DNA of 59,027 bases from contig NZ_VDFU01000026.1 in assembly GCF_006152115.1 (NCBI RefSeq), positions 1 to 59,027 on the forward strand. Reading direction: 5' to 3'. Position numbers and translations under genes: made by a program. Source of the stretch: Rubellimicrobium rubrum (GTDB lineage Bacteria; Pseudomonadota; Alphaproteobacteria; Rhodobacterales; Rhodobacteraceae). A model generated the notes under the pieces. The model did not search any database and had not been told where the DNA came from. It saw only the letters and a list, made by a program, of their open reading frames with translations. This document shows, in pieces, positions 1 through 59,027 of this stretch; the first letter of the stretch is position 1; the number at the start of each line of letters is the position of its first letter.

Positions 1-456
1 GCCCCCGCCGACGGCTGAGACCACACCCATGACCCCCGGGGCATACATCTCAGCCACAGGCCACGCGGCCCCACCTCGCCGGGGGGCCGCCCAGAAACCA
101 ACATCGTCAGGCAAGCAGACCATGTGGCACGACATCCGGCAGCGTCTTGATATTTACGATCGGGTCGGCGCATCCGACATGGCCTTGGCCGAGGCGGCGG
201 ATCGCCTTACCCAGCCCAGCGCCTGCGGAGCTGCCGTGGCGGAGTTGGCGGCCGGGCACTCGGCCGCTGGATGGCGCCACGGGATCCCGTGTCCCCAACG
301 CCCGGATCGGCCGTGACCGGGCGAAAGGGTCGTCCCGACCTTGTCCCAGGCGCTCTCAAAGCCCGCAAGGATGGGTACCCTGCGGCGGGATCGGCCGCAC
401 TTGCTGCTTCCAGGCCTCGCATCGGACAGCTGGCTGGAGGCCCGGGGGTCAGTGTC
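1..456. other. left-edge region without a firm gene
   Basis: No recognisable protein family was found here on either strand. One reading frame at 122-316 (+) starts ATG-TGG-CAC and would encode about 64 residues. Its first half (LDIYDRV, MALAEAADRL) looks protein-like, but its end is arginine/proline-rich and it overlaps possible upstream starts of the tonB frame. I treat it as a weak candidate only. Confidence 0.3.
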
Positions 457-1488
457 ATGGAGCGACCGCTCCGTGTGAGCGTGGCGGGTGCGGCGCCGAC
501 GTTGCGCCACCGAGCGAACTCGCGGGCCACGGCATCGATCATGTCGGCGTCGGCCGCGGGCCACGTGGCGGTCTTGGCGTGGCTCCTCGCCAGCTGGGGC
601 GGCGCGCCGGAGCCTTTCGATATCGAGGTGACCGAGGTGACGGCGGTGTCCGAGGCAGAGTACGTCCGGGCCGTCGCCGCGGGCATGGTGCCCGTAGCCG
701 CGACGCCGGTCGAGGCGGTCGAACGCATCGAGGCGGCGAGCGCGACCCAACGGCTGGGCAGCGCGTCCGAGGAGCTGCTCGCCGGCACACTGGAGCCTGC
801 AAGGGCGCAACCTGCGCGGTCCGTTCCGCCGGCCAGAGTCGAGCCCCGGCCCGTCGCGCCTGCGGCAAGGGCCGACCGCGCGACTGCCATGACGGCCGAG
901 CCGGGCGTCCCCGCCTCGTCAGCCGCGCCTCGGGTGACCCCGGCCCAACCCTTGGAGCCTTCGCGAAGCGCCGCGAACGTGGTGGTCTCGGAGGTCATCG
1001 AAGCCCTGCCCGAGGAGCCCCGCCCGACCGAGGTCGATGCGGCCCCGCGCCCGCCGGAGCGCCCCAGTAACCTGACCTCGGAACCTGAGCCCGACCGGCA
1101 AGTGGCCCAGCCGGTCCCTGTTCAAGGGAATGCGGATGTCGAGATGCCCCAAGGTACGCAGGCGGGGCAGGCCGACGGCACGGCCTCACGGCAGGCGCAA
1201 GCGGCCCAAGCCGAGGCTCAGGCCAGCGCGGCCGCTGCCAGCTATCCGGCCCAGGTCATGCAGCGCTTGTCCCGTACCCGGCGCGATCGTATCCGCGAGG
1301 CGGGGACGGCGGTCATCTCGTTCACTGTGGCGGACGATGGCGGCCTTGCGGCGCTTGCCGTGGCCCAGGGCTCCGGTATTCCGGTGGTCGACCAGGCAGG
1401 CTTGGCCCTCGTGCAGCGGGCGGCTCCATTCCCGGTTCCTCCGGCCGGTGCACAGCGCAGCTTCTCGTTCCAGTTCACCGGCAACTGA
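457..1488 (+). CDS. tonB: TonB family energy-transducing protein
   Basis: This protein couples inner-membrane proton motive force to TonB-dependent outer-membrane receptors. From the start chosen here it is 343 residues. A short hydrophobic anchor (VAVLAWLLASWGG) is followed by a long Pro/Ala/Glu-rich periplasmic stretch that includes a Gln/Ala-rich section (QAQAAQAEAQASAAAA). The final ~80 residues are a TonB C-terminal domain, beginning near YPAQVMQRLSRTRR and carrying VISFTVADDGGL and AAPFPVPP. The start is uncertain: the frame is open from 271, and ATGs at 457 and 541 are possible. The one at 541 sits directly before the membrane segment, as is usual for TonB, while 457 has only a distant GGAGG. 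The gene converges on the siderophore operon, its stop lying 22 bases from that of the ATPase gene, which fits a role in siderophore uptake. No ExbB/ExbD gene is visible. Confidence 0.82.
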   Translation: MERPLRVSVAGAAPTLRHRANSRATASIMSASAAGHVAVLAWLLASWGGAPEPFDIEVTEVTAVSEAEYVRAVAAGMVPVAATPVEAVERIEAASATQRLGSASEELLAGTLEPARAQPARSVPPARVEPRPVAPAARADRATAMTAEPGVPASSAAPRVTPAQPLEPSRSAANVVVSEVIEALPEEPRPTEVDAAPRPPERPSNLTSEPEPDRQVAQPVPVQGNADVEMPQGTQAGQADGTASRQAQAAQAEAQASAAAASYPAQVMQRLSRTRRDRIREAGTAVISFTVADDGGLAALAVAQGSGIPVVDQAGLALVQRAAPFPVPPAGAQRSFSFQFTGN

Positions 1489-1509
1489 CGGAAGTGCGAC
1501 CGCGCCCAG

Positions 1510-2292
1510 TCAACCTTCGCGGAGAGGAATCACGAGGGGCGTGCCTGTCTCGGGATCGGGAATGACCCGCGCTTCGAGGTCGAAGACCCTGCGGATAGTG
1601 TCCGATGTGACTACCTCGCCAGGCGCCCCCATGGCCAGGATTTGTCCCTCCCGCATCGCCACGAGGTGGTCGGCGTAGCGGCAGGCCAGCCCGATGTCGT
1701 GGAGAACCATCACGACCGTGCGGCCAAGGTCGCGGTTGAGGCGGCGCACCAGCGACAGAACCTCGATCTGGTGGCGCAGGTCCAGGAAGGTCGTGGGCTC
1801 GTCGAGCAGCAGGAGCGGCGTGTCCTGCGCGAGCGCCATCGCGATCCAGACCCGCTGGCGCTGTCCGCCCGACAGTTCCTCGACTCGCAGACCTGCAAGG
1901 TCGGCGGTGCCCGTCGCGGCCAGCGCGGCTTCCACTGCGGCCTCGTCGGCCACCGACCACTGCCGAAAGGCGCCCTGGTGCGGAGAGCGTCCCCGTGCCA
2001 CGAGGTCGGCTACCGCGATCCCTTCGGGTGCGATGGGGGTCTGCGGCAGGAGGCCCAGGACCCGAGCGACCTCGCGGGTGGGTTGGCGGGCGATGGCCTT
2101 GCCATCGAGCGTCACCGCACCCGCGCTGGGAGCCAGCAGACGCGCCAGGGCACGCAGCAACGTGGACTTGCCGCAGGCATTGGGACCGATGATGACCGTG
2201 ACGCGGCCATCAGGAACTGCCAGCGACAGGTCCTCCACAACGGTCCGGCCGCCGTACCCCAAGGTGACATCGCGCGCTTCAAGCCGACTCAC
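1510..2292 (-). CDS. iron-siderophore ABC transporter ATP-binding protein (FecE/FepC type)
   Basis: This is the cytoplasmic ATPase that powers ferric-siderophore import through the two permeases encoded upstream. It has 260 residues, the normal length for the family. Walker A is GPNACGKST, the Q-loop region is LGLLPQTPI, the ABC signature is LSGGQRQR, Walker B is LLLLDEPTTFLD and the switch histidine is in VLHD. The GTG start at 2292 overlaps the TGA of the upstream permease by four bases (GTGA), which implies translational coupling. It is the last gene of the operon. The general family is certain; the siderophore class transported cannot be read from the sequence. Confidence 0.93.
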   Translation of the reverse strand: MSRLEARDVTLGYGGRTVVEDLSLAVPDGRVTVIIGPNACGKSTLLRALARLLAPSAGAVTLDGKAIARQPTREVARVLGLLPQTPIAPEGIAVADLVARGRSPHQGAFRQWSVADEAAVEAALAATGTADLAGLRVEELSGGQRQRVWIAMALAQDTPLLLLDEPTTFLDLRHQIEVLSLVRRLNRDLGRTVVMVLHDIGLACRYADHLVAMREGQILAMGAPGEVVTSDTIRRVFDLEARVIPDPETGTPLVIPLREG

Positions 2293-3323
2293 AGAGTTCC
2301 TTTCCGGATCTGGATGGCGAGGAGCCACAGGAGGTAAGGCGCCCCCAGGAGGGCGGTGAAAAGGCCTGCCGGCAATTGCATCGGTGCGACGACCGTCCGC
2401 CCGGACAGGTCGGCCGCCACGAGCAGTGCCGCCCCGATCAGCGCGGCCGGCCCCAGAGCCGGGCCCGGGCCGCCCGCGATCCGCCGGCCGAGGGGTCCGG
2501 CCACCAGGGCCACGAAGGCCACGGGCCCGCAGGCTGACACAGCCACCGCGGCCAGCAGCACCGCCGTGATCGCCGTGGCGATCCGCACCGCCCCAACCCG
2601 CACCCCCAGACCCGCCGCTGTGTCCTCTCCCAGGCCAAGGTGGTCGAGCGAGCGCCCGAGCCCAAGCGCCACGGGCCCCAGGACCGCAAGGCCGATGCCG
2701 CTGACTGCGACGTGACTCCAGAGCCGCGAATTCAGCGAGCCGGTCAGCCATTGGGTCGCCGCCGCCGCTTCGAAGATGTCCCCCCGCGTCATCAGGAGGT
2801 CAATCCCGGCCCAGAAGGTGAAGCCCACTCCGATCCCAACGAGGACCACGCGCCAGATCCGGAAGCCGCCGCGCCAGGACAGGAGACCGACCAGGGCTGC
2901 CGCCAAAAGGCCTCCCCCGACGGCCCCGGCCGTGACCCAATCGCCCGATCCGACAAGGACGATGGTCGCGACCGCCCCCAGACCTGCCCCTTGCGTGAAG
3001 CCCAGGAGGTCCGGCGAGGCAAGCGGATTGCGCGCCAGCGATTGAAGCATCGCGCCCGAAAGACCGAAGCAGGCCCCTGCGAAGGCGCCGGTCAGAATGC
3101 GGGGTGCCCGCAGCGTCGTCACGACAAAGGCTCCGTCGCCGTCGCCGAACACGGCCTGCCAGACTTGCCCGAGGTTCAGCGAGTAATCCCCGAGGCAGAG
3201 CGAGGCCCCCATCAGCGCCACGAGGGCGAGCGCCAGCCCTGCGCTGGCCATCACGCCCCTGCGGGCCAGTCGGAGCGACCATCGCCCGCGACGCCAGACG
3301 ATATGGGACGCGACCTCCGTCAC
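2289..3323 (-). CDS. iron-siderophore ABC transporter permease (FecCD family, second subunit)
   Basis: This is an inner-membrane permease of the FecCD/BtuC family, 344 residues, and should form a heterodimer with the permease encoded just upstream. Family hallmarks are SGAMLQSLARNPLASPDLLG near the N-terminal third, the coupling region GEDTAAGLGV, and GPVAFVALVAGPLGRRIAG before the last helices. The open frame runs far upstream, but only as a shadow of the first permease. The GTG at 3323 overlaps the preceding TGA by four bases and begins VTEVASHIVW, so it is the natural start. Confidence 0.92.
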   Translation of the reverse strand: MTEVASHIVWRRGRWSLRLARRGVMASAGLALALVALMGASLCLGDYSLNLGQVWQAVFGDGDGAFVVTTLRAPRILTGAFAGACFGLSGAMLQSLARNPLASPDLLGFTQGAGLGAVATIVLVGSGDWVTAGAVGGGLLAAALVGLLSWRGGFRIWRVVLVGIGVGFTFWAGIDLLMTRGDIFEAAAATQWLTGSLNSRLWSHVAVSGIGLAVLGPVALGLGRSLDHLGLGEDTAAGLGVRVGAVRIATAITAVLLAAVAVSACGPVAFVALVAGPLGRRIAGGPGPALGPAALIGAALLVAADLSGRTVVAPMQLPAGLFTALLGAPYLLWLLAIQIRKGTL

Positions 3324-4366
3324 GGCTGCATGATCCGCAGGTGTCGGACCACCCAGACAAAGGCTGGGCCGCCGACCAGGCCGGTCATGATCCCCACCTG
3401 CACCTCGCCCGGGGGCAGGATGACCCGGCCCAGCACGTCGGCCCCCAGGAGAACGACTGGCCCCAGGACGGCCCCAGCGAGCACGCCGAGCCTCTGGTCC
3501 GGGCCCACGACGCCGCGTGCGAGGTGGGGCACGACAAGGCCGACGAAGGAGATGGGTCCGGCCACCGCCACTGCCGCGCCGCAGAGCAGCGTGACCGCCA
3601 AGAGCGTGCCCGCCCGTGCGAGGCCGAGCCGCACGCCCAGTGCCCGCGCGGTGTCGTCCCCGAGCGCGACGGCATTCAGCGCCGTTCCTGCCCATAGTGC
3701 TAGCACAAGGCCCGCCGCGAAGGCTGGAAGGATCGGCAGCAGCGATGCCCGTTCCGTTCCGGCGAGGGATCCCACCACCCAGAACCGATAGACCTGCAGC
3801 GTTTCCTGGCTGACCAGGAGGACTGCCGAGACCAGGGCAAGCAGGAGGGCCGTCAGTGCTGCCCCCGCCAGAGCGAGCCGCACCGGCGTTGCGGCTCCGC
3901 GCCCCAGCGATCCCAGCGCATAGACCAGCGCCGCCACTCCGCCCGCCCCGGCGAAAGCGAACCAGACAAGTTCGCCCGGACCTGTCACGCCGCCGACCCA
4001 GATCGCCAGCACCACCGCCAGGGAGGCGCCCGCGTTGACCCCTAGCAGCCCGGGATCGGCCAGCGGGTTGCGGGTGATTCCTTGCATCAGCACGCCCGAT
4101 ACCCCCAGGGATGCCCCGACGAGGATCCCCGCCAGCATCCGCGGCAGCCGAAGGTCCAGCACGACGAGATGGTCGCTCACCGCGCGGTCGGGCTGGACAA
4201 GCGCATCCAGCACAGTCCCCGGCGGGATGGGACGTGCGCCCACCGCGAGTGCTGCCACAACCACCAAGAGGGCTACCGCCGCCAGCCCCAGGACGCGGCC
4301 GATGCGGCCCGCACCGAGCCGACGCGGTGAGGAGAGGCTGCGTCCCCGCGACGCGGTCGCGGTCAC
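3320..4366 (-). CDS. iron-siderophore ABC transporter permease (FecCD family, first subunit)
   Basis: A 348-residue FecCD/BtuC-type permease. It has a hydrophobic first helix (LGLAAVALLVVVAALAVG), the conserved block SGVLMQGITRNPLADPGLLG, the cytoplasmic coupling segment DDTARALGVRLG and GPISFVGLVVPHLAR. The GTG start at 4366 shares four bases (GTGA) with the stop of the 167-residue gene before it. The longer open frame that continues upstream reads an arginine/cysteine-rich shadow of that gene and is not used. With the ATPase and the binding protein it forms a complete ferric-siderophore importer. Confidence 0.92.
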   Translation of the reverse strand: MTATASRGRSLSSPRRLGAGRIGRVLGLAAVALLVVVAALAVGARPIPPGTVLDALVQPDRAVSDHLVVLDLRLPRMLAGILVGASLGVSGVLMQGITRNPLADPGLLGVNAGASLAVVLAIWVGGVTGPGELVWFAFAGAGGVAALVYALGSLGRGAATPVRLALAGAALTALLLALVSAVLLVSQETLQVYRFWVVGSLAGTERASLLPILPAFAAGLVLALWAGTALNAVALGDDTARALGVRLGLARAGTLLAVTLLCGAAVAVAGPISFVGLVVPHLARGVVGPDQRLGVLAGAVLGPVVLLGADVLGRVILPPGEVQVGIMTGLVGGPAFVWVVRHLRIMQP

Positions 4367-4866
4367 GTCGCCAGATCCCAGCCGGCTGCAGGGCCGGCGT
4401 CGCCCAGCCTTCGCCCACGGCAGCCGACACCATCGGCAGAGGGAGTCGGTCGCGCCCAAGCATGTGCCTGGCGCGTTTCGCACGACGGCGCCGCAAGGTC
4501 GTGATCCTCGATGTCGAACGCACACCGTTCCTTGGCGAGGTTCAGCGCCTGAAACGTCGAGAACTTCGGGAGCGGCCCTCCTTCGAATGGCTCGTCCATC
4601 AAGGCGGGGCCGCCTCCCGACCGCTGCTCCGAGATGATCCCGGGCCCGCTCTGCTCATTTACGAACTCATCACGGTCGGGCGGAACGGCGTCCCTTTGCG
4701 TGACACCCGAGGGGACCGGAACGCCCTGCTCGTAGGGCTGCACCGCGATGATGCGCCTGGACGCTGGCTCGATCGTCACCGGATCGCGCTCGGTCTGAAG
4801 CGTGACTAGGAGCTTCTGCGCTGGCGCAGGAATGGCGAGGGCGATCGGATCACGCAGGGCGGTCAC
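4363..4866 (-). CDS. hypothetical protein embedded in the siderophore operon
   Basis: A 167-residue product between the binding-protein and permease genes. Its GTG start (4866) overlaps the stop of the binding protein by four bases, and its TGA overlaps the GTG of the first permease in the same way. It sits therefore in an unbroken translationally coupled chain. Most codons end in G or C, as in neighbouring real genes. I see no signal peptide, membrane segment or known motif. The middle (FSTFQALNLAKERCAFDIED) looks globular, while the last ~35 residues are Arg/Gly-rich and contain two cysteines. Siderophore ABC operons do not normally carry a gene here. A role in siderophore handling or transporter assembly is possible from position alone. 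Confidence 0.55.
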   Translation of the reverse strand: MTALRDPIALAIPAPAQKLLVTLQTERDPVTIEPASRRIIAVQPYEQGVPVPSGVTQRDAVPPDRDEFVNEQSGPGIISEQRSGGGPALMDEPFEGGPLPKFSTFQALNLAKERCAFDIEDHDLAAPSCETRQAHAWARPTPSADGVGCRGRRLGDAGPAAGWDLAT

Positions 4867-5870
4867 TCCGTGAGGCCGGCAGCTACCGACTCGGGGACCA
4901 GGGTGGCGGGGTCGCCGTCCGCCGCCGCCTCCAGCATCGGCACGAGGCGGTCGAGCGCGTAAGGCAGGGACAGCAGGGACGCAAAGGAAAAGGCCCCGCT
5001 CAGAACCTCGTCGGCATAGATCTCGCGGCCTTCCTCATGGGCTCGTAGGCTCTTGCGGAGCGGCATGGCGATAAGGCCCGGCAAATCGCCTTGATCCACG
5101 AGCCACAGCAGCACATCGGCGTCGAGAGCCGACGGATCCTCGTTCGAGAAGGTGGCGTAGAAGGAGTCCCCGGTTCCGCCGGCGTCAATCGCTGGCGGTG
5201 TCACGAACCCCATCTGCGCGAGGAGCTGGGCCCGGGGATCGGCCGAACGATAGGCCGAGGGCGTCCCGTTCCAGTAGGTCGCGACAGCGGCGGTCAGGCC
5301 CTGCCATTCGGGATGGTCTGCAGCAATAGCAGCAAGACGGTTCTCGATGGCCGCGACCTGCGCCTCCGCTTCCTCCGACCGGCCCACCACGCGCGCCATG
5401 GTGCGGATGCGAACGTTCCAGGGTGTCGAGTAGTCGCCGTGCTGTGTCTCGGAGGCGATGACCGGCGCAACCTGCGACAGGAGCGCGTAATCCTCGGCCG
5501 TGATGCCCGAATAGATGGCGAGGATCAGGTCCGGCTGCAGTGCGGCGATCTGCTCGATGTTGAGATCGCCCTCAATCAACTCGAAGCTCGCGTCGCCCAG
5601 CGCCTCCTGCGCCCATGGCCAGGTGCCCAGGGGGTAGTCCCCGTACCAGTTGCGCTGCGCCACCGGCACGATCCCCAGGGCGAGAAGATCGTCCTGCCCG
5701 CCATAGTCGAGCGACACGATCCGCTCGGGCTCGGCCTCGACCACGGTAGTGCCGAAGCGATGCTCGAAGCTCTGGGGAAAGTCTTGGGCCAGGGCCTGCA
5801 GGGGAAGGAAGGCCGCGGCCACGGCTGACAGTCGAAGGGTCATCGGAAAGTGTCCAAGATCAGAAGTCAT
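4863..5870 (-). CDS. iron-siderophore ABC transporter substrate-binding protein (FecB/FhuD type)
   Basis: This is the periplasmic binding protein (335 residues) that hands ferric siderophore to the FecCD permeases. An N-terminal export signal (LSAVAAAFLPLQALAQ) is followed by the characteristic RIVSLDYGGQDDLLALGIVPVA of the TroA/FecB fold, then DLNIEQIAALQPDLILA. The start at 5870 is an ATG sharing four bases (ATGA) with the stop of the FhuF-like gene. A second ATG at 5843 lies closer to the signal peptide and cannot be excluded. In operon order it follows the reductase gene and precedes the 167-residue unknown. Confidence 0.92.
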   Translation of the reverse strand: MTSDLGHFPMTLRLSAVAAAFLPLQALAQDFPQSFEHRFGTTVVEAEPERIVSLDYGGQDDLLALGIVPVAQRNWYGDYPLGTWPWAQEALGDASFELIEGDLNIEQIAALQPDLILAIYSGITAEDYALLSQVAPVIASETQHGDYSTPWNVRIRTMARVVGRSEEAEAQVAAIENRLAAIAADHPEWQGLTAAVATYWNGTPSAYRSADPRAQLLAQMGFVTPPAIDAGGTGDSFYATFSNEDPSALDADVLLWLVDQGDLPGLIAMPLRKSLRAHEEGREIYADEVLSGAFSFASLLSLPYALDRLVPMLEAAADGDPATLVPESVAAGLTE

Positions 5871-6616
5871 GCGGCCTCGGGGCGGGTGGCGAGCCAATCG
5901 CGCAGGATCGTGTCACGGCTGGCCGGGTCGCGCAGAACGCAGGTCGAGCAGGTGGCGCCGCCCGCGGTGGTGTAGTAGCGGCAGCAGCCACCCCGTGCCC
6001 GGAACCATTCCCTCACGCAGCGCCCGTCAGGGCGACGAGCCTCGACCTCGAAGAAGCCCCATTGCCGGTTGAACAGGGGGGTGGTCCGGTCGTCCAAGAT
6101 CCCCCGCGCAAGCGCCATGCCCGCAACCGCATCGCCTCGGCGCCGACCGGCCTCGAGGCAGGCCTGCGCCACGGAGTCGGTGACGATCCGCCAGAGCGCC
6201 CGCGCCCCGAGGCCGCTGGCCTTCGCAAGGGCGGCGACAAGCGGTCCATGCAGTTCCGCGATCATCGTGGCGGCATTTGACCGTCCAGCATCGGGCGAGC
6301 CGGCAATCTCGACGCGGTAGGTCAGGACGGGCGTGCTCGTTGCGCCCTCAACCCATGTGGCCCAGGCCAGGTCGAGGTGAACCTCCGAGGCTTTGGGCCA
6401 GGCAATGCCGGCCAGATCGGGAGCCCCGGTAAGGATCGCCGCTATGACCTCGGCCGACACGCCGCCCAGAAGGACCGCCGCCGCAGTCCTTTCGTCCATC
6501 CCTGCCCAAAGCTCCCCGTGCTCGTGCAGCCAAGACCCCAGGACAGCAGAATCCTCCGCAAGTTCAGTGAACCGGACAGGGACTCGGGATGGAGAGGCGG
6601 GCAGTTGAGGAGGCAT
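5867..6616 (-). CDS. FhuF-like siderophore-iron reductase ([2Fe-2S] protein)
   Basis: First gene of the iron operon, 249 residues. FhuF-family proteins reduce ferric siderophores in the cytoplasm so that iron is released. The diagnostic C-terminal cysteine cluster is present: CC-x10-C-x2-C in CCRYYTTAGGATCSTC, about 30 residues from the end. The upstream half contains a globular region with LNRQWGFF-like sequence (LFNRQWGFFEVEAR) typical of ferric iron reductases. The ATG at 6616 is preferred. The frame opens further upstream at a TTG, but that TTG belongs to a TTGACA promoter hexamer. Expression probably rises under iron limitation through the box at 6649-6663. Confidence 0.85.
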   Translation of the reverse strand: MPPQLPASPSRVPVRFTELAEDSAVLGSWLHEHGELWAGMDERTAAAVLLGGVSAEVIAAILTGAPDLAGIAWPKASEVHLDLAWATWVEGATSTPVLTYRVEIAGSPDAGRSNAATMIAELHGPLVAALAKASGLGARALWRIVTDSVAQACLEAGRRRGDAVAGMALARGILDDRTTPLFNRQWGFFEVEARRPDGRCVREWFRARGGCCRYYTTAGGATCSTCVLRDPASRDTILRDWLATRPEAA

Positions 6617-6648
6617 GGCAAAACAGTCCGGGTGAAGCTCCCTATGAC

Positions 6649-6663
6649 TGAGTTTTTTGGTCA
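6649..6663 (-). promoter_or_regulatory. candidate iron-responsive operator (IRO box, TGA-N9-TCA)
   Basis: On the minus strand the sequence is TGACCAAAAAACTCA, an exact TGA-N9-TCA element with an A-rich centre. It lies 32 bases before the chosen ATG of the FhuF-like gene, directly downstream of a TTGACA hexamer. TGA-N9-TCA is the consensus of the RirA-type iron-responsive operator in Rhizobiales and Rhodobacterales. Binding here would block the promoter of the siderophore operon when iron is sufficient. Confidence 0.6.
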
Positions 6664-6667
6664 GCCA

Positions 6668-6673
6668 TGTCAA
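6668..6673 (-). promoter_or_regulatory. candidate -35 hexamer TTGACA of the siderophore operon
   Basis: A perfect TTGACA on the minus strand, set in locally AT-rich DNA (AACTATATTGACATGG) unlike the surrounding GC-rich sequence. The matching -10 element is weak (around CAGTCATAG, 17 bases on). The IRO-like box falls between the two elements. Confidence 0.5.
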
Positions 6674-7218
6674 TATAGTTTACAAGAACCGTCGGATATC
6701 GAGATCGGGTCTGATCGGTGCCTGTGCGTGGCTCGACCTTGGGCCGGGTTTGTTCCCTGTCTTGGCGGTTGCTGCAGCTTTCAGAACCTGAGATTGAACG
6801 TTGAGGGCCATGGCGAGCCCCTTGCGCCTGATGAGGGCTGCGATGGCTTGGCGGCGCTCTGGCTGTGACTAGGAGCACCAAGGCGAGGGCGGGCATCCAG
6901 GGTGCGGGGCGCTGGGTGCCCTTGTTCTCGTGCTTCGTTCAGGCACCCTTTTGAGGCTGCTGCCGTGCAGAACAGGTTGCCATGCCATGACCTCTTGGGG
7001 ACGCGTGCGCGACTGGGGTTCGGGACAGCCTGCGTGGCGTGCCCTTCAGCGGCTAGCAGCCGGGGGGCAACTGGACGGGACGGCATGTCGCATTGCGCCA
7101 CCGTGGCCTCGGGAAGGGTGCGCCGAGACTACGCCCAACCCGACATACTGGAATGCGCCCTCATCCGTATCAACTCGACCGGCAAGCGCAGCCTGGTGTT
7201 CGGAGGGGCGCCGTTGCC
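6674..7218. other. intergenic region without a recognised gene
   Basis: About 545 bases upstream of the siderophore operon and downstream of the small dehydrogenase partner gene. Open frames exist on both strands, but none has a familiar motif, a ribosome site or steady codon bias. A minus-strand stretch near 6690-6870 (ERRQAIAALIRRKGLAMALN) looks faintly like the end of an eroded gene, but I cannot assign it. Confidence 0.4.
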
Positions 7219-7767
7219 TCAGGCGCGATGCTGTGGGTCCGTTCTCGTTGCGCTCGGGGCGTGGTGCCTCCGTCGTGCCCGCAGTCCCGCATAAGCCAGG
7301 GCGGCGAGGCCGACGGTTACGGCGGCCTTCGTGACCAAGGCCTGTCGGTCGTGCCTCCAGGCCGAACGGATGCCCATCTCGGCGGGGATGTTCGGAACCT
7401 TGCCGCGCGCAAGATCCGTCAGGACTCCTTCGACCACATTCACCCGGTCGGCCCCCAGGAGCATCAACCAGTGGGTCCAGTCGGATTCGCTGTATCGGAA
7501 CGCGACGCGGCGCATCGTCCCGCTCAGCCCACTCGGCGGGGTCGAGGTGCCGACCACTGCGGGAAGCCGGTTATGCTCGATGGAGCGAAGCACCTCCACG
7601 TCGAGCCGTTGCTGGGTCGGCCGGTCCCACGTCTTCGCCGGCCCGGAGTCGTCCTCGCGCCTGCGATAAGGGTAGGTCGGGTCGTTGCGGGGGTCGGCAT
7701 CCACGCCCCAGCCCGTCACCGTGGCGGGATCGATGGCTTGCGGCCAGGTCAGGTACGTCGACGTCAT
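7219..7767 (-). CDS. conserved hypothetical protein downstream of the zinc dehydrogenase
   Basis: A 182-residue protein of unknown function. It starts MTSTYLTWPQAIDPA. The AGGAGG ribosome site lies six bases before the ATG at 7767, which favours this start over the ATG at 7773. The N-terminal part is rich in charged and Trp/Pro residues (PYRRREDDSGPAKTWDRP). The C-terminal ~40 residues contain a single hydrophobic segment (AAVTVGLAALAYAGLRARR), which suggests a tail-anchored or peripheral membrane protein. Only 19 bases separate it from the dehydrogenase gene, so the two are probably co-transcribed. Confidence 0.75.
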   Translation of the reverse strand: MTSTYLTWPQAIDPATVTGWGVDADPRNDPTYPYRRREDDSGPAKTWDRPTQQRLDVEVLRSIEHNRLPAVVGTSTPPSGLSGTMRRVAFRYSESDWTHWLMLLGADRVNVVEGVLTDLARGKVPNIPAEMGIRSAWRHDRQALVTKAAVTVGLAALAYAGLRARRRHHAPSATRTDPQHRA

Positions 7768-7786
7768 GGCCATCCTCCTATGTTGC

Positions 7787-8935
7787 TTAAAGCCCGTTGG
7801 GCAGCAGGATCGGCTTGATGCAGCCGTCGAGCTTGGACGCGAAGATGTGGTAGGCGTCCGAAATGTCCTCGAGCGGGACGCGGTGCGTGATGAGAGCCTT
7901 GGGGTCGATGCGGCCGGCTTGCACATGATCGATCAGCCGTGGCAGCAGGCGCTTCACCGAGGCCTGGTTGGCCCTGATGGTGATGCCCTTGTTCACCACG
8001 TTGCCTATAGGGATCATGTTCCCTGTGGGCCCGTAGACCCCAACGATGGACACGATCCCCCCCTTCTTGACCGAGTTGATGGCCCAGTGCAGCGGGATGG
8101 CGGAGCCGGCCTCGATCGGGATCATCTTGCCGAACAGGGTGTGGAGCGCATTGCCCGACGCATCCGCCCCCACGGCGTCGATGCACACGTCCGCGCCGAG
8201 CGAATCCGTCTGCCTCTTGATGAAGACGGCCATGTCATCGATCTCGCGGAAGTCGTAAACCTCGGCAGGACAGTAGTGCCGCGCGAACTCCAGCCGGTAG
8301 TGGACCCAGTCGATCACGATCACCCGACCGGCCCCGAAGAGCCAGGCGCAGCGCGCCGCCATGAGGCCCACGGGCCCTGCACCGAAGACGACCACCGTGT
8401 CGCCCTTCTGAATGCCCCCCATCTCGGCCGCCTGATAGCCCGTGGGCACGACGTCGGTCAGCAACACGGCATCGTCGAGGTCCATCCAACCGGGGATCAG
8501 AGTGGGCCCCACATCGGCGTAGGGGACGCGGACGTACTGCGCTTGTCCGCCATCATAGCCGCCCGCAGTATGGGAGTAGCCGAAGATCCCGCCCACGGCC
8601 GTGGCCTGGGCGTTCGACTCGTGACAATTGCCGAAAAGCCCCTGCCGGCAAAAGTGGCACTGACCGCAGGCGATGTTGAAGGGCACGAGCACATGATCGC
8701 CGGGCTTGAGGTTCTCGACCTCGGACCCGACCTCCTCCACGATTCCGCAGAACTCGTGGCCAAAGGTCATGCCCACGCGAGTGTCGGGGACAAGGCCGTT
8801 GTAGAGATGCAGGTCCGAGCCGCAGATGCAGGATCGCGTGACGCGAAGGATGGCATCGCGGGGGTGCTCGATGGTTGGCATGGGCTTCTGGTCGGCCCGC
8901 ACGCGACGGGGGCCTCGGTAGTCGGCGGCTAACAT
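7787..8935 (-). CDS. zinc-dependent alcohol/formaldehyde dehydrogenase (MDR family)
   Basis: A 382-residue NAD(P)-dependent medium-chain dehydrogenase of the glutathione-independent formaldehyde dehydrogenase-like branch. Catalytic zinc ligands appear as C38 in CICGSD and H60-E61 in GHEFCG. The structural zinc site is the cysteine set 90/93/96/104 in CGQCHFCRQGLFGNC. The nucleotide-binding loop is GAGPVG at 185-190, followed by VIVIDW, where the acidic residue suggests NAD preference. A GGAGGA ribosome site lies about eight bases before the ATG. It is probably a cytoplasmic aldehyde or alcohol oxidation/detoxification enzyme; the substrate cannot be fixed from the sequence. Confidence 0.92.
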   Translation of the reverse strand: MLAADYRGPRRVRADQKPMPTIEHPRDAILRVTRSCICGSDLHLYNGLVPDTRVGMTFGHEFCGIVEEVGSEVENLKPGDHVLVPFNIACGQCHFCRQGLFGNCHESNAQATAVGGIFGYSHTAGGYDGGQAQYVRVPYADVGPTLIPGWMDLDDAVLLTDVVPTGYQAAEMGGIQKGDTVVVFGAGPVGLMAARCAWLFGAGRVIVIDWVHYRLEFARHYCPAEVYDFREIDDMAVFIKRQTDSLGADVCIDAVGADASGNALHTLFGKMIPIEAGSAIPLHWAINSVKKGGIVSIVGVYGPTGNMIPIGNVVNKGITIRANQASVKRLLPRLIDHVQAGRIDPKALITHRVPLEDISDAYHIFASKLDGCIKPILLPNGL

Positions 8936-9299
8936 TACGGGGTCCTCCGATGCTCGCTGACCGCAACATCGTGGCGGGAGGTTTGTTCCGGTGGCCTCAA
9001 GCAGGCCTGCTTCTGCCTGTCCCGACCGGGGCGGCGCGTTCCTTGCTGGGGTCAGGTCCTCAAGGAACGTATGACCTCCCTCACGTGGATCGCAGGATCG
9101 GGTTGGACGCTCCTGAACGGCGGGGACGATCCCGATCTACCGCCGCTGCTCTCCGGAGCGCGCCGGCAATGTCCGCGGGAAGCGGCAAGACGAGCAAAGA
9201 GACGGGCTGTCCGCCCACGTTTTCGCCGCGACGGACCAGACCGTCGCCTTTGGCGAAATTCCCGCGGCCGGATGGGCACGCGCCAGACCAGGATCGCTG
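8936..9299. other. intergenic region, no gene seen
   Basis: It holds the promoter side of the dehydrogenase gene and the 3' side of the sugar transferase gene. Small frames on both strands have no recognisable product. Confidence 0.4.
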
Positions 9300-10760
9300 T
9301 CAGTAGGCCCGCCGTCCATCCAGAAGCCTGAAAGGTGTCATCAGGAGGATGTAAAGGTCCAGTCGGATCGACCAGTTCTCGATGTAGTAGAGGTCCTGCT
9401 CGACGCGGCGCCTCAGCGCTTCGGGCTCGTCGATCTCGCCTCTCCAGCCGTTAATCTGGGCCAGACCGGTGATGCCGGGCCGGACGCGATGCCGCGACGC
9501 GTAGCCGTCGACGAGATCCTCGAACGCTTCCTGGCGCGCGGAGACCGCGCGGAGCGCATGGGGCCGGGGTCCGACAAGGGACAGGTCGCCCCTCAGCACG
9601 TTGAAGAGTTGCGGCAACTCGTCGATGGATGTGCGACGGAGGAAGCGGCCCACCCGTGTCACACGAGGGTCGCCCCGCGTCACGATGCTTCGTGCGTGCG
9701 GATCGCAGTCGTCGGCATACATGGAGCGGAACTTCCAGATCGTCACCGAACGGTTGTTATAGCCGTGCCTGGGCTGTCGGAAGAGGACCGGCCCCTCGCT
9801 TTCCAGCCGGATGGCGAGCGCCGCGAACAGCATGACCGGCGACGCGACCAAGAGCGCCACCGTCGCCCCTGCGATGTCGAGCACCCGCTTGAGCATGAAC
9901 TGTCCGCCGATGATGGGCCGCGACACGACATCGATCAGCCCGCGCTCCAGGGCCGCCCGGCCGTGACGGCGGAAGGTCGGGTCGGCGCTGAAGTCCGCAA
10001 GCCGCACATCCACAGGCAGGACCTCGATGGTCTTCAGGACCGTGCGGATCCGCTGCTCGGCGGTGAGAGGCAGGGCCACGATCAGCATCTCGATCTCCGC
10101 AGACCGGGCAAAGGTCACCATTGCCTCAATATTGCCGAGCTTCGGTACGCCGCCCACGGCGATGGGCGAGCGGACGTCGTCGCGATCGTCAAAGATGCCC
10201 ACGACCCGAATGTCGTTGTCGGGGCATTCGGCCAGAGCCGCCATGACCCGCAGGGCCGGCTCGCCGCCGCCCACGATCACGGCCCGTCGCTCGGTCAGGC
10301 CAAAGTCGAGCACCGCCCCGGCCATGGCGGCGCTGAGCGCCCGAGCCGGCATCAGGGTGAGAGCAATCAGCAGGATGGCCGAGACGATCCCCGTGGACAG
10401 GGTCGCGAGCGCGACGCCCAGAACGAGCAAAGGCAGCATGCCGCTCCAGAACTGCCTGACCTCGTTCAGGCGGTAGGCGCCAAGGGCGCTGATCAGGAGG
10501 GAGGTGCCGAGAGCCTCGAGCGTCGACAGCACCGCCCAGCCGAGCGGGGCGAACTCGGATCCCGAACCTGCAAGGCGAGCGAACCATAGCCCCAGCGCCA
10601 GGGCCAGTACGTCCAGCATCGCCGCCAGCGCTGACAGCACCACCGGCGCCAAGGCAGTGCGCCGGAGACCCCGCGCCACGGTCAGCGCGCCCAAGGGGAG
10701 AGGCTCGGCCTTCACCTTCGCGTCGGACATCTCTGCCTTCATGCCACCCGTCCAAATCAT
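9300..10760 (-). CDS. polyprenyl-phosphate hexose-1-phosphate transferase (WcaJ/undecaprenyl-phosphate glucose phosphotransferase family)
   Basis: This integral membrane enzyme transfers a sugar-1-phosphate from a nucleotide sugar to undecaprenyl phosphate, the first step of exopolysaccharide or capsule repeat synthesis. It has 486 residues. Hydrophobic helices occupy roughly residues 40-150, and a CoA-binding-like Rossmann region ([16 protein letters not shown]) follows. The C-terminal catalytic half has a membrane-entering helix ([19 protein letters not shown]), [21 protein letters not shown], the [20 protein letters not shown] block and [13 protein letters not shown]. It ends with the usual LLDGRRAY. 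Start alternatives at 10742 and 10730 exist. No other EPS assembly genes are adjacent, but the glycosyltransferases at 17-29 kb may share its product. Confidence 0.92.
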
Positions 10761-11162
10761 CTTGCGGTCGCCGAGACCGGAGTGTGGCAGCGCGGCATAA
10801 AGGAATCTTTAAGCGTACCCGGCAGCACCGGGTCTTTCGGCGAGGCGGATATCGGGATCGGCGCGACGGCGACGGAGGAAAGGGCTACACCTCGGTCAGC
10901 CGGGTCCAGGGACGGCAGCGACAGCTTCCGTCCGGTGGTCTGCCCATGAAAGGCGTCTGTGGATGTCGCGGCTCGGCCGGCTCCCGATGAGGCCCTGGTT
11001 CCCGGATGTGAAGCGCGCGGTGGTCGGGAGCCCCCTGGATGGTCGGCCAGGGGCTTGCGTGCTGCTTCCAAGGGTCGATCGGCGTCCTGCGACCAAATGT
11101 CAGGTAGGCTGACCCATGCTGCGGCCGTACCGGGGGATGTCCTTTGTCCTTCAGGGTGGGAT
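10761..11162. other. intergenic region with one inverted repeat
   Basis: It lies between two divergently oriented genes. It contains the perfect inverted repeat at 10817-10833 and no coding sequence I can support. Confidence 0.4.
10817..10833. promoter_or_regulatory. perfect inverted repeat upstream of the sugar transferase gene
   Basis: ACCCGG-CAGCA-CCGGGT, a 6-base perfect dyad with a 5-base spacer, 57 bases before the ATG of the hexose-1-phosphate transferase gene. It could be an operator or a 5'-leader hairpin. It has no run of T and is not a standard terminator. Confidence 0.3.
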
Positions 11163-11468
11163 TTGTCATTGAGCCGCTACGTCCTCCACAACCCTCTGAG
11201 CCACGCCCATCTCGAGGATCTGCGCGACCGGCTGGCTCGTGTCATGATGGAGAGCCCCCGGCGTCCCGAGGATCCGAGCCGGGCGGATGCGGTGGTCAAG
11301 GCCCTGACGGATGTGGTCCGGGCTTTCGATCGGGGCAGCCTTTCGCCCGAGGACACACGGGCCGTCTTCGACCAGTTCCATCTCCCCGGGTTCCGCTTTG
11401 ACACCTGGCTGGACGAGATGCTGGACAAGGGTGTCTACCTCGAGGGCACCCGGAGCCGGGCAGCCTGA
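11163..11468 (+). CDS. small hypothetical protein
   Basis: About 101 residues from a TTG start at 11163 (a second TTG lies at 11169). GGTGGG just upstream serves as a weak ribosome site. The sequence is acidic and helical (DLRDRLARVMMESPRRPEDP, DAVVKALTDVVRAFDRGSLSPED) and ends WLDEMLDKGVYLEGTRSRAA. No family is recognised. The frame stays open further upstream, but that part is Gly/Arg/Pro-rich and unlikely to be translated. Codon bias (G/C at third positions) supports a real gene. Confidence 0.55.
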   Translation: MSLSRYVLHNPLSHAHLEDLRDRLARVMMESPRRPEDPSRADAVVKALTDVVRAFDRGSLSPEDTRAVFDQFHLPGFRFDTWLDEMLDKGVYLEGTRSRAA

Positions 11469-11725
11469 GGGACAACTCTGCAACCGAGTTGATGGAGCCG
11501 GGTGACCCTGGCCCGGCCACGCTCGGTCCGCTGGGGTCCGTCGGTATGATGTCGGCCCGGGGGACGGGACCGCGGGCCTGATCGGGTGGGTATAAAGGCC
11601 TTCATATCGCTCCGGCGTTCAGCCGCCCCCCTCCATGGTAGACGACGACGGCGGCCGGAGCCTTGCGCCGCGACCGATCCGCCATAGATTTTCGCACGAT
11701 CTCCCCCCTTGGAAGGACACATCGG

Positions 11726-12919
11726 ATGCAGCGGATCGCGCTCGGGGCCCGACCCGACTGGCGGGACAAGGCCCGGGCTGCAGGATTTGCGTTCACCGAG
11801 ATGTATGGCGAGATCTACTGGGAAGAGGCCGAGGCCTACCAATTCTCTCTCCGCCAGATCGACGACGACCTTCTTGGTCCTTCGACCGAGTTGCACGCGA
11901 TGTGCCGCGAGGCCGCCGACAGGATCATCCGGTCCGAGGAGCTGATGGCGCGGCTTGCGATTCCATCCGAGCACTGGGATCTCGTCGCGGGCTCCTGGCA
12001 TGCGCGCGAGCCGGAGCTCTACGGCCGCTTCGACCTCGCCTATGACGGCAGGGGGCCGGCAAAGATGCTGGAGTACAACGCCGACACGCCGACCGCGCTT
12101 TACGAAACGGCCGCCTTCCAGTGGGACTGGCTCGAGGACCAGATGGGCCGTGGCGTGCTGCCGCCCGACGCCGACCAGTTCAACCGGGTGCACGAGGCTT
12201 TGGTCGAGCGGTTCCAGAAAATCCTGCCTCCCGGCACGGATATTCATTTCGGCGCCTGGATGGAGCATGTCGAGGATCACGCCACTGTGGAGCAGTTGGC
12301 CTATGCGGCGCGCGACGCGGGCCACGTCGCCTGGCCGGTTCACACCGGCAGCATCGGGATCAGTGACCGCGGTCAGTTCACCGACGAGGAAAGCCGGGTG
12401 ATCGGCACGCTTTTTCTGCTCTACCCTTGGGAGGATATGCTGCGCGACGACTTCGGGCGGGCCATCGCCGGCTCCGGGTGCCGCATGATCGAACCCGCTT
12501 GGAAGGCCGTGGTGTCCAACAAGGGGCTTCTACCGGTTCTGTGGCGTATGTTCGAGGGCCACCCCAATCTCCTGCCTGCCTTCTTCGAGGACGAACTCGG
12601 GTCGGGCGAGCCGCTCGTCGCACGCTCGGCCGATGTCCTCGGACGAGCCCATGTCAGAAAACCCCTCTTCTCGCGCGAGGGGTGCAGCGTGCGCATCGTT
12701 GAGGAGGGCGAGGTCACCGAGGTGGCCGAGGACAAGCGGTACGACGGGAACCCGATGATCGTGCAAGCGTATCATCCCCTCCCGGTCTTTGATGGGAACC
12801 GCCCGGTGCTGGGCACCTGGATCATCGGGGAAACCTGCGAGGGGCTCTGCATCCGGGAGGACAGCACCCGAATCTCCTCCGACATGAGCCGCTTCAAGCC
12901 CCATTACATCACCGACTGA
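11726..12919 (+). CDS. glutathionylspermidine synthase family protein (YgiC-like ATP-grasp)
   Basis: A 397-residue member of the family defined by the C-terminal synthetase half of glutathionylspermidine synthase, which ligates amines to carboxylates using ATP. The family is recognised from YNADTPTALYETAAFQWDWL (ATP-grasp/substrate region), LLYPWEDM, IEPAWKAVVSNKGLLPVLW, HPNLLPAFF and the end IREDSTRISSDMSRFKPH. The ATG at 11726 has a GGAAGGA site a few bases upstream. The DUF1190 gene follows after only 10 bases; the same pairing is known from E. coli ygiB/ygiC. The true substrate of YgiC-type proteins is not established, so glutathionylspermidine should not be assumed. Confidence 0.9.
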   Translation: MQRIALGARPDWRDKARAAGFAFTEMYGEIYWEEAEAYQFSLRQIDDDLLGPSTELHAMCREAADRIIRSEELMARLAIPSEHWDLVAGSWHAREPELYGRFDLAYDGRGPAKMLEYNADTPTALYETAAFQWDWLEDQMGRGVLPPDADQFNRVHEALVERFQKILPPGTDIHFGAWMEHVEDHATVEQLAYAARDAGHVAWPVHTGSIGISDRGQFTDEESRVIGTLFLLYPWEDMLRDDFGRAIAGSGCRMIEPAWKAVVSNKGLLPVLWRMFEGHPNLLPAFFEDELGSGEPLVARSADVLGRAHVRKPLFSREGCSVRIVEEGEVTEVAEDKRYDGNPMIVQAYHPLPVFDGNRPVLGTWIIGETCEGLCIREDSTRISSDMSRFKPHYITD

Positions 12920-12929
12920 AGGATGCCCG

Positions 12930-13529
12930 ATGCCTGACACGCCACAACCCCGCCGGCGCCTCCGGTCACGCGCGGTCCCGACCGTTCTGATGGGAATGGC
13001 GGCGCTGGCGCTCACGGCCTGCGAGGAAGACCCCACGGTCCAGGCCCAGGCCTTTCCCGACCTTGCCTCCTGCCTCAACGAGGCCGACGAGGCGGACGCG
13101 TCCTTCACGGCACTGGACTGCGAGACGGCCTTTGAGGCGGCACAGACCGCCTTTCTGGAGACGGCTCCGCGCTACGAGGACGAGGCGCTGTGCGAGGAGC
13201 AGCATGGCGGCGAGTGCATCGCCGAGGCGCGGCCGGGCGGGTCTGTCTTCATGCCGATTCTCACGGGTTATCTGATCGGTCGCGCACTGTCCGGCGGGAG
13301 CCGGCCGCTTCTGTCCCAGCCGCTCGTGGGCCGTCCGGGCGGCTTCGCGACGATCACGGGCGATACGCGGCTGTCCACGAACACCGGATCGGCCGACATG
13401 CGGGCCTCGGCCTTCCGCCCGGGCGGCTCCACGCGCCTCGCTCCGCCGCTGACACGATCTGTGGTGGCGCAGACCGGCGGTTTCGGGCAGACTCGCACAG
13501 CTATCGGTGGCCGCGGGGCGGGCGGTTGA
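12930..13529 (+). CDS. DUF1190 family (YgiB-like) protein
   Basis: A 199-residue protein with an N-terminal hydrophobic segment ending in a cysteine (LMGMAALALTACEED), a probable lipobox, so it is likely exported and lipidated. Two paired-cysteine regions follow (DLASCLNEAD...DCETAF and ALCEEQHGGECIAE). The C-terminal half is Gly/Ser/Arg-rich with low complexity. The cysteine spacing and its place right after the YgiC-like gene identify it as DUF1190/YgiB. The pair is probably one transcript and one function, envelope-related but not defined biochemically. Confidence 0.8.
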   Translation: MPDTPQPRRRLRSRAVPTVLMGMAALALTACEEDPTVQAQAFPDLASCLNEADEADASFTALDCETAFEAAQTAFLETAPRYEDEALCEEQHGGECIAEARPGGSVFMPILTGYLIGRALSGGSRPLLSQPLVGRPGGFATITGDTRLSTNTGSADMRASAFRPGGSTRLAPPLTRSVVAQTGGFGQTRTAIGGRGAGG

Positions 13530-13574
13530 GATCCGCCCCGGGCTGTCAGCGGGTTAGGGCCATAGGTCCGGCTT

Positions 13575-14786
13575 TCACGCAGCCTGGGCCTGCGCGTTCT
13601 TGGCCGTCGTGAAGGGCCGGAAGGCCATGGCGATCCCGAAGGCCCCGAGCCCCAGCCCGAAGCTGGTGAGATAGAGCGCGCCGTAGCCTCCGGTCGTGTC
13701 GAAGATCAAGCCGCCCAGCACCGGCCCGGTCGCCATGCCCAGGCTTCCGGCCATGCCGGTGCCGCCCATGATCGTGCCCATCATCCTCATGGGAAAGTTC
13801 TCGCGAATCAGCACGGCGTAAAGCGGCATGACTCCGGCGTAGATGAAGCCAAAGGTCGCGGCCACGACGTAGAACTGCATCAGGGTGCCGGCGAAGAAGA
13901 AGGCCAGCGCGCCCAGGGACTGGGCGAGAAGGCCGGCCACCAGCACCCTCTTGGCGCCGAACCGATCACCAAGGAGGCCAAAGCCGATGCGCCCGCCCAT
14001 GCCCGCGATGCCCTCGACCGAGTAGATGGAAACAGCGGCCAAGGCCGAGATCCCGCAGATCTGGGCGTAGCTCACGGTGTGGAAGATCGGCCCCGAGTGC
14101 GTGGCGCAGCAGAAGAAGTTGGTCAGCACTAGGACGATGAAGGGCAGGGACGTCAGCGCGTCCCGCATTGTCAGCCCCTCGCTGGACAATTCGACGGCGT
14201 TGCCAGGCTCAGTCGCCTGTTCCGGCGGTCGGCGCAGCAGCAGCGCGGCGGGGAGGGTCGTCACCGCCACCAGGGCTGATAGAATCCCGAGCACAGTGCG
14301 CCAGTCATGCGCCTCGGCCAATCGCGCGGCGAGCGGAGACATGGTGACGGGCGCCAAGCCCATGCCCGCAGAGACCAGGGACACGGCGAGACCGCGCTGC
14401 GTGGTGAACCATCCCATGACCGTTGCCATCATGGGGGCGAAGAACGCGGCGACGGCGCCCCCAGCCATGAGGCCGAAGCTAAGCTGGAACAGCAGCAACG
14501 ACGTCGCGCGACTGGCCAGCCAAAGGCTCAGTGCGAAAAGGCCGGCTCCGGCCAGCACGACAGGCCGGGCACCGAAGCGGTCCGAGAGCGCGCCCCAGAT
14601 CATCGAGGTGACCGCCATGGCGAGGAAGCCGATGGTCATGGCCAGGGAAATCCCAGTTCGCGACCAGCCGGTCGCCGCGGCCATGGGCGTCAGGAGCACG
14701 GGCAAGGAAAAGAGCGCCCCCATGGCGACGCAGCCCATGACGCCGCCCGTCGCGACGATCACCCAACGATATGACGGATCTGCCAC
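13575..14786 (-). CDS. MFS transporter (monocarboxylate/oxalate-formate-like)
   Basis: A 403-residue major facilitator with 12 hydrophobic segments. The first inter-helix loop carries the MFS motif A region WGALSDRFGARPVVLAGAG, and a second copy is GLLGDRFGAKRVLVAG in the second half. The overall pattern (LPVLLTPMAAATGWSRTGIS) resembles the monocarboxylate/OFA group. The GTG start at 14786 has AGGAGG six bases upstream; the longer frame reads through the promoter of the divergent marR gene. It is probably repressed by the MarR protein encoded back-to-back, with its ligand a substrate or precursor of the transported compound. Confidence 0.85.
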   Translation of the reverse strand: MADPSYRWVIVATGGVMGCVAMGALFSLPVLLTPMAAATGWSRTGISLAMTIGFLAMAVTSMIWGALSDRFGARPVVLAGAGLFALSLWLASRATSLLLFQLSFGLMAGGAVAAFFAPMMATVMGWFTTQRGLAVSLVSAGMGLAPVTMSPLAARLAEAHDWRTVLGILSALVAVTTLPAALLLRRPPEQATEPGNAVELSSEGLTMRDALTSLPFIVLVLTNFFCCATHSGPIFHTVSYAQICGISALAAVSIYSVEGIAGMGGRIGFGLLGDRFGAKRVLVAGLLAQSLGALAFFFAGTLMQFYVVAATFGFIYAGVMPLYAVLIRENFPMRMMGTIMGGTGMAGSLGMATGPVLGGLIFDTTGGYGALYLTSFGLGLGAFGIAMAFRPFTTAKNAQAQAA

Positions 14787-14853
14787 GACGTTCCTCCTGC
14801 GGCGGCAGGTCGCTGGAAAGCCAAACCTGCGGCCGTTGCTCTTTGCTGGATGA

Positions 14854-14865
14854 ATTGATATCAAT
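14854..14865. promoter_or_regulatory. palindromic operator candidate ATTGATATCAAT
   Basis: A perfect 12-base palindrome, five bases before the ATG of the marR gene and 67 bases before the start of the divergent MFS gene. MarR-family dimers commonly bind TTGATATCAA-like palindromes in exactly this kind of intergenic position. It would allow autorepression plus control of the transporter. Confidence 0.6.
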
Positions 14866-14870
14866 GTAAT

Positions 14871-15323
14871 ATGAGCCAGTCACCCGACGCAAGTCTTTCC
14901 ATCGAGACGGTCCACGAGATCCGCGACCGTTGTCTTTGTCTGGCGTCGCAACGAGCGGCGCGTCGGTTGGCGCGTCGGTTTGATCGCCTGTTCGCGCCCT
15001 TGGGGCTCACGAACGGTCAGTTCTCGATGATGGTGGCGCTGAGCGGTCAGTGGTCCCCGCGGCTTGGGGAACTGGCGGATTTTCTGGGCATGGACTCCAC
15101 AACGATGACCGCCGCCGTCAAGCCGCTGGAGAAGCGGGGGCTCGTTGCGCTTCGGGCGGACGAGGCCGATGGCAGGGTGCGCAGGCCGGCTCTGACGCAG
15201 GCCGGGCGCGATCTCGTTGCCCTGGCGGTGCCGCTCTGGCGCGAGGAACACGCCAAGGTGCAGGCTGACATGATAGGACATGATGCGGGGAACCTGGCGT
15301 CGATTCTGGGGCGGCTGGGCTGA
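14871..15323 (+). CDS. MarR family transcriptional regulator
   Basis: A 150-residue winged-helix dimeric repressor. The wHTH region reads LGLTNGQFSMMVALS...RLGELADFLGMDSTTMTAAVKPLEKRGLV, followed by the wing (RADEADGRVRRPALTQAGRDL). The N-terminal helix region has two cysteines (RDRCLCLAS) that could sense oxidants, as in the OhrR/thiol-sensing subgroup, though this is speculation. It is divergent from the MFS gene and shares the palindromic operator; a second MFS gene follows 83 bases downstream on the same strand. Confidence 0.9.
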   Translation: MSQSPDASLSIETVHEIRDRCLCLASQRAARRLARRFDRLFAPLGLTNGQFSMMVALSGQWSPRLGELADFLGMDSTTMTAAVKPLEKRGLVALRADEADGRVRRPALTQAGRDLVALAVPLWREEHAKVQADMIGHDAGNLASILGRLG

Positions 15324-15406
15324 CCCGCATCGTGACTTGCCACCGCCACGGATGAAAGCCGGCGGGCAAGATCGCTGAAGCTCGGCCACCAGAATGGGGC
15401 AGTCAG

Positions 15407-16747
15407 ATGACGACCTTCCACAACGTCCTCGCCAACAACCTTGTCGCCAACATCACGAATTTCACGGTCTGGTTCGCCATCACCTTCTGGGTGTTCCTTG
15501 AAACGCAGTCCGTCTTCGCGACAGGCATGATTGCGGGCATCTACCTGGTGCTGACGGCGGGACTCGGGGTCTGGCTGGGCTCCATTGTCGATCACAACTC
15601 CAAGAAGGCGGCGATGCTGGGCTCGAGCGGGGTCTCGGCGGCGTTCTATGCCGTCAGCCTCGCCATGGTGCTGCTCGAGCCGCAGGACGCCTTTGCTGAC
15701 CCTTACGGGGCGTATTTATGGACGTTCGTCCTGATGGTCATGCTGGGCGTCATCGCCGGCAACCTGCGGTCCATCGCCCTGCCGACGCTCGTGACCATCC
15801 TGATCCCGGAGGATCGCCGCGATACGGCCAACGGGCTGGTGGGCATGGTCACCGGAATCGGGTTCCTGACCACCTCGGTCATATCGGGCTTTCTCGTGGC
15901 CTATACAGGAATGCTGGGCGTCCTGACGCTGGCAACAGGGGCGACGCTTCTGGCCATCCTCCATCTCGGCTTGGTACGAATCGACGAAGGCCGGGTGGAG
16001 CCTACGGCGGACGCCCCCTCCGAGCCCAAGCGGGTGGACATCGCCGGCACGGTGCGGGTCATCGCGGCCGTGCCGGGCCTGTTCGCGCTGATTCTGTTTG
16101 CCTGCTTCAACAACTTCCTTGGCGGAGTATTCATGGCCCTGCTGGACGCCTATGGCCTCTCGCTGGTGTCGGTGGAGGTCTGGGGCCTCCTGTTTGGTGG
16201 GATCTCCACTGCCTTCATCCTGAGCGGGATCATCATAGCCAGAACCGGCCTGGGGCGGAACCCGATCCGGACGCTCCTGCTGGTGAACGCCATCAGCTGG
16301 TTGGTGTGCTGCGTGTTCACCATCCAGCCATCGATCTGGCTGCTGGCAGCAGGGTGCTTCGTTTGGATGCTGCTGAGCCCCTATGCTGAGGCGGCGGAGC
16401 ATACGACGCTGCAGAAGGTGGTGCCGCTGGAGCGCCAGGGGCGCGTCTTCGGCTTTGCGCAGTCGGTGGAGCAAGCGGCGTCGCCGCTCACGGCCTTTCT
16501 GATCGGGCCGCTCACGCAATTCATCGTCATTCCGTTCATGACCGACGGCGCCGGCGCTGAGGCCATTGGCGGCTGGTTCGGCACCGGACCGGACCGGGGC
16601 ATTGCCTTGGTGTTCACCGTGGCCGGGCTGATCGGCCTTCTGGTCACGATCCTCGCGATGAATTCTTCCTACTACCGGCAACTGTCGGCGGCCTACGCGA
16701 AGGGCAGGGACGATGCGGGCAGGGCGGAGTCCGCCGAGGCCACCTGA
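15407..16747 (+). CDS. MFS transporter (drug-efflux-like)
   Basis: A 446-residue membrane protein with about 12 hydrophobic segments. The N-terminal half has IYLVLTAGLGVWLGSIVDHNSKKAAMLGS, a variant of motif A, and the central region has IPEDRRDTANGLVGMVTGIGFL. The C-terminal half contains VPLERQGRVFGFAQSVEQAASPLTAF, typical of TetA/enterobactin-exporter-like MFS proteins. It follows marR on the same strand and may be part of the same regulon. The substrate is unknown; export of a toxic small molecule is an inference from the family. Confidence 0.85.
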   Translation: MTTFHNVLANNLVANITNFTVWFAITFWVFLETQSVFATGMIAGIYLVLTAGLGVWLGSIVDHNSKKAAMLGSSGVSAAFYAVSLAMVLLEPQDAFADPYGAYLWTFVLMVMLGVIAGNLRSIALPTLVTILIPEDRRDTANGLVGMVTGIGFLTTSVISGFLVAYTGMLGVLTLATGATLLAILHLGLVRIDEGRVEPTADAPSEPKRVDIAGTVRVIAAVPGLFALILFACFNNFLGGVFMALLDAYGLSLVSVEVWGLLFGGISTAFILSGIIIARTGLGRNPIRTLLLVNAISWLVCCVFTIQPSIWLLAAGCFVWMLLSPYAEAAEHTTLQKVVPLERQGRVFGFAQSVEQAASPLTAFLIGPLTQFIVIPFMTDGAGAEAIGGWFGTGPDRGIALVFTVAGLIGLLVTILAMNSSYYRQLSAAYAKGRDDAGRAESAEAT

Positions 16748-17160
16748 CCGAAACCGTCCGCCAGCGATCGTGAAAGGTCTTGCTTTGGCCTCACGGGGGC
16801 CAGGCGGTTGCGGATTGGTCGTGACGCCCTTCGATCCACCCACAACCTTCTCTGCAATGCCCGAGGCTTCTCGGGCCACAAGGCGGGCTCAACCGGAGGA
16901 GTGCGGGCGCCGGGCACGGATGAGGGCCTGGGGCAGAGTAGAGACACGAGCGGAGTCGCTCGCTCCCAATCTGGCCGGCACGACCGCGAGGCGATACCGA
17001 CAGGCACATGGGCAACGCGCGCCGACAGGCGGCAGCGGCCGAAGCGACGGCCCTTGCAGCCCCGGGTTTGCGCCGCCTAACGTCGCTCCGGGACCGGCCG
17101 TGTCCTCAGATCCTGAGCCGCGCCACCTGAGCCAGATCACCGGACGACGGACACCAGATC
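16748..17160. other. intergenic region, no gene seen
   Basis: About 410 bases before the TPR-glycosyltransferase gene. Frames on both strands are Arg/Ala/Pro-rich shadows without motif or ribosome site. Confidence 0.4.
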
Positions 17161-20100
17161 ATGCCATTCCTCGACGTTCAGCTGACAAGCTGGTCTTTGG
17201 ACGTTGACAGTCCGGTCCTGAGGCGGCTACCGCGGCCTGCAGCCCTCCGCCACGCGGACTTCGAGGACAAGTTCGACCCTCTGACCGTCTTTTATGACTG
17301 CTTCTGGCTTGCGGACGGGCGTCGGATTGCCCTCCTCGGGCCTCCGCTGCTGAACTTGGATGCGGATCTGGACCTGAGAATCATATCCGTGCCGCACGAG
17401 ACGGTCTGCGAAGCCCGACGTATCCCAGGCTTCCATGTCGATACCATCTACGTGGACGTGCCCGACGGAACCACGGCGCTCCGGGTCTGCAGCCGGGTCG
17501 CGGAAGTGCATCTCGTCCCGCAGCCCAATCTTTGCCAATTGTTCCGTGACAGGCGGGTCATCACCACCCTGAGCAAGGACAACGAGCCCCTGTGGATCAG
17601 GGATTGGGCCACCTACCATCAGGAGGCGCACGGCTGCGACGGCGTTCTGATCTACGACAACGGTTCTACCGGATACTCGGTGCGGGAGATCCATGAGGCG
17701 CTTCGTTCCCTGAATGACGTCAAGGTCGTCGTGCTGGGATGGCCCTTCCGGTATGGGCTCTTCGATGGTCGGGTTCCGGTCAGTTATGACATCTGGGATT
17801 GGCATCCCTGCCAGAACGGCATGCTGGAGCATGCTCGACGCCGTTTCCTGGACACTGCCCGGAGCGTCCTCAACCTGGACGTGGACGAACTCGTCCTGAC
17901 CGAGAACGGTGACAGCGTCTTTTCGCTGGTGGAGGAGTCGGGCACCGGTCACATCCGTTTGGACGGCCTCTGGGTCGAGAACTTCCCGGTCCGTGAGCCG
18001 AGCGCCAGCGCGTCGCCACCGCGCCACAAGGATTTCTGCCATGTGAGGGCCGGCCGGAGGAACGGTTGCGAAGAGAAGTGGGCCGTCGTGCCCGGAAGAA
18101 CCCCCGAGGCTGCCCAGTGGGCCGTCCACGACATCCTGGGGATGTCGGCTTCGGAGCACCACCGCCGTGCCCAGCTCAGGCATTTCAAGGCCCTGAACAC
18201 GGACTGGGCAGCGGTGAGCCGTGCCGGCGATCGGACCAAGAGAACAGCCAGTTCACCGTCCGATCCGAACGCGTTCGAACTGGATGCCACCCTCCGAGAC
18301 CGGCTTGCCACAGTCTTCCCGGCGGACGCCGACCAAAGCGGGATCGCGCCCGATCCCCGGGCACACCGATCCGCCATAAGCTGGCGCCTGCGGGCTGGTA
18401 CGCTGTGGAGCTGCGGTCAGGTCGCCGAGGCGATCGAGGCGGTCCGGAAGGCCATCAGTCTTGATGAGGACGCTCCGGCGCTTCGCCTGTTCCTCGGCCA
18501 GATGCTCGAAGCGAGCGATCAGCCCGAGGAAGCCGAGCGTCAGAGAGCGATCGCTCGGAAATTGAGAGAGGCCGACGGCGCGTACCACTGTCAGATCGCC
18601 CGCCTGCATCTGGAGGAAAGGGACTTCGATCGTGCCGAGGCGGAGCTTCTTGCCTCACTGGCTCTCGAGCCGGATCTGCCGGCGGCTCATCTGCACTTGG
18701 CCCGGCTGCTGGACCGATCGGGACGGCGCGCCGAGGCGCTGATCGTCTTGGAGCGTTGCGTCGAGCGGGCTCCGGGGCACGCCTTGGGCCGGGCGGCTCT
18801 GGCGAGCCGGCTCATCGAGGACGGCCGATACCCGGATGCCCAGGGGCATGCTGCGCGTGCCGTCGAACTAAACCCAGCCAATCCGCACTACTACGCCGTT
18901 CATGGCGAGGCCCTGAGGCTCATGGGGCAGCTCGATGAGGCCGAGCGGGTCATCGAGACGGGTATCGCCCTGGATCGGTGGGCCGCACGGCGGCATGACT
19001 ATGGCCGGGAGGTCATCGACAGAGGGCCCGAGCCGATTGACCGCTGGGCCCAGGTATCTGTGCCCAACCTGCGGCACCAACTCGCCCACGTGTTCATTGA
19101 AAAGGGTCAGCTGGACCGGGCCGAGCGGGCGGCGCTGGATGCCACCGCATTGGGTCCGCCGTCGGTCAACGACCACATCTTGCTGGCGCGCATCCGCCTC
19201 CGCCAGGGGGCGAAAACGGCGGGCGACGACATGGAGGAGGCCCTCCGACTGGCGCGTCAGGAGTTCGACCGCCCATCGCACAACGAGAGCACTCGGCTGT
19301 TCATCCGGGAGCGGGAGGAGTACTCCGCTCTGGTCCTGTTGGATCTACTTCTCGAGAACCGGCTCCTCGCAGAGGCCGAGACGGTGCTGACGGAGGCGGA
19401 ACGGCGGCTTCGGGGATCTCCGGCTCTTGCGGAGCGGCGGGCGCTTCTTCTCGGGCAGTCGGGCGATGGGCCTGGGGCCACGGCCGTCCTCGAGGAGGCG
19501 ATCGGCACGCAGCCGGGCCATGCCGGTCTGCACGCCGCGTTGAGCAGGTCCTTGAAACGGACGGACATCGGGCGTGCCATCGAGGCCGCCAAGCGGGCGT
19601 GGGAGCTGGATCCGACGCGCGGCGAACACCCTATCGGGCTTGCTGAGCTGCTCGCCTTTGACGACCGGCTGGGCGAGGCCGAAGAGGTTCTCTCTCGGGC
19701 GAACGCCGTGATGCCGGACCATCCGGCCCTGAAGATGGCCTGGGCGCGAGTCCTGGAGAGAACGGGCGACAGGGCGGGAGCGATCTCCGCGGTCCGGGAA
19801 GCGATCGCGCTGGGTTCCCGTGACGCCTGGATCCTCAGTCACCTCGGTGGGCTGCTTGTCGACATCGGCGCCACCGATGAAGCGTTCGAAGCCCTGACCC
19901 ATGCAGACCGGACCGAGCCGGATAACGCGCTGACGTTGTATCGCCTGGGTCGGCTCCATGAGGTCCGGCGCGATCTTTCCGCAGCCGTCCAGTTCTACCG
20001 TCGCGCCGCCGCTCGGGCTGGTGATCAGGGCTGGATGTGGAGCCATCTAGGGGCGATCTTGCTGGAATTAGGCGAGATCGATGAAGGCACGGGCGCCTTG

Positions 20101-20382
20101 GAGCGGGCGCTGGAACTGGACCCCAACGACTGGCTTGGCCATTGCCGCTACGGGACGCTGATGCAGTCTCGGGGGGACATGGAAGCCTCGGTCCGGGCCA
20201 TCAGGACCGCCGTCAAGCTCAAGCCGGACCAGGCTTGGGTGTGGAGTCACCTGGGGCAGCTCCTGATGGAGCAGGGGCTCTGGCAGGAGGCGGAACGGGC
20301 GCTGGGGGAGGCGCTTTCGCTTGATCCTCAGGATCCGACCACGCAGGAACGCCTTGCGCGTCTCGGGGAGGTTCGAGGATGA
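17161..20382 (+). CDS. TPR-repeat glycosyltransferase (GT2/GT92-like N-terminal domain)
   Basis: A very large protein of 1073 residues. The first ~340 residues form a glycosyltransferase domain of the Glyco_tranf_2_4/GT92 type: KDNEPLWIRDWATYH, then GCDGVLIYDNGSTGYS, then the metal-binding DxD-like motif at D240-V-D242 in LNLDVDELVL, and RHKDFCHVRAGRR. From about residue 400 to the end lie roughly 18 tetratricopeptide-like units (repeated A/LG-x-LEL-xPDN-x-A patterns, e.g. LGAILLELGEIDEGTGALER and ALGEALSLDPQDP). There is no signal peptide or membrane helix, so it is probably cytoplasmic. It is reminiscent of TPR-containing OGT-like or processive modification enzymes, but the catalytic domain is not GT41. 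It opens a cluster with a TPR-sulfotransferase and two GT4 proteins, pointing to synthesis of a modified surface glycan. Confidence 0.8.
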   Translation: MPFLDVQLTSWSLDVDSPVLRRLPRPAALRHADFEDKFDPLTVFYDCFWLADGRRIALLGPPLLNLDADLDLRIISVPHETVCEARRIPGFHVDTIYVDVPDGTTALRVCSRVAEVHLVPQPNLCQLFRDRRVITTLSKDNEPLWIRDWATYHQEAHGCDGVLIYDNGSTGYSVREIHEALRSLNDVKVVVLGWPFRYGLFDGRVPVSYDIWDWHPCQNGMLEHARRRFLDTARSVLNLDVDELVLTENGDSVFSLVEESGTGHIRLDGLWVENFPVREPSASASPPRHKDFCHVRAGRRNGCEEKWAVVPGRTPEAAQWAVHDILGMSASEHHRRAQLRHFKALNTDWAAVSRAGDRTKRTASSPSDPNAFELDATLRDRLATVFPADADQSGIAPDPRAHRSAISWRLRAGTLWSCGQVAEAIEAVRKAISLDEDAPALRLFLGQMLEASDQPEEAERQRAIARKLREADGAYHCQIARLHLEERDFDRAEAELLASLALEPDLPAAHLHLARLLDRSGRRAEALIVLERCVERAPGHALGRAALASRLIEDGRYPDAQGHAARAVELNPANPHYYAVHGEALRLMGQLDEAERVIETGIALDRWAARRHDYGREVIDRGPEPIDRWAQVSVPNLRHQLAHVFIEKGQLDRAERAALDATALGPPSVNDHILLARIRLRQGAKTAGDDMEEALRLARQEFDRPSHNESTRLFIREREEYSALVLLDLLLENRLLAEAETVLTEAERRLRGSPALAERRALLLGQSGDGPGATAVLEEAIGTQPGHAGLHAALSRSLKRTDIGRAIEAAKRAWELDPTRGEHPIGLAELLAFDDRLGEAEEVLSRANAVMPDHPALKMAWARVLERTGDRAGAISAVREAIALGSRDAWILSHLGGLLVDIGATDEAFEALTHADRTEPDNALTLYRLGRLHEVRRDLSAAVQFYRRAAARAGDQGWMWSHLGAILLELGEIDEGTGALERALELDPNDWLGHCRYGTLMQSRGDMEASVRAIRTAVKLKPDQAWVWSHLGQLLMEQGLWQEAERALGEALSLDPQDPTTQERLARLGEVRG

Positions 20383-20670
20383 GAATAAAAGGTTCGTTGC
20401 GAGGCCGGCGGCATTGCGGACGGGCTATCCGCAGGCCGAAAGAAATGGCCGGAGCCTGGTCGGAGCCCGGACCCACTCCCCCGCGTGGGCAGGACCTTTG
20501 CGGAAGGTTTGAACCAGCCTCGGGAACATTCCTTGGGTGCTGAGGCTCCAGCTTCAATGCCATGGGTGGGTCTCGTGGACGGACGCCAGGTAGGAAGTTG
20601 GCCTGAGATGCAGGAATCCGCCACCCTGCGCTATGCCCGCTGGATAGAGAGGTCCGCAGGAACGCCCCGA

Positions 20671-21180
20671 TCAGCCTCCGTAAAGGCCGATACCGCGGGT
20701 GCCGCCTTCTTCGGAAGCACCAATCCTCCCTGGCGGGCCGGACGTGGCGAGGACCGCTCGCTCCGGTTCCGCGGCAAACGCTGCTGCAAGCGCCTCGATC
20801 TGCTCATCGCTCATGGGGAGCTCCGTCTCTGCAAGGAGCTCCACGACGGTTGTGAGGACATCCTCCTCCACGTCGCTGCCCAGTCCAAGGGTCCTGAGGC
20901 CCCGGATCAGGGCGGGCATCTGCGTCATCCGTTCCGGCGTGATGTAGGACAGCATCTGGCGCAAATGATGCTTGAGGGCGACCGCGGACTGGCTGCCCCG
21001 CGTGCGCAGCATCAGTTCGACCAAGGGATCGCTGGCCGGGCCCGACGCGTCGGGAGCGATGTTGCCGACGGGAGCCACGGTGCGACCCTGAGACGCGACA
21101 TATCCCGGCAGTGAGGCGAGCCCCAGCGACGCGACGGCGACCGTCGCGGTCCCGAGCAGCTTCTTCGACGTCTCGTCCAT
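20671..21180 (-). CDS. hypothetical exported or membrane-anchored protein
   Basis: A 169-residue product from the ATG at 21180, which has AGGAGGA upstream. An N-terminal hydrophobic segment (LLGTATVAVASLGLASLPGYVA) is a signal anchor or signal peptide. The middle is helical and acidic (EEDVLTTVVELLAETELPMSDEQIEALAAAFA). No family is recognised. It lies between the TPR-glycosyltransferase and TPR-sulfotransferase genes, on the strand of the latter. Confidence 0.65.
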   Translation of the reverse strand: MDETSKKLLGTATVAVASLGLASLPGYVASQGRTVAPVGNIAPDASGPASDPLVELMLRTRGSQSAVALKHHLRQMLSYITPERMTQMPALIRGLRTLGLGSDVEEDVLTTVVELLAETELPMSDEQIEALAAAFAAEPERAVLATSGPPGRIGASEEGGTRGIGLYGG

Positions 21181-21446
21181 TCCGGGTCCTCCTGAGGCGG
21201 AGATAGGACGACCGGAGACCGGCCCCAACCACCTCCTTCTACGGTCCAAGCCCTTGGTCCGTGGCGTCCTCGGTTCCTTCTTAGTTCCGCACCGATGCCG
21301 TGGCAACGTTTTCCGGGGCTTGGCCAGGGTCCGACCAGCCGTGCAGGGCATAGGCGCGATCCCGCCGACCTGGCGGGAAAACTTAGGGACAGGGCTCTAA
21401 CCGGCCGGGTCAGGACCGGCAGGACAGCCGGCCATGCTTGAGTGGT

Positions 21447-23042
21447 TTACGACAGGGCTTCCAGAACCATGGCGTCATATGCCGTGCCTTTGAATTCTCT
21501 AAGCACGTCCTCGATGTTCTCGATGACGCCATGGAGAGGAGGCGTGACCTTTCGCGTTGTAGGCAGGAGGGGTCTTGTCGGGGGTTCATCGAGGACCTTT
21601 GTGAAGGTCTCCTCGACCTCCGACGAAAACGCGCCGCCTGTGAACAGACGTTCATAGGTCAGGTGATGGTAGTTGTCGTAGCCGCTGAACCAGTCGTTGA
21701 AGATGGCCGTGGCGGATTGCAGGCGGTCCATCTCGAGCCGACAAGCGTCGATGTCGATGCGCAGCCTCTGCCGCCCTTCCTCCGAGGGAGATCCGCCCTC
21801 GCGATGCCAGACACCGCTTTTCTGGCTCAGCTTCAGCGAGCAGTAAAGCGCAAAGAGATTCTCGCGGACGAGGTGAACCACAGGCCATGACGCCTCTCGA
21901 ACGAAGTCGATAAGGGTGGGCGGCTCGTGTGGCAGGACGAAGCAGGTGTTCAGGTGGTGCCAGGAGTAATACTTCAGGTCCAGGATCGACGCCCCGGACG
22001 GGGAGACCGACTGGATGTGCTCGCAGTACCTCTGGAACAGCCTTCTCTGGTTATCGAGGGTCGGGACCGACAAGGACGGCTCGGCTGCGATCAGCGTGCG
22101 TCGGAAACCGAAGAAGTTGCCCCCGTAGGTGTCCTGCTCTGGTTCGTCATGGAACACCTCGCCGAAGAAATCCGTCTGCCACGCTGCGCTGACCGACTGG
22201 CCCAAGACCGTGCTGCCCGTGCGAGGGGCTGCCAGAACGATGCAGGCGGCCAGGGGTGCGGTCCGGCCTGACCGGGTGGCGGTCTCGAACCGCTTCGCCC
22301 GTCTGGTTGCAAGGCTCCGCCTTTCCGTCAGGGACGCCTTTCGCGAACGTGTGAGGCCGTCCCCGGGCGCCAAAGCCTCTGCCCGATCCAGCGCGACCTG
22401 AGCGCCGACGAGGTCGCCTGCTTCCGTGAGAACATGGCCGAGGTGGCTTTGAAGCCATGCGATCTCGGGGCCGAGTTCGGCGGCACGTCGGATATGCGCT
22501 AGGGCGCTCGCCTCATCTCCGATCCTCTGGAGCACTTCGCCGAGCCGGAACTGGTGCAGCGGCTCGACCGGTTCGAGCCGGATGGCCTTCACGAGGGCTG
22601 CCTTCGCTTCATCGAGGAGATTGCCGTCGGCCAAGCCCATGCCGATCTCGCTCCAAAGCCAGCCTTCGGGGGGAGCAAGCAGCGCGGCATGCCGAATCGA
22701 TCGGATGGCGTCGTGGGCGTGACCGCGGCGCAGGAGCAGTCTGCCCAGCCTAAGATGGATAATCGCACCGTCAGGCCAAAGCTCGATCGCATGCCGCAGG
22801 GCGTCTTCGGCTTCTCCAAGCGCGTTCGTCCCGTCCAGCAGGAGACTGCCGAGATGCAGCCAGCCCTCGACGAGGTCGGGCTGCAGCTCCACGGCACGCC
22901 GAGCGGACGCGACAGCCTTGGTCATGCGTCCTTGGCGATGATGGAGTTCGCTTAGCTGCTGATGGGCGGCGGCATTGCGCGGATTCGCCACAAGCTCCCG
23001 CTGCACGTCCATTTCTATCTGCATGTCATCGCTGCCGATCAT
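21447..23042 (-). CDS. TPR-repeat Stf0-type sulfotransferase
   Basis: A 531-residue fusion. Residues ~10-230 are six or so tetratricopeptide units (e.g. AVELQPDLVEGWLHLGSLLL, LHQFRLGEVLQRIGDEASAL). The C-terminal ~270 residues are a PAPS-dependent sulfotransferase: the 5'-phosphosulfate-binding loop PRTGSTVL lies near 273-280, followed by FFGEVFHDE, ILDLKYYSWHHLN, and VVHLVRENLFALYCSLKLSQKSG, which matches the 3'-phosphate-binding region of Stf0 enzymes. It likely transfers sulfate to a saccharide hydroxyl. The start at 23042 has GAGGGAG close by; an ATG at 23024 is an alternative. TPR-sulfotransferases in bacteria often neighbour glycosyltransferases, as here. Confidence 0.85.
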   Translation of the reverse strand: MIGSDDMQIEMDVQRELVANPRNAAAHQQLSELHHRQGRMTKAVASARRAVELQPDLVEGWLHLGSLLLDGTNALGEAEDALRHAIELWPDGAIIHLRLGRLLLRRGHAHDAIRSIRHAALLAPPEGWLWSEIGMGLADGNLLDEAKAALVKAIRLEPVEPLHQFRLGEVLQRIGDEASALAHIRRAAELGPEIAWLQSHLGHVLTEAGDLVGAQVALDRAEALAPGDGLTRSRKASLTERRSLATRRAKRFETATRSGRTAPLAACIVLAAPRTGSTVLGQSVSAAWQTDFFGEVFHDEPEQDTYGGNFFGFRRTLIAAEPSLSVPTLDNQRRLFQRYCEHIQSVSPSGASILDLKYYSWHHLNTCFVLPHEPPTLIDFVREASWPVVHLVRENLFALYCSLKLSQKSGVWHREGGSPSEEGRQRLRIDIDACRLEMDRLQSATAIFNDWFSGYDNYHHLTYERLFTGGAFSSEVEETFTKVLDEPPTRPLLPTTRKVTPPLHGVIENIEDVLREFKGTAYDAMVLEALS

Positions 23043-23602
23043 GTCTCCCTCTCGATGAGCCGGGTGTGCAGGGCGTGGACAGGACATCCATCAGCCGGCG
23101 AGAGCAGCGACCGGCCCCGGATGCTGCCGGCATGGAACGACCGTTCGCTGACAGTCGAAGGAGCGATGATCCAAGCCTGGCTCCAGTCCCGGTTCTTCAT
23201 GCTCGACCTTTCCGACGATAACTTGTGCGCAGATGGAGGCGGCACCAGACGGCCCGCGTCAACCGGCGCGAGATATGTCTCGGCGAACTCGGCGGACCAT
23301 AGCAGTCGACTGGCAAAGCGGGGACATACGTGACGCAGTAGCGAGCGCGATCTTGCCGGCTGCGACCAGTGCGAGCCGCCCCGACAGGAACGGGAACGCT
23401 CCGCACGTGCAATCTAAGGGCGACCAGTGTGCTGGGCCTGGCAACCATCCGGGGTCTTTGCTGGACCTCACCCCATGGTGAAGGCAAGCTGGCTCCGCGA
23501 TCGGAGCCTCCCGACTTGACGCGAGCCTAGCCCTCACCGTCAATGACGGGACCTCGCCAGGCCAAGGCCTCCGCCGAGCCGAACGCGTCCGAAGGAACAC
23601 GC
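23043..23602. other. divergent intergenic region between the sulfotransferase and first GT4 gene
   Basis: About 560 bases with no gene I can support. It probably holds divergent promoters for the TPR-sulfotransferase (minus) and the GT4 pair (plus). Confidence 0.4.
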
Positions 23603-26353
23603 ATGATCCAAGGTCAGAACGAAGCCTCGGCTTCGGTAAGCCCCTTTCGGCCCGCGTCGAACAGCATCTGCCTTGTCACCGGAGAACTCGCGGGCCCTGA
23701 CTACAATGGAGGGATCGGAACAGCGGTCCGTGGACTGGCCCTTGCCCTGGCTCGAGAAGGGTATCAGGTCGACATCCTTTATACCCGGGTCGAGCGGCGG
23801 ACCCCCTTCTGCTTTCGGGGAAGCTTCGAGGATCAGGTCGATCTGTTCCGCCAGAAGGGCATCCGCCTGATCTGCCTGTCCCATGATGGCGAATGGAACG
23901 ATTGGCTCGCCAAGTCCTATCAGGTCATGCTGCACCTTCAGGCGCGTCGATATGACTTGGTGTTCTTCAACGACATGCATGGGTCGGGATACTATTCCCA
24001 ACTCGCCCGCAAGACAGCCAGCCCCGACTTTGCAAGGACCCCCATGGTCGTCGTGGCCCACAGCGCCACGCAATGGGTCATGGAGATGAACCAGGACCCG
24101 ATCACCTCGGTCCAGGATGTCCGCCTTGTGGAAATCGAGCGGAGAAGCATCGAGCTGGCCGATGCGCTGATCTCTCCGAGTGCCTACATGCTGGACAGGT
24201 ACAAAGGATACGGCTGGACGTTGCCGGACAACACCGTCGTGCTCCCGAACCTGTTGCCAAAGGACAGTCGAAGTCGGCGGCCGGAGCTTCGGGCCTCTCC
24301 GGTGGATGAGATCGTGTTCTTTGGACGCCTGGAGCGCCGAAAGGGCCTGTGGCTGTTCTGCGAGGCGCTGAACCGCATCAAGCACGAGATGGGTGACCTG
24401 AAGGTCACCTTCTTGGGCAGGATGACGGAAGAGGAGGGGGAGTTGACCGGCTTTCCCGTGCTGAAACGTTCGGCAGGGTGGCCGTTCGAGGTGCAGATCC
24501 TCCACAACTTCGATCGGGAACAGGCCATCAACTACCTCAAGGCGGGTCGGAGGGTGGCCGTCATGCCGGCGGCGCAGGACAACAGCCCCTGCGCCATTCT
24601 TGAATGTCTGTACGAAGGGATCCCGTTCGTCGCATCGAGCGGCAGTGGCGGACAGGAGTTGATCGCCAAGGAGTGCTGGGCCAGCAACCTGTTCGAACCG
24701 ACCGTCGAGGGGCTGAGCCACACACTTCGGTCGATACGGCGTAACGGGGCCGCGACAGGGCTGCCCGCCACCGATCCGGATCAGAACGAGAGGATGATGA
24801 TGGACTGGCTGGAGCAGATCATCACGGCCAGCCGCCTCCCATCGCAGGATCGGGCGAGGCCGGGCGTTCGGGCCGACCGTCCTGAAGGTTCTGCCAGACG
24901 CCACCTCCTTCTCTTGGCGTCGGCGCGGGTTGACCCTGTCGAGACCGCGGCAAGCATTGAACGTGCACTGACCGGCACCTTGGGGGCCGTCGACGTCACC
25001 GTGTTGACCGATGATCCACCCGCCTTGATCGACCGTATCCCCGATCGGTTTTTAACCGGGGTGGTGACTGTCGCCGATGTGCGGATCTATCAGGAAGTGC
25101 TTCTCTCGTTCGCTTCGACATCCACGATCATTGGACTGAGCCATGCATCCCAGCCGATCACGCCGGACTGGCTGGAGAGAGCGGAACGCTGCTTTGGTGA
25201 CGTGCGCGACATCGTCGCGCTGACTGGACTGGCCGCGACAACTGCGGAAGCTCCGAGGGACCCTCGCCCGTACATCAGCGACGGTCCGGAAGGGCGGAAG
25301 GTCCGTGAGTTTCCTGTCGGTCACTCTCGCATCTTGTTTCCTTTGGCGTTGGACACGAACAGCGGCTTCATCGCAATTCGGCCCGAGGCCATTGCGATCG
25401 TCGGGGAGATAGGTCCTTTCGACGAGCGGTACGAACGGTTCAAGAGGATGCAGGATTGGGTGCACGAGATCGTCCTGCGGCTCGATGAGCAGGGCCATCG
25501 GTTCGAGATCCTTGCCGACTGTGCTCTCGACGGCGTTGCGGTCGACCAGCCGTCTCCGGTGTTCCGGCTTGGGCAGAGTGCGCGGTCGCTGATCGGATCG
25601 CGCCCGGGATACAGTCCGGGCAGCGAGCCTGCTCTCCTTGCGAGGCTCGCCGCAGAGACGATGGTCGCGTCCGAGAGGAGGCGATCGGCCGCAGACTGCC
25701 TGGGCTATCTGTCCGCGAAGCTGGCTCAACCGCTGGGAGATCCCACCCTCTACGCAACGGAGGAGGCAACGGCGCGGACCCTGATCGCCATGGCCCAGGC
25801 TTCGGGTCAGACCGAGCTTGCCCATGAACTCGCTGCCGAGCGCCTGATGCCCGAAGGAGAGGAGCCCCAGGTGCGGCGTCCGCTAGCGTCTTACCTGCGC
25901 CGAAGCACGAGAGAGATCCGGCTGTTCGACCTGGCCGCAGCCAATGCCTTCACGTCCATGAATCTGTCGCACGAGTGGTCGTTCAGGTTGTTCTCCGATA
26001 CCCGCGAGATCGAGGTTCACCCGAACACAAGCAGGGAAGGCCGGGCCGGAATGCTGTTCAGCGACGTCGACCTGACGGACATGGGCGCCCTGCTTGGCGG
26101 AGTGCGACTGGCGTCCCCGACATCGCGCCCGGTGCGCTTCCGGATCGACATGGTGGCTCTGGACGGGTCTTCTTACTTCGGCGTGGACCGTATCGCGCGA
26201 GCGAACGAGTCGCTCCGGATTGACGAAAGACTGCCACCGGACATCCTGACCCGCTGCACCATCAGCCTGTCCACGGAGATGGCTCATCCGGGCGATCAGG
26301 CCCAGGACGCCTGGGCACGCTGGACCGACCTCATGCTGACCGTGCAACGATGA
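23603..26353 (+). CDS. bimodular glycosyltransferase, GT4 family N-terminus with a second GT2-like module
   Basis: A 916-residue protein. The N-terminal half is a GT-B fold GT4 enzyme: ICLVTGELAGPDYNGGIGTAVRG is the glycine-rich acceptor-site start, EIVFFGRLERRKGLWLFCEA is the donor-domain opening, and SPCAILECLYEGIPFVASSG carries the family's EX7E-type region. Around residues 430-680 a second domain looks like a GT2 or nucleotide-sugar Rossmann fold without a clear DxD (RHLLLLASARVDPVETAASI, LSHASQPITPDWLERAE, DTNSGFIAIRPEAI). The last ~130 residues form a beta-rich region shared with the next gene. The ATG at 23603 has GAAGGA before it; an upstream ATG at 23543 is possible. It overlaps the next gene by four bases. 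Confidence 0.8.
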   Translation: MIQGQNEASASVSPFRPASNSICLVTGELAGPDYNGGIGTAVRGLALALAREGYQVDILYTRVERRTPFCFRGSFEDQVDLFRQKGIRLICLSHDGEWNDWLAKSYQVMLHLQARRYDLVFFNDMHGSGYYSQLARKTASPDFARTPMVVVAHSATQWVMEMNQDPITSVQDVRLVEIERRSIELADALISPSAYMLDRYKGYGWTLPDNTVVLPNLLPKDSRSRRPELRASPVDEIVFFGRLERRKGLWLFCEALNRIKHEMGDLKVTFLGRMTEEEGELTGFPVLKRSAGWPFEVQILHNFDREQAINYLKAGRRVAVMPAAQDNSPCAILECLYEGIPFVASSGSGGQELIAKECWASNLFEPTVEGLSHTLRSIRRNGAATGLPATDPDQNERMMMDWLEQIITASRLPSQDRARPGVRADRPEGSARRHLLLLASARVDPVETAASIERALTGTLGAVDVTVLTDDPPALIDRIPDRFLTGVVTVADVRIYQEVLLSFASTSTIIGLSHASQPITPDWLERAERCFGDVRDIVALTGLAATTAEAPRDPRPYISDGPEGRKVREFPVGHSRILFPLALDTNSGFIAIRPEAIAIVGEIGPFDERYERFKRMQDWVHEIVLRLDEQGHRFEILADCALDGVAVDQPSPVFRLGQSARSLIGSRPGYSPGSEPALLARLAAETMVASERRRSAADCLGYLSAKLAQPLGDPTLYATEEATARTLIAMAQASGQTELAHELAAERLMPEGEEPQVRRPLASYLRRSTREIRLFDLAAANAFTSMNLSHEWSFRLFSDTREIEVHPNTSREGRAGMLFSDVDLTDMGALLGGVRLASPTSRPVRFRIDMVALDGSSYFGVDRIARANESLRIDERLPPDILTRCTISLSTEMAHPGDQAQDAWARWTDLMLTVQR

Positions 26354-29274
26354 GCGGCATGGGCGACAGGCCCTTCGAGGGAGTCTCCATGAGGCCGTTC
26401 CGCAGGCTTTCGGACGAACTTCAAGGGCTCCAGGGTGGCGGACGCCCGCTCAGGATTTGTCTGGTGACGTCGGAGATTCTCGGGCCGGTAAGGAATGGCG
26501 GCATCGGGACTGCCACGAGCGGACTGGTGGATCATCTGTCGGGGGACGGACACCAGGTGACCGTGCTTTTCACCAGCGTCGAGCACGGCGTTCCGGCCTG
26601 TGACGAGAAGGACTGGCCGCATTGGGTGTCCGCCCTGGCGCGCAGGAACGTCGAACTTGCCCACATCCCACATGGGGGCGATTACCGGATGTGGCGGCGC
26701 AAATCGTGGCTGGTAAAGGAGTTCCTGGCCGAGCGGGAGTTCGACGTCGTCTATTTCAACGAACACCACGGCAGCGGTTACTACGCCCTAGCCGCCAAGC
26801 GGGCCGGGTTGACGCCGTTCGCCCGGCAGACCCATTGCGTGATCACGCACGGGTCCATCGAATGGGTAATCAACACCAACGATCAAGGCATCAACCGGCC
26901 CAGCGATCTTGAGATGATCGGCCTGGAGCGCCGGAGCGCGGAGTGGGCGGATGTCGTCCTGGGCCCCAGCGAGTACCTGCTGCGGGAGTACGAGTCCTAC
27001 GGCTGGCGTCTGCCAGAGCGGACCTATACCCAACCTTATCCGTTTCAGGATCTCGGGGTCGAACCGGACCCGTCATCGGCCAACATCGACGAACTGGTGT
27101 TCTTCGGACGCCTGGAGCCTCGCAAGGGATTGTGGCTGTTCTGCGAGGCGCTTGACCATCTGGGCGACAGGCTTCGGGGTCACCGTGTCACCTTCATGGG
27201 CAGAATGACGGAGATCGGCAGCATCCCCTCGGCCGCCTTCATTCTTGAGCGCTCGGCACGTTGGCCGTTCCAAGTCAGGCTCCTCACCCGCTTCGGTCAG
27301 GCCGAGGCGCTGGATTACCTTCGTCGGCCCGGGCGGCTCGCCGTGATGCCATCCCTCGCGGATAACAGCCCTTGCGTCGTCTACGAGTGCATGGGGAACC
27401 GGATCCCGTTTGTGACCACCTCTGGGAGCGGTGCCGAAGAACTGATCCACCCGGACTGCCGGGACAGGGTCATGGTCGAGCCGAACGTGCGGGCACTGTC
27501 GGATCGGCTGCGCGACATTCTGGATCATGGGGCCGGTTTTGCTTGGCCGCGCTTCGATGCCGCAGAGAACCTGCGCACATGGTCGACCTGGAGCGGCTGG
27601 CTTGGCTCGCGGATCGAGGAGCCGGATGGGTTTGCCCTGGACGAGGAGCCGCCGCTACCGCCGGATGAACAGCGGACGCTGCTGGTGACCATCGATGCAG
27701 GCCTCAGCACTCTGGGCGGCCTGTCGGAGCAGGTGGGGCTGCATCTCCAGCGCTTTGGACCTTCGGTACGGCATGTGGTCCTGACGTCCCGGCTGGGCCC
27801 GGCGCGGAAGCTGCTAGACGAGACGCTCAGCCCTGTCTTTTCCGCAGACGGCGTGGATGGGAGGACAATCGGCGCGGACTCGATCGGGTCGCTGCTGGAG
27901 GCGATCGGCTCTTGCGACGTCGTGTTCTTCACGGATGCCGAGCACGAAGTGCTCCCGACGTTCTTCGTCGCGGCAATGGTCGCCCTGGCTCGAACCGGCG
28001 CCGCCATCGTGTCCTGCGTGTCCGCGGAGCGGCGCGTGCCCGATGGCGCCCTGGAGATCGCCGAACTGCCCTGCGGGGATCTTCCAGCGGCCGGCGGCCT
28101 TGGCCTTCCGATCGGGTCGAGCGTCTGGGCCGCTCGCTCCGAGGAGATCCTGGGGGAACTGACACCCGAGATGTTCCACCGCTCCGAGACGGGCGAACTC
28201 ATCGACGCCGCCCCGCTGGGCCAAGCCCTGATGCACAGGATAATGACATCCGACAGGGACGTCCTCCTGATCCCGTCGGTTGGCGCAGTCCGAAGACGGG
28301 AGGTCGGCGCTTTTAGGCAGCGGCGCCATTGGTACCAAGGCGCGCAGGAGGCGGCAGAGGCCCTGCGCCTCTGTCCTATTGTTCATCCCGACGGACTGGC
28401 TTGGCTGGGGCTGAATGCGGCGCAGTCGACCAAGGCCGTCGAGGAGGAGACGCTGGCTGGATTCGCGCAGGACTCCGGTCATCCCATCAACCTCGTGAGG
28501 CAAACGGGTCGGAGCGTTGCTGATCTGGCCATGCTGTCCGCCGCTCTGTCGCGTCCCGATCAGGCCATTCGCCTGCAGGCCGGGTGGGACAGCGACCTGC
28601 ACGCGTCCGCTGTGCTCCTCGACGTGGCCCAGAGAACGGCAGAAGCGCGGAGGCCTGTGGACCTGCGGGCGGGGCTTCTGGCGTTGCGGTCGGGGTCCTC
28701 GACGCCAGCCTCCGCCATGGAGATGCCGCCCGAAACCGCGTCCCACGACTTCCGGGACCGGTTGATCGCGGCCATCGCCCGGCAAAGGAGCGCTGATCAG
28801 CGCGAAAGGTCTGATCCGCGCTTTCTGGCCGCTGAGGACGCGACGTGGCGAAACCTTTCTATGGAGAGCGTTGGAGGCTTCCTGACGGATGGATCGCAGG
28901 GCCCCTTTTCCGACATCTTCCAAATCGATCCTGCAGCCGATTATGGCGTGGTCAGCCTAGCAGCGGGCCGTCCGGCACGCTCCGGTCGCCTGACCTTCAT
29001 CGATGTTCTCCTTGCCGGGCACGAGCGCATCGTCGCGGACCTGTCCCTTGGAAGATCGCTGCCGGTCCAGACCTGTCTGAGCGTCATTGACCAAGCCACG
29101 GGCGGAACCATCGCCAAAGCCGAGGCCCAGGATCTCGGCCAAGGCGTCCTGCGGCTGGCTGCCGATCTGCATGGGGTCTTCGGTGTCGTGGCGGTTTCGC
29201 TTGTCTTCGAGGCCAGGAGCGACACGCTCCGCCTTCCCTTCGGCTTCAGGCTGAACAGATTCCTTATCGACTAG
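26350..29274 (+). CDS. bimodular glycosyltransferase, paralogue of the preceding gene
   Basis: A 974-residue protein colinear with the preceding product: GT4 start (ICLVTSEILGPVRNGGIGTA), ELVFFGRLEPRKGLWLFCEALD, SPCVVYECMGNRIPFVTTSGSG in the donor domain, a central second module (TLLVTIDAGLSTLGGLSEQV, DVVFFTDAEHEVLPTFFVAA), then a C-terminal beta-rich domain. The ATG at 26350 overlaps the previous TGA (ATGA), so the two are coupled and probably act together. They evidently arose by tandem duplication and have diverged strongly outside the GT4 signature blocks. There is no signal peptide. Acceptor and donor sugars are unknown. Confidence 0.8.
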   Translation: MSGMGDRPFEGVSMRPFRRLSDELQGLQGGGRPLRICLVTSEILGPVRNGGIGTATSGLVDHLSGDGHQVTVLFTSVEHGVPACDEKDWPHWVSALARRNVELAHIPHGGDYRMWRRKSWLVKEFLAEREFDVVYFNEHHGSGYYALAAKRAGLTPFARQTHCVITHGSIEWVINTNDQGINRPSDLEMIGLERRSAEWADVVLGPSEYLLREYESYGWRLPERTYTQPYPFQDLGVEPDPSSANIDELVFFGRLEPRKGLWLFCEALDHLGDRLRGHRVTFMGRMTEIGSIPSAAFILERSARWPFQVRLLTRFGQAEALDYLRRPGRLAVMPSLADNSPCVVYECMGNRIPFVTTSGSGAEELIHPDCRDRVMVEPNVRALSDRLRDILDHGAGFAWPRFDAAENLRTWSTWSGWLGSRIEEPDGFALDEEPPLPPDEQRTLLVTIDAGLSTLGGLSEQVGLHLQRFGPSVRHVVLTSRLGPARKLLDETLSPVFSADGVDGRTIGADSIGSLLEAIGSCDVVFFTDAEHEVLPTFFVAAMVALARTGAAIVSCVSAERRVPDGALEIAELPCGDLPAAGGLGLPIGSSVWAARSEEILGELTPEMFHRSETGELIDAAPLGQALMHRIMTSDRDVLLIPSVGAVRRREVGAFRQRRHWYQGAQEAAEALRLCPIVHPDGLAWLGLNAAQSTKAVEEETLAGFAQDSGHPINLVRQTGRSVADLAMLSAALSRPDQAIRLQAGWDSDLHASAVLLDVAQRTAEARRPVDLRAGLLALRSGSSTPASAMEMPPETASHDFRDRLIAAIARQRSADQRERSDPRFLAAEDATWRNLSMESVGGFLTDGSQGPFSDIFQIDPAADYGVVSLAAGRPARSGRLTFIDVLLAGHERIVADLSLGRSLPVQTCLSVIDQATGGTIAKAEAQDLGQGVLRLAADLHGVFGVVAVSLVFEARSDTLRLPFGFRLNRFLID

Positions 29275-29287
29275 GTCTCCGGGAGGG

Positions 29288-29324
29288 GCGGTCACTCCGG
29301 ATGAGCAGTCTGCATGGTGACCGC
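29288..29324. promoter_or_regulatory. 8-base perfect inverted repeat after the GT4 pair
   Basis: GCGGTCAC at 29288-29295 and GTGACCGC at 29317-29324, separated by 21 bases, lie 14 bases beyond the stop of the second GT4 gene and 160 bases before the WD40 gene. It may be a transcript-end hairpin or an operator for the downstream gene. No T-run follows. Confidence 0.35.
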
Positions 29325-29486
29325 GAGATGAAGGAGTGTTCGTATGAAAGGTCGAGGATCCGCACGAGGGACCTACAATAGAACCGTGACGTTCCTGAAC
29401 GAGCCCTGTCGTGCCGGGAACGGAGCGGCAGGACCGGCCGGACAGAGCAGTGAGGTCCGCCTGTCTGAATGGAATGGGGGAGCATG

Positions 29487-32400
29487 ATGTCACGTCGCAA
29501 CTACGCCCAAGAGGACGGCACGTCCCGGCGGCTGATCATGGTCTTGGCTGCGGTGGCGGTGGGCGTCCTCGTGGTGGCCTACCTCGTCTTTTCGATCAGG
29601 GTCGCCTCAAACGAGGCTAGGCAGGTGGCGCAGACCGGCGGCGCGACAGGGCGGATCGGAACTCAAGTCACTCAGGTCGAACCCGTGACAGGGGTCCGAG
29701 GACAAGTGCCGGAGTCAGCGGGGCAGCCACTGGCCGGGTCCTCCGATCCGGCCAGTGGCTTGACTTCCGCCGAGGACGCGCGGGCAGCAGCCGAAGCGGC
29801 TCTGGTTCAGGCCACCCAGGAGGCTCAGTCTGCACAAGCGGCCCGGGAGCGCGCTTTGGCGAACCTGGAGCGAGCGCGGGCAGCCGAGGAGCGGGCCCTC
29901 ACCGAGGCCAACCTTGCGCGGGCGGCGGAGGAGCAGGCGCTGACCGAGGCGAACAGCTCACGCCGGGCCGAGGAGCGGGCTAGGGCTGAGGCCGAGCAGG
30001 CCTGGGCCGCCGAGGAGCAGGCCAAGGCCGCGGCGGATCAGGCTCGCGCGGAAGAAGAGGAGGCAAGGGCCGCCGAGGAGCAGGCAAGGGCTGCGGCGGA
30101 TCAAGCGCGGGCAGGGGAGGAGCAGGCAAGAGCCGCCGCTGACCAGGCGCGGGTAAGCGAGCAGCAGGCCAAGGCCGAGGCGGATCGTGCGCAGGCGGCC
30201 GAGTCAGAGGCCCGGCAGCGTGCCGAGCGTGCAGCGGCCGCCTCGACCGAAGCGAAAGGCCTGCAGCTTGCGGCGCAGGCCGACAGCATCCTGTCCGCGA
30301 GCAACGAGCCTGACTCTGTCGAGCAGGCGGCAGCTCTTGCGGTCGAGGCTTGGCGGCGGCATCCCACGTCGGGGGCTTATCAGGCCGCTCTGACGTCGCT
30401 TCGCCAGCTTCCAGTGATGCGTGTGGAGGCGGGGTCCGTCCTTTCCACTGTGGCGTTCGGCCCTGACGGCAGCCGACTGGCAGCCGGTGGCGTAGACGGC
30501 GCTGTTCGCCTCCTCTCGGCCAGCGGCGAGACGATCGCCCGGATCGAACAAGACGGCGCGATCGGTGCCTTGGCCTTCAGCCGGGATGGCACGCGGTTGG
30601 CCACCGGCAGCGAGGACGGTACGCTCTTGGTGTCGGACAGCGCCACGGGCGAGGAGATCGCCCGAATCAAGCAAGAGGCCGGAGTTTCGGCCCTGGCCTT
30701 CAGCCCCGACGGCACCCGCTTAGCCAGCGGAAGCTGGGAGGGAGCCACCCGCCTGATCGACGGCACCACGGGCGAGGAGATCGCTCAGATCGAGCAGGCG
30801 GCCGGGGTGTCTGCCTTGGCCTTCAACCGCGACGGCACCCGTCTGGCCAGCGGCGGCGGGGATGGCACGGTGCGTCTCGTGGACGCCACGGGCCAGGAGG
30901 TTGCCCGCATCGATCTGGGGGCTGCCGTCCACAGTCTGGCCTTCAGCCCCGACGGCGCGCGTCTGGCCAGCGGCAGCGATGATGGCAGGCTTCTCCTGTC
31001 GGACAGCGCCACGGGCGATGAGATCGCCCGCATCGACGAGCAGGGCGCCGGAATTTCCGCTGTTGCCTTCAGCTCCGATGGCGGCCGCGTTGCCAGCGCC
31101 GCGGGAGACGGCACTGTCCGCCTTTTGGACGCCGTGGGCAAGGAGATCATCCGGATCGAGCAAGGGGCCGGGGTGTCCGCCCTGGCCTTCAGCCCGGATG
31201 GTACACGCTTGGCTACCAGCGGCGAGGACGGCACGCTCCTCCTGTCGGACAGTGCCACGGGCGATGAGATCGCCCGCATCGAGCACGGTGCGGCAGTCTG
31301 GGATCTGGCCTTCAGCCCCGACGGATCGCGTCTGGTCACGGGAAGCGAGGACGGCATCATCCGACTTTTCGACGCCACGGATGGAGGACTGGCGCGCATC
31401 GATCATGATGAGGCGGTCTGGGTCCTGGCCTTCAGCCCCGACGGCACGCATGTGGCCAGCGGAAGCGTCGATGGCGCGGTTCTCCTGTCCGACAGTGCTT
31501 CGGGCGATGAGATTGCCCGGATCGGCCATGAAGGGGCCGTCTCGGCCTTGGCGTTCAGCCCTGACGGGACACGTCTGGCCACCGGAAGCTGGGACGGCAC
31601 CGTTCGTCTATCCGACGGCACGACGGGCGACGAGATCGCCCGCATCGACCAAGGGGAGGCGGTCTGGGTCTTGGCCTTCAGCCCCGATGGCCAACGTGTC
31701 GCCAGCGGCAGCGTGGATGGCACGCTGCGCCTATCCGACAGCATCACGGGCAATGAGATCGCCCGGATCGAACAGGATGGCGCGATCAGCGCCTTGGCCT
31801 TCAGCCCCGACGGCACGGCCCTGGCCGCGGCCGGCGAGGACGGCACCGTGCGCCTGCTTTCCGTCGCGGGTACCCAGATCGCCCGCATCGTGCATGAGGC
31901 AGGAGTCTACACCTTGGCCTTCAGCCCCGACGGCACCCGTCTGGCCAGTGGAAGCTGGGACGGTACCGCACGCCTGTCCGACAGCACGACAGGGGAGGAG
32001 ATCGCCAGCATCGCGCATGGTGCGGAGGTCTACACCCTGGCCTTTAGCCCCGACGGCACCCGTCTGGCCACTGGCAGCGAGGACGGAACGGCCCGCCTGT
32101 CGGACAGCGCCACGGGCGATGAGATCGCCCGCATTGAGCAAGGGGCCGGCGTCTACAGCTTGGCTTTCAGTCCCGACGGCACGCGCCTGGCGACTGGCAG
32201 CGAAGACGGGACGGCCCTCGTTTCGGACAGCGCCACGGGCGATGAGATCGCCCGCTTCGAGCAGGACGGGGCGGTCTGGGGCTTGGCATTCAGCCCCGAC
32301 GGCGCTCGGCTGGCGAGCGGGAGCCAGGAGGGCATGGTCCGGATTGTCCCCGCCGTCCCGGAGAGGACCTTCGCCCAGCTCTGCACCGAGCGCGCCGGAC

Positions 32401-32549
32401 GCAACCTGACCCGCAACGAATGGCGGAGGTACATCGGCGAGGGGGAGGACTGGCAGCCCACCTGTCCGGAGTGGCGCATGAGCGAAGAGGCGGGGGCCAG
32501 GGCAGAGGCGCCTGAGTCGGGCGGGGACGCTGCTACCGTCATACGATGA
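29487..32549 (+). CDS. membrane-anchored coiled-coil WD40 repeat protein
   Basis: A 1020-residue protein with one N-terminal membrane helix (LIMVLAAVAVGVLVVAYLVF), a short linker, and an Ala/Glu/Arg heptad-like coiled coil of ~170 residues (ERALTEANLARAAEEQALTE; AADQARAGEEQARAAADQAR). A link helix is typical of STAND-WD40 proteins (AALAVEAWRRHPTSGAYQAA). Then come 16 WD40-type repeats of ~40 residues (LAFSPDGTRLASGS-DGT-R-SDSATGDEIARI). It ends in the RNLTRNEWRRYIGEG...PTCPEW motif that often closes such propellers. The expected NTPase is absent; the coiled coil takes its place. The ATG at 29487 follows GGGGGAG; an ATG at 29484 is adjacent. It is probably a periplasm-facing or cytoplasm-facing scaffold; orientation is not determined. 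Confidence 0.82.
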   Translation: MSRRNYAQEDGTSRRLIMVLAAVAVGVLVVAYLVFSIRVASNEARQVAQTGGATGRIGTQVTQVEPVTGVRGQVPESAGQPLAGSSDPASGLTSAEDARAAAEAALVQATQEAQSAQAARERALANLERARAAEERALTEANLARAAEEQALTEANSSRRAEERARAEAEQAWAAEEQAKAAADQARAEEEEARAAEEQARAAADQARAGEEQARAAADQARVSEQQAKAEADRAQAAESEARQRAERAAAASTEAKGLQLAAQADSILSASNEPDSVEQAAALAVEAWRRHPTSGAYQAALTSLRQLPVMRVEAGSVLSTVAFGPDGSRLAAGGVDGAVRLLSASGETIARIEQDGAIGALAFSRDGTRLATGSEDGTLLVSDSATGEEIARIKQEAGVSALAFSPDGTRLASGSWEGATRLIDGTTGEEIAQIEQAAGVSALAFNRDGTRLASGGGDGTVRLVDATGQEVARIDLGAAVHSLAFSPDGARLASGSDDGRLLLSDSATGDEIARIDEQGAGISAVAFSSDGGRVASAAGDGTVRLLDAVGKEIIRIEQGAGVSALAFSPDGTRLATSGEDGTLLLSDSATGDEIARIEHGAAVWDLAFSPDGSRLVTGSEDGIIRLFDATDGGLARIDHDEAVWVLAFSPDGTHVASGSVDGAVLLSDSASGDEIARIGHEGAVSALAFSPDGTRLATGSWDGTVRLSDGTTGDEIARIDQGEAVWVLAFSPDGQRVASGSVDGTLRLSDSITGNEIARIEQDGAISALAFSPDGTALAAAGEDGTVRLLSVAGTQIARIVHEAGVYTLAFSPDGTRLASGSWDGTARLSDSTTGEEIASIAHGAEVYTLAFSPDGTRLATGSEDGTARLSDSATGDEIARIEQGAGVYSLAFSPDGTRLATGSEDGTALVSDSATGDEIARFEQDGAVWGLAFSPDGARLASGSQEGMVRIVPAVPERTFAQLCTERAGRNLTRNEWRRYIGEGEDWQPTCPEWRMSEEAGARAEAPESGGDAATVIR
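30451..32350 (+). repeat. tandem ~120-base repeats encoding 16 WD40 units
   Basis: Repeats of about 120-123 bases, each containing a version of GCCTTCAGCCCCGACGGCAC and a version of GACAGCGCCACGGGCGATGA. Many adjacent copies are nearly identical in DNA, not only in protein, which indicates recent duplication or gene conversion. Copies 1, 4, 6, 8 and 12 lack the TTG/ATG 'SDSATG' two-residue insertion and are one to three residues shorter. Confidence 0.8.
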
Positions 32550-32642
32550 ACTGGCGTACCGTGCCGTCGTGCGCGGATGGTCGGGCAGAGCCATCCCGGG
32601 GGGCGGCAGGCATCAGATGCAGCTGGGCTGCTTTCCCTCCGG

Positions 32643-33332
32643 TCAGGTGGCCCGGAACAACTCGGGCCGCTCGCGAGCGACGCGCTCCAGGGTCACCGCG
32701 ATACGGCCAAGGTGCTCTCGCATGAGCGTTTCGACCAAGTCCGGATCGGCGGCCCGCAAGGCTTTGACCAGTCCGACATGTTCATCGAGTGCCCGCTGCG
32801 CGCCGCTTTCCAGGCTGATGTAGCGGATCCGGTCCATGTGGGCCTTGTTGTCCCGCACCAGAGCCCAGGCGAAGCCCTTGCCCGCGGCCTCGAAGATCGT
32901 GCGGTGCATCTTGTCGTCGAGTTCGTGGAACAGGCGGCGGGCCTCGCGGTGGGCGACCCTCGCCTGCTCCTCGAGCTGGCGCTCCAGGTCGTCCAGGGTG
33001 CCGTCGGGCATGCACCGGGCGGCGATCCGGAACGTCTCCACCTCGATGGCGGTGCGGATGTAGCGTGCCTGAAGCACGGCCTCGGCCTGAATGTGGCTGA
33101 CGATGGTCGCCCGCTGCGGTCGGATGATCAGCAGGCCGATCTGGGACAGCCGATAAAAGGCGTCCCGAACGGGCTGGCGGGACACATCGAACTGCTCCGC
33201 GATCTCGCCCTCCGAGATTTTGGAGCCGGGAAGCAGCTCTAGCTGCACAATCCAATCGTACAGGGTGCTGAACACCTGATCCGTCAGTCTGGGCGGCGAG
33301 ACCAGCTCGACCGCGTCGCTTCGAGAGCTCAT
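32643..33332 (-). CDS. GntR family transcriptional regulator (FadR/FCD subfamily), likely uronate repressor
   Basis: A 229-residue regulator. The N-terminal winged helix reads ISEGEIAEQFDVSRQPVRDAFYRLSQIGLL. The C-terminal helical FCD ligand domain contains ARRLFHELDDKMHRTIFEAAG and ALDEHVGLVKALRAADPDLVETLMREHL, where the Asp/His residues form the metal-dependent ligand site of this subfamily. It is divergent from uxaC and the rest of the uronate operon, with 74 bases between the starts and a dyad overlapping the uxaC promoter. By position and family it is an UxuR/ExuR-like repressor relieved by a hexuronate. Confidence 0.9.
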   Translation of the reverse strand: MSSRSDAVELVSPPRLTDQVFSTLYDWIVQLELLPGSKISEGEIAEQFDVSRQPVRDAFYRLSQIGLLIIRPQRATIVSHIQAEAVLQARYIRTAIEVETFRIAARCMPDGTLDDLERQLEEQARVAHREARRLFHELDDKMHRTIFEAAGKGFAWALVRDNKAHMDRIRYISLESGAQRALDEHVGLVKALRAADPDLVETLMREHLGRIAVTLERVARERPELFRAT

Positions 33333-33342
33333 CTCAATCCCG

Positions 33343-33371
33343 TTGACAGCTTACAGACTAGCATATTAGTC
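33343..33371 (+). promoter_or_regulatory. promoter candidate of the uronate operon
   Basis: TTGACA at 33343-33348, with a weak -10 around TATTAG/TTAGTC at 33364-33371 (spacing about 15-17 bases), reading toward uxaC, whose ATG is at 33407. Confidence 0.5.
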
Positions 33372-33372
33372 T
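33355..33372. promoter_or_regulatory. operator candidate AGACTA-N6-TAGTCT
   Basis: A perfect 6+6 dyad with a GCATAT centre that overlaps the -10 region of the uxaC promoter. It lies 23 bases from the gntR start, the expected place for a GntR/FadR dimer site that controls both directions. Confidence 0.6.
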
Positions 33373-33406
33373 ATCGCTCAGTTGGCCAGAGATTTCGAGG
33401 CACGGC

Positions 33407-34813
33407 ATGACTCTCCTGGATCCAGATCGCCTGTTGCCGACCTCGGGACCCGAGAGGGCAATCGCGCGGGATCTGTATGCCTCGGTGGCCGGGCTGCCCA
33501 TCCTGTCTCCGCATGGCCATACCGACCCCCGTTGGTTCGCCGAGGATGCCCGCTTTCCCGACCCGGCCCAACTGTTCGTCGTGCCAGATCATTATGTCTT
33601 TCGGATGCTCTTCTCCCAGGGCGTAGCGTTGGAGGATCTAGGCGTCCCCCGTACCGACGGAGGCCCCGTCGAGACGGACGGACGGCTGATCTGGCGGCGC
33701 TTTGCTGAGAATGTGCATCTGCTCCGGGGAACGCCTTCGGCCATGTGGCTGGCCCATTCTTTCGAGACTGTCTTCGGGGTGGAGGAGCCGCTGGGAGCGG
33801 GCAACGCCGACGCCATCTACGACCACATCGACACCTGCTTGGCCCAACCCGAGTTCCGACCCCGCGCGTTGTTCGATCGGTTCGGGATCGAGGTGCTGGC
33901 CACCACCGAAAGTGCGCTCGACGACCTACGCTGGCACCGCATGATCCGGGACAGCGGCTGGGGCGGTCGTGTCATCACCGCATACCGGCCCGACGCCGTG
34001 GTCGATCCCGACTTCGCCGGCTTCGCCGAAAACCTCGAACGCCTGGGCGAGATCACGGGTTGCGACACTGCAACTTGGGAGGGTTATCTCGACGCGCATC
34101 GGGCGCGCCGGGCCACCTTCAAGGAATTCGGTGCCACGAGCACCGACCACGGCCACCCCACGGCACGCACGCTCGACCTGCCGCAGGAAGAAGCAGCAGC
34201 CCTCTTCGAGAGGGTGCTGCGGGGCGGGGCTTCGGCGACCGACGCCGAGGCGTTCCGCGCGCAGATGCTGACCGAAATGGCGCGGATGAGCCTTGAAGAC
34301 GGGCTCGTGCTCCAGATCCACCCGGGTTCCCTGCGCAATCATTCCAGCCGGATGCTCGGGCGGTTCGGGCGGGACAAGGGCTTCGACATCCCGACGCCCA
34401 CCGACTACGTGACCGCGCTTCGTCCGCTGCTGGAGGCCGTCGGGCTGGAGCCGGGGCTCACGGTCATCGTCTTCACCCTGGACGAGACCGCTTACAGCCG
34501 CGAACTCGCGCCGCTCGCGGGTGTGTATCCGGCGCTACGGCTCGGGCCCCCCTGGTGGTTCTTCGACAGCCCGGAAGGCATCCGCCGCTTTCGGGAAGCC
34601 ACGACCGAGACCTGCGGGTTCTACAACACCGTCGGCTTCAACGACGACACCCGCGCGTTCTGCTCGATCCCCGCCCGGCACGACGTCTCGCGCCGGTCGG
34701 ATTGCGCCTACCTCGCCACCCTGGTCGCCTCCGGGCGGCTCCGGGCGGATGAGGCCTTCGAGGTCGCCCACGACCTCGCCTACCGGCTGGCACGGGAGGC
34801 CTACCGGCTCTGA
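33407..34813 (+). CDS. uxaC: glucuronate isomerase (uronate isomerase)
   Basis: This enzyme converts D-glucuronate to D-fructuronate and D-galacturonate to D-tagaturonate, the entry step of hexuronate use. It has 468 residues, the standard length. The amidohydrolase-type metal motif [12 protein letters not shown] lies near residue 37, followed by [18 protein letters not shown], the [20 protein letters not shown] block and near the C-terminus [18 protein letters not shown] and GFNDDTRAF, all typical of UxaC. It is the first gene of the uronate operon; the TRAP binding protein follows after 25 bases. Confidence 0.95.
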
Positions 34814-34838
34814 TCTGCGTTCCTGGGAGGAGGAAACA

Positions 34839-35816
34839 ATGAAGTCGTTGAGAACCACTGTGGCCGCTCTGGCGGTCCTGGCCGCCAGCGCCAGCGCCGC
34901 ATTCGCGCAGGAGATCACGCTGCGCTCGTCGGATACCCATCCGGACGGTTATCCGACCGTCGAGGCCGTCAAGCACGTGGGCGAACTCGTCAAGGAGCGG
35001 ACCGACGGCCGCATCACCATCGAGGTTTTCCACTCGGCTCAGCTTGGTGAGGAAAAGGACACCATCGAGCAGACCCAGTTCGGCGTGATCGATATGAACC
35101 GGGTCAGCCTCGGGCCGTTCAACAACCTGATCCCCGAGACGGCTGTGGTGTCGCTGCCCTACATCTTCCGCGACGCCGAGCACATGCACCGGGTCATGGA
35201 CGGTCCAATCGGGGACGAGATCCTTGCCGCGTTCGAGCCGCACGGCCTGATCGGCTTGGCCTTCTATGACAGCGGCGCGCGGTCCTTCTACAACAGCGAA
35301 AAGCCGATCGAGTCGGTCGAGGACCTCGAAGGCATGAAGTTCCGCGTCATGCAGTCGGACGTGTTCGTGGACATGGTGGACGCGCTCGGCGGCGACGCGA
35401 CTCCGATGCCTTATGGCGAGGTTTATTCCGCAATCGAGACGGGCGTGATCGACGGCGCGGAGAACAATCCGCCGAGCTATCAAACCTCGGGTCATGCGGA
35501 AGTCGCGGGGTACTACTCCCTCGACGAGCACCTGATCGTGCCGGAAGTGCTCGTGATGTCGAAGACTCGCTGGGACCAGCTTTCGCCTGAAGACCAAGAG
35601 GTCATCCGCCAAGCCGCGCAAGACAGCGTGTCGGTGCAGCGCGAGCTTTGGGCCGAGGCGGAAAAGGCGGCGCTCGAGGAGGTGATCGCTAACGGCGCTC
35701 AGGTCAACGAGATCGACAAGCAGCCCTTCATCGACGCGATGGCGCCGGTCTACGAGAAGTACGCGAATACGCCGGAGCTCCAGGATCTCGTTGAGCGGAT
35801 CCAGGCGGTCGAATAA
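34839..35816 (+). CDS. TRAP transporter solute-binding protein (DctP family)
   Basis: A 325-residue periplasmic binding protein with a clear signal peptide ([20 protein letters not shown], cut near AFA-Q). The mature part begins [20 protein letters not shown] and includes [19 protein letters not shown], the DctP helix [20 protein letters not shown] with the ligand-carboxylate-binding arginine in FRVM, and [20 protein letters not shown] strong GGAGGAGG ribosome site precedes the ATG. The operon context makes a hexuronate, or an unsaturated uronate, the likely ligand. Confidence 0.93.
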
Positions 35817-35882
35817 CGCGCGCCCTGGAGGATCGCATGGGTGCGGTCCTCCATACCCCCTTCATTCCCCGGGAAGCTTGTC

Positions 35883-36434
35883 ATGGCTGAGGACACACCC
35901 GCTGCCAGCGGTCTCGTTCGTCTTGTCCGCGCGTTGAACGTATTAGCAACCGTCACGCTTTATCTTGCTGCTTTCGGGCTCGTTCTCATGACGGCCCTTG
36001 TCGCCTGGCAGGTCTTCGCCCGCTACGTGCTGGACGACTCGCCGAGTTGGACCGAGGCGACCTCCATCCTGATTATGTCATGGTTCATCTTCCTCGGTGC
36101 GGCGGTGGGCGTGCGTGAGAACTTCCACATGGGCTTCGACGTGCTGCTCTACGTTCTGCCAACGAGTGCCAAGATCTGGCTCCGGTCGATCTCTGACTTG
36201 GCGGTGCTGGCCTTCGGGATCGGAATGGTCGTCTATGGCGGGCAGCTGATCGTGCAGACTTGGCCGTCGCCGATCCCAGTGCTGCAGCTGCCGGGCGGCT
36301 TCGTCTATATGCCGGTGACGGCAGGCGGCGTGCTGATTGCACTCTTCGCAACCGAACGCTTGCTGCTCCGGTTCGCCGGAATGGAAGTCGAACACGACCC
36401 GTCGCTGGACGACGCAACCCTCAGCGAGGTCTGA
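35883..36434 (+). CDS. TRAP transporter small permease (DctQ family)
   Basis: A 183-residue inner-membrane protein with four predicted helices, matching DctQ. It has the family's W-Q-V-F-A-R-Y motif (AWQVFARYVLDDSPSWTEA), then SWFIFLGAAVGVRENFHMGFDVL. It follows the binding-protein gene after 66 bases, and the large permease gene begins four bases after its stop. It forms the membrane complex with DctM. Confidence 0.9.
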   Translation: MAEDTPAASGLVRLVRALNVLATVTLYLAAFGLVLMTALVAWQVFARYVLDDSPSWTEATSILIMSWFIFLGAAVGVRENFHMGFDVLLYVLPTSAKIWLRSISDLAVLAFGIGMVVYGGQLIVQTWPSPIPVLQLPGGFVYMPVTAGGVLIALFATERLLLRFAGMEVEHDPSLDDATLSEV

Positions 36435-36438
36435 GCGC

Positions 36439-37719
36439 ATGGAACTCTGGGTTCTGTTCGGCACCTTTGTGGTGCTCATGTTGGTCGGCACGCCGATCGC
36501 ATTCTGCCTCGGCATCTCGTCCTTTGCCACGGTTGCATATCTCGGCCTGCCGCCGCTCGTGGTATTCCAGCGACTTGCGTCCGGCGTCTCGGTGTTCACG
36601 CTGATGGCGATCCCGTTCTTCATTTTCGCCGGGGACCTGATGGTGCGCGGCGGAATTGCGAGCCGGATCGTCGCCTTCGCGGGGAGCCTGATCGGACATG
36701 TCCGCGGCGGTCTCGGGCAGGTGAACATCGCGGCCTCCACGCTCTTCGGGGGCATCTCGGGCTCTGCCGTCGCCGAGGCGGCTGCGGTCGGTGGCATCAT
36801 GATCCCGCAGATGAAGGCACGGGGCTACGGTGCGGATTATGCGGTCAACGTCACCTCTATGGCAGCGCTGATCGCGCTGCTGCTGCCGCCGTCGCACAAC
36901 ATGATTATCTACTCGATCTCCGGCGGCGGGCAGATCTCTATTGCGGACCTCTTTACAGCTGGAATCATCCCGGGCCTGCTGCTCGCGCTGACGCTATCCG
37001 TGACCGCATATTTGGTCGCTCGCCGCCGGGGTTATCCGACCGAGCCCTTCCCAGGCTTCGGCCGCGCGCTCCACCTGCTCGTCGTGTCGGTTCCGGGCCT
37101 TCTCCTGATCGCCATCATCTTTGGTGGGGTTCGGTCGGGCATCTTCACCGCTACGGAGAGCTCGTGCATTGCGGTGCTCTATGCGCTGCTGGTCACGATT
37201 TTCGTCTACCGGATGTTGGGCTGGTCGGAGTTCGTCCACGCGACAAGCCAAGCTGTTCGGACAACCTCGATGGTGCTGCTGATCATCGGGACCGCAGCGT
37301 CCTTCGGCTGGCTGATGGCTTATCTGCGGGTGCCGGCGGGCATGGTCGAGATGATGGGGACCATTTCCGATAATCCACTGGTCATCCTGCTCCTGATCAA
37401 CCTGATGCTGCTTCTCCTGGGCACCTTCATGGACATGAGCCCGCTCATCATCATCACCACGCCCATCTTCCTGCCGGTCGTGACGAGCTTCGGCGTCGAT
37501 CCGGTGCATTTTGGGGTCATCCTGATCCTGAACCTTGGCATCGGCCTGAACACGCCGCCGCTCGGGCCGGTGCAGTTCGTGGCCGCCGCCGTCGGCAAGA
37601 TCACGATCTGGGAGGCCATGCGCTCGATCTGGCCCTTCTATGGGGCGGGCCTCGTGACCCTGCTGCTTGTCACCTACATTCCGGCGCTGTCGCTCTGGCT
37701 GCCGTCGCTCTTCCGCTGA
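36439..37719 (+). CDS. TRAP transporter large permease (DctM family)
   Basis: A 426-residue polytopic membrane protein that carries out sodium- or proton-driven uptake with the DctQ subunit. Signatures are IPFFIFAGDLMVRGGIASRI, GGISGSAVAEAAAVGGIMIPQM, LLPPSHNMIIYS, DMSPLIIITTPIFLPVV and LNLGIGLNTPPLGPVQFVA, all in the expected order. The ATG at 36439 gives normal length; the longer frame covers the end of the DctQ gene. Confidence 0.95.
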   Translation: MELWVLFGTFVVLMLVGTPIAFCLGISSFATVAYLGLPPLVVFQRLASGVSVFTLMAIPFFIFAGDLMVRGGIASRIVAFAGSLIGHVRGGLGQVNIAASTLFGGISGSAVAEAAAVGGIMIPQMKARGYGADYAVNVTSMAALIALLLPPSHNMIIYSISGGGQISIADLFTAGIIPGLLLALTLSVTAYLVARRRGYPTEPFPGFGRALHLLVVSVPGLLLIAIIFGGVRSGIFTATESSCIAVLYALLVTIFVYRMLGWSEFVHATSQAVRTTSMVLLIIGTAASFGWLMAYLRVPAGMVEMMGTISDNPLVILLLINLMLLLLGTFMDMSPLIIITTPIFLPVVTSFGVDPVHFGVILILNLGIGLNTPPLGPVQFVAAAVGKITIWEAMRSIWPFYGAGLVTLLLVTYIPALSLWLPSLFR

Positions 37720-37727
37720 GGTCACCC

Positions 37728-38039
37728 ATGATCCACTCGTTCCCATCCGTCGCCGTGGACGATCATGTCACGCGCCGCGTGCTCGCCGACTCCCCCGAAC
37801 TCATGGTCGTTGCCTTCGACTTTCGGGAGGGCGGCGTTGGCGCGCCCCATCATCATCGGCACGTCCAGTCCACCTACTGCGAAAGCGGGCGCTTCCGGTT
37901 CCATGTCGGGGAGCGGGCGTTCGACGTCGGTCCCGGCGACAGCTTTGTCATCCCTTCGGACGTGGTGCATGGCTGCACCTGCCTCGAGGTCGGGCGGCTG
38001 GTGGACAGCTTCGCGCCCCGCCGCGACGACTTTCTCTGA
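37728..38039 (+). CDS. kdgF: cupin protein, KdgF-like
   Basis: A 103-residue single-domain cupin with motif 1 as HHHRHVQSTYCESGRFRFHVG (GX5HXHX3-4EX6G type) and motif 2 as PGDSFVIPSDVVHGC. KdgF proteins open the ring of 4,5-unsaturated uronates from pectin or alginate lysis, producing the linear ketone that KduI uses. It is immediately before kduI (13-base gap), which strongly supports that assignment over an unspecified cupin. Confidence 0.8.
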   Translation: MIHSFPSVAVDDHVTRRVLADSPELMVVAFDFREGGVGAPHHHRHVQSTYCESGRFRFHVGERAFDVGPGDSFVIPSDVVHGCTCLEVGRLVDSFAPRRDDFL

Positions 38040-38052
38040 ACAAGGACATCCC

Positions 38053-38877
38053 ATGCTCAAGGTCGAGACCCGCCAAGCGGTCCACCCGGATCACGCCAAA
38101 GCCATGGACACGGAGGAACTGCGCCGCCATTTCCTGGTCAGCGACATCTTCGTTCCCGGCGAGGTCCGGCTGATCTACAGCCATTACGACCGGATGGTCG
38201 TGGGCGGCGCGGTGCCTGCGGGTGGCGAGCTGGTGCTGGATCGGGTCGAGGAGACAAAGACCCCGACCTTCCTCGACCGCCGCGAGATGGCCGTGGTGAA
38301 CATCGGCCAGCCCGGCAGCGTGAGCGCCGCCGGCGAGGTCCACGCGCTGGAGCGGGGCGATGTGCTCTATCTCGGCATGGGGTCCGGGCCGGTGACCTTC
38401 GCGGGGCACGGGCGGTTCTACATCACATCGGCCCCAGCCCACCGAACCTGCCCTACGCGCCTGATCCGCATCGGTGAGGCCAAGGCCGTTCCGATGGGCG
38501 CGTCCGAGACCTCGAACAAGCGGGTGATCCACCAGTTCGTCCACCCGCTGGTCATGGAAAGCTGCCAGCTCGTGCTGGGCTACACGCGGCTCCTCGACGG
38601 GTCAGTCTGGAACACAATGCCCGCCCATGTCCATGACCGCCGGATGGAGGCCTATCTTTACTTCGACGTGGAGGAGAAGAACCGGGTCCTTCACCTGATG
38701 GGAGAGCCGGACCAGACCCGGCACCTCGTCGTGGCGAATGAAGAGGGTGCGCTTTCCCCGCCCTGGTCGATCCATGCGGGCGCGGGCACCGGCAGCTACG
38801 CCTTCATCTGGGCCATGGCCGGAGACAACGTGGACTACACGGACATGGACATGGTCGGGATCGGGGACCTGCGATGA
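38053..38877 (+). CDS. kduI: 5-dehydro-4-deoxy-D-glucuronate isomerase
   Basis: This cytoplasmic enzyme converts 5-keto-4-deoxyuronate to 2,5-diketo-3-deoxygluconate. It has 274 residues. The cupin metal site is visible as HVHDRRMEAYLYFD (two His and one Glu), with a later His in SPPWSIHAGAGTGSYAFIWA. Other family blocks are FLVSDIFVPGEVRLIYSHYDR and TFLDRREMAVVNIG. It ends in DMDMVGIGDLR. Its TGA overlaps the ATG of kduD by four bases. Confidence 0.95.
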   Translation: MLKVETRQAVHPDHAKAMDTEELRRHFLVSDIFVPGEVRLIYSHYDRMVVGGAVPAGGELVLDRVEETKTPTFLDRREMAVVNIGQPGSVSAAGEVHALERGDVLYLGMGSGPVTFAGHGRFYITSAPAHRTCPTRLIRIGEAKAVPMGASETSNKRVIHQFVHPLVMESCQLVLGYTRLLDGSVWNTMPAHVHDRRMEAYLYFDVEEKNRVLHLMGEPDQTRHLVVANEEGALSPPWSIHAGAGTGSYAFIWAMAGDNVDYTDMDMVGIGDLR

Positions 38878-39611
38878 CCGATCCCTTCCGGCTGGACGGC
38901 CGCCGCGCTCTGGTGACCGGCGCGAACACCGGCATCGGGCAAGCGATTGCCGTGGCCCTGGCCCGCGCCGGGGCCGAGGTGGGCTGCGCCGCCCGGCGCG
39001 ACCCGGACGAGACGCTGGACCGGATTGCTACCGAAGGCGGTCAGGGCCATGCCGTGCCGCTGGACCTGTCCGATCCCATGGCCGCCGGTCCGGTGCTGGA
39101 GCAGGGCGGCTACGACATCCTCGTCAACAATGCCGGGATCATCCGCCGCGCCGACAGCCTCGACTTCACCGAAGCCGACTGGGACGCGGTGATGGATCTG
39201 AATCTCAAAGCGGTGTTCTTCACCTCGCAGGCCTTTGCTCGGGCGCTCGGGGGCAGGGCGGGGGCAATCGTCAACATCGCCTCGCTCCTGTCCTTCCAGG
39301 GTGGCATCCGAGTGCCCTCCTACACCGCATCCAAGCATGGCGTGGCGGGACTGACCAAGATCCTCGCCAACGAATGGGCGTCCAAAGGCATCAACGTGAA
39401 CGCCATCGCCCCTGGCTACATCGCCACCAACAACACCGAGGCGCTGCGCGCAGATGCTGACCGCAACAAGGCCATCCTCGACCGCATCCCGGCCGGCCGC
39501 TGGGGCGATCCCGAGGACATCGCTGAGACGGCGGTGTTCCTGTGTTCCAAGGCAGCCAGCTATATCCACGGCGCGGTGATCAATGTTGATGGAGGATGGC
39601 TTGCCCGCTGA
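38874..39611 (+). CDS. kduD: 2-deoxy-D-gluconate 3-dehydrogenase / 2-keto-3-deoxygluconate oxidoreductase
   Basis: A 245-residue short-chain dehydrogenase. The NAD-binding motif is TGANTGIGQA, followed by NNAGIIRRAD and the catalytic set S(IASLLSFQGG)-Y-x3-K in PSYTASKHGVAGL. The closing block is INVNAIAPGYIATNNT. It reduces 2,5-diketo-3-deoxygluconate to 2-keto-3-deoxygluconate, the product that meets the UxuA branch. It is coupled to kduI by an ATGA overlap. Confidence 0.93.
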   Translation: MTDPFRLDGRRALVTGANTGIGQAIAVALARAGAEVGCAARRDPDETLDRIATEGGQGHAVPLDLSDPMAAGPVLEQGGYDILVNNAGIIRRADSLDFTEADWDAVMDLNLKAVFFTSQAFARALGGRAGAIVNIASLLSFQGGIRVPSYTASKHGVAGLTKILANEWASKGINVNAIAPGYIATNNTEALRADADRNKAILDRIPAGRWGDPEDIAETAVFLCSKAASYIHGAVINVDGGWLAR

Positions 39612-41040
39612 TGTTCCGCGCCTGACCCGCGACCGACCTGCACCACCCCTGGGCGTGGTGCATCTGGGCGTCGGAGCCTTCTTCAAGGCCTTTGGCGCGA
39701 TCTGGCTCGAGGACGCGATGGCGGCCTCGGGCGGCGACTGGGGCGTGATTGGCGTCAGCCTGCGCCGCCCCGACGAGCGGAACAAGCTGGCCCCGCAGGA
39801 CTATGCCTATCAGGCGGTCGAACTCGGCCCCGAAGGTCGGCAGGTCCGCAAGGTGCAGATGCTGCGCGACATTCTCGTGGCTCCGGAGGATCCGGAGGCG
39901 GTCTTGGCCGTCATGGCCGACCCTGCGATCCGAATCGTCAGCCTGACCGTGACCGAAAAGGGCTATACGCATTCCCCAGCTACGGGGCGGCTGGACTTCG
40001 CTCATCCGGACATCCTGCACGATCTCGAGCAGCCGGATGCCCCCCGTTCCGCGGTAGGTTTCCTCGTGAGGGCGTTGGACCGACGACGGCGAGCCGGGGT
40101 GCGGCCTTTCACGGTGCTTTGCTGCGACAACCTGCCGTCGAACGGGCGGATGCTGCGCGGTCTGGTTCTGGAGTTCGCCGAGCGTGTCGATCCATCCCTC
40201 GCCGCCTGGATCGCCGCCGAAGCGCGGTTCCCGTCCACCATGGTCGACCGGATCGTGCCCGCCACCACCTCCGCCGACATCGAGCGGCTGGCCAAAGAGA
40301 CAGGGCTGCGGGACGACGGACCGGTCTTCCACGAGCCGTTCCGACAGTGGGCCATCGAGGACGACTTCGTCGACGGCGTCCGCCCCGACTTCGGGGCGGT
40401 GGGGGCGCAACTGACCGCCGAGGTCGAGCCGTTCGAATTGATGAAGCTCCGCTGCCTGAACGGCACACATTCGGCCTTGGCCTACCTGGGCTACCTATCC
40501 GGGCACGAGACGGTGGCCGAAGCGGTGGCCGATCCCATCCTGGCGTCCTTTGTCCAGCGCCTCTGGCGGACAGAGATCCTGCCCTCGCTGATTCCGCCCG
40601 GAGGCGTGGACATCGAGGCTTATACGGCCGACCTCCTGGCCCGCTACCGCAACCCGGCGATCCGGCACCGCACTTGGCAGATCGCCATGGACGGCAGCCA
40701 GAAGCTTCCGCAACGCATCCTCGGCACCGTGGGAGACAACCTCTCGGCGGAGCGCTCCGTGGATGGGCTCGCCACCGTGGTTGCGGCCTGGATGCGCTAT
40801 GTGGGCGGAACCGACGAGGCAGGCCGCCCGATCGACGTTCGCGACCCGCTGGCTGACCGGCTCCGAGCCCTCTCGAACGAGGCGGAAGGCGCCGAAGCCC
40901 GCGCACACGCGCTTCTCTCGGTGCGTGAGGTCTTCCCCGAGGCCTTGGCCGCCGATCCCCAGTTCCGCGATCCGGTGGCCCGCAGCCTGGCCTCCCTGGA
41001 AACCCGAGGCGCACGCTTTACGCTGGAGGCGCTATCATGA
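39583..41040 (+). CDS. uxuB: fructuronate reductase (mannitol dehydrogenase family)
   Basis: A 485-residue long-chain dehydrogenase that reduces D-fructuronate to D-mannonate with NADH. The Rossmann start is GVVHLGVGAFFKAFGA. The catalytic motif K-x5-N-x2-H is in MKLRCLNGTHSALAYLG. The frame begins inside kduD: the ATG at 39583 gives a 29-base overlap, an ATG at 39589 is possible, and a TTG at 39601 has GGAGG right before it. The stop overlaps the uxuA start by four bases. It could accept tagaturonate instead, but linkage to uxuA supports UxuB. Confidence 0.92.
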   Translation: MLMEDGLPADVPRLTRDRPAPPLGVVHLGVGAFFKAFGAIWLEDAMAASGGDWGVIGVSLRRPDERNKLAPQDYAYQAVELGPEGRQVRKVQMLRDILVAPEDPEAVLAVMADPAIRIVSLTVTEKGYTHSPATGRLDFAHPDILHDLEQPDAPRSAVGFLVRALDRRRRAGVRPFTVLCCDNLPSNGRMLRGLVLEFAERVDPSLAAWIAAEARFPSTMVDRIVPATTSADIERLAKETGLRDDGPVFHEPFRQWAIEDDFVDGVRPDFGAVGAQLTAEVEPFELMKLRCLNGTHSALAYLGYLSGHETVAEAVADPILASFVQRLWRTEILPSLIPPGGVDIEAYTADLLARYRNPAIRHRTWQIAMDGSQKLPQRILGTVGDNLSAERSVDGLATVVAAWMRYVGGTDEAGRPIDVRDPLADRLRALSNEAEGAEARAHALLSVREVFPEALAADPQFRDPVARSLASLETRGARFTLEALS

Positions 41041-42218
41041 TCGAGTGCTGGCGGTGGTTCGGTCCAGCCGACCCGATCCGACCGTTCGAAATCGCCCAGA
41101 CCGGAGCCACCGGCGTCGTGACTGCGCTCCATGACATCCCCTATGGCGAGGTCTGGCCAGCCGAGGCCATCGCACGGCGTCAGGCCGAGGCATCCCAGGG
41201 TCCGGGCCTAACCTGGGAAGTCGTCGAGAGCCTGCCGGTTCACGAGGGCATCAAGCGCGGAGAGGGTGACCTTTCGCGTCTTTTCGCGAACTACCGACAG
41301 TCGCTGGCCAATCTGGCGGCGGCCGGAGTCCGGACGGTCTGCTACAACTTCATGCCGCTGATCGACTGGACCCGCACCGATCTCGCGGCTCCCCTGCCGC
41401 GCGGCGGCACGGCCCTGCGCTTCGAGGCGGCGAAGATGGCCGCGCTGGACATCCACATGCTGGGCCGCGCCGGAGCCGAGGCGGACTGGCCCGAGGATGT
41501 CCGCGCCCGCGCCCGGTCCTGGTTCGACGCCGCAAGCCTGAGCGAGCAGGACGAACTGATGGCGGCCGTCATGGCAGGCCTCCCCGGTGCTTATGACCGT
41601 TACGACATCGCGGGCCTCCGCCTTGCGCTGGAGCGGTGGACCGGCGCAGACCGGACGTCGCTCCGGGCGGCCTTCGCGCGGTTTCTGGCCGAAGTAGTGC
41701 CAGCGGCCGAGGATCTCGGCGTTCGTCTTTGCGTGCATCCGGATGATCCGCCGCGCAACCTTCTGGGCCTGCCCAGGGTCGTATCCTCGGGGGACGACAT
41801 CGCCTGGGTGCTGGCTCAGGCCGAAAGCCCGGCCAATGGCCTGACGCTCTGCGCGGGTTCGCTCGGGGCCGGTCCGGCGAACGATCCAGTCGCGATCGCG
41901 GCGGCCTTCGCTAGCCGCATCGCCTTCGCTCATCTGCGCAATGTCTCCAAGGAGCCTGACGGCTCGTTCCAAGAGGCCGAACACCTGGGAGGCGATACCG
42001 ACATGGTGGCGCTGATCGACGTGCTGCTGGCAGAAGAGGCGAGCCGTCGGGCGGCAGGCCGGGCCGATCATGCCATCCCGTTCCGCCCGGACCATGGGCA
42101 CCACCTGCTGGACGACGACACACGCCGGACCCATCCCGGCTATCCCCTCGCCGGACGGCTGCGCGGCTTGGCCGAGTTGCGGGGCGTGGCCAAGGCATTG
42201 AACCGAGTCCGGGCCTGA
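41037..42218 (+). CDS. uxuA: mannonate dehydratase
   Basis: A 393-residue Mn/Fe-dependent enzyme that dehydrates D-mannonate to 2-keto-3-deoxygluconate. Family motifs are MIECWRWFGPADP at the N-terminus, GATGVVTALHDIPYGEVW, YNFMPLIDWTRTDL, the metal-site HPDDPPRNLLGLPR, GLTLCAGSLGA, FAHLRNV, and RPDHGHHLLDD. It is the last gene of the uronate operon. No kdgK or eda gene for the next steps is in the window. Confidence 0.95.
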   Translation: MIECWRWFGPADPIRPFEIAQTGATGVVTALHDIPYGEVWPAEAIARRQAEASQGPGLTWEVVESLPVHEGIKRGEGDLSRLFANYRQSLANLAAAGVRTVCYNFMPLIDWTRTDLAAPLPRGGTALRFEAAKMAALDIHMLGRAGAEADWPEDVRARARSWFDAASLSEQDELMAAVMAGLPGAYDRYDIAGLRLALERWTGADRTSLRAAFARFLAEVVPAAEDLGVRLCVHPDDPPRNLLGLPRVVSSGDDIAWVLAQAESPANGLTLCAGSLGAGPANDPVAIAAAFASRIAFAHLRNVSKEPDGSFQEAEHLGGDTDMVALIDVLLAEEASRRAAGRADHAIPFRPDHGHHLLDDDTRRTHPGYPLAGRLRGLAELRGVAKALNRVRA

Positions 42219-42781
42219 CCCCGGGCATCGCGGCCTTGGTGCAGGGCGAAGGACCGGTTCTCCGTATACAACCCGACACACCCTGAAGAAAGAGTGGCCC
42301 GGAACGTCCGCAAGGTGGGCTGTCCCCGCCTGCGGGTCCTGGAACATCGTTTGTGGAGACGAACCGAAGCATTGAGCGGGCCCGCCTACGCGGACCAATG
42401 TCCCCGGCAGGGTTGAGAGGCATCGCTTCCGGCAAGACCTATGAACGGAGCCGCAGGGGTCCGCCCGCTCTGGAGGTGCGTTCCCCACGACAAGGGCCAC
42501 TCTGAACCGGCGATCCTCCGCCGTGCTGTCGGTCGGGGCTCGACCGTCTTTGTCATTCGTGCCGACCAGCCGGCTGGTTAGCTGACATAGTGGTGCAAAG
42601 AGCACAGTGTCATGGGTCAGCTGCCTAGGTTTCGCCTCAAAAATGCTTGATCTCGGCCCGATGTCGCGTCAGGGTTGAGCGGTGATCCGCGCACATCTGG
42701 TAGGGGCCTGAGCGGAAACGTGCGCGAGCCAGTCGCGCCACCTCACAACGAGTGGACCTATTTAATGATTGGGGATCGGAA
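42219..42781. other. intergenic region between uxuA and the RTX gene
   Basis: About 560 bases without a supported gene. It contains a nested inverted repeat at 42580-42622 and more AT-rich patches (CTCAAAAATGCTTGATC; ACCTATTTAATGATTGG) that may belong to the promoter of the RTX gene. Confidence 0.4.
42580..42622. repeat. nested inverted repeat (possible terminator or operator)
   Basis: The outer arms AGCTGAC (42580-42586) and GTCAGCT (42616-42622) enclose TGACA...TGTCA and GTGC-AAAGA-GCAC. The inner arms could form a hairpin with a bulge. It lies 360 bases after uxuA and 160 bases before the RTX gene. There is no T-run. Confidence 0.35.
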
Positions 42782-44536
42782 ATGCGGCGAACCGCAGTTC
42801 ATGGGTCAGCTTTGCCTGATGCCATACAGGGCAGCTTGGCCAAGGACATACTGTTCGGCCTTGCGGCGGACGACAGCCTCATAGGCGACGGCGCCCTGAC
42901 CCGGGGTCCGGGCGCGGGCCATGCCCGGCTCATCGGAGCCGATGACATCCTGAACGGGGGCGGCGGCTCTGACGCGATCCTGGGCGACGGACGTGCCACC
43001 ATTGGGCACGCCATCGTCGAGGGACGCCGGATCAGCGGCGAAGGATCGGCCGTGATCCTGGGCGGCAACGACATGCTGCAGGGCGGGGAAGGCGACGACC
43101 GCCTCTATGGCGAAGGCGTTGCCGCCGTCGAGGAGGCCGGAGCCGTCGGAGCGGCGCGGATGGTCGGAGGCCTCGACAGAGTAGATGGCGGAGCGGGAAA
43201 CGACCTGATCTTCGGAGATGGCGAAGTCGCGAGCTTCACCCATGCGGAGTTGGTCGGTGGGACGGATCTCCTGACGGGCGGCAGGGGCGCCGACACGCTT
43301 TATGGCGACGGGACTGCGGATTCATTTAGCAGCGCGGTGCTCACAGGAGGCAAGGACAAGCTCCACGGAGGCGAAGGCAACGACACGCTCTACGGCGACG
43401 GGGCCGCGATGGTTTCGACTTTCGGGACTGCGACGCTGTCCGGGGGGCATGACACGCTGACTGGCAGCGATGGCAACAACCTCCTGTTCGGGGATGGAAC
43501 GGTCACGATCCAGACCGGCTCGACCGGCTGGCTCATGGGCGGGGACGATCTGTTGACCGCCGGCACCGGCAACGATGTGCTCTGGGGGGACGGCACCTCG
43601 ACCGGACCGACGGGTCGAGCGGATGGCAGCAGCCCGGACCTGTCTGGAGGCGACGACCGACTCGATGCGGGCGACGGGGCCAACCTTCTCTACGGCGATG
43701 GGGTAGCCGCAGGATCTCTCGCCGGAGGCCATGACGCCCTGCATGCTGGAAGCGGAAACGACGTCCTGTGGGGTGACGGCTCGGGCGCTTCGGTCGACGG
43801 CGGCAATGACCTCCTGGCCGCCGGGGAGGGCAACAACACCCTATGGGGCGATGGCCGGGCCCTGAGCCTGTTCGGACGCCTCGAAGGGGGCGACGACGTT
43901 CTCACGGCGGGCCGGGGGCGCGACACGCTTTATGGGGACGGCGAGGCACTGGGGGCTTTCTCGGCCACTTTGACCGGCGGCAACGACGACCTGTCAGGCG
44001 GGGCAGGGGATGACATCCTCTGGGGCGATGGTCTGGCCAGCAATGCCTCGTCCTCCACTCTGAACGGAGGGAACGACCACCTCTTCGGTGGAGCCGGCAA
44101 CGACCTGATCCATGGCGACGGCACGGCTTTCGGCGGGACGGCGACGCTGAACGGCGGAATAGACCGGATCGTCGGCGGCAAGGGCGACGACACACTCTGG
44201 GGCGACGGCCAGGCGACGACCGGCGGCGCTGCGGGAGTCGTGGCCGGCGGCGCGGACGTCTTCGTGTTCCGGGCCATGGATGGCCGGGACAGGATCATGG
44301 ACTTCCGGGGAGCCGAAGGAGATCGGCTCGATTTGCGTGCGGCCGCGCTGTCATGGAACGACCTCGACAGCACCCGCGATGGCTTGCTGGATGCTGACGA
44401 TGCGTTTGTCGACGCCAGCGGCGACGGGCTCGCGATCGATCTCGGGGCGGCATTGGGGCAGGGTGCGAGGGGTCTCCAGATGCTGAGCCTGTCCCATGTC
44501 GCCGGCCTGACCGAGACCGACCTGCTGCTGGCCTGA
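42782..44536 (+). CDS. RTX-like calcium-binding protein, probably type I secreted
   Basis: A 584-residue acidic, Gly/Asp-rich protein without a signal peptide. It has about 15 units built around a (L/I)-(Y/W/F/L)-G-(D/E)-G turn, each preceded by GG-D-L--G-GND-LYGDG-like nonapeptides (GGEGNDTLYGDGA, GSGNDVLWGDGS), i.e. hemolysin-type calcium-binding repeats with spacers of 10-25 residues. The last ~100 residues match the RTX C-terminal secretion region: DVFVFRAMDGRDRIMDFR, then an EF-hand-like DSTRDGLLDADD, ending TETDLLLA. The ATG at 42782 follows GGGGATCGGA; a GTG at 42752 is possible. The exporter is not encoded nearby. A structural or adhesive surface role is an inference. Confidence 0.85.
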   Translation: MRRTAVHGSALPDAIQGSLAKDILFGLAADDSLIGDGALTRGPGAGHARLIGADDILNGGGGSDAILGDGRATIGHAIVEGRRISGEGSAVILGGNDMLQGGEGDDRLYGEGVAAVEEAGAVGAARMVGGLDRVDGGAGNDLIFGDGEVASFTHAELVGGTDLLTGGRGADTLYGDGTADSFSSAVLTGGKDKLHGGEGNDTLYGDGAAMVSTFGTATLSGGHDTLTGSDGNNLLFGDGTVTIQTGSTGWLMGGDDLLTAGTGNDVLWGDGTSTGPTGRADGSSPDLSGGDDRLDAGDGANLLYGDGVAAGSLAGGHDALHAGSGNDVLWGDGSGASVDGGNDLLAAGEGNNTLWGDGRALSLFGRLEGGDDVLTAGRGRDTLYGDGEALGAFSATLTGGNDDLSGGAGDDILWGDGLASNASSSTLNGGNDHLFGGAGNDLIHGDGTAFGGTATLNGGIDRIVGGKGDDTLWGDGQATTGGAAGVVAGGADVFVFRAMDGRDRIMDFRGAEGDRLDLRAAALSWNDLDSTRDGLLDADDAFVDASGDGLAIDLGAALGQGARGLQMLSLSHVAGLTETDLLLA

Positions 44537-44884
44537 CGGCCTGCCTTCGCCCGCGGTCTGGTGCTACCGTCGTCCCCGCTGCGGCGGGGGCGCGATGGGC
44601 TTGGCCCGCGTATCTAGCGCCTTCAGCGCTGCAACGGTGCTGTACCGGGCGGACCTGGGCCCTCGGGAAAACGAACTTCCAACCTCTGGGTCCTGAGAGA
44701 GGGTCACGGACTTGGATGAAGGTCCTGCCCCGACGCGGGCCCAGCCATCCAATCCTACGGATCGGCCACTCGGCCCCGTGTACCGGTTGCACACGTAGTG
44801 TGCGCATGCTGCGTTGCGGCGACCAGGCTGGTCCGTAATATGGGCCAGCAACCCGCATTCCTCATTAACTGGTGAAGGACATCC
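44537..44884. other. intergenic region, no gene seen
   Basis: It includes a short GC hairpin (CCCCGC-TGC-GCGGGG type) near 44574-44590, about 40 bases after the RTX stop, which could end transcription although it lacks a T-run. Nothing else was recognised. Confidence 0.35.
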
Positions 44885-45298
44885 ATGACCCGTTCCCTCG
44901 ACGCTTTTGCGCCGCGCATGCTCAGCATCCTGCGCATCGTCTCCGCCCTGATCTTTTTTGCGCATGGCACCCAGAAGATCCTCGGCTTTCCGGCCTCGGA
45001 CATGAATCCACCTGTGATGTCGATCTTCTGGATCGCGGGCGTCCTCGAGCTGGTGGGCGGGGCGCTGCTGATCCTGGGCCTGTTCACGCGCCCAGTGGCC
45101 TTTATTCTATCCGGCTTGATGGCGGTTGCCTACTGGATGGCCCATGCGCCGCAAAGCGCCTTCCCGGCTCTGAATGGAGGGGACGCAGCCATTCTTTACT
45201 GTTTCGTCTTCCTGTACCTGGTCTTTGCCGGTCCCGGCTCCTGGAGCCTTGACGCCGTCCTGGGTCGTGAGGGGACAAAGCGGCTGGCGACGGTCTGA
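44885..45298 (+). CDS. DoxX family membrane protein
   Basis: A 137-residue inner-membrane protein with four hydrophobic segments. The first contains the DoxX signature RIVSALIFFAHGTQKILGFP, followed by GVLELVGGALLILGLFTRPVAFIL and MAVAYWMAHAP. A GAAGGA ribosome site lies just before the ATG. DoxX proteins are linked to redox or thiol stress and sometimes to quinone chemistry, but the role here cannot be specified. It appears to be monocistronic. Confidence 0.9.
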   Translation: MTRSLDAFAPRMLSILRIVSALIFFAHGTQKILGFPASDMNPPVMSIFWIAGVLELVGGALLILGLFTRPVAFILSGLMAVAYWMAHAPQSAFPALNGGDAAILYCFVFLYLVFAGPGSWSLDAVLGREGTKRLATV

Positions 45299-45612
45299 GA
45301 GGCAGATATCCTCACTCAGCGGAGCCTGCTCAGGCTCCGCGCTTGCCCCTTATGACGGAGATGAAGACCGGGCCGCGCCGCTTTCACCGCTTCTGCCGTC
45401 ATTCTTGCTGCAAGGTTCCTTGTAGGCGCCCTGATCTTCACCCGTCTGCTTCCGGTCCCATCGCGCAAGGCCGATGTCGGTCCTTAGTCGTGCCTGGCAT
45501 CGATTGGTGTGCCTGAACCCGTGCCCTGCCTTGATCTCCGTGACGCCGTCGGCGTCAGGTTGCGCATCCTTCGGCATCACAGGTTCCAGGGGATCCTAGA
45601 GACCCAAAGCCG
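45299..45612. other. intergenic region, no gene seen
   Basis: No recognisable product on either strand. A 76-codon minus-strand frame (45350-45580) lacks a ribosome site and family resemblance. Confidence 0.35.
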
Positions 45613-45895
45613 TCAGCCCGGCACGTCCCGCCCACCGGCGCGTGGGTCCTGTCCAACACTATGACCAGGCGACGTGCTCTGGGGCAGGACTTCGTCAGGG
45701 AGCGCCCCGGTCGTCACTTGTGGCCAGTAAGATTCAGCGCCCCCTCGGCTGGTCGACAGGCCGAGAACGAGCTGCAGGACATCCGGGTGCTCCGCCAGCC
45801 CGATCCCTCTGGGTGCTATCACAGCATTGATGCCTCGTGTCTCGAACGGTCGGGTGGCCCAGTTGGGCAATCTGTCGGATCGCTCTACGGATCAT
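45613..45895 (-). pseudogene. decayed peptide deformylase gene
   Basis: Reading the minus strand from an ATG at 45895 gives MIRRAIRQIAQLGHPTVRDT, which matches the start of peptide deformylases (…IAQLGHPVLR…). After a frame change near 45840 the text continues APRGIGLAEHPDVLQLVLGL and STSRGGAES, resembling the GxGLAAPQ motif and the strand after it (…LVVLGLSTSR…). The EGCLS and HEXDH catalytic motifs are missing. This is therefore a truncated, frameshifted remnant. The frame ends at a stop at 45613. It is read from short similarity only. Confidence 0.5.
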
Positions 45896-46207
45896 GTGGC
45901 TTCCAACTGATCGCGTGACTCGGCAGAGCCTCGTTCAAGTCCGAGCAACCGCGCGGCCCCTGCTGTCGGGAGCGCGGGGGACGGGGTCACGCTTGCCATC
46001 CCCCGATGTTCGATCCGGAGCCGCCCGAAAGGCGCAGATCCCCCTATGTTCGGAGGAGGCCTGCTCTTGCGCCCGAGAATGTCGTTCCAGTGCTTCCGGT
46101 GCGAGACGGACGCCACCGCTTCACCCTGTGGCTCCTTTCGGCGGCAGGCGGTTCACTCATTTGCGGATGCGAGCCGGCCTCCGGCACAGCCGAGCGGTCC
46201 CGACCAG
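45896..46207. other. intergenic region, no gene seen
   Basis: About 310 bases between the deformylase remnant and aroQ. Small frames on both strands have no recognisable content. Confidence 0.35.
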
Positions 46208-46648
46208 TCACGCCAGAGCCAGAACGGCGATGCGGCGCAGGCCGAATCCGTAGCCCTGCGTGCCGGCCCCAACAATCACCGCGTCGGCGCGATGGCTCAC
46301 AAAGGAGTGGTGGCGGAACGGCTCCCGCTTGTGGACCTGCGAGATATGCACCTCGACGACAGGCCCGTCGAAGGTGTTCAGGGCATCCAGGACCGCCACC
46401 GACGTATGGGTCAGGGCGGCCGGATTGATGACGATGCCGCAGGCGTCCTCACGGGCCTCGTGGATCCAGTCTACGATCTGTCCTTCGTGATTGCTTTGCA
46501 GGAAACGAATGGACAGGCCTAGTTCGGCCCCAAGCGCGACGCAGGCGCGTTCCACGTCGGCCAGAGTTTCTGCGCCATAGATCTCGGGCTGGCGCTTGCC
46601 GAGAAGGTTCAGGTTGGGACCGTTCAGGATGTAGACGAGGCGCGACAT
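46208..46648 (-). CDS. aroQ: type II 3-dehydroquinate dehydratase
   Basis: A 146-residue dodecameric shikimate-pathway enzyme converting 3-dehydroquinate to 3-dehydroshikimate. All active-site blocks are present: [17 protein letters not shown], with the catalytic Tyr, [32 protein letters not shown] and [20 protein letters not shown], with the catalytic His. It is likely complete at the usual length. In several pectin/quinate users such an enzyme is catabolic, but nothing here distinguishes that from the biosynthetic role. Confidence 0.95.
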
Positions 46649-47103
46649 CAGTGGTTCTCGGTTAGGGGGCTCGATCCCGTTGCGGGAATGGGCCGGGACA
46701 GAGTCAGTGGACTGGCACGGCGGAGGGCATCCCTCCGCCTTCGCCGGGAAACGCAGACGGAGTAAGCCCGAGCCGTGTCCCGTGGATCGCGGCGTGGTCC
46801 CGCGATCGCTTGGACTCGGACAGGTTTGATCGGAGCCCGCTGATCCGGTCGGCCTCGCTTAGAGGGTTTCTCGCGCCGTTGAACTCTTTTAGCGGCAATC
46901 TGTGCTCTGAGTTGCCGGGAGCTTGGGGCCCTGTCGCCAAGCGCAGAGCCGGCACTTGCCAATCGGCCACCCGAGGGGTGCAGCACCACCTCAGGCCAGC
47001 CGATGATGAGAGCCAGGGCGATGCCGGCGACGGCGGGGCCAATTGTGCCGAGCGGCTTAGGCCAGAGCATCAGCGCGAAGCCGAAGTCTAGATCAACGTT
47101 CAC
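46648..47103 (-). CDS. doubtful small membrane protein gene
   Basis: From a GTG at 47103 (AAGGG about nine bases before it), the first ~45 residues read as one membrane segment ([20 protein letters not shown], then [15 protein letters not shown]). The rest becomes Arg/Pro-rich and looks non-coding. Its stop overlaps the aroQ ATG as TGATG, which could be coincidence or coupling. It may be the intact start of a gene that is frameshifted later. I hold it as weak. Confidence 0.22.
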
Positions 47104-47496
47104 GGATCTTGCCCTTCGTCTCTGTTGTCCGGCCCCGCGCCACGCTGCCGGACGCCGGCGCCAAAATCCACAGGCAGGTTCCCCTTCGGCCGGACATGAT
47201 GCCGGATTGCCAATGCCTGTCCCGTCGAAGGTCATGACCACAGGTCCTGCTGCGGGGTTCGTTGTTGCTTCGGCAGTATGCTCTCGGCTGCTGTGGTACT
47301 AGGGGAGATGGTGTAAGTGATCTTGACGGCATCCGCAGCCTCAGGAGGCCGTGTGGTGATGCCATGACCGACCGTGTCCACGGATACCGACGTCAACTGC
47401 GAGGTTTTATCGGACCGCGGCAGTGCGAATTGGTGCGGTTCGCGAGGTGACGCTTGATCACTGCCTCCCAAGGCAGGGTTGGTCCCTTGCTGTTCG
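47104..47496. other. intergenic region, no gene seen
   Basis: It lies downstream of the Mrp operon. Frames on both strands lack family resemblance or ribosome sites. Confidence 0.35.
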
Positions 47497-47883
47497 TCAG
47501 TCCTGGGCGAGCACCGGACCTGGGCTCCCGGCTGCTGACACGGGTGCAACCGGCACGATGGCCGACCGTTCGGCTCGGTCGCGGTGGAGCGCCGCCCTGC
47601 CCAAGAGCATGAGCGTGACCGGCGTCGTCAGCATCACGAAGACTCCGATCAGCAGCTCATGAAGGACGGGTCGCTGCTCCAGGCTGCTGAACAGGAGGGT
47701 GGACGCCAGGACGATGCTCAGCGTGCCCCAGCTTGTTCCCAGGGTCGGGGCATGGAGCCGATCGTAGAACGTCCGGAGCGTGACAAGGCCGATCGTGCCG
47801 AGCAGCGTGAGCCCGCTGCCCAGGATGATGAGCAGCGCCGCGGGAACTGCGACCCAGAGGGGGACGGCGTCAAGATGGGTCAT
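47497..47883 (-). CDS. mnhG: Mrp/Pha cation/proton antiporter subunit G
   Basis: A 128-residue membrane protein with three helices; the family block is [27 protein letters not shown] and [23 protein letters not shown]. It is the last gene of the operon, with its ATG overlapping the F subunit stop by four bases (ATGA). The C-terminal ~25 residues are an Ala/Pro/Val-rich tail. Confidence 0.92.
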
Positions 47884-48161
47884 TCGATCACTTCGCCACG
47901 GATCAGGAACTTGGCGAGCGCCACGGTTGCCACGAAACCCAGGAAGCCGATCACCATCGCCGCCTCGAAAAAGAAGATGCTGCCCGAGCGCAGGCCGGTG
48001 ACGAGGAACAGGAGCATCGCCGTGACGTACAGCGTATCGAGGCCGAGGACGCGGTCCTGGGCGCGGGGCCCTCTCAGGATCCGCGACCCGGCGAGGACGG
48101 CCGCGAGGGCCAGTACGAGCTGAGCCACGTTCAAAGCCAGGATCAGGATGGTGCCGCTCAT
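47880..48161 (-). CDS. mnhF: Mrp/Pha cation/proton antiporter subunit F
   Basis: A 93-residue small membrane subunit with three helices. The motif [16 protein letters not shown] contains the conserved Asp of MnhF/PhaF, and [23 protein letters not shown] follows. The start at 48161 overlaps the stop of subunit E by four bases (ATGA). Confidence 0.93.
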
Positions 48162-48646
48162 TCGAAGATCTCCAGCAGGCGTGCCTCGTAGCGGTTCTGG
48201 ATCAGGTCGCGCCACCGCGCTTCGTCCACAAGATCGAAGATGTGGAGGAGCAGGACACCCGTGTCGGCATCGTACTCCAGCCACGCGGTCCCGGGCGTCG
48301 CCGTGATGATGATCGCCAGCATCGCAAGGGCCGAAGGATGGCGCAGGCGCAGGGGCACCCGTAAGAAGCCCGAGCGGCGTGCTCCCATGCGGCCACCGCT
48401 CAGGATGAGCCAGGCTACGGCCGCGTTGGACCGCAGGATGTCCCAGGCCACGATGGCGAGGAGGCCGGGGATGGCGGACGGACGACGCAGGCTCGGCCCT
48501 TCCATGCGAAGCGCGCCCATGGCCCAGCCTGCGAGGATGGCCACGCCGGTCCCGAGCATGAGGTGGCCAAGCGAGAACCGCGTGAGGATGAGCCACATCA
48601 GCACGAGCCCCAGGGTCAGGAGCGGGTAGGGCACGAGACGGCTCAT
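48158..48646 (-). CDS. mnhE: Mrp/Pha cation/proton antiporter subunit E
   Basis: A 162-residue membrane subunit. Two N-terminal helices are followed by the amphipathic family region [30 protein letters not shown] and a cytoplasmic C-terminus ending LLEIFE. The ATG at 48646 overlaps the subunit D stop by four bases (ATGA). Confidence 0.93.
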
Positions 48647-50286
48647 TCCGATGCGTCCTCCGGCTGGTCCGCGATGCGCGGCGCGAGGCTCACGCCGGTC
48701 GTGTAGACGGGCGGGCTGTGCAGCGCGCGCGAGGTCGCTTCCATGTAGCGCATGACATCCTCGGCCCGGATCGTCATGGCGACGACGAGCAGGAGCAGCG
48801 CGGCAGGCGGCCCGACCTCCAGCGCCCACACCTTGGGAACCGAGCCTTCGGTCGTCCAGAATACCTGCACGCCGACCCGCACGAGGCCGATGAGCGTGCC
48901 CAGGCCCGAGGCGAGGAGGAGCGCCATGAACGCCCAAGCCCAGTCCTGCGGGACGGACAGGTCACCGGCCAGGATACCCGACAGGATGGCGACCTTGCCC
49001 ACGAACCCCGCGAGGGGCGGCATTCCGGCCAGGACCAGCAGGCACCCGGCGAAGCACAGGCTCAAAAGCGCGAGCGAGCCGGGGATCGCCAGACCCGCCG
49101 TGGCATCCTCGTCCTCCGGCGCGTCCTCGATGCCGTAGGCGTCCGCGGTCAGGGCCAGCATGGCGGCGATGTCGCCGTCCTCCCGGCTCATGGGCTCAAG
49201 GAGCAGGAACAAAGCACTCGACGCGAGGGTGGAGCCCACGAGGTAGTAGAGCCCCCCCGCGAGCACCGCGCCACCGCCCCCGGCCAATGCGAACCCGATG
49301 ACTGCCAAGACCGTCCCGGAGGAGATCAGCACCAGGTGACCCGCCATCCGCCCGAGCGTCTGCGTGCCGAGCACCCCCAGCATCCCGAACAGGACGGTCA
49401 GCATGCCCCCTGCCATCAGCACCTCGGCTCCGACGCCGATCGAGGGGCCCGCGCCGGGTCCGAACATCAGCATCGACAGTCGCAGGACGGCATAGACGCC
49501 CACCTTGGTCATGATCGCGAAGATGGCGGCCACTGGCGGAGCCCCTGCCATGTAGGCCGAAGGCAGCCAGAACGAGAGCGGCCACATCCCCGCCTTGACG
49601 AGGAACGCCAAGGCAAGGATCGCCCCTCCCGCGTGCAGCAGGGGCCGGTCCGCGTCAGGCAGGGTGGGGATGAGCCCCGCAAGGTGCGCCATGTTCAGGG
49701 TGCCGGTGACCCCGTAGATCAGGCTGACCCCGATCAGGAACATGAGCGAGGCGGTCAGGTTGACCGCGATGTAATGCAGACCCGCGCGGGCGCGGAACGG
49801 CCCGGAGCCATGCAACAGGAGCCCATAAGACGCCGCGAGTAGTACTTCGAAGAAGACGAACAGGTTGAACAGGTCACCCGTCAGGAAGGCGCCATTCAAC
49901 CCCATCAGAAGGAACTGGAACAGCGCGTGGAAATGCTGGCCCTGCCTTTGCCAGCCCGCCAGGGAGTAGATGAGCGCAGGAATGGCCAGCACCGCGACCA
50001 GCACCAGCATCATCGCCGACAAGCGGTCGAGCACCAGCACGATGCCATAGGGCGTGGCCCAGTCCCCCAAGAGGTAGAACCCCATAGCGCCTCCCTCGGC
50101 CAAGGGATTCTGCGACGCGCGCTGCAGGAGCTCGAGGGCGACGAGGAGCAGGGCAAACGCCGAGCCGAAGCTGAGGGCCAGACGTGCCTTGCGCTGCCGC
50201 TCGTCGCCGTAAAGCAGCATCAGCGCGCCCGCGATGAACGGGATCAGGATCGGCGCGATGATGAGGTGCTCGGGCGTCACCGTCAC
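48643..50286 (-). CDS. mnhD: Mrp/Pha cation/proton antiporter subunit D
   Basis: A 547-residue homologue of the NuoM/N proton-channel subunits with about 14 helices. Key blocks are [42 protein letters not shown] (conserved Glu on TM5) and [29 protein letters not shown] (TM7/8 Lys). An acidic insertion ([12 protein letters not shown]) is present near residue 390. The GTG at 50286 overlaps the subunit C stop (GTGA). Confidence 0.94.
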
Positions 50287-50627
50287 GGGTTCCGCTCCTG
50301 GCCATCGACGTGGTCGGTGCCGCTGAAGCCCCGCGCGACGATCATGACCACCAGGAACAGTGCGGTCGTGGCGAAGCTGATGACGATCGCCGTCAGCACG
50401 AGGGCCTGCGGGATAGGGTCCGCAAAGGCGTCCGGGTTCACGAAGCCGCCCTTGGGCATGATGGCCGGCGCGCCCACCGTGAGCCGCCCCATCGAGAAGA
50501 TGAACAGGTTCACGGCATAGGACAGCAGGCACAGGCCCACGATCACCTGGAAGGTCCGGGGTCGCATCAGGAGCCAGGCCCCCGAGGCCGCGAGGATGCC
50601 GATGGCGGCGGACAGGACGATCTCCAT
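50283..50627 (-). CDS. mnhC: Mrp/Pha cation/proton antiporter subunit C
   Basis: A 114-residue NuoK-like subunit with three helices, including FQVIVGLCLLSYAVNLFIFSMG, DPIPQALVLTAIVISFATTALFLVVM. The ATG at 50627 shares one base with the TGA of the AB gene (TGATG). Confidence 0.93.
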   Translation of the reverse strand: MEIVLSAAIGILAASGAWLLMRPRTFQVIVGLCLLSYAVNLFIFSMGRLTVGAPAIMPKGGFVNPDAFADPIPQALVLTAIVISFATTALFLVVMIVARGFSGTDHVDGQERNP

Positions 50628-53518
50628 CAGGCGGCCTCCTCCCGATCGGGGCGGGAGACCTCGTCCGGAGCCCTGACGCGGGTCGAACGGAGCGACTGGT
50701 GCGCGATGGCGATCAGCATGAGGATGGTGGCACCCGTGACCGCGCCGAACACACCCAAGTCGAAGATCATCGCCGTGGCAGCCGGCACCTCTCCGATCAG
50801 CGGCAGGTCCACGTACTGGGCGTGCCCTGTCAGGAAGGGGTAGCCAAAGACCCAGGAGGCCATGCCGGTGCCCCCCGCAATCAGGAGGCCGAACCCCATC
50901 CACCGTGTCGGCAGGACGGTCAGCCGCGACTCTACCCAGCGGACATGGGTGGCCAGGTACTGGAGCAGGAAGGCGATGGCCAAGGTCACCCCGGCCGAGA
51001 ACCCCCCGCCCGGGAGGTCATGGCCGCGCATGAACAGGTAGGCCGAAAGCACGATGGTGACCGGGAACATCCACTGCATGATGACGGACGGGATCAGCAT
51101 GTCTTCCTGCAAGTCGCGGGCCGTGGGCAGGGCCTGCTGCTCGGGTCGGCCGGTGCTTTCGACCGCGGGGCGGAAGCGGCGGAGCAGCGCGAAGACCGTC
51201 AGCGCGACGATCACGAGTACCGTGATCTCCCCGAAGGTGTCGAAGGCGCGGAAGTCCACAAGGATGACGTTCACCACGTTGGTGCCGCCGCCCTCGGAAT
51301 AAGCGTTGCGCAGGAACCAGTCCCCCACGGTCGACAGCTGCGGCCGGGTCATCACCGTGAACGCGATGGCCGACACGGTGGCCCCGAATACCACCGCGAT
51401 CACCAGATCGACGCTGCGCCGGATCCGCGCGGCCCGAAGCCGGTCCCCCTGGATCTCCACCAGCCTCTTGGGCAGCCACCGGAGTCCCAGCAGGAGGAGG
51501 ACCGTGGTCACGACCTCCACGAGCAGCTGCGTCACGGCGAGGTCCGGGGCCGAGAGCCAGGCGAAGGTCAGGCAGGTCACCAAACCCGCTCCGCCAAGAA
51601 GAACCAGCGAGGCGAAGCGGTGATACTTGGCCTGCCAAGCGGCACCCACCGCGCAGGCCGCCCCTACCGTCCACATCAGGAGAAAGCCGATGTTCGGGTC
51701 TGTGAAGCCCCGCCAAGGCGCGAGGCCCGTCGAACCCCACATCATGTAGGCCATCGCCCCGATCGCCAGCAGCACGATGAGGCGGAGCTGGGGCTGGAGC
51801 CGGTCCGGGCCGAACAGCCGGACCAGCCGGCGGGGCCCGGTCCAGGTCGCGGCCAGCATGACCCGCTCGTAGAACCGCTGCGCCTGAAGTTTGTACACCA
51901 AGGGCGGGCCCTCGGGGCCTTGGGCGATGCGGGACGCGAAGGTGAGGTAAAGCACCGCCCCCAGAACCATCGCGATGAGGCTCATGAGCAGGGGGGTGTT
52001 GAGGCCATGCCAGACCGAGACGCTGTAGTAGGGCATGTCCGCCCCCATGACCGAACGCGCCGCCATGTTGAGCGTGGGGCCGAGCGTCAGGCCCGGCATG
52101 ATGCCGACCACGAGGCAGATCAGCACCAGCAACTCGACGGGCCGCCGCAGCCACCGCACCGGCTCCTGGGGTGTCTTGGGCAGGTCGGTGGGCGGTGGGC
52201 CGAAGAACACCGTCGCGATGAATCGCAGCGAGTAGGCGACCGAGAAGACGCTGGCCAGGGTGGCAATGTAGGGGAGGGAATTATCGAGCCAGGTACCGTT
52301 ATGCCACTCGACCGCCTCGGCGAAGAACATTTCCTTGGACAAGAAACCGTTGAGGAGTGGCACCCCCGCCATCGCCGCCGCCGCAACGATGGCGAGGCTC
52401 CCTGTCGCGGGCATCAGCCGCATGAGGCCGCTCAGCCGCCGCATGTCGCGCGTTCCGCTCTCGTGGTCGATGATGCCGGCAGCCATGAACAGCGAGGCCT
52501 TGAACACGGCGTGGTTGGCGATGTGGAAGATCGCGGCCACGATGGCTCCGTTGCTCCCGATCCCTGCGAGGGCCGTGATGAGGCCCAGATGGCTGATGGT
52601 GGAATAGGCCAGCAGCCCTTTCAGGTCGTGCCGGAACAGGGCGATCACCGCCCCGAACAGGAGCGTGGCCATCCCGACCCCGGTAACCGCGAAGAACCAC
52701 GCTTCGGTGCCCCCCAGCGCCGGCGAGAAGCGCACCAGCAGAAAGACGCCCGCCTTGACCATGGTCGCAGAGTGGAGGAAGGCCGAGACAGGGGTCGGAG
52801 CCGCCATGGCGTTGGGCAGCCAGAAATGGAACGGCACCTGCGCCGATTTCGTAAAGGCCCCGACCAGGAACAAGGCCAGCGTCGTCCCGTAGAGCGGATG
52901 CGCCCGGATCACGTCGCCCGAGGCCAGGATCCGATCAAGATCATAGGTCCCGGCGATCTGGCCCAGCAGCAGCATCGCCCCGAGAAGGCAGAGCCCCCCC
53001 GCAGCGGTCACGACCAGCGCCATGCGAGCGCCGTCCCGGGCGGCGGGGCTTCGATGCCAGTAGCCGATCAGCAGGAAGGAGATGAGGCTCGTCAACTCCC
53101 AGAAGACCACGAGCATGATGACATTGCCCGAGGTCAGCATGCCGATCATCGCGCCCGTGAAAGCGAGGATGCAGGCGTGGAAGCGCGGAGCCGGATCTGA
53201 CTTGGCCAGGTAGTAACGCGCGTAGAGCACCACGAGAAGGCCGATCCCCAGCACGAGCGTCACGAAGAGCCATGCAAAGCCGTCCAGGCGGAAGTCGAGG
53301 TCGAGGCCCAGCGATGGCACCCAGGACAGGGTCTCAAGGAGAACTCTGCCTTCGGCGACCGGGCCGTGCAGCGCCGCAAGGATCAGAAGACCCGCCGTCA
53401 TGACGAGGCCAGAGAGCCAAGCCGTGCCGGTGCGGGCTCCGGCGGGCATGGTGGAGGCGACCAGCGCTCCGGCGAAGGGCAGGAACACGAGAAGCAGGAT
53501 CAGGTTCGGTTCATTCAT
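50627..53518 (-). CDS. phaAB: fused Mrp/Pha cation/proton antiporter subunit A+B
   Basis: A 963-residue membrane protein. Residues ~1-500 are the NuoL-like proton channel (VVFWELTSLISFLLIGYWHRS, FHFWLPNAMAAPTPVSAFLHSATMVKAGVF, KGLLAYSTISHLGL). A MnhA C-terminal region follows (SAPDLAVTQLLVEVVTTVLLL, DFRAFDTFGEITVLVIV). The last ~150 residues are a MnhB domain (GHDLPGGGFSAGVTLAIAFLLQY). The AB fusion defines group-2 (Pha-type) complexes. The ATG at 53518 is used; a TTG lies five codons earlier. It is the first gene of the operon. The complex exports Na+ or K+ in exchange for H+ and supports alkali and salt tolerance. Confidence 0.94.
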   Translation of the reverse strand: MNEPNLILLLVFLPFAGALVASTMPAGARTGTAWLSGLVMTAGLLILAALHGPVAEGRVLLETLSWVPSLGLDLDFRLDGFAWLFVTLVLGIGLLVVLYARYYLAKSDPAPRFHACILAFTGAMIGMLTSGNVIMLVVFWELTSLISFLLIGYWHRSPAARDGARMALVVTAAGGLCLLGAMLLLGQIAGTYDLDRILASGDVIRAHPLYGTTLALFLVGAFTKSAQVPFHFWLPNAMAAPTPVSAFLHSATMVKAGVFLLVRFSPALGGTEAWFFAVTGVGMATLLFGAVIALFRHDLKGLLAYSTISHLGLITALAGIGSNGAIVAAIFHIANHAVFKASLFMAAGIIDHESGTRDMRRLSGLMRLMPATGSLAIVAAAAMAGVPLLNGFLSKEMFFAEAVEWHNGTWLDNSLPYIATLASVFSVAYSLRFIATVFFGPPPTDLPKTPQEPVRWLRRPVELLVLICLVVGIMPGLTLGPTLNMAARSVMGADMPYYSVSVWHGLNTPLLMSLIAMVLGAVLYLTFASRIAQGPEGPPLVYKLQAQRFYERVMLAATWTGPRRLVRLFGPDRLQPQLRLIVLLAIGAMAYMMWGSTGLAPWRGFTDPNIGFLLMWTVGAACAVGAAWQAKYHRFASLVLLGGAGLVTCLTFAWLSAPDLAVTQLLVEVVTTVLLLLGLRWLPKRLVEIQGDRLRAARIRRSVDLVIAVVFGATVSAIAFTVMTRPQLSTVGDWFLRNAYSEGGGTNVVNVILVDFRAFDTFGEITVLVIVALTVFALLRRFRPAVESTGRPEQQALPTARDLQEDMLIPSVIMQWMFPVTIVLSAYLFMRGHDLPGGGFSAGVTLAIAFLLQYLATHVRWVESRLTVLPTRWMGFGLLIAGGTGMASWVFGYPFLTGHAQYVDLPLIGEVPAATAMIFDLGVFGAVTGATILMLIAIAHQSLRSTRVRAPDEVSRPDREEAA

Positions 53519-53926
53519 GCCCGGGCCCGGCAACCTCCATGCGTCTGCGTGCGTCGCGTCCCCTGACGCGCGTGCTCGTGTGGCCTCCGATCCGATTGAC
53601 GAATTGCTCGGATTTGCCCGGGGCAGCGTCCTTAGCCAGAATGCCTTGAACCAACTAAGGCGCTAGTCCGACCGAGATCAACCCCGCGTCCGGCCTTTGT
53701 CCGCCACGCAACGTACCACGGACCGTCCGGGTCCGGTCGGACTATCCGATAGTGAACCCTGCCCTTCGTGCGGGGCTGCCGATGCCGACCCGGCGCCAGT
53801 CTGCCCACTCCGGTTCTGCCGTGGCGTCAAATCTCGTTGATCATCACGGCTCTGTTGCATGGTCGAACTAGGTCCGACCTGCAACCCGCGGGAGAGCGGG
53901 ACGGGTGACAGGGGAGTTGAACCGGG
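53519..53926. other. divergent intergenic region with a large inverted repeat
   Basis: About 400 bases between the Mrp operon and the secreted nuclease gene. No coding sequence was found. It contains the 11-base inverted repeat at 53664-53744. Confidence 0.4.
53664..53744. repeat. 11-base perfect inverted repeat
   Basis: TAGTCCGACCG at 53664-53674 and CGGTCGGACTA at 53734-53744, separated by 59 bases. In the gap GGACCGTCC and GGTCC repeat the same core. The arms sit 146-226 bases upstream of the PhaAB start and about 180 bases upstream of the nuclease gene. They may be regulator sites or the stem of a structured leader. Confidence 0.5.
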
Positions 53927-56900
53927 ATGCCACAGGTCTTCATCAACGAACTGCATTACGACAACGATGGCACCGACACAGGCGAGCGGATCGAGATAGC
54001 GGGTCCAGCCGGTACCAACCTCGGCGGGTGGTCCTTGGTGCTCTACAACGGCAATGGGCGCGCGCCCTACGCGACGATCCCCCTCGCGGGCACGATCCCC
54101 GACCAGGATGACGGTTTCGGCACCCTGTCCTTCACGGGCCCTGCCTCGGGGATCCAGAACGGCTCACCCGCTGGTTTGGCTCTGGTGGACGGTGCGGGCG
54201 GCGTCCTGCAGTTTCTGTCCTACGAGGGCAGCTTCACCGCCGTAGGCGGGCCGGCGGATGGTCTGGTGAGCACCGACATCGGCGTGGTCGAGGGCGCGAC
54301 AACCCTGTTGGGTCTGTCGCTGCAGGTCACCGGCTCGGGCACCGCCTCGGAGGACTTCACCTGGACCGCTCCGGCCGATGACAGCTTCGGGGCCGTGAAC
54401 GCGGGCCAGGACTTCGGCGGCGCCACGGGCCCAGGGACGCTGTCGGTCGCGGACGCGAACGTGAGCGAGGGCGACACGGGCACCTCTACCCTGACCTTCA
54501 CCGTCACCCGCGCGGGCGGGACAACAGGCGCCGTCACCGTCAACTACGCCGTCTTGGCCGGAGCGGCCAACCCTGCGGACGCCGAGGACACGGGCGGACT
54601 GCCTTCGGGCACGCTCACCTTCGCCGACGGGCAGACCGAGGCGACCGTGACCGTCGAGGTGCGGGGCGACACGGCGGTGGAGCCCGACGAGACGCTGCAA
54701 CTGACGATCAGCGATCCCACGGGTGGGGCCACCATCGCGGATGGGTCGGCGGTGGGCACGATCCTCAACGACGACGTGGCGCGCCTGACGATCGGCACCA
54801 TCCAGGGCGCCGGGCACGTCTCGGCCTATGCGGGCCAGCAGGTTGCGACCTTCGGCGTCGTCACGGCCGTGGACACCAACGGCTTCTACCTTCAGGACCC
54901 CACGGGCGACGGGAACGCGGCCACCTCGGACGCGATCTTCGTCTTCACCAGCACGCGCCCGACGGTGACTGCCGGGGACGCAGTGCAGGTCACCGGCACC
55001 GTGAGCGAGTTTGCGGCAGGGGGTGCCAGCGCGGGCAACCTGTCCACCACGCAGATCGGCAGCGCCACGGTCGCCGTGACATCGACCGGCAACGCCCCGC
55101 CCCAGGCCACCCTGATCGGCCCCGACGGACTTCGGCCGCCCAGCGAGATCATCGAGGACGACAGCTTCGCCAGCTTCGACCCGGCAACGGACGGCATCGA
55201 TTTCTACGAAAGCCTCGAGGGCATGCGCGTGACCGTGCAGGCGCCCGTCGCGGTCGCGCCCACCAACGAGTTCGGCGAGATCTTCACGGTGGCGAGCGAC
55301 GGCGCGGGCGGGCGGCTCGCCACCAGCCTGTCGGAGCGCGGCACCGTCAATGTCGAGGGTGGCGAGGGTGGCCTGGGCGTCACCAACCAGGGCCCGGGCT
55401 CGGACTTCAACCCCGAGCGCATCCAGATCCAGGCCGACTCGGGCTTCACGCCCGGGGGCAGCGCGGGCGTGCCGCGGGTGGACGCGGGGGCCGAGTTGAA
55501 CGACGTCACGGGCGTCCTGTCCTACGGCTTCGGCAACTACGAGGTGCTGGCGACCGAAGCGATCACGGTGCGCGCCGAGAACGATCTGGCCCCCGAAGTG
55601 AGCGAGCTGGAAGGCACGGCCGACCGCCTGCTGGTGGCGAGCTACAACGTCCTCAACCTCGACCCGAACGACTCGGACGGCGACACGGACGTCGCCGATG
55701 GCCAGTTCGCGGCCATCGCGCAGGACGTCGTGGACAACCTCAACACCCCCGACGTCGTGGCGCTCCAGGAGGTGCAGGACAACGACGGGTCGGCCAACAC
55801 CGCCGTGACCTCGGCAAGCGAGACCCTTCAACTCCTGGCCGACGAGATCTTCGCGAGATCCGGGGTTCGCTACGAGGTGATCGACAACCCTTTCATCAGC
55901 GACGACGAGTCCGGTGGGGAGCCCGGGGGCAACATCCGCACGGCGTTCCTCTACAACCCCGAGCGCGTGAGCCTGGTCGAAGGCTCTCTCGCCACCGTGG
56001 TGGACCCACAGGATCAGGCCACCGACCCCGACAACCCTTTTGCCGGCGCCCGCCTGCCGCTCGTGGCCACCTTCGAGTTCGACGACCAAGAGGTGACGCT
56101 GATCAACAACCACTTCTCCTCCAAGGGCGGCTCCACCCCGCTTTATGGGACCACCCAGCCGTCGCTCAACGGCTCGGAGGAACAGCGCGCGGCACAGGCG
56201 CAGGCGGTGAACACCTATGTGGACGGGCTTCTGGCCACCGACGCCGACGCCCGGGTCGTCGTCTTGGGCGACCTCAACGAGTTCGAGTTCGAGGAGCCCT
56301 TGCAGGTGCTCGAAGGCGACCTGGCCTATGACGGTACGGCGCTGACCGACGTGGACGAGGAGGTGCTGACCAACCTCACGCTCCAACTCGCCGAGGACGA
56401 GCGTTACTCGTATCTCTTCGAGGGCAACTCCCAGCAGATCGACCACATCCTGGTGTCCGACAGCCTGCGAACCGGCGCGCTCTACGACGCCGTCCACGTC
56501 AACACCGAGTTCGCCGAGCAGGCGAGCGACCACGACCCCGTGCTGGCGAGCCTCCTCATCCCGGACGATGACGACGAGGTGCTGGTGGGCACCAACGGGC
56601 GGGATCTGCTCGACGGGGCCGATGGCGACGACCTGCTGCGGGGCGGCAACGGCGACGACATCTTGATCGGCGGGCGCGACGACGACCGGCTGCAGGGCGG
56701 CAACGGCAACGACCGGCTTTATGGCGATGATGCGGCCGATCCGCTGGGCGGGGTGGACGCAGGCCATGACACACTGGAAGGCGGCAACGGCAACGACAGT
56801 CTTTGGGGCGGAGCGGGCAGCGACGTGCTGATCGGCGGACGGGGCGACGACGTCCTGGCGGGGGGAGCGGGCGAGGATGTCTTCGTCTTCACCGGCGGTT

Positions 56901-57124
56901 TCGGGCGCGACCGTGTCGCTGACTTCATGGCGGGACAGGACACCATCGACCTGACCGGCCTCGGTCTCTGCTTCAACCAGATAGACCGGAACGGGGACGG
57001 TGTCCTGGACCAGAGGGATCGTGCAGTCGACGTGGAGGGCGGCGTCCTTGGCCTAAGCCTTCGAGGTGGCACCATCGAGTTCGCCGGAGTGATCCGGCTG
57101 GAGCAGGGCGACCTGCTCATATGA
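53927..57124 (+). CDS. large secreted nuclease/phosphatase with lamin-tail, Calx-beta and RTX modules (ExeM/NucH-like)
   Basis: A 1065-residue protein with no signal peptide. Residues ~1-160 form a lamin-tail domain (FINELHYDNDGTDTGERIEI). Residues ~170-285 are a Calx-beta domain (VSEGDTGTSTLTFTVTRAGG to TILNDDVA). Residues ~287-540 form an OB-like linker region (QVATFGVVTAVDTNGFYLQD, GMRVTVQAPVAV). Residues ~565-870 are an endonuclease/exonuclease/phosphatase domain (ASYNVLNLDP, VVALQEVQDN, NNHFSSKGG, VVLGDLNEFEFEEP, SDHDPVLASL) with the Asn/Glu/Asp/His set intact. Residues ~885-985 are RTX repeats (GGNGDDILIGG). The end carries the type I secretion region with an EF-hand-like DRNGDGVLDQRD. 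It probably degrades extracellular DNA and supplies phosphate. Confidence 0.92.
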   Translation: MPQVFINELHYDNDGTDTGERIEIAGPAGTNLGGWSLVLYNGNGRAPYATIPLAGTIPDQDDGFGTLSFTGPASGIQNGSPAGLALVDGAGGVLQFLSYEGSFTAVGGPADGLVSTDIGVVEGATTLLGLSLQVTGSGTASEDFTWTAPADDSFGAVNAGQDFGGATGPGTLSVADANVSEGDTGTSTLTFTVTRAGGTTGAVTVNYAVLAGAANPADAEDTGGLPSGTLTFADGQTEATVTVEVRGDTAVEPDETLQLTISDPTGGATIADGSAVGTILNDDVARLTIGTIQGAGHVSAYAGQQVATFGVVTAVDTNGFYLQDPTGDGNAATSDAIFVFTSTRPTVTAGDAVQVTGTVSEFAAGGASAGNLSTTQIGSATVAVTSTGNAPPQATLIGPDGLRPPSEIIEDDSFASFDPATDGIDFYESLEGMRVTVQAPVAVAPTNEFGEIFTVASDGAGGRLATSLSERGTVNVEGGEGGLGVTNQGPGSDFNPERIQIQADSGFTPGGSAGVPRVDAGAELNDVTGVLSYGFGNYEVLATEAITVRAENDLAPEVSELEGTADRLLVASYNVLNLDPNDSDGDTDVADGQFAAIAQDVVDNLNTPDVVALQEVQDNDGSANTAVTSASETLQLLADEIFARSGVRYEVIDNPFISDDESGGEPGGNIRTAFLYNPERVSLVEGSLATVVDPQDQATDPDNPFAGARLPLVATFEFDDQEVTLINNHFSSKGGSTPLYGTTQPSLNGSEEQRAAQAQAVNTYVDGLLATDADARVVVLGDLNEFEFEEPLQVLEGDLAYDGTALTDVDEEVLTNLTLQLAEDERYSYLFEGNSQQIDHILVSDSLRTGALYDAVHVNTEFAEQASDHDPVLASLLIPDDDDEVLVGTNGRDLLDGADGDDLLRGGNGDDILIGGRDDDRLQGGNGNDRLYGDDAADPLGGVDAGHDTLEGGNGNDSLWGGAGSDVLIGGRGDDVLAGGAGEDVFVFTGGFGRDRVADFMAGQDTIDLTGLGLCFNQIDRNGDGVLDQRDRAVDVEGGVLGLSLRGGTIEFAGVIRLEQGDLLI

Positions 57125-57573
57125 TCAGTGCTCCTGGCGCACCAGGGCGGCGATCGGCCCACCGAGTCCCGCCCCCCCGTCGGCCACCCGGACGGGGCGG
57201 GGCCCGGTCTGGGTGGCCGTGCCGCCAGGTCAGATCCCAGGGCCGGGGGGTACGAGAGTCAGTCAGCCTAGTAGCGGGACGGCTGCCTTGAAGGCGGACC
57301 CAGCGATCGAAGGTCTCGTGTGGGCCCAGTGGGATGCGAGAGCATCAGAGTAGGTCTCGCTTCTGGACTCCCACCCCACAGGTCGGCGTGGTGCTGCGTG
57401 CGCGCTCGTTCGACAGAACGGGCGCGTGCCTGCGACATTCCCGACGCGGACGTTGCAGAAAGGTCTCGTACACCTTGTTGCGGGAAATCCGGGGTGTGCC
57501 AGGGCAGGCTTTGGTCTTCCTTGTCATTCGTTAATGACTGCGGGGATAGATTGCTTCCGCTTCTGGAGGCCCG
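57125..57573. other. intergenic region, no gene seen
   Basis: About 450 bases upstream of the diguanylate cyclase gene. Neither strand carries a recognisable product. Confidence 0.4.
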
Positions 57574-58716
57574 ATGCCGATCTCGCGCAACATTCCCGTG
57601 CCACGACGCCTCCCGGCGCGGTGGCTGGCCGGCGTCGGCAAGGGGTTGCCCGAGGAGGTTCAGACCCGGCTCCGGTCGTCGCTGGCGTCATCCTTTACGC
57701 CGATGATCGCGGCGGGGGCGAATGCCACGGTGCTTTGTCTTGTGGGATACCTGCGGACCGAGGAAGCCGTGTTCTTGGCGCTGGCTGCGGCCGAGATGCT
57801 GCTGCTGGGGTTCCGCTACATGGTGTTCCGGACGGCTCACCGGTCATCGGATCTGTGGTTCCTGTGTGGGCTGGTTTGGCCTGCTCTCCATGGCCTGCTG
57901 GTAGCGGTTGCCATCGCGACAGGGGACTTCGGCCTGACCGCTGTCGTGCTCGTGTCGGCCCTGGGCGCAATTTGCGTGCTGGTGTCCCGGCATTTCGCCG
58001 CACCACGCTATGCGCTGGCCCAGAGCGCCCTGATCGAGGCTGGCTTCCTGCTGGCGCTCGCCCTTTATCATCCCGATCTGCTTCCCATCGTCCTGCTACA
58101 GCTTGCGGCGTTCTGCATCGGCAAGGTGGCTGTGCTGAGGCAGCTTCGCGGAATGACCATCCAGGCCATCACGAGCGAGATCGCCAGCCGCGAGCAATCG
58201 ATCACCGATCCTCTCACCCATCTGCTGAACCGCAGGGGTCTAGAGGCCGAGTTCGCGCGGCGTCAGGTCATGGGGGTTCCGATATCCCTGTTTTACCTTG
58301 ACCTCGACGGGTTCAAAAAGGTGAACGACAGCCTAGGTCACAGCGCGGGCGACACGCTTCTGGAGGAGGTTGCGGAGCGTCTTCGGGAGTCCTGCCGAGG
58401 AGAGACCTCCATCGCCCGCATGGGCGGTGACGAGTTCCTGATCTTGGCCGAGCTGGCCCGGGACTCGGATATGCTGAAGCTGGGCCGTCGGATCGTGGCC
58501 CGCCTGGGCGAGCCTTATCAGTTGCGCGGGGTCATTCTGGCGAAAGTCGGAGTGAGTATCGGAGCAGCCCGCTGGGATCCGGCTCTTGGCACCTTGCCGG
58601 CGCTGATCGCGCAAGCCGATCGGGCCCTGTATGCGGCGAAAGGGGCCGGCCGAGGCCGTTGCATCACGTTTGCAAGCTTGGACGCGAAAGCGGCGGAAAC
58701 CTATCAAGCCGGCTGA
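57574..58716 (+). CDS. membrane-bound diguanylate cyclase (GGDEF)
   Basis: A 380-residue enzyme that makes cyclic di-GMP. Roughly residues 40-190 are five or six transmembrane segments (MIAAGANATVLCLVGYL; TAVVLVSALGAICVLVS; LLPIVLLQLAAFCIGKVAV) forming a sensor of unknown ligand. The GGDEF domain follows DPLTHLLNRRGLEAEF, with metal-binding FYLDLDGFKKVNDSLGHSAGDTLL and the signature GGDEF at 284-288. The usual inhibitory-site RxxD before it is replaced by RGET, so product feedback is probably weak. It is a single gene in its transcription unit. Confidence 0.92.
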   Translation: MPISRNIPVPRRLPARWLAGVGKGLPEEVQTRLRSSLASSFTPMIAAGANATVLCLVGYLRTEEAVFLALAAAEMLLLGFRYMVFRTAHRSSDLWFLCGLVWPALHGLLVAVAIATGDFGLTAVVLVSALGAICVLVSRHFAAPRYALAQSALIEAGFLLALALYHPDLLPIVLLQLAAFCIGKVAVLRQLRGMTIQAITSEIASREQSITDPLTHLLNRRGLEAEFARRQVMGVPISLFYLDLDGFKKVNDSLGHSAGDTLLEEVAERLRESCRGETSIARMGGDEFLILAELARDSDMLKLGRRIVARLGEPYQLRGVILAKVGVSIGAARWDPALGTLPALIAQADRALYAAKGAGRGRCITFASLDAKAAETYQAG

Positions 58717-58881
58717 GCGATGTGCCCGGTCGGATCTGCCATGTCTGTTCGATCACGGTGCCATGCTGGCCCGAACGGGCCGGGCCCGACGGTGCAGGCA
58801 CGGGATCAGGACGCGCGGCCGAAGTCGGAGGGGTTGGATATCCCTGCTTCTCGGCATAGAGCCTGCGTCCTGAAGGGTGGG
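58717..58881. other. short intergenic stretch
   Basis: It lies between the cyclase stop and the DUF1127-like remnant. Nothing was recognised. Confidence 0.35.
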
Positions 58882-58960
58882 TCATGACCCGTAAACGTGC
58901 TTGCGCGCGATGTCGTGAAGATCGGCACGGTGCATCCCCAAGTCGGCCAGATCCCTTGGT
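58882..58960 (-). pseudogene. 3' remnant of a DUF1127-like gene
   Basis: The minus strand ends with RPRDLADLGMHRADLHDIAR then KHVYGS and a stop at 58882. This is the C-terminal helix pattern of small DUF1127 (YjiS-like) proteins (…RDLADIG-R-DI…). The frame loses sense at about 58960, where an insertion-element end begins, so the 5' half seems to be missing or displaced outside the window. Confidence 0.5.
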
Positions 58961-59027
58961 CTGCCCCCTGAAAAGTGGTCCTCCCTGAAGTAGGCTTTCG
59001 GGCCTGAGGAGGACGAAGGAATGCCCC
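58960..59027 (+). mobile_element. left end of an IS3-type insertion element (partial)
   Basis: TGCCCCCTGAAAAGTGGTCC at about 58962-58981 looks like an IS3-family terminal sequence. It is followed by a leader with GAGGAGG and GAAGGA ribosome-like sites and an ATG at 59021 (ATGCCCC…) for the first transposase frame, which runs off the window. The exact boundary and the family rest on resemblance to IS3-group leaders that I recall, not on a search. Confidence 0.55.

Follow-up and report, generated by a model that had tools for sequence, protein, structure and literature searches.

A rare, recurring pair of giant GT4 glycosyltransferases beside sulfotransferase genes in Rubellimicrobium rubrum: a candidate module for a sulfated surface glycan

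To our knowledge, descriptions of bacterial sulfated surface sugar chains are few outside the cyanobacteria. A 2020 paper reported sulfated glycosaminoglycan-like exopolymers from Pontiella (PMC7356697, consulted in part), which weakens the novelty of a sulfated product as such. The nearest described case that we met is the xss cluster of Synechocystis, which, according to the part of the source consulted, makes the sulfated exopolysaccharide synechan and comprises Wzx, Wzy, a co-polymerase, and eight glycosyltransferases (PMC8205485). Compared by description, the xss cluster and the cluster analyzed here both place sulfotransferases among several glycosyltransferases and small proteins without an assigned function. 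However, the sulfated product has been shown for xss, and xss has local Wzx, Wzy, and PCP genes, whereas the present cluster matched no export or polymerase family and contains a pair of giant GT4 twins instead. A second point of comparison is LpsS of Sinorhizobium meliloti, a Stf0-family lipopolysaccharide sulfotransferase described as modifying a surface glycan (PMC12445080, consulted in part). By description it resembles the sulfotransferase studied here as an alphaproteobacterial enzyme that would act on a surface glycan. The latter, in contrast, is fused to tetratricopeptide repeats (TPRs) and scores under the Stf0 cut-off, and neither twin GT4 proteins nor a TPR-glycosyltransferase is mentioned together with LpsS in the consulted part of that source. 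Among solved structures, the 11th-ranked Foldseek match, a multidomain enzyme of capsule synthesis from Actinobacillus (8qoy), resembles one twin, GT4a, in its length of about 1,000 residues and its GT-B part; the alignment is only partial, with TM values of 0.28 of the query and 0.26 of the target. Among the open-licence papers listed in literature searches, no title concerned a twin-GT4 module or a bacterial system with this composition.

The window, that is, the whole stretch of 59,027 nucleotides that was analyzed (G000:C19:1-59027), lies within a 4.6 Mb genome. The original prediction had placed four large carbohydrate-active proteins together at positions 17161 to 29274, and all four frames were found there, with a third-position G+C content of 0.75 to 0.78 in each. 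They encode a TPR-glycosyltransferase, a TPR-sulfotransferase on the minus strand, and two GT4 proteins of 936 and 974 residues with overlapping genes. The original prediction had also read none of the four as a standard polymerase, flippase, or Wzx/Wzy gene. Of some 40 likely frames in the window, 28 proteins were scanned, and none matched a polymerase, flippase, co-polymerase, or polysaccharide ABC exporter family. A predicted secreted protein of 169 residues, encoded within the cluster, had been overlooked. The features are as follows.

9300 to 10760, minus strand: polyprenyl-phosphate sugar-phosphotransferase, EPS_sugtrans over cut-off; a possible starter enzyme whose membership in the system is uncertain
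17161 to 20382, plus strand: TPR-glycosyltransferase; GT2_4-like domain at about residues 1 to 380 with the motif LDVDE, TPR array at about residues 410 to 1070
20674 to 21180, minus strand: small putative secreted protein of 169 residues, without a match in Pfam or NCBIfam; by eye, its start resembles a signal peptide
21447 to 23042, minus strand: TPR-sulfotransferase; TPR array, then a P-loop sulfotransferase domain with PRTGST and RENLFALYCS
23543 to 26353, plus strand: GT4a; GT4 (GT-B) domain at about residues 40 to 431, GT2-like middle module at about 450 to 656, helical part, C-terminal beta-sandwich at about 831 to 933
26350 to 29274, plus strand: GT4b, paralogue of GT4a; GT4 domain, GT2-like middle module, and a C-terminal region of its own; 4-base overlap with GT4a
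29469 to 32549, plus strand: WD40 protein; 15 WD40 stretches, a coiled TolA-like stretch, and a start that resembles a membrane anchor; an uncertain member of the system

The possible starter enzyme is encoded 6.4 kb ahead of the TPR-glycosyltransferase gene, and a homologue is present on the contig of locus L008 (the same contig as L016). The WD40 gene adjoins GT4b both in the window and in a genome of the same genus (G003, locus L009). The region from 33407 to 42218 (plus strand) appears to be an ordinary uronate use region, with UxaC, TRAP transporter parts, a KduI-like protein, an SDR, a mannitol dehydrogenase, and UxuA. The uronate isomerase had its best plasmid matches in Rhodobacter and Paracoccus, which points to Rhodobacterales as the probable order. 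Two further plus-strand genes encode RTX proteins. One, at 42752 to 44536, specifies 594 residues with RTX nonapeptide repeats and no further Pfam match; the other, at 53927 to 57124, carries Calx-beta and endonuclease/exonuclease/phosphatase domains and is perhaps a secreted nuclease or phosphatase.

We propose, with a probability of about 0.57, that the cluster represents a module, spread by lateral transfer, for the assembly of a sulfated surface glycan, which would be exported by machinery encoded elsewhere. A recurring module of this kind, mostly alphaproteobacterial and with a sulfotransferase, would make sulfated glycans genetically accessible in a much-studied class. The G+C content was 0.647 in 17161 to 29274 and 0.671 in the remaining window, and the third-position values of the cluster frames were lower than those of many neighbours (0.82 to 0.89), a weak hint of acquisition.

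Both twins matched GT4 domain models well over the Pfam cut-off. They were 42% identical across residues 41 to 424 of GT4a and each carried a second module, in agreement with their initial description as bimodular paralogues. A D-X7-E motif in the form DNSPxxxxE was present in all 11 twin proteins, the D replacing the first E of the GT4 acid-X7-E motif; we take this variant to be active. The predicted model of GT4a was of moderate confidence (pLDDT 65.4) and was used for domain borders alone. It comprised a GT-B fold at residues 40 to 431, an alpha/beta module at about 452 to 656, helices, and, at the C terminus, a beta-sandwich whose block means were 73 to 90 between residues 831 and 930. GT-B enzymes topped the Foldseek list for this model, and a search of solved structures with the GT4a profile found nothing. 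The middle modules of the twins had no GT2 match in Pfam and, taken alone, did not match a GT2 profile (0.2 and 4%); no conserved acid motif was seen by eye in that of GT4a. Profile alignments of the twins with giant GT4 proteins of order relatives spanned this module (residues 32 to 654 for GT4a and 55 to 676 for GT4b), and the middle module of one such relative, L040, is a real GT2 match. Against two Acidobacteriaceae proteins, the GT4b alignment extended through residues 60 to 628, whereas that of GT4a ended with the GT4 domain (33 to 483). The two middle modules were related to each other (80%, E 1e-5), and profile comparison detected no relationship between the C-terminal parts. We infer from these alignments that the middle module is a decayed or divergent GT2 module.

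The GT4 pair was found adjacent, in the order a-b and on one strand, in all six loci that carry it: the window, L008, L017, L018, L019, and L020. L008 and L016 are one contig and were counted once. Several of these loci are cut by contig ends, including L008, where GT4b breaks off after about 119 residues. Seven GT4a relatives came from a pattern-based scan across the collection of species genomes: L016 to L020 and two loci of Acidobacteriaceae that each encode one giant GT4. Four of L016 to L020 carry an alphaproteobacterial name, and L020 is named only as Pseudomonadota. In evenly drawn samples, two of the 385 genomes from the class, G000 and G043, had full-length GT4a, and four more had GT4-domain matches only; of the 390 genomes from the order, one, G000, had it in full length, and eight more had the domain only. 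One of seven same-genus genomes had a match, the above-mentioned G003, where GT4b stands at the contig start, followed by the WD40 gene, and the GT4a side is missing. Among plasmids, each of the 24 records returned by tblastn covered at most 41% of GT4a; these were single-domain GT4 relatives in mixed contexts, with no further pair among them. No relative of the GT4 pair was found on viral contigs.

A maximum-likelihood tree of 24 GT4 domains, from which the cut GT4b of L008 was left out, placed the six a copies in one clade (100/100), the five b copies in another (99/96), and the two clades together (99/98). The outgroup rows L045 and L030 formed long branches, and the order of the outgroup was not resolved. 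Separate a and b clades that join each other point to one old duplication followed by co-inheritance of the two copies, patchy across species. Homologues of the pair, as opposed to the single-domain relatives that do occur in mixed contexts, are thus not scattered over unrelated surroundings and recur as a unit. The unusual composition noted in the original prediction is likewise not an accident of one genome, since a sulfotransferase accompanies the pair in five of the six loci and a TPR-linked GT2-type enzyme in three. The pair module is real, recurring, and rare; its ingredients are ordinary, and their combination is unusual.

The longest frame of the TPR-sulfotransferase spans 21447 to 23087 (minus strand), and the better start is at 23042, directly behind GAGGGAG. 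The protein matched Stf0 (PF09037) with an E value of 0.0021 and 18.1 bits, below the cut-off of 22. A two-row profile built from the window domain and its closest homologue gave 96.4% (E 1e-9) with a Sulfotransfer_3-type set and 85.6% (E 5e-6) with the Stf0 set, compared with 0.1% for the controls, an unrelated dehydrogenase and a GT2 set. The phosphosulfate-binding loop PRTGST is present, and both this motif and RENLFALYCS presumably have roles in the domain. Solved structures yielded one chance-level match (E 0.78). By its profile matches and motifs, the enzyme is best described as a P-loop sulfotransferase, not a proven Stf0 protein.

Sulfotransferase genes were located 0.5 to 4.3 kb from the pair in five of the six loci. 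Their families differ: the window enzyme is TPR linked, L008 carries its closest homologue, L017 combines Sulfotransfer_1 with a sub-cut-off TPR match, L018 encodes a DUF6473-Sulfotransfer-TPR protein of 1,382 residues, and L020 has a Sulfotransfer_3 protein. The 17 kb of L019 held no sulfotransferase, a PF13469 search included. PF13469 matches numbered 7 to 18 per genome in the five other genomes and 2 in that of the window. Bauldia litoralis, a culturable host of both the pair and the small gene with no sulfotransferase close to the pair, has 14. To these counts we added one for the window enzyme and another for G798, where PF13469 has no match listed at the pair. From 0.013 to 0.081 sulfotransferases were expected per locus, and the crude probability of at least five of six was 1.8e-7, a value that assumes an even spread over the genome and overstates the linkage because sulfotransferases cluster with glycan genes. 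DUF6473, sulfotransferase, and TPR parts form one protein in L018 (18733 to 22881) and are split over two neighbouring genes in L017 (8582 to 11229), a hint that DUF6473 may work with sulfotransferases.

The original prediction had proposed a dedicated machine that builds a sulfated glycan on a carrier. The recurrence of the pair with a sulfotransferase partly supports this view, in which the sulfated product and the carrier are inferred. Alternatively, the genes could be neighbours in glycan synthesis that share no pathway, the pair being a side module of capsule or exopolysaccharide synthesis and the sulfotransferase and TPR-glycosyltransferase independent cargo in an acquired region. We regard this as somewhat unlikely. 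It would account for the mixed sulfotransferase families, the slightly different composition of the stretch, the frames in L017 and L019 that look transposase-like by eye, and the strand changes inside the block, where the sulfotransferase and small genes lie on the minus strand and those of the TPR-glycosyltransferase, GT4a, and GT4b on the plus strand. It would also fit the TPR-glycosyltransferase, a homologue of which was found in just one of the five other loci (L018, 15667 to 18660, directly after the pair; 48% identity in the head and 36% over 996 residues). Of these points, the mixed families, the opposite strand of the window sulfotransferase, and the single TPR-glycosyltransferase homologue (among loci several of which are truncated at contig ends) also count directly against a sulfated-glycan module. 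So do the sub-cut-off Pfam score of the window sulfotransferase, the lack of a sulfotransferase in L019, the lack of an exporter or polymerase match in the 28 scanned window proteins, and the failure of the middle modules alone to match GT2. Independent cargo, however, sits poorly with the short distance between sulfotransferase and pair in five loci and with L008, a genome of another family in which a homologue of the window sulfotransferase domain lies alongside the same small protein and the pair. It also does not explain the double-TPR repeat common to both window enzymes.

That two of the proteins consist of TPR arrays fused to catalytic domains was borne out by long TPR matches, with both catalytic domains below the Pfam cut-offs. 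The TPR-glycosyltransferase matched TPR models down to an E value of 3e-42, and its head matched Glyco_tranf_2_4 at 0.00089. TPRs resemble one another by nature. Still, the arrays of the two window enzymes were 35% identical over 247 residues, and the strongest self-match period was 68 residues, that is, two TPRs, in both. When up to 19 candidates in each of 41 genomes were scored against the TPR-glycosyltransferase, the only other TPR array at an E value of 1e-20 or less was that of the window sulfotransferase (1e-26). The array of the L018 TPR-glycosyltransferase was 42% identical to that of the window sulfotransferase over 131 residues, and neither the L017 nor the L018 sulfotransferase shares the 68-residue repeat in its TPRs. 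A common origin of the two window arrays is likely on these similarities, and the common double repeat suggests that both enzymes may share a docking partner. TPR linkage was present in three of the five sulfotransferases at the pair, counting the sub-cut-off match in L017, and the closest homologue, in L008, has no TPRs. The fusion is not conserved, and the proposal that TPRs select the acceptor is unsupported. The TPR-linked GT2-type enzymes mentioned above are those of the window, L018, and L019, the last being a different TPR-GT2_4 protein.

TPR fusions would also suit protein glycosylation, in which an RTX, small, or other secreted protein is modified in the cytoplasm before secretion and the TPRs read the polypeptide as in OGT-type enzymes. 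The two RTX proteins of the window fit this idea, and so does L021, where a HlyD-type secretion gene and a related giant GT4 lie 6.5 kb apart. We nevertheless consider it improbable. No GT41 model was among the best 25 of 26 Pfam families for the TPR-glycosyltransferase, the RTX genes are 13 to 25 kb away from the pair, and none of the six other loci checked showed an RTX-rich frame. In addition, the loci of related giants carry SQD1-like genes and, in L044, an ABC-2 exporter.

The small gene at 20674 to 21180 is preceded by AGGAGG. A homologue lies within 2.4 kb of the pair in four of the six loci; in L008, L019, and L020 it adjoins the pair, and the window copy stands beyond the sulfotransferase gene, 2.4 kb from GT4a. 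No homologue was found in G800, and G799 had only a weak match with a stop codon, located elsewhere (E 0.0039). Among 385 class genomes, the protein was found in two, the same two as the pair, both of which had supplied query rows; the other 383 had none at an E value of 0.001 with up to eight candidates scored per genome. It was not found in L040 to L047, L021, or L022. The predicted model was helical, with a pLDDT of 51, and was left out of the interpretation. The homologues from the window, L008, L019, and L020 share an E, a T, a G, and a late Tyr in their C-terminal tails. This protein might be a dedicated carrier to which a sulfated chain, built by the twins and decorated by the sulfotransferase and TPR-glycosyltransferase on a shared TPR dock, is joined. 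It would then be a bacterial counterpart of a proteoglycan core that has its own synthesis module, an idea that we hold to be a long shot. The ever-adjacent twins and a small secreted protein found only with them offer cheap test cases for work-sharing between giant glycosyltransferases.

In the sulfated-glycan module that we favour, GT4a and GT4b would be a coupled cytoplasmic pair that adds sugars to a chain growing on a lipid or other carrier. The sulfotransferase would add sulfate from PAPS, and the TPR-glycosyltransferase a further sugar, possibly with both docked on the same partner. The product would then leave through machinery encoded elsewhere in the genome. APS kinase was present in all nine genomes and also in 11 of 14 controls, so that it is merely permissive evidence. 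Poly_export was matched in six of six genomes, compared with 4 of 14 controls. The genome of the window has three Poly_export genes, all on other contigs and none tied to the cluster. By eye, on their frames, the surroundings of these three genes are those of ordinary exopolysaccharide or capsule synthesis.

It should be noted that both twins matched PF20706, GT4-conflict, over its cut-off, a point in favour of an anti-phage system. Such a role is very improbable, because generic GT4 models outscored PF20706 and PADLOC, run on six proteins, matched neither the twins nor the sulfotransferase nor the small protein. PADLOC did return repeat-type matches for the TPR-glycosyltransferase and the WD40 protein (the latter to HEAT-ARM_XIII, 6e-34).

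Further relatives encode a single giant GT4. In 8 of the 390 order genomes, a frame of 825 to 1,224 residues carried a related GT4 domain. Six of these and two of the four genomes from the class search make up the eight single-GT4 loci, L040 to L047. In L040 to L044, the giants resemble the twins in this domain and in a profile alignment that continues through the GT2 module. They differ in that there is one such giant per locus, outside the twin clade, and the small protein was not found there. In L044, a further GT4/GT2 protein, 22% identical to GT4b, adjoins the giant. Sulfotransferases were present in four of the eight loci (L040, L041, L044, and L046); a local profile scan, with part of the proteins put to Pfam, found none in L042, L043, L045, and L047. 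Because L044 also carries genes for an ABC-2 exporter and for polysaccharide synthesis, the product is most naturally taken to be a surface polysaccharide.

SQD1-like genes occur in five of these loci (L040 to L044), with products 55 to 83% identical to that of L041. The L041 protein, the one of the five tested, matched SQD1 structures with an E value of 1e-95 and scored 332.7 against the NCBIfam UDP-sulfoquinovose synthase cut-off of 575, that is, below it. The genes possibly supply another nucleotide sugar for surface glycans. An SQD1-like gene was considered for the window pathway and rejected. The copy of that genome is on another contig (C26), and none of the five other twin genomes had one at an E value of 1e-60; for these reasons, sulfoquinovose is not claimed. 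On C26, the genes next to the SQD1-like gene look, by eye, like a sulfolipid operon.
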